Source: an uncultured Mycoplasmatota bacterium
GTDB taxonomy: Bacteria > Bacillota_I > Bacilli_A > RF39 > UBA660
NCBI GenBank assembly: GCA_946630615.1
Contig: CAMOYX010000004.1
Coordinates: forward strand, 1-34,916
Direction of reading: 5' to 3'
DNA length: 34,916 nucleotides
Part shown: positions 1-34,916 of the stretch, piece by piece
Numbering within the stretch: position 1 is the stretch's first letter
Layout: the number at the start of each line of letters is the position of its first letter
The notes under the pieces: model-generated
The model's database searches: none
The model's input: only the letters and a program-made list of their open reading frames with translations
Told to the model about the DNA's origin: nothing
Program-made: the position numbers and the translations under genes

Positions 1-8
1 AAATAAAC

Positions 9-37
9 TTTACTTGTTAAGTTAAAAATTCTATAAT
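9..37 (+). promoter_or_regulatory. Putative promoter of the NifU-like gene
   Basis: TTTACT (9-14), 17-nt spacer, TATAAT (32-37). Confidence 0.5.
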
Positions 38-62
38 TAATAAACAAAAAGGAGGTTACTAT

Positions 63-302
63 ATGACTCAAACTGATATTGAAGCAAAGATTAAAGAAGA
101 AATTGAAGATGTTAGACCTTTCCTAAATATGGATGGTGGAGATATAGAATTTATTAAATATGACAATGGTATAGTATACGTTAAATTAACAGGTGCGTGT
201 GCAACATGTAATATTCAAGATGTAACACTTAAAAATAATATAGAAGAATACCTAAAAGGAGAAATACCTGAAATAAAAGAAGTAGTAAACGTAGATTTAT
301 AA
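63..302 (+). CDS. NifU-like C-terminal domain protein (Fe-S scaffold)
   Basis: 79 aa; FLNMDGGDIEF...GACATCNIQDVTLKNNIEEYL with the CxxC of the NifU C-terminal domain; strong SD aaggagg at ~49-55. Confidence 0.9.
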   Translation: MTQTDIEAKIKEEIEDVRPFLNMDGGDIEFIKYDNGIVYVKLTGACATCNIQDVTLKNNIEEYLKGEIPEIKEVVNVDL

Positions 303-303
303 A

Positions 304-328
304 AAGAGTACTTTTAAAAAGTACTCTT
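304..328. terminator. Bidirectional intrinsic terminator between convergent genes
   Basis: AAGAGTACTTTTAAAAAGTACTCTT inverted repeat in an A/T-rich context; overlaps the stop codon of the 400-aa gene. Confidence 0.75.
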
Positions 329-1529
329 ATTTATTTGCTATTTCATTTAATAATCTCATTTTTTCAATCATTAAATCATTTATTTGTTTATCTAATTCTC
401 TAATTCTATCTTCATTTGAATCACTAACAGGACTAACTTCATTAATTAAATCTTCAGTAGTAACGTTAGTTTCAATTGGAGGAACAGTATTAAGAGGTTC
501 CATATCTAATGGATTAGTATTAACTGGTTCTTCTACTACAGGTGCTACACCTAAATCAAACACTGAAGCATCGTTATTTCCATCATCTTGAATTAAGAAA
601 TTATCATTTGTAACATTGGCTTCACTACCTACTCCACCAACTACTGGAATATCAGTAACAGGTTGATTTAAATCAATTTGAGGTGTTTCACTTATAGTAT
701 TCTCATCTAATTGAGGAGTATCAAATAAAGGAGCATCCATTGGAGCAGCAACTGGTTCATTAATAGCAGGAGTAACTGGAAGAGCATCACCTACTTCAGG
801 CGCTACAAGATCCATTGCAGGAGCACCTTGATCACTAATTACAGGAGTATCAGCAACAACTCGTGCTACTGAAGCATTTAAAACTGGTTCATTAATTATT
901 GGAGTAGCTGGTACTTCCTGAGCTTCAGGCATAACTGAATCACTTACAGCAGGAGCCACTGGATTAATTAAATTAATATTATTATTTACTGGATTAGTAA
1001 TAGCTTCAGGAGGAATCTCTGGTGCAGGTGCAAGTGCTATATCGTTAGCAAGAGGCTCAGCTACTTCACTAATTTCATTTGGATTAGCAACTACGTTACT
1101 TTGATTATTTATAGTTTCTAATTTAGCATTAAAATGATTTTCTAATGATGCAACTTGAGTTTCAGTTAAAGCAAGTAATTTACCTTCATTAACATTAGCC
1201 ATAAAAGTATTACCTTCTACTGATACTAAATATGTTGTTTCATTTCCATCTGGAGTCATTTTGAAATTATTCTTAATAATATCAGTTATAACTCCCTTTG
1301 TTTCTTTCCATGAAGCATCATCAATAATTGGTTGATATAAACCATCTTTTTGATAATAGAATTCTAATACTTTATTTCCATTATTAAATTCATTTTTATC
1401 AATTACCATTACTGGTAAATTTTTAATATTTGGGTGTAAATCATCTATAGATTTAAAGTGTGCTATTAAAGCTTTTTCACTTGTTTCACCATTTGCATAA
1501 TTAAAAGTAACTTTTTCTTTCATTGCCAA
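327..1529 (-). CDS. Hypothetical acidic protein with Pro/Val/Asn-rich low-complexity region and C-terminal coiled coil
   Basis: 400 aa; no signal peptide; repeated P-[AV]-x-P-x-I-N-E-P-V units; C-term EDRIRELDKQINDLMIEKMRLLNEIANK; SD agaggg upstream. Confidence 0.75.
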   Translation of the reverse strand: MAMKEKVTFNYANGETSEKALIAHFKSIDDLHPNIKNLPVMVIDKNEFNNGNKVLEFYYQKDGLYQPIIDDASWKETKGVITDIIKNNFKMTPDGNETTYLVSVEGNTFMANVNEGKLLALTETQVASLENHFNAKLETINNQSNVVANPNEISEVAEPLANDIALAPAPEIPPEAITNPVNNNINLINPVAPAVSDSVMPEAQEVPATPIINEPVLNASVARVVADTPVISDQGAPAMDLVAPEVGDALPVTPAINEPVAAPMDAPLFDTPQLDENTISETPQIDLNQPVTDIPVVGGVGSEANVTNDNFLIQDDGNNDASVFDLGVAPVVEEPVNTNPLDMEPLNTVPPIETNVTTEDLINEVSPVSDSNEDRIRELDKQINDLMIEKMRLLNEIANK

Positions 1530-1548
1530 TCCCTCTTATTCTAAGAAG

Positions 1549-1557
1549 ATTATAGCA
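1549..1557 (-). promoter_or_regulatory. Extended -10 promoter (TGCTATAAT) of the 400-aa gene
   Basis: Minus strand reads tttttTGCTATAATcttcttagaataagaggg...ATG. Confidence 0.55.
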
Positions 1558-1599
1558 AAAAGAATTTTAATATTCAATTATTAAATAAATAATAAAAAA

Positions 1600-1622
1600 A
1601 CTATAAAGATTATCTTTATAGT
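1600..1622 (-). terminator. Intrinsic terminator
   Basis: ACTATAAAGATTATCTTTATAGT inverted repeat followed on the minus strand by T-tract; abuts stop of the 1623-2138 gene. Confidence 0.75.
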
Positions 1623-2138
1623 TTAATAAATATAAACATTATTAATGTCAATTCCCATTTCATTAATAATATCGTAACTAATTGTTTTATTTATATTATC
1701 TTTTGTATATATTCCAAAAGGAATAAATGTATATTGATCTTCTATACTACCATTACCTAATAAAAAGTAATAATATTCAGTATTCTCATTTCTATATAAA
1801 TCACTCAATAAATATTCAGTATTATCATAATAAACATAAATGTTATTATAATTATCAATACTATCCTTATTAACTCTTAAAACAATACTATAAGGTTGAG
1901 ATGCAACTGTAGCATTAATAACTTCTATATTAATAATATCTTTATTATTTAAATTATAATTAGTAGTATCTTCTTCTTTATAAACAACAGCATAACTCTT
2001 ATTAGTTTCAGCTCTTGTTATAGCAAATAAATCATTATTAAAAGCTGCACTAAATACAAAGAAACTAGCAATATCTAATAGAATATAAAATATAATCTCT
2101 TTTACATACTTAGCCTGTAATAAGTAAACACTTTTCAT
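1623..2138 (-). CDS. Small N-terminally membrane-anchored hypothetical protein (start revised from 2171)
   Basis: ATG at 2136-2138 (MKSVYLLQAKYVKEIIFYILLDIASFFVF) preceded by SD AAGGGGG; the longer ORF start MQLHTKRGFVR would run through this SD. Confidence 0.7.
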   Translation of the reverse strand: MKSVYLLQAKYVKEIIFYILLDIASFFVFSAAFNNDLFAITRAETNKSYAVVYKEEDTTNYNLNNKDIINIEVINATVASQPYSIVLRVNKDSIDNYNNIYVYYDNTEYLLSDLYRNENTEYYYFLLGNGSIEDQYTFIPFGIYTKDNINKTISYDIINEMGIDINNVYIY

Positions 2139-2185
2139 ACGCACAAACCCCCTTTTTGTGTGTAATTGCACTTATAATAGCATAT

Positions 2186-2707
2186 TTAGTGCGTTAATTC
2201 AAGATATTTAAGTGTTTCCTTTAAATGTAGCTCTCCATACTCCTTATTAGTCATTAAACCATCATCAAAGTCATGTCTTTCTGTATCATCATCCAATAAA
2301 TAATATAAAATTCTTACAAAATCCTCTAAATAAAAAAAATAATCATTAGAACCTTTATCACTATTTAAATATTTAACATATACATTTATATCATTAGTAT
2401 AACTATTATCTAAATTTTTCTTAATAGACTTATATGTAGCATTACCTTCCTCATCATAATATGTTAATTGTAAATAACACTTATAATTATCTAAGTTAAT
2501 AACACCTTGATATTTTATATTATCACTTGCCACAAGTATTGGATCTATTTCATAATAGTTACCATTCTTTAAACTACTCGCATAAAAATTATCATATATT
2601 CTTGCATCATAAAAGAAATACTTTAAATCAATAAATAAAGTATATATTAGAAATATAAAAATAAATACTAGTAACACTCTAATAGTAACTAATCTTTTAT
2701 GATTCAT
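2186..2707 (-). CDS. Small membrane-anchored hypothetical protein
   Basis: 173 aa; N-terminal TM IRVLLVFIFIFLIYTLFI; no recognised family. Confidence 0.7.
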   Translation of the reverse strand: MNHKRLVTIRVLLVFIFIFLIYTLFIDLKYFFYDARIYDNFYASSLKNGNYYEIDPILVASDNIKYQGVINLDNYKCYLQLTYYDEEGNATYKSIKKNLDNSYTNDINVYVKYLNSDKGSNDYFFYLEDFVRILYYLLDDDTERHDFDDGLMTNKEYGELHLKETLKYLELTH

Positions 2708-2741
2708 ACTAATCCCTTTTCTTAGTTTTAATTATATAAAA

Positions 2742-2768
2742 AATATAGACTATTTTATAGTCTATATT
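2742..2768 (-). terminator. Intrinsic terminator
   Basis: AATATAGACTATTTTATAGTCTATATT hairpin plus minus-strand T-tract; overlaps stop of 241-aa gene. Confidence 0.75.
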
Positions 2769-3480
2769 CTAAAGTTTTAGTAACAATATGATCAATTTCT
2801 TTATTTACAATATCAAAATCAATATCTTTAGATTTATTATTAATTCTATAGTACATGCAACTATATAAATAATCACCTAAAGCTTCAGCTATATCCACTT
2901 CTCCAAATCCTGCACTAACATAAGCTTTTTTTAAACTAATACTAAATTGCTTCATTACTTCAGGAACTAAATAAACTTCATCCGATCTATTTGGAAAAGC
3001 TACAACACTTGTAAAAAAGTCCTCATATGAAGCTAAAGCATCAGCAAAAAGATACATATTATGTATATAATCCTTAGTTAAAAGATACCTATCTGCAGGC
3101 ACATCTAATCTATTAAAACATGTAGTAATATACTCTCTTACTTTCTCTACATATTCAGCTTTCGCATAAACTCCTAAAATAAATTTATATTGATCTAAAC
3201 TATAATCTAACGTACTATTTACCATTGGTACTAAAATAGGTACTTCAATATACTTATATTCGCTACCCTTCATTTTGCTAAAGATAGGAGCAAATTCTTC
3301 CAAGCACTTCTTTCTTGGTAAGAATTGAGCTCTAACAACATTTTCCTTTTGTTCATCTAGAAGCTTAATCTTATTCTCTTGCTCTTCAGTAAGTTTTTTA
3401 CCACTAGCATCTTTATAAACTTTGTCAATTTCCCCACTTATCCCACATGAAATATTGTCTATAATTTTATCGTATGACAT
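2755..3480 (-). CDS. Hypothetical cytoplasmic protein
   Basis: 241 aa, complete ORF with SD ggaggatagga; no recognised family. Confidence 0.7.
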   Translation of the reverse strand: MSYDKIIDNISCGISGEIDKVYKDASGKKLTEEQENKIKLLDEQKENVVRAQFLPRKKCLEEFAPIFSKMKGSEYKYIEVPILVPMVNSTLDYSLDQYKFILGVYAKAEYVEKVREYITTCFNRLDVPADRYLLTKDYIHNMYLFADALASYEDFFTSVVAFPNRSDEVYLVPEVMKQFSISLKKAYVSAGFGEVDIAEALGDYLYSCMYYRINNKSKDIDFDIVNKEIDHIVTKTLEYRL

Positions 3481-3540
3481 TTCCTATCCTCCATAACTAT
3501 ATTATAAAGGATATTTAAGAAAATACAAAGAAAAAAGATG

Positions 3541-4458
3541 CTACATCTTTAATCTATAATTAGCATCTTTTACTTCTCTACTCTTCCATTCATGCCAGTC
3601 ATCATTATAATTTCTTGCATAAAATAATGTATTTAAATATCTACTACATAAATCTAGATATTTTCTTTTAATATCTTGTACAGGCATTTCCTTAGTGTAA
3701 CCCATTCCACCTTTAGATGGAGGATCAGATAAATATGTATCATGTGTTTCTGCAAATTTAACTAATCTATCATTGCTTGAACCATTAGAATCAGTTAAAA
3801 CATGCATATATTCTGCATATTTATCTATAAAGTATTGTGGGTAATTTAATACCTCTCCATATATAAACTTATTTGGATATCTATCTCTTAATATAGAGAA
3901 GAAGTCACACGACTCATTAGGTAGAGCAATAGACTTAGCAGCATCTAGTCTAAAACCATCTACTCCTAGTTCTACCATCCTATCCATCATTCTAAATATT
4001 TTTTCTTTAACTAAATAATTACTTTGATTTAAACTTGGAAGTCCTCCAATAGACTTAGTAATAACTTGATTTCTATCGTTCCAATCTGTAATAGGGCTTC
4101 TCTCTTTCCAAGCACCTTCTTGATATACTAAATCTTTGTCATCTTTTAGATTAGGCATTAAAGATCCATCATCAGCACCAGCTAAATGATTAATTACAAC
4201 ATCTACATAAACTTGTAATCCTACACTATGTGCTCTATCACATAGTCTTCTTAAACTATCTTCGTTACCTATTCTATTACCAATATTAAAACCTATTGGT
4301 TGATAAAGCATCCACCACTCACCACTATCTTCATTCTTTGTAGTTTGAAGTGGAGCAGTTTGAATTGAATCAAATCCTTGATCCCTAATTAATTCTACAT
4401 TATCTGCAATAAAATCTAGGCTAGCGACATGTAAATTTAAAATCCTATTTGGTTTCAT
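3541..4458 (-). CDS. Intracellular alpha-amylase-family GH13 protein, catalytic domain only (AmyE-like)
   Basis: 305 aa; GH13 region I DVVINH, region II GFRLDAAK, region III YGEVL, region IV ETHD; WWMLYQPIGFNIGNR resembles the Bacillus AmyE WYWLYQPTSYQIGNR segment; no signal peptide. Confidence 0.9.
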   Translation of the reverse strand: MKPNRILNLHVASLDFIADNVELIRDQGFDSIQTAPLQTTKNEDSGEWWMLYQPIGFNIGNRIGNEDSLRRLCDRAHSVGLQVYVDVVINHLAGADDGSLMPNLKDDKDLVYQEGAWKERSPITDWNDRNQVITKSIGGLPSLNQSNYLVKEKIFRMMDRMVELGVDGFRLDAAKSIALPNESCDFFSILRDRYPNKFIYGEVLNYPQYFIDKYAEYMHVLTDSNGSSNDRLVKFAETHDTYLSDPPSKGGMGYTKEMPVQDIKRKYLDLCSRYLNTLFYARNYNDDWHEWKSREVKDANYRLKM

Positions 4459-4642
4459 TTATTATAGTTTCTATCCTCTCTTTCTTTAAAATAGCTTCTC
4501 TTAATATAGCTATTTTATCTTCTACGTTATAACAATTCAGTATGAGGTCGACATCATCTAAAGGAAATAATAAAAAATAATCAACTTTTAATGAGTCGTA
4601 CTCATTTAATAGTAAATTGTTATTAAAACTCACTTTAAGCAT
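4445..4642 (-). CDS. Small hypothetical protein, overlaps the GH13 start by 14 nt
   Basis: 65 aa; SD aaggagg; ATG of GH13 gene lies inside its 3' end. Confidence 0.65.
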   Translation of the reverse strand: MLKVSFNNNLLLNEYDSLKVDYFLLFPLDDVDLILNCYNVEDKIAILREAILKKERIETIINETK

Positions 4643-4660
4643 CCTATCCTCCTTGACCTA

Positions 4661-4669
4661 ATTATAACA
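4661..4669 (-). promoter_or_regulatory. Extended -10 promoter (TGTTATAAT) of the 65-aa/GH13 operon
   Basis: Minus strand ttaTGTTATAATtaggtcaaggaggataggATG. Confidence 0.55.
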
Positions 4670-4676
4670 TAAAAAA

Positions 4677-4699
4677 AAGTAATGCAATATGCATTACTT
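4677..4699 (-). terminator. Intrinsic terminator
   Basis: AAGTAATGC..GCATTACTT hairpin with minus-strand T-tract overlapping stop of the 174-aa gene. Confidence 0.75.
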
Positions 4700-5218
4700 A
4701 ATTATTATCTTTCCATGAAATTCATTATTATTATCGTCTGTTGTCCCTTCTATCTTCCATAGTCTAAGATTATAGGCTTTATTTTCATTTGGCTTAATAA
4801 AGTCACTAAGAAGTAATATACTATCATCTTCTTCACTTACTTTATCTCTTTCACTTAATAATAAGCTTGTTTCACTATTTATCTTACTTTTAATACTATC
4901 TAAAGAAATAGTACTATTTTCTAAAGTATCAATTAAAATACTATAACTTTCTACACTACTACATGTATTTAAAATACTAAAGCTAATTGGCTTTTGATTA
5001 GATCCTTCTAAATCAGTTAAAGGTAAACTATTAATCATGTTAATAGTATTACTACTAGAAAGAAAACTAACCTTAAAACATCCACTTTTAATTGTAGTTA
5101 AATTCTTATTATTAATTCTAGTATCATATACTGAATAAAACACAGCTAATATAGTTAATAATAAGATTAATACTAGTAAAACTATCAGTACTTTACCTTT
5201 TGCTGTTCTAGCATCCAC
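4694..5218 (-). CDS. Membrane-anchored exported protein carrying the SGC...NTC module shared with the two BspA-like proteins
   Basis: 174 aa; N-terminal TM; IKSGCFKVSF...FSILNTCSSVESYSILIDTLENSTISLDSIK parallels VRSGCLNIEY...FSITNTCNTVINYQVNMETLEGSTL of the 772-aa protein. Confidence 0.75.
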   Translation of the reverse strand: MDARTAKGKVLIVLLVLILLLTILAVFYSVYDTRINNKNLTTIKSGCFKVSFLSSSNTINMINSLPLTDLEGSNQKPISFSILNTCSSVESYSILIDTLENSTISLDSIKSKINSETSLLLSERDKVSEEDDSILLLSDFIKPNENKAYNLRLWKIEGTTDDNNNEFHGKIIIK

Positions 5219-5245
5219 TACTTACACCACCTTACATTAAGTATA

Positions 5246-8200
5246 TCATATATTAAATTCAAAAGGACTATTAGAAATACTACTATTGCCTACACTATCT
5301 ACTCCCATGATATATAATTCATAGTTTCCTTCTTCTAAATTGCTAATCTCTGTTGTACTAATTAAATAATTATTTTCTTCTAATACATTATTATCATTAT
5401 CAACTTTTCTTAAAATATAGCTATAAGTTGCACCTTCTTCAAATAAATTATTATCTACTTCTTCTAAAACTAAACTATTATTAGAAATAGAAGCTACAGG
5501 ATTAATAACTAAAGGCGCAACTTTATCTATATTACTAATAGTAATTGAATATACATTACTATAATTTACACCATCACTTACTTTAAAACTATATGTGCCA
5601 TTTTCTAAGATAGTAATAAAGTAATTACCTTCACTTACTTCTAAATTACTAATTAAACTTAGTGCATTACCATCATATGAATAAATAGTAAAACTACTAT
5701 CAATATTACCTAAAGAAAGTAATATATCTTCATTAGTAAGAAAAGAATTACTAACTGTAAGATTTAGACTTGGTAAATCTAAAGTTGTAATATTTTCTTC
5801 TCCATCCAATACATTTAATGCTTCATCAGTTATCTTATAAACTAATTTATAAGTTGTATTATTAGTTAAGTTATCTACTTCTATGCTATTAGAATCTGAA
5901 GTAGCTACTACTTCATCACCTAATTTTAATTCTAAATCATACACTAAATTACTACTCTTATTATCCACTGCATCTATTAAAGCTTTAATAGATTTAGTAG
6001 TTACTTCTTTACTAATATTATTTAAAGTAGGTTTAGTTTTATCAATATTATCTACATTAACTACTGTTACATCACTAAATAAATACTTATTATCTACTAC
6101 TTCATAGTTTCTAAAGTAATAAGTTTTATTACTTGTAAGAGTAATACTATTAAATAAAGTAGCATCCCCATTCTTTATATTAGTAGAAGAAACATCTTCT
6201 TCACTCTCGCCATATACAGTAGTAAAACTATCTTCTTCTTTAGTTAATATAACATTTTCTTTAGTAAGACTAGTTATACTCTTATTTATAACTGGACTAG
6301 TAACATTAGTAGTACTTACATTTACAGTTTCTATAGTCTTATTACCCGCAATATCTTTTGCTTTAATATAAATTGTATAATTAGTATTTGCTTCTAAATT
6401 ACTAATTTCATTTGAATTACTAAAATTTACATTATCTAAAGAATATGAATAAGTAACTTCTTCATTAGCAAGAGGATGTATGACTATCTTAGTAGTAAAG
6501 CTTGTTGTATTAATACTTGTTATAACTGGACTTTCTTTATCAATCTTAGTTACTTTAATTAATACTTCATCACTTCTATTCACTCCATCAAAGAATACAT
6601 ATTTTTCTTCATGGTTAGTACTAAATACTATTTCACTAACTTCTTCATAACCATTATCTAATACTTTTTGTAATACTAAATCAGAAGTTTTATTAGTAAC
6701 ACTAATATTAATATCTTTATTAGTTATTACTTGGTTATCATCATTATAATTAAATGTAGGTGAAATAGGTTTTAATATTTCTACTTCTCCCTCTAACACG
6801 CATTGATTACCTGCTTTATCAGTAGCTTTAATTTTATAAGTATGAATTCCTGTTAATAAGTTATCAAATGTATTATTAGAAGTGTAATCATTATCATCTA
6901 TCATAAATTCTAAAGTAATATTATCAATACTTTCTTTATCAGTTACAATTGGATTAAATGAAACTTTTCTAGTAGTTTTAGAAATAAGAGGATTAGTTAT
7001 AACTGGTGCTTCATTATCATAATTACTAATAGTTATTTTTAGTTCATTTGAATAGTTTACTCCATCATAGTATTTAAATATATATGTTTTATTTTCATTA
7101 TTATGATATTTAATACTTTCTAAAGCATTCTTATTAATAGCTGTATAATCACTATTATCATATGAATAAACTAAATTCATATCTTGATTATTACCATCTT
7201 CACCATCTATTAAAATAAATGAAATATCTTCTTTAGTATAAGAATAATTATTTAGTTTTATATTAGGTATAGGCATTTCTAAAGTTTTATATACTTTTTC
7301 TACTTTAGTTACATTACCTACTTCATCAATAGACTTAATAGTTACTTTATATTCTTTATTAGCTACTAAATTATTAAATGATGAATCACTTTGATATTCC
7401 CCATCATCTAATTTATATAAAGTATTAACACTACTACCTGAAATATAATCACTAGATGGTTTATCAATACTTTCTACATCTAATACTATCTTCTTAGTAG
7501 TAATTTCTTCACTCTTTATTGTAACTACAGGTCCTAATTTATCTATATTACTTACTTTAATAGAATATGGAATTAAAGATGTATTTACTCCATCAGATAA
7601 ACTTATTTCATATTCCCCATTCTTTACTATATTTATTTTTTTACTATTAACTTTTACACCATTAACTAGAATATCAAATTCACCTTTATTTAATACTTCT
7701 AAGACAATATCATCTTTAGTAATACTATCTTTATAATTATTAGAAACATTAACTACAGGTGTATTAACTGCTTTTAAGCTAACATTATCAATTTCTTCTT
7801 TACTAATATTACCAGCTTCATCTATAATCTCTACACTCGCTTTATAAGGTGTATTACTATACTTAACATTATCAAATACTCCATCATTATTAGTAATACC
7901 ATTCATAGTATATTTATAAATAAGATTATCAGATTTAGTGTAGTTATCTACTCCCTTACTAGTTAATACTACTTTCTTTGTAGTTACTTCACTTACACTT
8001 AAGTTACTAGTAATAATTGGACTAGTCTTATCTATATTACTTACTGTATAACTTACTTCATCCGAATAATTAACTCCATCACTTAATTTAAAAGTACATG
8101 TATTATTCTCTTTTAATAAAGTATCTTTACTAGATTTAACATAACTAGAATTATTACATTTAATATATAAATCTAAATTACCTTTATTTACTACACTTAA

Positions 8201-9004
8201 AGTTACATCATTATTAGTTATATTAGTATTTGAAGAAACTACTTGAGGTGCATTTATCTTGTTAACATAAATAGTAATTTCTTTATATACTTTATTACTA
8301 TCACTAAGAGTAGCCTCAACTACTACGTTATGACTTCCATATGTTAAATTATCAAAATAGTTACTACTTTGGTATGACGCACCATCTATTGAATACATGT
8401 AACTTACATTAACATCTTTATTAATACTAGGATATAAACTTACACTTTTAGTAGTAGATGAATAACTAACATTACTAATAGCTAATTCATCATTAACTAT
8501 TTCTTCAAACTTAGCTACTAAAGTAAATGAAGAATTAACTTCATTATTAAAATCATATAACTCTTCACCTAAGTACCATCCTATAAACTTCTTATTATCT
8601 ACATTAGGACTTACTACTTCTCCTACCTTTTCACCTTGTTTAATCTCCTTAGTATGAGTAATAACGTTATCAACTGAGAAATATACCATAAATGATTCAC
8701 TATCTTCTAACGCCTTAAAACGAGCTTCTAAAATAGTGTCATTATCAAGTTTTCTATCAAAGTTAAATAACTCACCATCTAAATACCATCCAATAAAAGC
8801 ATAACCTTCTTTTATAGGATCAGCAGGTCTATCTACATTTCCATCCTTACTTATAACATTATTAGTAGCCCCATCAACCATAAAAGTAATTGAATATGAT
8901 TTAGAAGGTAAAAAAATAATACCTAAGATAAGTACTATTAATAAGCAAAAGAATATACCTCCAAATGTAATGTACTTTCCTCTATTTCTATATCTTGTTC
9001 TCAT
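5246..9004 (-). CDS. Large surface protein: TM anchor, two InlB B-/Listeria-Bacteroides-type repeats, then alternating Ig-like repeats
   Basis: 1252 aa; two GWYL repeats (EGYAFIGWYLDGELFNF, KKFIGWYLGEELYDF); six linker motifs of type [VI]-x-[NK]-[IY]-D-[KN]-x-x-P; repeated DGVN[YTR]S motifs. Confidence 0.85.
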   Translation of the reverse strand: MRTRYRNRGKYITFGGIFFCLLIVLILGIIFLPSKSYSITFMVDGATNNVISKDGNVDRPADPIKEGYAFIGWYLDGELFNFDRKLDNDTILEARFKALEDSESFMVYFSVDNVITHTKEIKQGEKVGEVVSPNVDNKKFIGWYLGEELYDFNNEVNSSFTLVAKFEEIVNDELAISNVSYSSTTKSVSLYPSINKDVNVSYMYSIDGASYQSSNYFDNLTYGSHNVVVEATLSDSNKVYKEITIYVNKINAPQVVSSNTNITNNDVTLSVVNKGNLDLYIKCNNSSYVKSSKDTLLKENNTCTFKLSDGVNYSDEVSYTVSNIDKTSPIITSNLSVSEVTTKKVVLTSKGVDNYTKSDNLIYKYTMNGITNNDGVFDNVKYSNTPYKASVEIIDEAGNISKEEIDNVSLKAVNTPVVNVSNNYKDSITKDDIVLEVLNKGEFDILVNGVKVNSKKINIVKNGEYEISLSDGVNTSLIPYSIKVSNIDKLGPVVTIKSEEITTKKIVLDVESIDKPSSDYISGSSVNTLYKLDDGEYQSDSSFNNLVANKEYKVTIKSIDEVGNVTKVEKVYKTLEMPIPNIKLNNYSYTKEDISFILIDGEDGNNQDMNLVYSYDNSDYTAINKNALESIKYHNNENKTYIFKYYDGVNYSNELKITISNYDNEAPVITNPLISKTTRKVSFNPIVTDKESIDNITLEFMIDDNDYTSNNTFDNLLTGIHTYKIKATDKAGNQCVLEGEVEILKPISPTFNYNDDNQVITNKDINISVTNKTSDLVLQKVLDNGYEEVSEIVFSTNHEEKYVFFDGVNRSDEVLIKVTKIDKESPVITSINTTSFTTKIVIHPLANEEVTYSYSLDNVNFSNSNEISNLEANTNYTIYIKAKDIAGNKTIETVNVSTTNVTSPVINKSITSLTKENVILTKEEDSFTTVYGESEEDVSSTNIKNGDATLFNSITLTSNKTYYFRNYEVVDNKYLFSDVTVVNVDNIDKTKPTLNNISKEVTTKSIKALIDAVDNKSSNLVYDLELKLGDEVVATSDSNSIEVDNLTNNTTYKLVYKITDEALNVLDGEENITTLDLPSLNLTVSNSFLTNEDILLSLGNIDSSFTIYSYDGNALSLISNLEVSEGNYFITILENGTYSFKVSDGVNYSNVYSITISNIDKVAPLVINPVASISNNSLVLEEVDNNLFEEGATYSYILRKVDNDNNVLEENNYLISTTEISNLEEGNYELYIMGVDSVGNSSISNSPFEFNI

Positions 9005-9096
9005 TTATTATCACCTATTATATATAAATTCTAACAATTATATATTTATATAAAAAGTATAATTAATAACTAGACATTAAAATTAGACACTAAAAA

Positions 9097-9119
9097 AGAA
9101 GTATTACTTTAATACTTCT
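9097..9119 (-). terminator. Intrinsic terminator downstream of hybrid kinase
   Basis: AGAAGTATTACTTTAATACTTCT hairpin followed by minus-strand T-tract. Confidence 0.75.
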
Positions 9120-10927
9120 CTTAACTTTTCATCTATTTGTTCTCTTGAGAATGGTTTAGCAAGGTATCCATCAAATCCTTCTGCTAAGTATTTTTCTCTT
9201 GCACCTTCTACTGCATCAGCAGTTAAAGCAACAACTGGAGTATCAAAATTATCTATCTTAGATAATTCAACTAAAGTTTGTTCACCATTCATCCCTGGCA
9301 TCATGATATCTAAGAATATTAAATCATATTTCTTAGTTTTTACTTTTTCTAAACATTCAGTGCCAGATAGTACAGATTCAATTTCAAAGCCATATCTAGC
9401 TAAAGCTCTTTCAGCAACTTTAATATTAACTTTATTATCATCTACGATTAATATCTTTCTAAAGCCAAAGTTATTAACATAATTATTTTCATTTAATGTT
9501 GGATCAACTGGTTTAGACATAGTTTGAATTAGTTGAGGTAATTGAATAATAAACATAGAGCCTTTACCTACTTCAGATTTAACATCTATACTACCATTCA
9601 TCATATCTATTAATCTCTTAGTAACAGATAGCCCTACACCACTACTATTTTCACTTAATACGTCTTCATCATCCATATTATCATATGAATTAAATAAAGT
9701 AGCTATCTTATCTGTTTCAATACCTTTACCACTATCACTTACTATTATCATTAAATGTGAAGTATTATTTACATTCTCACATTTAACTTCTAATCCCACA
9801 AAGCCTTTAGTAGTATTTTTAATCGCGTTTGAAAGTAAATTATCTATTACTTGTTTAATATGAACTTTATCACCAATTAACTCATAAGGTATATTATTTG
9901 CAAAGTTAACTCTTAGTTCTACTTCACTAGGCACTTTAGATTGCCATATTCTAACAACTTCCATAACTTCTTTATTAAAGTTATAACTAACATTTTCAAT
10001 ATCCATACGAGATTGTTCAATGTTTGTTATATCTAATACATTGCCAACTATTTCTAATACTCTATTTGATGCAGCAATAATATCAGTTAAATCATCATTA
10101 ATAGCAGGACTTAATTGATTTGAATTAGCTTTAACATCTTCTGATAAACCTACTATAGCTGTTAAAGGATTTCTAATGTCTTTTGATATAGATGCTAAGA
10201 AATTAGTCTTAGCTTTATTAGCTTTAATAGCTTCCTTTCTTGCTGCGTCTACTTCATCAAGCATTGCCATATCTGGGTTTTCAATTGTAAAGTACATTAA
10301 GAAGCATAAGAATGCTTCAGCAATAATCATTAGATTTAATTCAGGATATCTTATTTGTACAAAAGATATAATAAATGCAAGCATTATAAATAAATATAAA
10401 GGTGCAGTTTTTCTTTTAGAAATATTCTTTCTTTTAAAAATTAAAGTAGTTAATAATAGGAAAGTTATAAATATAGCTATTATATAAGTAAATATTACTG
10501 ATGTACCATAAGAATATGCTATTGATTCAGTAAAATTAACTGAATAACTAATATTTAAAGAACAAATAATAACAGATAATATTGCTAAGAATATAGTAGA
10601 TAAATTAATAATAAATACTTCTTTCTTAGGATTAGAAATAACTAACATATACTTAAGCATAGATACCATAAAGAATACAAATTGAACTAAACTTGCCTTA
10701 GAAATAGTATTAATAATTATAGTTGGATAAATATGAGAATTAAATGCTAAGAATGTAAATATCCATTGTAATAATAATCCTATAAAACAACTAACTAACA
10801 TAGTCTTATAAATCTTATTCTCATAATTATTCATTCTTCTTTTAGAAAAATAAATTACAGATAAAGTAAAAATATAAATAATACTTAAAATAACTAAGTA
10901 TACTGATTTATTAATAATAAAATTCAT
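9104..10927 (-). CDS. Membrane hybrid histidine-kinase-like protein (multi-TM, degenerate HisKA, HATPase_c, REC); start revised from 11008
   Basis: REC: KILIVDDNKVN, LIFLDIMMPGMNG, VALTADA, LAKPF; HATPase: N-box KQVIDNLLSNAIKN, SDSGKGIE, GVGLSVTKRLI; H-box reads SISKDIRNPL (Lys for His). Upstream start runs through a terminator hairpin; MNFIINKSVYLV has SD ggtaggg. Confidence 0.85.
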   Translation of the reverse strand: MNFIINKSVYLVILSIIYIFTLSVIYFSKRRMNNYENKIYKTMLVSCFIGLLLQWIFTFLAFNSHIYPTIIINTISKASLVQFVFFMVSMLKYMLVISNPKKEVFIINLSTIFLAILSVIICSLNISYSVNFTESIAYSYGTSVIFTYIIAIFITFLLLTTLIFKRKNISKRKTAPLYLFIMLAFIISFVQIRYPELNLMIIAEAFLCFLMYFTIENPDMAMLDEVDAARKEAIKANKAKTNFLASISKDIRNPLTAIVGLSEDVKANSNQLSPAINDDLTDIIAASNRVLEIVGNVLDITNIEQSRMDIENVSYNFNKEVMEVVRIWQSKVPSEVELRVNFANNIPYELIGDKVHIKQVIDNLLSNAIKNTTKGFVGLEVKCENVNNTSHLMIIVSDSGKGIETDKIATLFNSYDNMDDEDVLSENSSGVGLSVTKRLIDMMNGSIDVKSEVGKGSMFIIQLPQLIQTMSKPVDPTLNENNYVNNFGFRKILIVDDNKVNIKVAERALARYGFEIESVLSGTECLEKVKTKKYDLIFLDIMMPGMNGEQTLVELSKIDNFDTPVVALTADAVEGAREKYLAEGFDGYLAKPFSREQIDEKLREVLK

Positions 10928-10954
10928 AACTTCCCTACCTTTAATAATATAATA

Positions 10955-10963
10955 ATTATAACA
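10955..10963 (-). promoter_or_regulatory. Extended -10 promoter (TGTTATAAT) of the kinase gene
   Basis: Minus strand tatacgTGTTATAATtattatattattaaaggtaggg..ATG. Confidence 0.55.
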
Positions 10964-10983
10964 CGTATAAAATAAAAAGAAAA

Positions 10984-11003
10984 AGAAGTATTTATATACT
11001 TCT
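10984..11003 (-). terminator. Intrinsic terminator/attenuator between REC gene and kinase gene
   Basis: AGAAGTATTTATATACTTCT hairpin followed on minus strand by ttctttttcttttt. Confidence 0.65.
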
Positions 11004-11004
11004 C

Positions 11005-11424
11005 TCATTTATTCCATTCATTAATTGCTTTAGTTACAGTTGAATCTATTTGTTGTACTGAGAAAGGTTTTAATAATATTGCAGCTACATTATAGCCTTT
11101 CTTAATTCTCTCTATCACAGATGCATTAGCTTCACCAGTTATTATTACAACTGGAATCTTTTCTAAATAACCTTTTTCCCTAAAGTAATCTAAAACACCA
11201 AAGCCATTAACGTTAGGCATATTAAGATCAAGTAAAATAGTTGCAATAGAACCTTCAGGCATAACATCAATTATTTGCATAGCTTGATCTCCATCTGCAG
11301 CCATTAATACTTTATATTGTTCCTTATATACTCTTTCAATTAGATTTCTAGTTAAATTAGAATCATCTACAATAAGAATAGTTTTCTCATTAAATACTGG
11401 TCTTAAACTAATCTTTGTATCCAT
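11005..11424 (-). CDS. Stand-alone response-regulator receiver domain protein
   Basis: 139 aa; TILIVDDSNLT, ATILLDLNMPNVNG, VIITGE, ILLKPF; no output domain. Confidence 0.9.
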   Translation of the reverse strand: MDTKISLRPVFNEKTILIVDDSNLTRNLIERVYKEQYKVLMAADGDQAMQIIDVMPEGSIATILLDLNMPNVNGFGVLDYFREKGYLEKIPVVIITGEANASVIERIKKGYNVAAILLKPFSVQQIDSTVTKAINEWNK

Positions 11425-11428
11425 GAGT

Positions 11429-11797
11429 TTACTCCCTTCCTAGGTATTTTTTAGCTAATGTATACATTCTTCCTATCTCTTGAACAAATTCATTAAAGTT
11501 AGTATCTATATATGCTTTATCGCCGTTTTTACCAGCCATTTCATGTGCAAGTCCTAACTCAGCAAGTTTCATAAATCCTAAGTATTTAGAATCACTCTTG
11601 AAACTATGAGCAATAATAGCATAGTTAGCTAAATCTCCACTTTCTTTATAATTCTTTAAATTATTAAAATTTGACTCAATGTCAGTAATGAAATCTCCTA
11701 AAGTTTCATCATACATTTCTTGGTCTCCTAATAATTCTAGACCATGTTCTAAGTCTACCCCATTACTCTTTAGTAATTCTATGTCTTTCATAAACAT
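11429..11797 (-). CDS. Stand-alone Hpt (histidine phosphotransfer) domain protein
   Basis: 122 aa alpha-helical; AHSFKSDSKYLGF matches the Hpt AHxLKGxS motif; next to REC gene. Confidence 0.85.
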   Translation of the reverse strand: MFMKDIELLKSNGVDLEHGLELLGDQEMYDETLGDFITDIESNFNNLKNYKESGDLANYAIIAHSFKSDSKYLGFMKLAELGLAHEMAGKNGDKAYIDTNFNEFVQEIGRMYTLAKKYLGRE

Positions 11798-11848
11798 CCC
11801 ACCTTACAATTATAATAATACCATAAACTATTAGAATTTAACAAAAAA

Positions 11849-11870
11849 GAAAGGTGATATACACCTTTCT
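11849..11870 (-). terminator. Intrinsic terminator downstream of giant surface protein
   Basis: AGAAAGGTGATATACACCTTTCT inverted repeat followed by minus-strand T-tract. Confidence 0.75.
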
Positions 11871-11888
11871 TATTTACATAGCGTTTAT

Positions 11889-14800
11889 TTAATTAGATAC
11901 TTCATCTTCAAGTACTATTATATATTCTTCATCAGAATCTATTAACTGATTATTATCATATAAAGAATATACTAATCTATAAGTGCCTGAATGAGGATTA
12001 TCTGCTAAAGTATAAGTAAAACTATTAGTAGTATCTATGTTATTCGTTACAAAGTATTCATTAGGATTAATAGGTACTAAACCAAATACTCCTGAGTTAG
12101 CCATTAAAGTTAAGTTAGTACTAAATAAATTATCATAAGTTACATTACTATAAGATGTAGAATCAATACTATTAACACTTCTTCTTTGAATCTCTAATCT
12201 TAAATTTGGATTTCTAAGTCTCATTGAAGATGCAATATAAACTATTATATTCTTAGAACCATTTAAAGTCTTACCATCACTTGCATGTACTATCTTAGAT
12301 TTATCATTAACTGATACTTTAATAACATTATCATTAGATAGTAATGTAACAGGTATCTCACGAGTATTACTTGCCATATCATTTGCATCATGTAAACCAT
12401 CTTGAGAAGCAAATACTTTAATAAATATTGTATAATCTCCAACTGGTAAAGATTCAGTAGTATTAAATGTTAGTTTTGGAGTAGTCTTAGATACTTTTTC
12501 TCCGACTTTAATTCTAAATACACCAGTTGCATCTGCATGATAAACATTACCATCATATGTAATAGATGCACCAGATAAAGCATCACCAGAAATTTGAGTA
12601 TCCATACTATCAACTAAAGTAATATTTAAACCCATGTTACTTGACTCGTAGTTAGTATCTACAACCTTAACACCACCACCAGCATCTGGATATGTAGGTT
12701 CAATAGCTAAGTTCATCTTGTAATCTTGATCATATCTAATATTGCCTTCACTAGTTGTAACATTTAAACTTAAGTTAATATTTGAGTTCTCATATAAAGT
12801 ATATTTCATAATTTCTTGTTTAATACCTAGTGTAGTACGTAAAGTAGTACCATTTTGTTTTTGTAATTCAATACCAATATTATTAGTAACATTTAATAAT
12901 GAACTATCAACATTAGCATTAGCAAAATCAAATATAAACAAGAACTCTTCATTAGTTGCTACTTCATCTTCGTAGTAATACAAGATATCATTTAAATGAT
13001 CATCATAATGGTTATTAGGATCCGTCGAGTCCATCCTTATAAATTTAGAGAACGGCAACTCTACCTGAGCATCATAACTTAACGTGTTAACAAAATAATT
13101 ATAATCAGCTTCAGTAATAGTGTAATAATAATAATTTGTACCAACTTTATCTGAAGATGAATCTATTAAAGTAATATTTGTACCAGGAGCAAGTGCTTTA
13201 GTTAATGTAAGTACTCTCTTATATGTATTTTCTTCTCCTACTTCTCCATATACATAAGGATCTCCATCAGTAAATAATGAGAAGTAAGCAGTAAATTGAG
13301 AGTTCTTAGTAATATTAACATCAGTAGCTGCTGGGAAGTCATATTTCTTACCATAAGTAATTGAAGCATCGTACGCATCTTCTAAATCGAACACTATAGT
13401 ATTAATATTAACTGTAATTCTTAAATACTTTAATTCATATTCAAATTCATTCTTAGGATACTTAACCTGTAAAGTAATAACTACATTTCCTAAATCTTTA
13501 TTCTGTCTAATATTCTTAGAGTGATACAAATAGAAATTAAATTTAGGAGCTGAATTTGTAATATCATTTTTATAATATGTAGTTCCATCATAAGAACCAT
13601 GATTAGTTGAGAAGAAATCTGTTGAACCATTGAATGTCCATTCACTAGTTTCTGCTTTCATAGATAAACCAATCTTTTGATCAGGTTCAGTACCTATTGG
13701 AGCAATCTTAGGAATAATTGAAGAATCAACTACTTCTACTCCTTCTAATAGACCATCAGCATTAAAACCAACAACTCTATATTCAGTACCACCATATGGA
13801 TATAAACTCATTGGTTGAGATAAAGTACCAAGTGATGAATACTTAGATGCTTCTAAAGTTATTTCAATCTTATCTGTTTGAACACCTATTGCCCACATAT
13901 AATATTCAGCTTCAGGAGGTGTTGGAACAACATAATCAGTAACTATTCTTGTACCATCTTGATTTAATGAATTAGTGTAGAAACCATCTTTAGTAATATC
14001 ATGATTTTCAGAGTGTAATCCAAGTATGTATGTACCACCAGTAATTAATAAACCTGCATTTGCAGCATCTCCATTATCGTACTCACTACTATAAAGTCCC
14101 ATTGAAATAGAACCAGTACTTGATACATTATACATACCCATAAATGCCATACCACTTACAACACCATAAGCAGTAGCTTGTTGGTTAGTAGTTACATTTA
14201 ATACTTTTTCACTTCTAATTAATACTCTATTAACTGAACCATTAGTTACTACATGTTCACCATCATTAATAGTAACAGTTTCATTTACTAATACGCCCTT
14301 AATTCTAGACATACTCTTAAAACTCTTTAACATATTAGCATTTTCTCTAACCAATAATGTTGATGAATTTACAAGTATTAATTCATCAATTCTATTAAGT
14401 GAATACTTAACAGATGAATAATCGTTAGTACTATCTTCTGCTCCAGATAATTCCATTACTACATTATCCATTGTTACTCTTGTTGCTCTTTGAATTGAAA
14501 TATTCCTACTAATATTAGTAATTGAACCAATATTAGCAAGATATACTATAGCATCTCCCTTAGTAAGTAAGGCATTACCTGAACCAAATATAGAGCCTTT
14601 TAAAGTAAATGCAAATCCATTATCTAAATATGATTCACCATCTATTTTAACATCTGTACCATTCATTACAGCGTAACTCTTAAAGTCGAAGTTAGCATCT
14701 CCTGATGAGTTTGCTTCACCTCCACCGAATACTGTACCATTAATAATAATATCTCCCTTAGCCATAGTATCATCACTAACAGCACTACCAATTCTTATTA

Positions 14801-17800
14801 CAGCATTACCATTAACTACAGAAGTATTACATCCACCATAGATATTTCCACCAATATCAAGTCCAGTAACATTTACTGTTGCACTAGAAGTTATAGAGTT
14901 TTCTACACCAATAGTACCAGAGTTACCACCCGCAAATAAGTTTCCATTAATCTTAGTATTTCCTGAAACATTAATTATTGATTTTCCATTAACACTAGCG
15001 GCATTACCACCACCAAATGCACTACCTAAAATCTTAGTATTAACTATATTTACAGTTGTATTTGAATTAACATTACCTCTATTACCTCCACCATATACGT
15101 CTTCATGAATATTTGTATTAGTAATAGATACATTTGCATTTGTATTAGTAGTAGAGTTATTACCTCCACCATATACATTATTAATTTTCTTAATATTAGT
15201 AATAGAAATATTATTTACACCAGTAGGAGCATAATTACCTCCACCATAAATATTTCCATAAGAACCACTCTTTAATAATGTAATATTAGCATTACTTGTT
15301 AAACCATTTTGGTTATTACCACCATAAATATTATCTACTTTAACAAAATTATTATTACTTGAAGTAACTATTCCTATATCACTAGCTTCTTTATTAGTAT
15401 AAATATGGAATGTAACAGTTCTACTTTGATTTGCATAAATAGTAATTGGAGCATTAGGATTATATAAACTTACTTCATCAAAATACCACATGCCATCTTC
15501 ATGAGTAATATTTGCTCCACCCCAGTTATCTGCAAGTACTGCATTAGGATCATTTATAAATATACTAGCAACATAATCATTTAAATCACTAGAAGTATTA
15601 TTAGTAGCAGTAATACTTACTTCAACATAATTACGATAAGTTGAATCAGGATTATAATTCATTACATTAAGTGATGAAGTTAAACCTATTCCTTCAGTTG
15701 TAATAGATTCATAATCACTAGGTTCATCTAATGTAACACTAGGAAGTGTAGGAATATAATTTGGATAACCTTGTCCTATTATAATATCCTTTAACTTATA
15801 ATGAGATAAATTATTTCTACTAGTATAATCTGGCAAAGCACCAAGATTTGGACTATAACTATTTTTAATAACAAAATATATTGATGAAGTACTATGTGCA
15901 GGAATTGATATCTCACTAGTAGTTTCATAATCAATAGTTAATGTTATATATTTATTCCTACTATTACTACTTCTAGTTCTTATATTAGTGTATAAATTTG
16001 GAGAAGAACTAGTACTATCAACATAATAACCATTTCTAAAGGAATTTGAGTTTTGCCATGCAACATATACATTAGCATAACCATCTACTCCAACCATTTG
16101 TTTATTAGTATTATTAGTATAAGTTAAAGTAACAGTATACTCAGTAGTAGAAGTTTGAGAAATATTAATTGAAGGAGTTACATTTCCATCATTACTATAA
16201 GTTTCACTTTCTCCTTCACTAATAGTTTTATATGGAGTTAAAGTATTAAAATCACTAGGTAAATTATTAGAAGTAGCATTAAGAATGTTACTTGTTGTAA
16301 CATTACCACTTTGATTTGCCCCACCATAGATATTAGTTATTTCACCATTATATAGATTAACATTTGTTGTAGTAGCACCAGCTTGGTTACCACCACCATA
16401 TACATTAGTAACATCAGTACCATTTAAATATACATGTGTAGTACTAACAGTTGCAGCGTTACCTCCACCAAATATATTACCTACTGGATCATCTCCATTT
16501 TTATTTGCATAAACAAATGACTCAGTAGTTGAAGCAGCGTTACCTCCACCATAAATATTATCGGCATCTCCACCATTAAAGTATACATAAGTTGTGCCAG
16601 ATGATGCACCACTACCTTTAGATCCACCATACACACTACCAAATTCACCATCATATACCCTAACCTTAGCAAGTGTTGTGCTACCACCTTCATTGTTACC
16701 ACCATAAATTGATGAAGCTTCACCACTTAAAACTACAACAGAAGATTCATTAACAGTACCACTTGTATTAGATCCACCAAATAAATTATTAACAATTGTA
16801 CTACCATCTAAATAAATAAATGTTTGAGGTTGACTTGTGGCATTACCACCACCAAAGGCATTACCTACTACACCACCATGTAATAATACAGTTGAGTTTA
16901 ATTCAGGGTAACCTTTTTTATCATTACCACCAAATACTCTACCAATATTACCACCAAGTACATCAACTATTACATCTCCATATACATGAGGAGTATAAGT
17001 ATTATCACCTTCTGCTCCACCAAATACATCACCTGTAACAGTACCAGAATATACATTAACTTTTGTAGTAGCATTTCTATTAGCAGTTGATGATGAGCCA
17101 TTAACTACACCAAAAGCACTACCACCATAAACTTTATTGATAGTTAATTTAGAGTTATCTGTTTCACCATTTACTCCAACATTAACTAATACATTTCCTT
17201 CTACGCCAGTGTTATTACCTTCACCACCACCGTAAACTCCTGTATTTACACTACCTGTTTTTAAATTAATTATAGTATCTCCATAAATAATACCAGAAAT
17301 ATTAGATCCACCATAAATAGAACCTCTAACACTTCCACCATCTAAAGTAATATTAACTTCACCTAAAATATTTGAAGAACCAGTTCCGTTTTGGTTACCA
17401 CCACCATAAACTGATCCAAGTACAGTACCTCCTAGTAACTTAATCTTAGTTTCACAAGAACTACCAGTACTTGTAATACCTGTTGCAGCAAAGTTTCCAC
17501 CACCATAGATATTGCCTCTAATAGTTGCGTTATCATTAACAATGATATACGAATTTTCAGCACTACCTACATTTGTACTAGAACTTCTTCCAGCACCAAT
17601 TCCAAATACAGATCCTGCTGTAACATCATACCTAGTAGCTTCATTACTTACTAATGTTTCATCACCAGCTTCAAAGTTACCACCTAAATATAGGTATGTA
17701 TCATCATTAATCTGAGCATTCATATTACTTAAATCTACTGTAGAACTTCCATTTGAAGCTCCAAATAAACCATAATCAACTTTACCACCAGTAGCTTGAA

Positions 17801-20537
17801 TTATACGGTTACCATAACTTTCAACACGTCCTGCACCGCCAAATAAACTACCAACTTCTCCACCTTTCATATAAATATAAACTGTAGAAATATTTTGTTG
17901 ACTTGATTTAGTACCAGGGCCACCATTCAAAGTATTAACATATCCACCTTCAACAATAACCCTTAACTTTGTTGTAGCCATGCTACCATAAAGACCAGAA
18001 ACATATATACTCTGAGTATAATCAGTTGCAGATAAACCACTACCAAATGTACCACTCTTAACTATTTGAGTTACTCCAAAAGTAGCATTATCTCCATTTA
18101 AATTATTATAATAATGAGCCATTGTAGTTTCATAAACTTTTAAATCGTCTTTATTATTTTTAACTCTATCATAATCATTACCATAAGTAGCAATTACTAA
18201 AGGATTATCAAATGTTGTATTTGTACTAGTATTACAATCAGTAGCAGAAATAAAATAATAATCACCAGATTCAACTATTAAATGATACTTACTATCTGAC
18301 TTAGTACCAGAGTTATTTCCACCAGCTACATAATAAGCATTACGATAACTACCATTATTAGTAATACCTCTACCTATTTTTAAGTTATGTAAGTTACCAT
18401 ATATTGCAGCAGAGTTACTTGAACTATTTGCACTACCAGAAGAACTAATACTACTTGTAGTATAAAGTTTTACATACTCAACTCTAGTATCAGTATAGGC
18501 TTTAATATAGCTATTATTCATATTATAGTAGGCATTATTTCTTCTATCTATTCCATTATAATAACTAGTTAAAGTAAATGGCTTAGTACTTGACCAAGAA
18601 GAACCTGTACCAGTATCTAAATAAACTATATTAGTGTCTCTTGTAACAAAATAATAATAAGTTTTATTCTCATCAAATATATTTTCATTACCATTACTAT
18701 CATAGTAATTTAATAAAGTAAATGTTCCACATCCATTATAGTTTGTACAAGAACTTGTAGTTGAACTAGGTCCTGTATAGAAACCTGCCATATTAATACC
18801 ATCATACTTAGGATCTATTCTTCTTTCGACTAACTCTGTATCATAACTTGGAGTACTCACTTGACTCATACCATAACTACCAAGTTGATAATATGTTAAA
18901 TTAGGATCATACTCTTCTCCAGCTTCATGAAGTGTATAGGCATCACAATTATAATAATCATAACCCCACCATCCACCATAACCAGTTCTATAACAATAAT
19001 CACTTTCAGAATAAGGATTTCCATATTCATTCAAGTACCCATATGCACTTTCATTTAAATTTAATTCAGTATAAGTATAATAATCTCTTGATAATTTATA
19101 ACTGTATATTTCTTCGATAGCATCAACCTTAACAAATCCAGCACTATCTAAAGCATTAATAGCACTATTAATATCAGAATATCTACTTACAGTAGCAGCT
19201 GGATGATATAACCATGATGCTGTAAATGTAACATTAATATCTTTTGGTTTACCACCAGAGTAACTTACAGGTATAGTAGCTTTTCTAGTAAAGTAACTAC
19301 TATCTAAACTTAAAGTAATATCATTATCTTCTGTAATCCAACCATTAAATACATAATCATCTGGTCTTCCTGCAAATGGATTATCAATTAAATCAATAGT
19401 AATACTATTACCATCAACTGGATAATATTTATAATAAACTAACTTACTTTGTTCTTCATCATAACTAATATAACCAGTCTTATTATTAAATGTACCATCA
19501 TAAGTTATTTGAACTCTTACTAAATTAGAATCATTATAATAATTCTTATTATCCATTGTAGGAGTTCCATAGTCAGTACTTGTAGTGCCACTAGTATAAT
19601 TCAATCCTTTGTAATAATAGTAATCAGAATCCAAATCATTAATATAGACTGTATCATCTTCTACACCACTATTATGTAAGGTAATTACATTAGTCATAGG
19701 AGATTTTAATAAAGGAGCTCTAATTGGATTTAAAAGATTATAACTACTATTATTTGAATTAATAGATAAAGACATACCTTCTTCATTATAAGTAAAAGTA
19801 TATGTATTATCTTCATTTAAAGTATCTATACTATCTTCTTTATATAAAGTAGTATTTTCTACTTCATTTTGACTAAACACCTTTGTATATTCACTATCAG
19901 TAGTAGTTTCATATAACTTAGTACCATTAGTATCTAAATAAATATTATTTAATTTAGAATTAGTAATTTCTTTAGCTATAATGTATGAATTACCATCAGT
20001 TACTGTTGTACTAACTTCACCACTAATAATTATATTTTCCAACTTAGCATTAGTTAATTTATCTGATATTAAATAACTATTACTTTTAGTTAAATTAGAT
20101 TTAATATTTTTAATTTCTATATTTTTTAAAGTACCTTTAAAGTTTCTAAATAAACCTTCTTCTATATCTCTATCTTCAATTAAAATGTTATATATTGCAT
20201 ATCCATTACCATCTATAACACCACTAAAGTTTTCAATTGAAGTAATTTTATTATTACCTAAATTAATATTACCAGTTAACTTATAATATAAATTTAAGTA
20301 AGAATCATCTGAAGCTAAGATGTTTTTAAAATAAATAAATTCATTAGCATTACTAATTAAATAAGGATTGTCTTTAGTACCAGAACCACCTAAGAAGTTA
20401 AGTGCAACACTTTCTCCATCCCAAGCACTTCCATCAAGTTCAGCTTTAGTATTAGTAGTATTAAACTCATATAAAAGGAATATAGATACTACTAATAATA
20501 AAACTGTTAATATTTTATTTATCTTTTTATTATTCAT
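11889..20537 (-). CDS. Giant exported beta-helix-like repeat protein (YGGGN repeats)
   Basis: 2882 aa; N-terminal signal/TM KILTVLLLVVSIFLLYEF; GTKDNPYLISNANEFIYFKNIL; about 26 [IV][YF]GG[GS]N-type turns in two blocks; SD aggaggg; no LPXTG motif or C-terminal TM. Confidence 0.9.
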   Translation of the reverse strand: MNNKKINKILTVLLLVVSIFLLYEFNTTNTKAELDGSAWDGESVALNFLGGSGTKDNPYLISNANEFIYFKNILASDDSYLNLYYKLTGNINLGNNKITSIENFSGVIDGNGYAIYNILIEDRDIEEGLFRNFKGTLKNIEIKNIKSNLTKSNSYLISDKLTNAKLENIIISGEVSTTVTDGNSYIIAKEITNSKLNNIYLDTNGTKLYETTTDSEYTKVFSQNEVENTTLYKEDSIDTLNEDNTYTFTYNEEGMSLSINSNNSSYNLLNPIRAPLLKSPMTNVITLHNSGVEDDTVYINDLDSDYYYYKGLNYTSGTTSTDYGTPTMDNKNYYNDSNLVRVQITYDGTFNNKTGYISYDEEQSKLVYYKYYPVDGNSITIDLIDNPFAGRPDDYVFNGWITEDNDITLSLDSSYFTRKATIPVSYSGGKPKDINVTFTASWLYHPAATVSRYSDINSAINALDSAGFVKVDAIEEIYSYKLSRDYYTYTELNLNESAYGYLNEYGNPYSESDYCYRTGYGGWWGYDYYNCDAYTLHEAGEEYDPNLTYYQLGSYGMSQVSTPSYDTELVERRIDPKYDGINMAGFYTGPSSTTSSCTNYNGCGTFTLLNYYDSNGNENIFDENKTYYYFVTRDTNIVYLDTGTGSSWSSTKPFTLTSYYNGIDRRNNAYYNMNNSYIKAYTDTRVEYVKLYTTSSISSSGSANSSSNSAAIYGNLHNLKIGRGITNNGSYRNAYYVAGGNNSGTKSDSKYHLIVESGDYYFISATDCNTSTNTTFDNPLVIATYGNDYDRVKNNKDDLKVYETTMAHYYNNLNGDNATFGVTQIVKSGTFGSGLSATDYTQSIYVSGLYGSMATTKLRVIVEGGYVNTLNGGPGTKSSQQNISTVYIYMKGGEVGSLFGGAGRVESYGNRIIQATGGKVDYGLFGASNGSSTVDLSNMNAQINDDTYLYLGGNFEAGDETLVSNEATRYDVTAGSVFGIGAGRSSSTNVGSAENSYIIVNDNATIRGNIYGGGNFAATGITSTGSSCETKIKLLGGTVLGSVYGGGNQNGTGSSNILGEVNITLDGGSVRGSIYGGSNISGIIYGDTIINLKTGSVNTGVYGGGEGNNTGVEGNVLVNVGVNGETDNSKLTINKVYGGSAFGVVNGSSSTANRNATTKVNVYSGTVTGDVFGGAEGDNTYTPHVYGDVIVDVLGGNIGRVFGGNDKKGYPELNSTVLLHGGVVGNAFGGGNATSQPQTFIYLDGSTIVNNLFGGSNTSGTVNESSVVVLSGEASSIYGGNNEGGSTTLAKVRVYDGEFGSVYGGSKGSGASSGTTYVYFNGGDADNIYGGGNAASTTESFVYANKNGDDPVGNIFGGGNAATVSTTHVYLNGTDVTNVYGGGNQAGATTTNVNLYNGEITNIYGGANQSGNVTTSNILNATSNNLPSDFNTLTPYKTISEGESETYSNDGNVTPSINISQTSTTEYTVTLTYTNNTNKQMVGVDGYANVYVAWQNSNSFRNGYYVDSTSSSPNLYTNIRTRSSNSRNKYITLTIDYETTSEISIPAHSTSSIYFVIKNSYSPNLGALPDYTSRNNLSHYKLKDIIIGQGYPNYIPTLPSVTLDEPSDYESITTEGIGLTSSLNVMNYNPDSTYRNYVEVSITATNNTSSDLNDYVASIFINDPNAVLADNWGGANITHEDGMWYFDEVSLYNPNAPITIYANQSRTVTFHIYTNKEASDIGIVTSSNNNFVKVDNIYGGNNQNGLTSNANITLLKSGSYGNIYGGGNYAPTGVNNISITNIKKINNVYGGGNNSTTNTNANVSITNTNIHEDVYGGGNRGNVNSNTTVNIVNTKILGSAFGGGNAASVNGKSIINVSGNTKINGNLFAGGNSGTIGVENSITSSATVNVTGLDIGGNIYGGCNTSVVNGNAVIRIGSAVSDDTMAKGDIIINGTVFGGGEANSSGDANFDFKSYAVMNGTDVKIDGESYLDNGFAFTLKGSIFGSGNALLTKGDAIVYLANIGSITNISRNISIQRATRVTMDNVVMELSGAEDSTNDYSSVKYSLNRIDELILVNSSTLLVRENANMLKSFKSMSRIKGVLVNETVTINDGEHVVTNGSVNRVLIRSEKVLNVTTNQQATAYGVVSGMAFMGMYNVSSTGSISMGLYSSEYDNGDAANAGLLITGGTYILGLHSENHDITKDGFYTNSLNQDGTRIVTDYVVPTPPEAEYYMWAIGVQTDKIEITLEASKYSSLGTLSQPMSLYPYGGTEYRVVGFNADGLLEGVEVVDSSIIPKIAPIGTEPDQKIGLSMKAETSEWTFNGSTDFFSTNHGSYDGTTYYKNDITNSAPKFNFYLYHSKNIRQNKDLGNVVITLQVKYPKNEFEYELKYLRITVNINTIVFDLEDAYDASITYGKKYDFPAATDVNITKNSQFTAYFSLFTDGDPYVYGEVGEENTYKRVLTLTKALAPGTNITLIDSSSDKVGTNYYYYTITEADYNYFVNTLSYDAQVELPFSKFIRMDSTDPNNHYDDHLNDILYYYEDEVATNEEFLFIFDFANANVDSSLLNVTNNIGIELQKQNGTTLRTTLGIKQEIMKYTLYENSNINLSLNVTTSEGNIRYDQDYKMNLAIEPTYPDAGGGVKVVDTNYESSNMGLNITLVDSMDTQISGDALSGASITYDGNVYHADATGVFRIKVGEKVSKTTPKLTFNTTESLPVGDYTIFIKVFASQDGLHDANDMASNTREIPVTLLSNDNVIKVSVNDKSKIVHASDGKTLNGSKNIIVYIASSMRLRNPNLRLEIQRRSVNSIDSTSYSNVTYDNLFSTNLTLMANSGVFGLVPINPNEYFVTNNIDTTNSFTYTLADNPHSGTYRLVYSLYDNNQLIDSDEEYIIVLEDEVSN
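14690..15330 (-). repeat. C-proximal block of YGGGN-coding degenerate repeats (about 9 units)
   Basis: NIYGGNN, NIYGGGN, NVYGGGN, DVYGGGN, SAFGGGN, NLFAGGN, NIYGGCN, TVFGGGE, SIFGSGN. Confidence 0.8.
16300..17950 (-). repeat. N-proximal block of YGGGN-coding degenerate repeats (about 17 units)
   Basis: Recurrent [NSD][IV][YF]GG[GSA][NE] turns, e.g. NIYGGGNAAS, NIFGGGNAAT, NVYGGGNQAG. Confidence 0.8.
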
Positions 20538-20554
20538 ATCTATATCCCTCCTAT

Positions 20555-21634
20555 CTAATACATTTCGCTGTCTAAGAATCTTCTAGCATCTATGTAATCT
20601 TCTACTTCTTTCAAGCTAACGTTTAGTTTCTTTGAAAAACCTTGAATAGCTAAATTCACATTAACCAAATCATCTTGGTTATAATTCTTTAAAGTATTAA
20701 AGTCTTTATCAACCATTATTTTATACTTTAATACTTTATAAGTAGCATCAAAGAACTCTTCTCTATGATATAAAATAGAAAGTATCATAATCTCTAAATA
20801 AACTGTAATCGGCATTACATAAAGTCTATTTCTAAGACTATTACTAAATCCTATATCATTAAATTTATAATCATATTTTTCAGTAAATATTGGATTATCT
20901 AAAGTGTAATTAAGTTCAGATACACTACCGGATAATAGATTTAATGTTAAAGCATATAAGAATTTTAACTTATCTATTTCACTTGAACTAAATCTCTTCT
21001 CTGGATGATTTAAAGCTAGTATCTTTTGTACATGTCCTACAAAAGTAAGCTCTAGTTTTCTTTTACTACCACTTAAGATATCTAGTTTTAATTTACTTGG
21101 TTTTATAAGTCTCTTCTTAGAGTTATTCTTCTTAGCATCTTCTTGCATTACTTTAGTAAGTATTTTATCAAAATTTAAGAAACTAAATATTATAAATAGA
21201 ATAATAATAACTCCAACAATTTTAATAAGAGTAAATAAACTAAAATGGAATACTACCTTACCTACAATTTGATCTTTAACTATAGGATTATCATTAGTGT
21301 TATTTGCATCGCCTTTAGTTGTATAAGTATCACCACTAATACATACAATTCTATGAGTTATATATTCATTATCTTCTCTAAAAGTAATAATATCCTTTTC
21401 ATTATAAGTATCATTTAGTGAAACGATAACTACATCATTTACATCTAATTCATCTCTCATTGAACCTGTTGAAACGATAAAGTATGTATATCCAAATACA
21501 TCAACATAATCCTTCTTTAATAACTCTGTTGAGATAAAAGCATATAATGCAAATGTAATAATAATAGAGAAAATAACATAACCAAATACACTAGCAACTT
21601 TGTGTAGTTTATTCATTTGCATCACCACCATCAT
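20555..21634 (-). CDS. SipW/ER-type signal peptidase I with a long C-terminal cytoplasmic extension (true start possibly 21616)
   Basis: FIVSTGSMRDELDVNDVVIV, EYITHRIV (catalytic His instead of Lys), TKGDANNTNDNPIV; TMs on both sides; about 190 aa extra C-terminal region. Confidence 0.88.
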   Translation of the reverse strand: MMVVMQMNKLHKVASVFGYVIFSIIITFALYAFISTELLKKDYVDVFGYTYFIVSTGSMRDELDVNDVVIVSLNDTYNEKDIITFREDNEYITHRIVCISGDTYTTKGDANNTNDNPIVKDQIVGKVVFHFSLFTLIKIVGVIIILFIIFSFLNFDKILTKVMQEDAKKNNSKKRLIKPSKLKLDILSGSKRKLELTFVGHVQKILALNHPEKRFSSSEIDKLKFLYALTLNLLSGSVSELNYTLDNPIFTEKYDYKFNDIGFSNSLRNRLYVMPITVYLEIMILSILYHREEFFDATYKVLKYKIMVDKDFNTLKNYNQDDLVNVNLAIQGFSKKLNVSLKEVEDYIDARRFLDSEMY

Positions 21635-21655
21635 CCTTTTATCCTTATAACAATA

Positions 21656-21664
21656 ATTATACCA
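21656..21664 (-). promoter_or_regulatory. Extended -10 promoter (TGGTATAAT) of the signal peptidase/giant-protein operon
   Basis: Minus strand attaTGGTATAATtattgttataagg. Confidence 0.5.
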
Positions 21665-21700
21665 TAATAGATAAATAGATACTATAAATTACTATAAAAA

Positions 21701-21725
21701 AAGAAGATATTTTATATATCTTCTT
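21701..21725 (-). terminator. Intrinsic terminator downstream of the 534-aa gene
   Basis: AAGAAGATATTTTATATATCTTCTT hairpin, minus-strand T-tract. Confidence 0.75.
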
Positions 21726-23328
21726 AAGATAATTTACTAATTTCTACTAATTCGTTTATTAAATCAAAACTGATATTACTATTATCAATTGTCTCTATTA
21801 GAACTATATTATTTATATCAGTAAGTAAGTTATTTGGCTCTGCTAAAGCTTCCTTATTTACTTTAATATTTAATAAATTACATTTCTTAACTATTAAAGA
21901 AGATACATCTTCTTCATTAGTTAAATTTATAGTATTAATAAATTGATTTTTAGCATTATAAACATAACTAAATAAATCATTTACTTCTTCCTTAGGATTA
22001 TTAACTACTTTGTCACCATCTTTAACAGTTAACATATCTTTAGCATATTTATAGTTTCTAGTAGCTATTAATAATAAATCTCTTATACTCTTAGTATCAG
22101 TTAACTTACTAATTTCATCATTTAGTTTATCATCTTCTAAATCTTTATATAATTGATCTAACTTCTTAATAGATTGATTTATATCTATCTTAGCCTGTTT
22201 TTGCTTTTCTATATCTATCTTTTTAAAGAAAGATTTACCAGCATTATTTAAATATACTTTTAATATCTTACTTCTATTAGCCTCTTCTTTAGAAATTTCA
22301 GTCATTTTTTCTTTTAATTTACCCTTATAAGATTCTTTAGTCTTATATCTTTTTAGTAAATCATCTATTAAATTCTTATATTTAATATACGAAGTATATT
22401 CTTCAAGCATATTCTTAAGTTCAAATATATTTTTAAAGAATTCCACTTTACCATTAGCATCTAACATTCCAAAGTCAGTATTTACTAAATACTTGTTCAA
22501 TAAATCTTTTCTATACTTTGCATCTTCTAAGAAGTCACTTATTTTTAAAGTATCATTAACAAATAAATCAGTAATAACTTTATCATCAGTTTCATTATAT
22601 TTCTTTAAAGCATCAGTATAACCAGCATATAAATTCATATAATTATCTAAAGTAACTAAATCATCAAAAAATGTTTTATTTACTTTTAATACATATTTAT
22701 CTAATTCTTTTTGATATTTAGTACAAATAGATTTAATACATAACTTTAAATGCATAGTAATATCTGGGCATTCCCAGTATATAGATTCAAATAAATCTTT
22801 CATTAAAACATCAAAGTTCTCTTCATTCTCTACTTTAAAGAATTTAGTCATATAAACATAAGTAAACATAGAATAATCAAAATCATGTTTATTAACGTTT
22901 ATAGATGCTCTTCTAAATATAGAAATAGCTTTCTTAAGTAATTGATTTATCATCATTAAATTATTTGCTTCATAGTCTAATAAATCATTTTCAATTGTAG
23001 TTAAACCAAGCTTAGTTGGAGTATCCATTGACGGATCATTAAATTTAATAATTTCAGTAAATTCATTAACTTTATCTATTAGTTTTTCTTTTTCAAAAGA
23101 ATAATCTTTAGGATAGTTATTAGTATATCTTTCCTTTAATTCATTATAAAACTCACTCTTAAGTTTGCTAAACTTATCTATTTCTTTGTTTACAAATTCA
23201 TTTCTTTTATTCTGAGCGTCTCTTTTAAACTCCTCAATAACTTTTTTAGTACCTTTAGTAGTTTCTAACTTAAATTCGTTAATATATTTAGTATTCTCTT
23301 CAATTTTTTTTAAAATCTCGTTATTCAT
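21724..23328 (-). CDS. Cytoplasmic helical/coiled-coil hypothetical protein
   Basis: 534 aa, Lys/Glu/Asn-rich, no signal peptide or TM; no recognised family. Confidence 0.75.
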   Translation of the reverse strand: MNNEILKKIEENTKYINEFKLETTKGTKKVIEEFKRDAQNKRNEFVNKEIDKFSKLKSEFYNELKERYTNNYPKDYSFEKEKLIDKVNEFTEIIKFNDPSMDTPTKLGLTTIENDLLDYEANNLMMINQLLKKAISIFRRASINVNKHDFDYSMFTYVYMTKFFKVENEENFDVLMKDLFESIYWECPDITMHLKLCIKSICTKYQKELDKYVLKVNKTFFDDLVTLDNYMNLYAGYTDALKKYNETDDKVITDLFVNDTLKISDFLEDAKYRKDLLNKYLVNTDFGMLDANGKVEFFKNIFELKNMLEEYTSYIKYKNLIDDLLKRYKTKESYKGKLKEKMTEISKEEANRSKILKVYLNNAGKSFFKKIDIEKQKQAKIDINQSIKKLDQLYKDLEDDKLNDEISKLTDTKSIRDLLLIATRNYKYAKDMLTVKDGDKVVNNPKEEVNDLFSYVYNAKNQFINTINLTNEEDVSSLIVKKCNLLNIKVNKEALAEPNNLLTDINNIVLIETIDNSNISFDLINELVEISKLS

Positions 23329-23422
23329 TGTCGTTCACCAGTATACTCTTCTTTAAGAATTCTAAGTACTCTTCTATCTTTTTATAAACTTCTAAAAGTT
23401 CTTTAGTTGTCAATTCTTTCAT
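23321..23422 (-). CDS. Small 33-aa ORF overlapping the start of the 534-aa gene by 8 nt
   Basis: MKELTTKELLEVYKKIEEYLEFLKKSILVNDNE*; SD AGGTGG at 23427-23432; promoter-like sequence upstream; not in the supplied ORF track. Confidence 0.6.
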   Translation of the reverse strand: MKELTTKELLEVYKKIEEYLEFLKKSILVNDNE

Positions 23423-23442
23423 AGTACCACCTACTATATAAG

Positions 23443-23469
23443 TTTATAAAAAACTAGGTACATAGTCAA
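23443..23469 (-). promoter_or_regulatory. Putative promoter for the 33-aa/534-aa genes
   Basis: Minus strand TTGACT (23464-23469) and TATAAA (23443-23448), 15-nt spacer. Confidence 0.4.
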
Positions 23470-23482
23470 CTTGTAAGCACTA

Positions 23483-23511
23483 AAAAAAAGCACTATAAGT
23501 GCTTTTTTTTA
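23483..23511. terminator. Strong (bidirectional) intrinsic terminator after the 360-aa gene
   Basis: aaaaaaaagcactataagtgcttttttttt: GCAC/GTGC stem flanked by A8/T8 tracts. Confidence 0.85.
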
Positions 23512-23522
23512 CGTTAAATTAA

Positions 23523-24605
23523 CTATTCATTGTCTAAGCTGAAACCAATGTTGAAGTCCATAGATCCACCTGAAGCTGTGTTTTCACAGTCGATGTCTTG
23601 TCCTTCTACCCACATGTATACTCTAACTTTAGTAACACCTTTGTCTAAAGCAAATACGTTAGTACCACCTTCAGCACCATTGTTAGTAGAAATGAATTTA
23701 TAACCACTTCTAGTATCATTAATAGCTGTAACGATTGTAGAATCAGTAGTATCTAAATCTACACCATCAGTAATAGCAGCCTTAACACCATAGTATGGAC
23801 ATACAGTAGCACCAGTTACAGTACCAGTAATTGATGAGTAATTGTCATTACCATTAGAAATACCAGCAGCTGTGTGAACATTATTATTTGGTTCCCAAAT
23901 AATTGAGTTCTTTTGTTGAACTACTTCATCTGTACCAGTTTCATCAGTTACAGTAATATTAGCAGTTGTATTAGCAGTAGCTTTTAAAGCTTGCAAGTCA
24001 GCAACAGCAGTACCACTTGAAGCATTACCTTCAATTACAAAACCAATTCTTGATGAGTTTTGAATACCTGAAGCTGCACTTGTAGCAGTTAAAGCAACAC
24101 CACTTGAGTTAGTTAAATAAATCTTAGATGGTTTATTAACTGAGAAGAAAACGTCAAATGCAACATATTTACCATCAGCACTAGCTCTTCCACCAGCTGG
24201 AGTAGCAGTTTCATTAGCAATTTGAGTAGCAGTTAATTTATAAACACCGGCATCATTAGCAGCAATTAAACCATCGTACATATCGAAATATCCGTTAGGT
24301 CTAATAGTACCATCAGTAGATACTGGTGATAATGTTGTAGGAATTTGATTTACTGCAGTAGCATATCTTGCAGGTTCAATAATATCCTCATTTGATAATA
24401 TAGTCTTCCAGTTTGTAGCATCAGCTGAAATTTGTAAACCATTTTGTGCTGAAACATTAACATTGATTGAGTTAATAGAAACAGTACGGTTAGCTGTGAA
24501 CCATGCATAAGTACTTGATACTAATGCTGAACCAGTAAGTACAACTAATAAAATGGCTAAAAATATACGTCTTTGTTTTTTATTCTTTTTAGTTTTATTA
24601 TTCAT
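23523..24605 (-). CDS. TasA/camelysin-type exported fibre-subunit candidate
   Basis: 360 aa; signal segment LLVVLTGSALVSSTYAWFTANRTVSINSINVNVS; Ala/Thr/Gly/Asn-rich; C-term VRVYMWVEGQDIDCENTASGG; SD gaaggag. Confidence 0.75.
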   Translation of the reverse strand: MNNKTKKNKKQRRIFLAILLVVLTGSALVSSTYAWFTANRTVSINSINVNVSAQNGLQISADATNWKTILSNEDIIEPARYATAVNQIPTTLSPVSTDGTIRPNGYFDMYDGLIAANDAGVYKLTATQIANETATPAGGRASADGKYVAFDVFFSVNKPSKIYLTNSSGVALTATSAASGIQNSSRIGFVIEGNASSGTAVADLQALKATANTTANITVTDETGTDEVVQQKNSIIWEPNNNVHTAAGISNGNDNYSSITGTVTGATVCPYYGVKAAITDGVDLDTTDSTIVTAINDTRSGYKFISTNNGAEGGTNVFALDKGVTKVRVYMWVEGQDIDCENTASGGSMDFNIGFSLDNE

Positions 24606-24640
24606 ATCTAATTCTCCTTCTACTTTTTTTAATATGCATT

Positions 24641-25390
24641 TTAAGAAATATGCTCTTCCTTAAAATCCATATGCATCTTTAGTTCCCCGCCGAGTAAATC
24701 ATTTAAGCAATCAGGATCATCTCCCTCAATCCATATTACGACTGTATATCGATCTATAGATCCAGGTGTGAATTCCTCCCTTTCTTCTAGTACCGCAATC
24801 CCCTCATCCTCAGAATAAAATGGTTTAGTATCTACTTCTGGTTCATGTGTAGTTCCATTTCTCTTTGCATACACTGTAGGATTACCATTACGGTAAATCA
24901 TAATTCTTATGGCTTTATCAACGTTTCTAATTGAATCATCGATATCAGTCTCATACCAATAATTTACTGTTTCACTTCCTCTATTCATTACATAGAATGA
25001 GTAAGCAAAATAGTTTGGCCCATTATGACTTCCGTCTGCTTCTGTATCTACATCTTCACTTATCCAATGTTTAGATATATTATCCATATAATCTAGTGAA
25101 ATAGCAGATAACTCTTTTTGAGTATCATCTGTTTTACCAGTTTCAGATAAATATATGTTCTTATCATTGGCTAGATTACGATCTAGAGAAACAGTAAAGC
25201 TTCCTACCTTAAAGATTACATAAAGGAAAAAGTACGAAACTGCAAGTATCATTAGAAGAAATATAAACACGATTCTTACAATTCTTGCAAAAATCTTACG
25301 CCTATGAACTTTTTCGGCTGTAACTTTTACATAGCCTAAATTTTTCACGTTATTTCCTTTCTTACTTTTTCTTTTCACATAGCGAGTCAT
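24641..25390 (-). CDS. Membrane-anchored exported protein sharing the C-terminal WxEGxDxDC motif with the 360-aa protein
   Basis: 249 aa; TM IVFIFLLMILAVSYFFLYVIF then KVGSFTVSL; C-term YTVVIWIEGDDPDCLNDLLGG. Confidence 0.75.
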   Translation of the reverse strand: MTRYVKRKSKKGNNVKNLGYVKVTAEKVHRRKIFARIVRIVFIFLLMILAVSYFFLYVIFKVGSFTVSLDRNLANDKNIYLSETGKTDDTQKELSAISLDYMDNISKHWISEDVDTEADGSHNGPNYFAYSFYVMNRGSETVNYWYETDIDDSIRNVDKAIRIMIYRNGNPTVYAKRNGTTHEPEVDTKPFYSEDEGIAVLEEREEFTPGSIDRYTVVIWIEGDDPDCLNDLLGGELKMHMDFKEEHIS

Positions 25391-25404
25391 CCTATGCTAA
25401 ATAA

Positions 25405-25433
25405 ATTATATATCAACTAAAATAATTTTACAA
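25405..25433 (-). promoter_or_regulatory. Promoter of the 249-aa gene (and probably the 360-aa gene)
   Basis: Minus strand TTGTAA (25428-25433), 17-nt spacer, TATAAT (25405-25410). Confidence 0.6.
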
Positions 25434-25484
25434 CCTAAGAAATAATATATTTAGAAAAAAAAATATTTATGTTAGAATATAATT

Positions 25485-26078
25485 ATGAAAAAGAATAGAA
25501 ATATATTTATAATTACAATTTTATTAGTATTTGCAATTCTAATATACACTGCCTCTTCTACTATGGCTAAGTATAGAGAATCTCTAAAAGGTAATATAAC
25601 TGGAAACATTGCAAGGTGGCAAATAAATGTAAATGATGAGAATATAAATGGTAAAAACACTCTAACAAATGAGATAGACCCAGTATTTGAATCATCTGCA
25701 TATGTTAGTGATGGTGTAATAGCACCAGGATCAAAAGGCTACTTTGATATAGAAATAGATGCAACAAACACTGATGTTGATTTTAACTATAACATTAGTA
25801 TTGCAGTATCAGAAGATTCTAAAGTACAAGACTTAATAGTGTACGCATATAAGATAAATGATGAAGAAATAGTTACTTTTGAAGAAGCTGGGAATATAGA
25901 AGGAACAATAGAACATAATACTGCATCAACTACTATAAGAGTATTCTTTAAATGGAATGATGATGTTGATACAGAAACTATGGACAACGAAGATGATACT
26001 GAAGCAGGTACAATAGTTAATGGTAAAGCAAAATTTGTAGCAACAATTAACTTCACACAAGTAAGAAATAGCAATTAA
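25485..26078 (+). CDS. TasA/camelysin-like exported protein, divergently transcribed
   Basis: 197 aa; signal IFIITILLVFAILIYTASSTMAKYRESLKGNITGNIARWQINVND; VIAPGSKGYFDIEIDATNTDVDFNYNISI typical of the TasA-like beta fold. Confidence 0.75.
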   Translation: MKKNRNIFIITILLVFAILIYTASSTMAKYRESLKGNITGNIARWQINVNDENINGKNTLTNEIDPVFESSAYVSDGVIAPGSKGYFDIEIDATNTDVDFNYNISIAVSEDSKVQDLIVYAYKINDEEIVTFEEAGNIEGTIEHNTASTTIRVFFKWNDDVDTETMDNEDDTEAGTIVNGKAKFVATINFTQVRNSN

Positions 26079-26081
26079 TAA

Positions 26082-26107
26082 AACCCTAAGCAATTAAGCT
26101 TAGGGTT
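26082..26107. terminator. Bidirectional terminator between convergent 197-aa and 772-aa genes
   Basis: AACCCTAAGC-AATTAA-GCTTAGGGTT perfect 10-bp stem; contains the 772-aa gene stop codon. Confidence 0.8.
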
Positions 26108-28418
26108 CTTTATTTATACATGTAACACTAATACTTCCGTAATTATTATTTATATAACTAAATAAGTAACTATTATCATCACACTTAAATGATATATTTC
26201 TAAGACGAGAAGCTCCATAAAATATATCCCTAACATATTGAATACTTGAAATATTAGAAGTATTAAAAGAAGCTAAATCAATTTCATATAATGAATAACA
26301 AGACTTAAACATGCTAGCAATATATTCAGCACTAGAAGTATCAAAATTTGAAATATTTAAACTAGTTAAAGAACCACAAGAGTCAAACATACGTGTAAAA
26401 TGTGTAACTTTACTAGTATCAAAATTTGATAAATCTAAAGTAGTTAATTTACTACAACCATTAAACATTAAGGCCATATTAGTAACTTTACTTGTATCAA
26501 AATTTGACAAATCAAGACTATTTAAAGAATTACATCCAGAAAACAAACCACCCATAGAAATTACACTATTAGTATCAAAGTGGGACAAATCAAGATTTGT
26601 TATCAAGGATAACCCTGCAAACATATACGATATGTCTTCAACATTTGAAGTATTAAAATTTGATACATCTAAAGATTTCAAAGAAGAAGATCGTTCAAAC
26701 ATCCATCTCATATTTGTAACACTTGAGGTATCGAAACTTGATAAATTTAAACTAATAAGATTATCACAATAGCTAAACATACTAGACATATTAGTAACTT
26801 TTGAAGTATCAAAATTTGATAAATCTAAACTAATAAGACTATCACAAGAACTAAACATAGTAGCCATATTAGTAACACCTGAGGTAATAAAGTTAGATAA
26901 ATTTATTGTCTTTAAATTTTTGCAATTATAAAACATAGCACCCATATCTAATACATTAGCTGTATCAAAATTTGATAAATCCAAAGAAGAAAAGCTACTA
27001 TTAGAAAACATAGCACTCATATTTGTAACTTTACTTGTATCAAAATGTGATAAATCTAAATTATTAATAGACGAATAAGCAAACATTGCATCCATATTAG
27101 TAACATTACTTGTATTAAAATTTGAAAAATCTAATTCAATATTTTTTAAATAATAAAACATTTGAGACATATCTCTAACATTAGATGTATCTAAATCATT
27201 AAGATTTAAATAAACTAAATTTTTTAGATTACTAAACATATTTGACATATCAGTCATCTTGCTTGTATCAATTCTTGATATATCAATTGTTTCTAAATTT
27301 TCAAAAAAATTATTCCCATAAGTAGAATTTTCAAACTTATCTTGCTGCATAAAAATCTTTTCTGCAGTAGACCAGTAGTACAAAGTATTGCCATCAACCC
27401 AAGCATAAGTAGGAACACCACTTTCAGAAATTAAGTATGCATTATTTATAATTTCATCATTTACTAAAGCATTATATGGTCGTACAGATGTAATAAAAGG
27501 GCTTGCTACAAGTTCTCCATATTCATTAGTTTCATAATTATCAACATAATTATAAAAAGCATAAGGTTCTAAAAAAGATGAACCACTTATATTTAAGTAC
27601 TTTGCAATTAAAGTATGATTATTATCTTTTAATAAATGAGTATTATTAGAAACATAACCATCTTCATTTCCATCTAAATACCAACCTAAAAATAAGCTTT
27701 GATCCTTAGTTGGTTGAGGTAAATTACCATAAGTATCTCCTTCAACTAAATATAAATAATTACTATCTATATATCCTCCATCAGGATCTAAAGTAACTTT
27801 AACTTGTTTAGCTGGAACACTAACCACAGTTACTTTAGAATACCATTCTTTATCCTCGCCTTCGTTATCTTCTAAATCATATCTTATATTGGCATATAGA
27901 TCATATACATGAGTTTCATTAGATTTAATTGAATAACTATAAATCTTATGTGCTTTAATTGCATTATTAAGAGTTGGAGTAACTTCTTCAAGTTCAGATA
28001 AAATCATTTCATTATCAAAAAAGCTTTCTAATTGATTGTTTTCATAATATTCATCATATTCATCTGCTATTGTAGGTTTTAAATCAAATAAATTATCTCC
28101 ATACATATATAAATAAATATATGAACTATCAAGTGTGCTTCCTTCTAGTGTTTCCATATTAACTTGATAATTAATAACAGTATTACAAGTATTAGTTATA
28201 CTAAAAACATATCTTCCATCATTATAACCAGGGCCTATTCTTCTAAGATCAACTGAATCAGATAATTCTTTATATTCAATATTTAAACACCCAGATCTAA
28301 CTATATTACTATTACTTACATGTGTACTAGCCCAATAAGCATAAGTAACACTAATACTAGTAACAATAGCTATTACTCCAATTATTAAAGATAAAATAAT
28401 CACTTTCTTCCTATTCAT
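26100..28418 (-). CDS. BspA-type (DUF285) leucine-rich-repeat surface protein with SipW-type signal segment, SGC...NTC module and one InlB B-type repeat
   Basis: 772 aa; ISVTYAYWASTHVSNSN; VKVTLDPDGGYIDS...LFLGWYLDGNEDG; about 14 units LDLSNFDTSKVTNMSSMFSYCDNL. Confidence 0.92.
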   Translation of the reverse strand: MNRKKVIILSLIIGVIAIVTSISVTYAYWASTHVSNSNIVRSGCLNIEYKELSDSVDLRRIGPGYNDGRYVFSITNTCNTVINYQVNMETLEGSTLDSSYIYLYMYGDNLFDLKPTIADEYDEYYENNQLESFFDNEMILSELEEVTPTLNNAIKAHKIYSYSIKSNETHVYDLYANIRYDLEDNEGEDKEWYSKVTVVSVPAKQVKVTLDPDGGYIDSNYLYLVEGDTYGNLPQPTKDQSLFLGWYLDGNEDGYVSNNTHLLKDNNHTLIAKYLNISGSSFLEPYAFYNYVDNYETNEYGELVASPFITSVRPYNALVNDEIINNAYLISESGVPTYAWVDGNTLYYWSTAEKIFMQQDKFENSTYGNNFFENLETIDISRIDTSKMTDMSNMFSNLKNLVYLNLNDLDTSNVRDMSQMFYYLKNIELDFSNFNTSNVTNMDAMFAYSSINNLDLSHFDTSKVTNMSAMFSNSSFSSLDLSNFDTANVLDMGAMFYNCKNLKTINLSNFITSGVTNMATMFSSCDSLISLDLSNFDTSKVTNMSSMFSYCDNLISLNLSSFDTSSVTNMRWMFERSSSLKSLDVSNFNTSNVEDISYMFAGLSLITNLDLSHFDTNSVISMGGLFSGCNSLNSLDLSNFDTSKVTNMALMFNGCSKLTTLDLSNFDTSKVTHFTRMFDSCGSLTSLNISNFDTSSAEYIASMFKSCYSLYEIDLASFNTSNISSIQYVRDIFYGASRLRNISFKCDDNSYLFSYINNNYGSISVTCINKEP
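26200..27310 (-). repeat. About 14 tandem ~24-aa (72-bp) BspA/DUF285 repeats
   Basis: Recurrent SNFDTSKVTNMxxMFxxCxxLxxLDL. Confidence 0.9.
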
Positions 28419-28441
28419 ATAACCACTACCCTATTATCCAA

Positions 28442-28450
28442 ATTATAACA
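28442..28450 (-). promoter_or_regulatory. Extended -10 promoter (TGTTATAAT) of the 772-aa gene
   Basis: Minus strand tttGTTATAATttggataatagggtagtggttatATG with TG at -14; nearly identical upstream of the 609-aa paralog. Confidence 0.6.
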
Positions 28451-28469
28451 AATATTAAAGTACTAAAAA

Positions 28470-28494
28470 AGAACTTATATAAAATATAAGTTCC
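28470..28494 (-). terminator. Intrinsic terminator downstream of the 609-aa gene
   Basis: GAACTTATATAAAATATAAGTTC hairpin with minus-strand T-tract. Confidence 0.7.
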
Positions 28495-28509
28495 TTTAGA
28501 ATTCTTGTA

Positions 28510-30339
28510 TTAAAGACATGTAATACTAATACTATTATAATTTGAATTAATATAATTAATTAAAACACTACAATTATCACAATTAATAGTTATGTTAGTT
28601 AAATCCCAACAATCGCCAAATATATATTTAATATTTTCAGTATTTATTATTGAAGATGTATCAAAATTTGTTAAATCTAACGTTTGAAGATTTTCACATT
28701 CATAAAACATACTGATCATGCTTGTAACATTATGAGTATTAAAATTTGAAATATTTAATGATTTCAAAGATGAGCAACCTGCAAACATCTTATCCATAAC
28801 TGTCACATTAGAAGTATTAAAACTAGTTAAATCTAATGTTTGAAGACCCTCACATCCCCAAAACATACCATACATTTCAGTTACACTACTTGTATTCCAA
28901 CCTGTAAGATTCAAAGAAGATAAACCAGTACAACTTTCAAACATTTCACTCATTGATGTAACTTTACTAGTATTAAAATTAGATAAATCTAAACTAGTTA
29001 ACGAATAACATTGCCAAAACATATTATACATACTAGTAACATTGCTTGTATTAAAACCTGATATGTTTAAATCACTTAAATTATAGCAATTACTAAACAT
29101 AAAATTCATACTAGTAACATTACTTGTATCAAAATTAGATAAATCTAAACTAATCAAATTTGATAACGATTGAAACATTCCTGACATATCTGTTACTCTA
29201 CTTGTATCAATTCTACTAAAATCCATTGTTTCAAAAACAAAATAACTTGACGCTCCTGATTCAGGGCCATTAAACATATCTCTTTGCATATAAATCTTTT
29301 CAGCACTAGACCAATAGTATAAAGTTTCATCTTCAACCCAAGCGTATGCATCTACACCACTCTCAGAGATATTAACTGCATTATTAATAATATCCTCAGA
29401 AACATAACCACTATAAGGAGCAAAGTATTTAATATAATCTCCACTATTATTAGAGAAATTATGAAAAGCATAAGGTTTTAATATAGAAGTTCCTGATAAT
29501 GGCATATATTTTGCTTTTAATTTATGATCAGAATTGTTAATTAATAATGAATTATTTGTAACGCTTATAGTTTCATCATCATATGAATACCAACCAACAA
29601 ATAATGCATCTTCTTTCTCAGGAACAGGTAAATTACCATAAGTATCTCCCTCAGTAAAATATAAGATTCTATTATCTAATTCTCCACCATTAGGATCTAA
29701 AGTGACTTTAACTTGTTTAGCTGGAACACTTGTCACAGTAACCTTAGAATACCACTCTCTTTCCTCTTCTTGATTATCTTCTATACTTCCATCAACCCAA
29801 GAAAAAATTTCATATAAATGAGTATCATTAGCTTTAATTAATTTTCTATTAATTAAATAAGAACTAATAGCATTAGATAATGTTGGAGACATTTCTTCCA
29901 AATCAGATAATAAATAATCATTATCTATAAATAAATCATTATCTGCATCATTTTCATTATAAATGTAATTATCCCAATCATCTTTATCGTTGATTCTATA
30001 ATCATGAGTATTATAACCAACAACAGCTAATTTTATACTAGATAAATCAATAGTAGTACCTTCTAATGACTCTAAATTAACCTGATAATTAACATCGTTA
30101 CTACAAGTATTAGTAATACTAAAAATATACTTATTACTAGCATCAAAACCTGGTCCAACTCTTCTAGCATTTATTGCATCTGTAATATCCTTATACTCTA
30201 TATTAAGACATCCAGATCTAACTACATTACTATTACTTACATGAGTACTAGCCCAATAAGCATAAGTAACACTAATACCAGTAACAATAACTATTACTCC
30301 AATTATTAAAGATAAAATAATTACTTTCTTACTCTTCAT
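28510..30339 (-). CDS. BspA-type (DUF285) leucine-rich-repeat surface protein, paralog of the 772-aa protein
   Basis: 609 aa; near-identical N-terminus KKVIILSLIIGVIVIVTGISVTYAYWASTHVSNSNVVRSGCLNIEYK; about 8 DUF285 repeats; B-type repeat ALFVGWYSYDD. Confidence 0.92.
   Translation of the reverse strand: MKSKKVIILSLIIGVIVIVTGISVTYAYWASTHVSNSNVVRSGCLNIEYKDITDAINARRVGPGFDASNKYIFSITNTCSNDVNYQVNLESLEGTTIDLSSIKLAVVGYNTHDYRINDKDDWDNYIYNENDADNDLFIDNDYLLSDLEEMSPTLSNAISSYLINRKLIKANDTHLYEIFSWVDGSIEDNQEEEREWYSKVTVTSVPAKQVKVTLDPNGGELDNRILYFTEGDTYGNLPVPEKEDALFVGWYSYDDETISVTNNSLLINNSDHKLKAKYMPLSGTSILKPYAFHNFSNNSGDYIKYFAPYSGYVSEDIINNAVNISESGVDAYAWVEDETLYYWSSAEKIYMQRDMFNGPESGASSYFVFETMDFSRIDTSRVTDMSGMFQSLSNLISLDLSNFDTSNVTSMNFMFSNCYNLSDLNISGFNTSNVTSMYNMFWQCYSLTSLDLSNFNTSKVTSMSEMFESCTGLSSLNLTGWNTSSVTEMYGMFWGCEGLQTLDLTSFNTSNVTVMDKMFAGCSSLKSLNISNFNTHNVTSMISMFYECENLQTLDLTNFDTSSIINTENIKYIFGDCWDLTNITINCDNCSVLINYINSNYNSISITCL
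28640..29235 (-). repeat. About 8 tandem BspA/DUF285 repeats
   Basis: LDLSNFNTSKVTSMSEMFESCTGLSSLNLTGWNTSSVTEMYGMFWGCEGL and similar. Confidence 0.9.
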
Positions 30340-30362
30340 ATAACCACTACCTTATTATCTAA

Positions 30363-30371
30363 ATTATAACA
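30363..30371 (-). promoter_or_regulatory. Extended -10 promoter (TGTTATAAT) of the 609-aa gene
   Basis: Minus strand tttGTTATAATttagataataaggtagtggttatATG. Confidence 0.6.
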
Positions 30372-30387
30372 AATAATAAAGTACTAG

Positions 30388-30417
30388 AAAAGCAATAACT
30401 TACTAGTTATTGCTTTT
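30388..30417 (-). terminator. Intrinsic terminator at the end of the right-hand operon
   Basis: AAAGCAATAACTTACTAGTTATTGCTTT hairpin overlapping the 252-aa gene stop. Confidence 0.7.
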
Positions 30418-31165
30418 GAGTTACTTCTAATTGTAATCTTATTCTTAAACAAGATTCACCGCCACTTTGAACTGCACTACACTTATTACCATAATATGAG
30501 TCAGCATCATCACTTTCTACATAAAGTCCAGTACTAACTAAACTATTAAAGTTTAATGCACTAACTACAACTGGACTATATATATCTCCACTCTTTCTAT
30601 AGTATTCATAACCTAGTTGAGAATCATATATAAAGTCATTATTTAGTTTAAAGAATGGTTCACTTGATTCATAAGGCCAGTTAACTTGTATAGATACAAC
30701 TAAAGTATTACCTGGATTAATTACAGCTGTTGTAGGTGTAAATAATACATGAAATGGATAACCATACTTTAATTTATTTAAAGAGTCAGCTTCAGATATA
30801 TCAGTAGGCACTGTATAAGTACTATTTAATATACTATACTCTTTCATTATTACATTATAATCAGCAGCTATCTCACCCGAGTTAGATATAACAATTCTTT
30901 TTTCATATGGATCCATTCCTGGTTTCATATCGATATCTAATACTAACTCTCTAATCTCTTCATTATCCTTAGTAAAGTTGATATCCCAACTCATAACTGA
31001 TGCTTGAATTGATGTACTAGTCTTAGTAAAGAATACAAACCAAGCATAAGTATTAGCAAGAGCCACTATTCCAAATACTGCTAAAGTTCTAACAAGTATT
31101 GCAAATCTTCTTCTACTTTTCTTACTACGAAAATCTATCTTAAGATTCTTTTTCATCACCATCAT
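30407..31165 (-). CDS. TasA-like exported protein with SipW-type signal segment (true start probably 31156)
   Basis: 252 aa; LAVFGIVALANTYAWFVFFTKTSTSIQASVMSWDINFT; MKPGMDPYEKRIVISNSGEIAADYNVIM; overlaps the signal peptidase gene 3' end. Confidence 0.82.
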   Translation of the reverse strand: MMVMKKNLKIDFRSKKSRRRFAILVRTLAVFGIVALANTYAWFVFFTKTSTSIQASVMSWDINFTKDNEEIRELVLDIDMKPGMDPYEKRIVISNSGEIAADYNVIMKEYSILNSTYTVPTDISEADSLNKLKYGYPFHVLFTPTTAVINPGNTLVVSIQVNWPYESSEPFFKLNNDFIYDSQLGYEYYRKSGDIYSPVVVSALNFNSLVSTGLYVESDDADSYYGNKCSAVQSGGESCLRIRLQLEVTQKQ

Positions 31166-31700
31166 CCTTATTAAATATAAAGTCTAAAATATCTAAAGTA
31201 ATTAAAATAACAATTGGTACAAATAAACAGAAAAAGAACACATATTGATTTTGTAATACCTTAATATGTACAGTTAAAAACCATAATTTTGATACTACTT
31301 TACCTTGTACTTGAGAGTATTCAATCACTGGATCAGGAACTTCATTTGCAACTCCTTGTGTTTGAATTAATGTCTTTCCATCTTCTTCTTTAATCTCAAT
31401 AATACGGTGAGTAACTATCATTCCTGCTAGTTCTGCTTTACTACCTTTATAAGTAATGTCATCTCCTACTTTTAACTCACTTTTATCTACTTCTTTAATT
31501 AATATAATGTCTCCGACATTATAAACTGGTTCCATAGATCCAGTAGCTACTTGATATATTCTAAATCCAAGTACATTTCCATTTGAAGAAAACTTTTGAA
31601 ATAATGTAAATGATGCATATAGAATAATAAAACCATAAAATATAAATCTAAATAATCCTATAAATATTTTAAATGGTAAGCTGTTTAATATCTTCTTCAT
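31140..31700 (-). CDS. SipW/ER-type signal peptidase I
   Basis: 186 aa; YQVATGSMEPVYNVGDIILI, GMIVTHRIIEI (Ser-His), TQGVANEVPDPVIEYSQVQGKV; TMs at both ends. Confidence 0.93.
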   Translation of the reverse strand: MKKILNSLPFKIFIGLFRFIFYGFIILYASFTLFQKFSSNGNVLGFRIYQVATGSMEPVYNVGDIILIKEVDKSELKVGDDITYKGSKAELAGMIVTHRIIEIKEEDGKTLIQTQGVANEVPDPVIEYSQVQGKVVSKLWFLTVHIKVLQNQYVFFFCLFVPIVILITLDILDFIFNKDDGDEKES

Positions 31701-31715
31701 AATTTCCTCTTTCTA

Positions 31716-32828
31716 CTAATTTAAAGTATCTAATAAATTTAGAATTCTATTATGATTACTTAACATAGCATCTTGATAAATAAAGCATATCTTTTCTCTT
31801 CTTTCATTTACTTCACTTATTTTACTATCTAATCTATTAGTAAATATATCTAAGATATACTTTCTATCTAAATCTTCATCAAATTCTAATATATTTTGTA
31901 ATATTTCATTAAAGCTTTGAATAATTAAATCTCTTCTAGTCATATGTTTATTAGTAATTAAAGATTCACTTGTTTTATAAGCTAATGAGAATATTTCTTC
32001 ATATTTTTCTTTTAATAAGCCTTGATCTAAGTAACTTTCTTTTTCCTTAACTTGATTAGACGCTAAACCATCAAATGATTGAATATAGTTCCATAGAATA
32101 GTTGCTTGTTGGAAGTTAGGGTTCTTAGCAATTAGGTTTGTTTTTCTAATTGGACTACGTACTGGAGCTACATGTAATTTATTAAGTGTTTTATATAGTT
32201 CAGTTGCTGCTATACCATCTACATGTAGTTTTAAAGTAGCAAGTCTTTCAGGTAAAGGAATATTAGATCCTTTACCTTTATTAGGTATCTTCTTTTCTTC
32301 ATTTGAAATAAACTCTACATTAATATCTAGATTTCTATCACCTATTTTAGAATTACCATGATACTTAAATGACTTATGATCTTTAGAATAAGAATTTCCT
32401 ATTCCTTCTTTAACTCTTTGAGCATAGAAGCTCATCATATTTTGACATAAAGTATAAATAAATCTATTTTCATAAGTATCTAAACTTTCATTACGATTAA
32501 TATTTAATATCTTAGAAGGCTTAACATCTCCATTATCCTCTATCTTTTGAATAAAGTTTGTATGTTGAGTTAAGTGTATAACAGATTCACTTGTTACTTT
32601 TCTTGCAAGCTCTATTTTAACTACTTCACCTTCATTTACAATAAATCTCTTTGGATTCATTAAGATATTTTCTATATAAGGCATAGCAGTTTCAAACATA
32701 TCTAACCATGTTAAATCTACTTCTCTAGATTCAAAATTAGTATCTACTTGTAAGGCATCATTAATATTATTCATTAATTCAACGCTTTGAAAGTCTTTTA
32801 CTTCATTTTCTACTACATTCTCATTCAT
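31716..32828 (-). CDS. DUF2357-like (McrC-partner-type) protein without an obvious nuclease motif
   Basis: 370 aa; SLDTYENRFIYTLCQNMMSFYAQRV; position immediately after the McrB-like ATPase. Confidence 0.6.
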   Translation of the reverse strand: MNENVVENEVKDFQSVELMNNINDALQVDTNFESREVDLTWLDMFETAMPYIENILMNPKRFIVNEGEVVKIELARKVTSESVIHLTQHTNFIQKIEDNGDVKPSKILNINRNESLDTYENRFIYTLCQNMMSFYAQRVKEGIGNSYSKDHKSFKYHGNSKIGDRNLDINVEFISNEEKKIPNKGKGSNIPLPERLATLKLHVDGIAATELYKTLNKLHVAPVRSPIRKTNLIAKNPNFQQATILWNYIQSFDGLASNQVKEKESYLDQGLLKEKYEEIFSLAYKTSESLITNKHMTRRDLIIQSFNEILQNILEFDEDLDRKYILDIFTNRLDSKISEVNERREKICFIYQDAMLSNHNRILNLLDTLN

Positions 32829-32829
32829 A

Positions 32830-34407
32830 CTAAATCATCTTCTTAAGTCTTAGTAGGTATTCTTTACATACCCCAAAGTGTTCTTTACCAAATTGTTGGT
32901 CTAAATACTTAACATATCCATCAATTTCATCACGAATATAAGCTAAGTTTAATTGTTCAAACTTACGTAAAATCTTCTTAGCTATAAAGTAATCTACACC
33001 ATCTACTTCAGCACCACCACAAGCTACATAGTTAGCTACAAAAATATGCATTTGTTTAACAATACGATTACCAAACGCAATACGGAAATGTTTAATAACA
33101 TAATTATCCATATCATTTATCTTGTCTATCATTTCTTTACTAATTGGGTGATCAATAGTTGCTTGTTTAAATAGACTTTCTAAATAACTATCATTAAGTC
33201 TCATTGGAGGCATATCAACTGGTTCAAATGCTGGGAACTTTTCATTGATATCTATTGGCATAGCACGGTCGTATACCTTATCTGTAACAGCAAATGTTGA
33301 ATCATCGTTATTGATTGTACCGATATACCACATATTACCTGGTATTTGTAATTTACCAGCTTTTAATTTAATTGGATCATCTGCCCATACTGAAGTAACT
33401 AATTCTACTACCCATTCATCACGACTTGGCATTTCTAGAATAGATAGCATTTCTGCGAAGTAGTACTCAACACGAGCGATATTCATCTCATCTAATACAG
33501 TTACATAAACATCATCAGTATATCCAGCTTCATATAAAGCCTTTAATACTTCTGTTTCATTAAACTTCTTAGTAAACTCGTTGAAATATCCAAATAACTC
33601 TGTTCTATCTCTCCAAGATGGTTGAACCGATGCGATAATAGCATCATGCATTATAAACTTACCCCATGCATAAGCAAGTGAAGTTTTACCTGTACCAGAG
33701 ATACCTTGTAAAATTACAAGTTTAGTACTTGCTAAGGCTGAAATAAATAATCTTATCATTTCAGTTGAATAGAAAAGTCTTAAATGATATCCAGAGTATT
33801 GTCTAAAATGTTCTACTAATTCTTCTAAAGAATAAGTACCATTGTAGTTTTCAATCTTGTAGTTACGATATTGATAATCTACTAAGCATAACTTAGCAAA
33901 TCTTCTATCTTGAATCTCTTTAAGAGCTTCATTATCGCTACTAGCTTCTTCAGTTGTAGATTCTTCATCTGTAGTATCACTAGCTGTATTAGTAATAGTA
34001 TCTACATTAGGACTCTCAGTAGGCTTTAATCCTAACTGAGAAACCTTCATAGCTAGTAAGTCAGCTTTCTCTGCTTCCATTGTAGCTACTTTCTCATTTA
34101 AACTACCTATCTCATTTAGTAATTCTTCCTGATCTACTATAGATTTTCTAATTCTTAATATTCTTCTAATTATAAAATAAATAATAAATGCTAAGGCACC
34201 AAGAACAATTGCCATTAAAGCAACTGCTGCAACAACAAGCACCCATTCAGGTCCTTCAAAGTCAGATGCATAATTCTTAACTGTAAACATATATTGATTA
34301 TAGTTAAACATTTGAATTATACCATTGCCTATTCCTTTTAAGATAATGAATAACCCATCAAAGAAAACAGACATAAATTCAAACAAAAATCTTAAAAACG
34401 TATCCAT
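32830..34407 (-). CDS. Membrane-anchored McrB-like AAA+ ATPase (dynein-related AAA_5 type)
   Basis: 525 aa; TM WVLVVAAVALMAIVLGALAFIIYFII + coiled coil; Walker A LQGISGTGKTSLA (33682-33705); Walker B VYVTVLDEMNIARVEYYFAEML; sensor region WYIGTINNDDSTFAVTDKVYDRA. Confidence 0.9.
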   Translation of the reverse strand: MDTFLRFLFEFMSVFFDGLFIILKGIGNGIIQMFNYNQYMFTVKNYASDFEGPEWVLVVAAVALMAIVLGALAFIIYFIIRRILRIRKSIVDQEELLNEIGSLNEKVATMEAEKADLLAMKVSQLGLKPTESPNVDTITNTASDTTDEESTTEEASSDNEALKEIQDRRFAKLCLVDYQYRNYKIENYNGTYSLEELVEHFRQYSGYHLRLFYSTEMIRLFISALASTKLVILQGISGTGKTSLAYAWGKFIMHDAIIASVQPSWRDRTELFGYFNEFTKKFNETEVLKALYEAGYTDDVYVTVLDEMNIARVEYYFAEMLSILEMPSRDEWVVELVTSVWADDPIKLKAGKLQIPGNMWYIGTINNDDSTFAVTDKVYDRAMPIDINEKFPAFEPVDMPPMRLNDSYLESLFKQATIDHPISKEMIDKINDMDNYVIKHFRIAFGNRIVKQMHIFVANYVACGGAEVDGVDYFIAKKILRKFEQLNLAYIRDEIDGYVKYLDQQFGKEHFGVCKEYLLRLKKMI

Positions 34408-34410
34408 TAT

Positions 34411-34916
34411 CTAATCCTCCCTTACATTCTCTATAAATACTTTCTTACCATAAGTAGATTCAAATCCCTTTAAATAATTAAGATCACCACTACTAACATT
34501 ATCTAAAAATAAATAAGTAATGTTAGGTAATTCATCTAAACTATCTAACTTAGTCTTTAAATCACTTATATGTCTAAAGTCTACTCTTAAACCTACTTCT
34601 ACTACCTCGCTTAATCTTCTTACCTTTAACTTACTTGTTTGATATTCTTTGTTATCAACTACAGGTACAATGTATCCAAAGCAATTAGATGTCATGTTCT
34701 CAAGTAACACAGCGTCTTCTATATCATTAGTAAAATGATAATCAAAGAAGTATCTTGTATAATCTTTCTTATAAGGTAAACCCTTTAAGAATTCTGTATT
34801 AATTAAATCTATTAAAGTTAAAGTTTTATGATAATTTAAAGCACTTGATAAAAATGCTTTATCAACTGCATTATTCTTAAACTTATATAATAAACCTAAC
34901 TTACATTCTAATTTAG
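34411..34916 (-). CDS. Hypothetical protein, 5'-partial: reading frame stays open to the right window edge
   Basis: Frame upstream of the listed 99-aa ORF (which starts at a GTG) translates without stop as KLECKLGLLYKFKNNAVDKAFLSSALNYHKTLTLIDLINTEFLKGLPYKKDYTRYFFDYHFTNDIEDA... Confidence 0.75.
   Translation of the reverse strand, partial: KLECKLGLLYKFKNNAVDKAFLSSALNYHKTLTLIDLINTEFLKGLPYKKDYTRYFFDYHFTNDIEDAVLLENMTSNCFGYIVPVVDNKEYQTSKLKVRRLSEVVEVGLRVDFRHISDLKTKLDSLDELPNITYLFLDNVSSGDLNYLKGFESTYGKKVFIENVRED

Follow-up and report, generated by a model that had tools for sequence, protein, structure and literature searches.

The McrB-type AAA+ NTPase and the DUF2357 protein encoded at one end of the analysed window belong, with high confidence, to a surface-fibre operon and not to a defence island. 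The window, a 34,916-nt stretch of DNA, is one whole contig of an 800-kb metagenome-assembled genome (MAG), in which the pair is encoded together with a SipW-type signal peptidase, a TasA-like exported protein and a third component, UP. The initial annotation had placed the pair in an exported-fibre operon, and the context of related genes bears this out. A SipW gene lies within five same-strand genes of the AAA+ gene in 118 of 127 loci of this AAA+ type and in none of 15 outgroup loci (Fisher 2e-14, a p value that is only indicative because some of the genomes enter twice and the loci have ancestry in common). The count is profile-based and misses the SipW of locus L032, which is present but was dropped by the ORF picker. 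The outgroup comprises AAA+ loci of a tandem AAA-DUF2357-AAA type, a 900-aa type and a soluble type.

Operon layout and encoded proteins

The five packed minus-strand reading frames described in the initial annotation are all found where it had placed them, separated by 1-15 nt except for one pair that overlaps by 26 nt. In the direction of transcription they encode the C-terminal half of UP (34411..34914, 167 aa, recognised by profile match), the AAA+ NTPase (32830..34407, 525 aa), the DUF2357 protein of the McrC N-terminal type (31716..32828, 370 aa), the SipW-type signal peptidase I of the S26, Ser-His type (31140..31700, 186 aa) and the TasA-like protein (30407..31165, 252 aa). The junctions measure 3 nt (34411/34407), 1 nt (32830/32828) and 15 nt (31716/31700), and the overlap at 31165/31140 shrinks from 26 to 17 nt with a start three codons later. 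The single terminator claimed for the operon end is likewise real as a terminator-like hairpin (30388..30417, minus strand), which has 13 pairs, a minimum free energy of -16 kcal/mol and a z-score of -4.9 against 200 shuffles. A simple terminator scan of the window does not list it, probably because its T-run lies partly inside the stem. Since the window is a whole contig, the UP gene is cut by the contig end with loss of its 5' part, and the start of the operon is out of view.

The AAA+ protein is composed of a predicted transmembrane (TM) helix (residues ~58-76), a coiled coil (~88-130), the AAA+ core (~210-400) and a C-terminal helical region. Only one TM helix is clear; it is followed by the positive stretch IIRRILRIRK and then by the heptad-rich residues 88-130, in agreement with the membrane anchor that had been noted earlier. 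By the positive-inside rule, applied to predicted hydropathy and charge, the AAA+ core should face the cytosol. The N-terminal TM helix and coiled coil appear FtsB-like, a likeness seen in sequence only, and an FtsL profile matches the region weakly (E 0.035). The NCBIfam McrB model matches residues 211-426 at 3e-7, with a score far below its cut-off, and the AAA+ family profile retrieves three sequences from the PDB, all of them McrB. Walker A (GISGTGKT), Walker B (LDEMN), the NxD motif (INNDD) and the arginine of DRA are kept across 16 aligned homologues from other genera, and an Asp or Glu follows NxD in nearly all relatives with a findable motif.

The 370-aa protein matches PF09823 (DUF2357) at 41.5 bits against a Pfam cut-off of 23.3, and has no predicted TM helix. 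A Pfam search for a PD-(D/E)XK nuclease (PDDEXK_7) in this protein gave no match at E values up to 1. Its structure model has a mean pLDDT of 86.7 and ends in a 48-residue helix (322-369), while relatives in Clostridia (500-890 aa) carry a long charged tail. Searching the model against the PDB gave no meaningful match, so that the likeness to McrC rests on Pfam and not on fold.

The initial annotation also held that a signal peptidase and its likely substrate are encoded downstream. The peptidase is well supported: the 186-aa protein scores 93.6 bits against TIGR02228 (cut-off 51.85; 1.1e-26), with a serine box (TGSMEP) and a histidine motif (THRI) located between TM helices 12-30 and 154-172. 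By the usual topology of SipW, the active site between the two helices would be extracellular. The substrate is less certain, as the 252-aa protein has a TM segment (21-39) and a SipW-type signal (ANTYAWFVF) but no match to the TasA or camelysin family models of Pfam and NCBIfam. We therefore use 'TasA-like' for its predicted signal, its size, its position and its conserved synteny, not for its fold. Orthologues of this protein come last in the operon in most host-family loci.

A second fibre operon lies on the same strand of the window. It encodes a TasA-like exported protein with a SipW-type signal (23523..24605), which scores 17.6 bits against TIGR04088, just below the cut-off of 19, and is linked by HMM to the 252-aa protein over the signal region (1.7e-5). 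A second SipW-type signal peptidase with a C-terminal extension of ~190 aa (20555..21634, minus strand; TIGR02228, 57.1 bits, cut-off 51.85) retains both TGSM and THRI. The product of the gene at 24641..25390 (minus strand) is homologous to the leader gene of riboswitch-controlled SipW-AAA-DUF2357 operons elsewhere (phmmer, 3.7e-32 and weaker for loci L188, L181, L178 and L189). Some operons contain an extra SipW-like protein that apparently lacks the catalytic serine.

Distribution and genomic context of the AAA+/DUF2357 pair

Within the host family, the AAA+ gene occurs in 25 of 98 genomes and a DUF2357 gene above the cut-off in 24, all within those 25 (Fisher 5e-22 over the 98 genomes). In the sole genome with the AAA+ gene and no DUF2357 gene, the former sits at a contig end. 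SipW is present in 93 of the 98 genomes, implying that the AAA+ protein is accessory to only part of the SipW loci. Genomes with the AAA+ gene carry 4.5 SipW genes per genome against 2.3 in those without it (p 8e-6). The order AAA-DUF2357-SipW-TasA recurs across ~18 genera of the family, and this synteny, together with the 118 loci counted above, rules out a chance neighbour of a surface operon. GTDB genomes, when scanned, yielded at least 546 relatives, the best 80 of which come from MAGs of Bacilli, Oscillospiraceae and Lachnospiraceae, mostly from the gut.

Loci with no SipW nearby include a second host-family subtype (L050-L052 and L055), in which the next gene codes for a membrane protein of 420-440 aa that carries DxDGDG repeats. 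L085 and L092 also lack a SipW and stand out by their neighbours, a thermonuclease-like protein among them; even so, the pair in L085 precedes a giant membrane-anchored protein and a gene with a SipW-type signal. Giant surface proteins are recurrent neighbours of the AAA+ loci.

The AAA+ tree unites the SipW-linked types, a further SipW-linked type of 610 aa and the tandem type in a single group of 68 rows (94/95). Outside it fall the 900-aa and soluble types, in a deep order that long branches leave unsure. The TM helix is present in the SipW-linked, tandem and 900-aa types and absent from the soluble outgroup proteins.

The ancestry of the pair raises the question of defence, namely of an McrBC-like type IV restriction system or a membrane-acting abortive system that happens to make use of a surface operon or whose nuclease has been lost. 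Besides the McrB and DUF2357 homology itself, the AAA+ domain is matched by the PADLOC candidate family PDC-M26A at 4e-36, the distribution over 25 of 98 genomes is patchy, and Bell et al. include the clade in a census of restriction systems (PMC11090510). The neighbourhoods, however, differ. Very few defence-library matches are found among 145 neighbours of the SipW-linked AAA+ genes, which argues strongly against a defence island, whereas the 76 neighbours of the outgroup types include more of them (DNA methylases, BrxL, PglZ and DUF2357 proteins with PDDEXK_7). The neighbourhood survey suggested with the initial annotation, in which pairs lacking SipW and TasA beside defence genes would have spoken against a fibre operon, thus found relatives consistently with SipW/TasA genes and mostly free of defence genes; methylases, BrxL, PglZ and the PD-(D/E)XK nuclease occur beside distant relatives that lack the TM anchor. 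The DUF2357 protein in which no nuclease domain was found, the conserved place in surface operons and the c-di-GMP riboswitch leaders of some relatives (see below) also argue against defence, and we regard this explanation as very unlikely. Defence-gene predictors, as the PADLOC candidate model here, can nevertheless label such loci as anti-phage.

UP and the link to c-di-GMP

The UP fragment of the window matches positions 174-336 of a 337-position UP profile at E 1.4e-19, with the fragment itself among the 54 rows of the profile; when the fragment is left out of the profile, the match is at 9e-8. A UP homologue lies directly upstream of the AAA+ gene in 20 of 22 host-family loci and in 55 of 78 wider loci. 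Among 247 genomes of the class, UP is restricted to the host family, and a Pfam search with it gave no family match. Like the DUF2357 protein, UP is predicted to be soluble.

In 12 of 80 loci, UP is fused to the C-terminal end of a SipW protein: the TM helices and catalytic residues of SipW come first, and UP follows the second helix. Through these gene fusions, the AAA+ module is linked to the signal peptidase. Since UP follows the second TM helix, it would lie on the cytosolic face, if the topology of SipW is the usual one.

The fusions also bear on the possibility that the AAA+/DUF2357 pair acts on envelope sites or on those parts of large surface proteins that lie in the cytosol, as a factor that anchors or places fibres, and not on SipW or TasA. 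Such a role would fit the recurrence of giant surface proteins beside the pair even in the absence of SipW, as in L085, and the FtsL/FtsB-like TM helix and coiled coil, a weak match that recalls the FtsB-like region mentioned in the main text of PMC11090510. The fusions point to SipW instead, and the giant proteins are less constant neighbours than SipW, so that we consider this role improbable.

The structure model of UP has a pLDDT of 92.5. The top Foldseek matches are all EAL enzymes, with probabilities of up to 0.98 and E-values of 5e-3 or worse, but profile-profile comparison with EAL gives a probability of 0.1, equal to that of the controls. An EAL-like domain in UP may thus be taken as a lead from the fold search of a predicted model, one that profile comparison does not support.

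Clearer evidence for c-di-GMP comes from relatives. In Bacilli families without UP, c-di-GMP-I riboswitches are found at 12 of 14 loci tested against 0 of 9 outgroup loci (p 7e-5), often as three in tandem. Most of them lead the gene that opens the SipW-AAA-DUF2357 operon, a homologue of the window gene at 24641-25390, and they often also lead a second, downstream unit of exported proteins. Over eight such genomes, 18 of the 25 c-di-GMP-I riboswitches found genome-wide are at this locus. An EAL gene lies three genes downstream of the AAA+ gene in one family. We consider the c-di-GMP link firm for some relatives.

For the window itself, the link is only a lead. Neither the window nor the seven UP-type loci tested in the host family showed a riboswitch, and seven Clostridia loci gave none either. 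A single c-di-GMP-I riboswitch is present in the host genome, in front of an exported-protein gene at a contig end. A link to c-di-GMP inside the host family through EAL genes was rejected, as their association with the AAA+ gene is not significant (p 0.14) and the PF00990 matches come mostly from ~680-aa frames, which we take, by length only, to be GdpP-type proteins.

These data may also be read as signalling. The pair would then be a regulatory NTPase that responds to c-di-GMP or to the state of the envelope and tunes the fibre genes or SipW with no mechanical remodelling. The riboswitches and EAL genes that accompany the locus in relatives are consistent with it, as is the weak resemblance of the UP model to EAL domains, which profile comparison nonetheless fails to see. 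On the other hand, the module has no DNA-binding or receiver domain, and AAA+ hexamer motors that retain the arginine finger typically perform mechanical work. Signalling of this kind therefore seems to us a distinctly less probable explanation than a fibre machine, yet a better one than defence or placement.

Proposed mechanism and comparison with known systems

We favour, with a probability of roughly 0.5, a surface-fibre machine of the CoCoPALM type, in which a membrane-tethered cytosolic NTPase controls SipW-dependent export or assembly of fibres, partly under c-di-GMP; the mechanism is inferred. The AAA+ ring would be tethered at the membrane with its core on the cytosolic side, and the DUF2357 protein would activate it as McrC does McrB, with no nuclease attached. 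The ring may then act, by way of UP, on SipW at its cytosolic face or else on unprocessed TasA-like preproteins, thereby setting the timing of precursor release, cleavage and hand-over to fibre growth. In relatives, the operon is under c-di-GMP riboswitches with a linked EAL protein; in the host family, UP may speculatively have replaced the c-di-GMP input.

The tight synteny, the co-occurrence of AAA+ and DUF2357, the doubled number of SipW genes, the SipW-UP fusions, the conserved catalytic motifs, the scarcity of defence-library matches among the neighbours, and the c-di-GMP-I riboswitches and EAL gene of relatives count for such a machine. Several observations count against it. TasA fibres assemble extracellularly by donor-strand exchange, and the structure paper makes no mention of ATP (PMC9674648), so that a cytosolic motor is not obviously needed. 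The presence of SipW in 93 and of AAA+ in 25 of the 98 genomes implies that export works without the AAA+ protein. The lack of riboswitches in the window and in the seven UP-type loci and the EAL result in the host family weigh in the same direction. A more specific picture, in which an McrBC motor has been recast as a c-di-GMP-responsive engine on the inner face that powers or gates SipW and TasA-like fibres, with UP as a degenerate EAL-like adaptor on SipW, is doubtful, and we rate it no higher than the signalling explanation.

The prevailing view of known TasA-type fibres is that they form outside the cell and draw on no energy source within it. A conserved cytosolic McrB-type NTPase tied to SipW and TasA-like genes suggests powered or gated export for a whole class of surface fibres. 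It also suggests that a defence-type motor has been reused for cell-surface biology in many uncultured gut Bacilli and Clostridia. The c-di-GMP riboswitches provide a regulatory handle, by which the idea is testable in relatives.

With McrBC type IV restriction (E. coli McrB, 6hz4/6ut6, and McrC), the window shares the McrB AAA+ core and DUF2357. It differs in having NxD instead of NxxD, a membrane anchor and a surface context, and in having no recognised DNA-binding domain or PD-(D/E)XK nuclease. The tapA-sipW-tasA operon of B. subtilis and the sipW-tasA-calY region of B. cereus share with it a dedicated SipW beside a fibre substrate and aromatic residues after the cleavage site, although the fibre protein of the window matches no TasA or camelysin model. 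To our knowledge, neither operon contains AAA+ or DUF2357 genes. TapA serves as the nucleator in tapA-sipW-tasA (PMC9674648). The BsaA-SipW locus of Clostridium perfringens likewise has a SipW-linked extracellular matrix protein, and no AAA+ or DUF2357 is named in the part of its abstract consulted (PMC7395162).

The closest known system is CoCoPALM. The pair had been put forward in the initial annotation as a candidate new system, which does not hold, as the association of such an AAA+ protein with signal peptidase was named in 2024. In one paragraph of their main text, which leaves the function for later work, Bell et al. describe NxD McrB NTPases that are fused to an FtsB-like TM helix and coiled coil and associated with signal peptidase; DUF2357 is given there as the N-terminal, McrB-activating domain of McrC (PMC11090510). 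Our literature search found no paper joining DUF2357 with SipW, and the CoCoPALM paper is the only prior mention found. Relative to its main-text passages, and with the proviso that its supplement may hold some of these features, what appears new is a subtype in Bacilli that has UP and a short McrC lacking the nuclease, the SipW-UP fusions, the TasA-like partners, and, in relatives without UP, the EAL genes and operon-leading c-di-GMP-I riboswitches. The McrC homologue of CoCoPALM is, in the words of that text, 'usually' fused to a coiled coil, a wording that leaves room for the window, where only the 48-residue helix is found. By the same passages, the window shares with CoCoPALM the NxD motif followed by D/E, the FtsB-like TM helix and coiled coil, the DUF2357 partner and the association with signal peptidase, here a SipW two genes downstream of the AAA+ gene, with a SipW nearby in 118 of 127 related loci as well. 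The window thus belongs to the CoCoPALM group, in which it represents a variant from Bacilli that has UP and whose DUF2357 protein is short and nuclease-less.

Surface genes and candidate regulators in the window

Directly downstream of the AAA+/SipW operon lie the genes of two PARCEL/DUF285 repeat surface proteins of 772 and 609 aa (26100-30339), both of which carry SipW-type signals. The gene for a giant exported protein of 2882 aa (11889-20537) adjoins a second SipW gene, and homologues of this protein were found repeatedly beside AAA+ loci. By eye, we also recognised genes for a hybrid sensor histidine kinase, a response regulator and a small Hpt-like protein (9104-11797), which are flanked by surface genes. 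It is possible that this set regulates its neighbours.

c-di-GMP-I riboswitches

Among the loci of Bacilli families without UP, c-di-GMP-I riboswitches are present at L178, L180, L181, L183, L184, L186, L187, L188, L189, L190, L191 and L193, either singly or three in tandem, in most cases as leaders of SipW-AAA-DUF2357 operons. The majority of the riboswitch copies genome-wide in these relatives are located at this locus. The only copy of the host genome (L219:3177-3251, contig G000:C54) precedes a gene with an exported-looking product, cut by the contig end.

Variant AAA+/DUF2357 loci

At L034, L038, L039 and L048, SipW-like proteins of about 170-180 aa are encoded in the same operon as the AAA+, upstream of a 310-aa or 538-aa gene; the catalytic serine seems to be absent from them, which would make them pseudo-signal peptidases. 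A second subtype in the host family (L050-L052, L055) consists of AAA-DUF2357 followed by a membrane protein bearing DxDGDG calcium-type repeats, with a canonical-looking signal peptidase I additionally present at L050.

Two outgroup types are likewise membrane-anchored. At L204-L207, where the gene context is ordinary, the DUF2357 partner of a 900-aa McrB-type AAA+ is about 515 aa long. Operons of tandem AAA-DUF2357-AAA order without SipW (L194-L198) are adjoined by large exported-looking proteins of about 700-1400 aa, and perhaps represent a further surface-linked McrBC variant.
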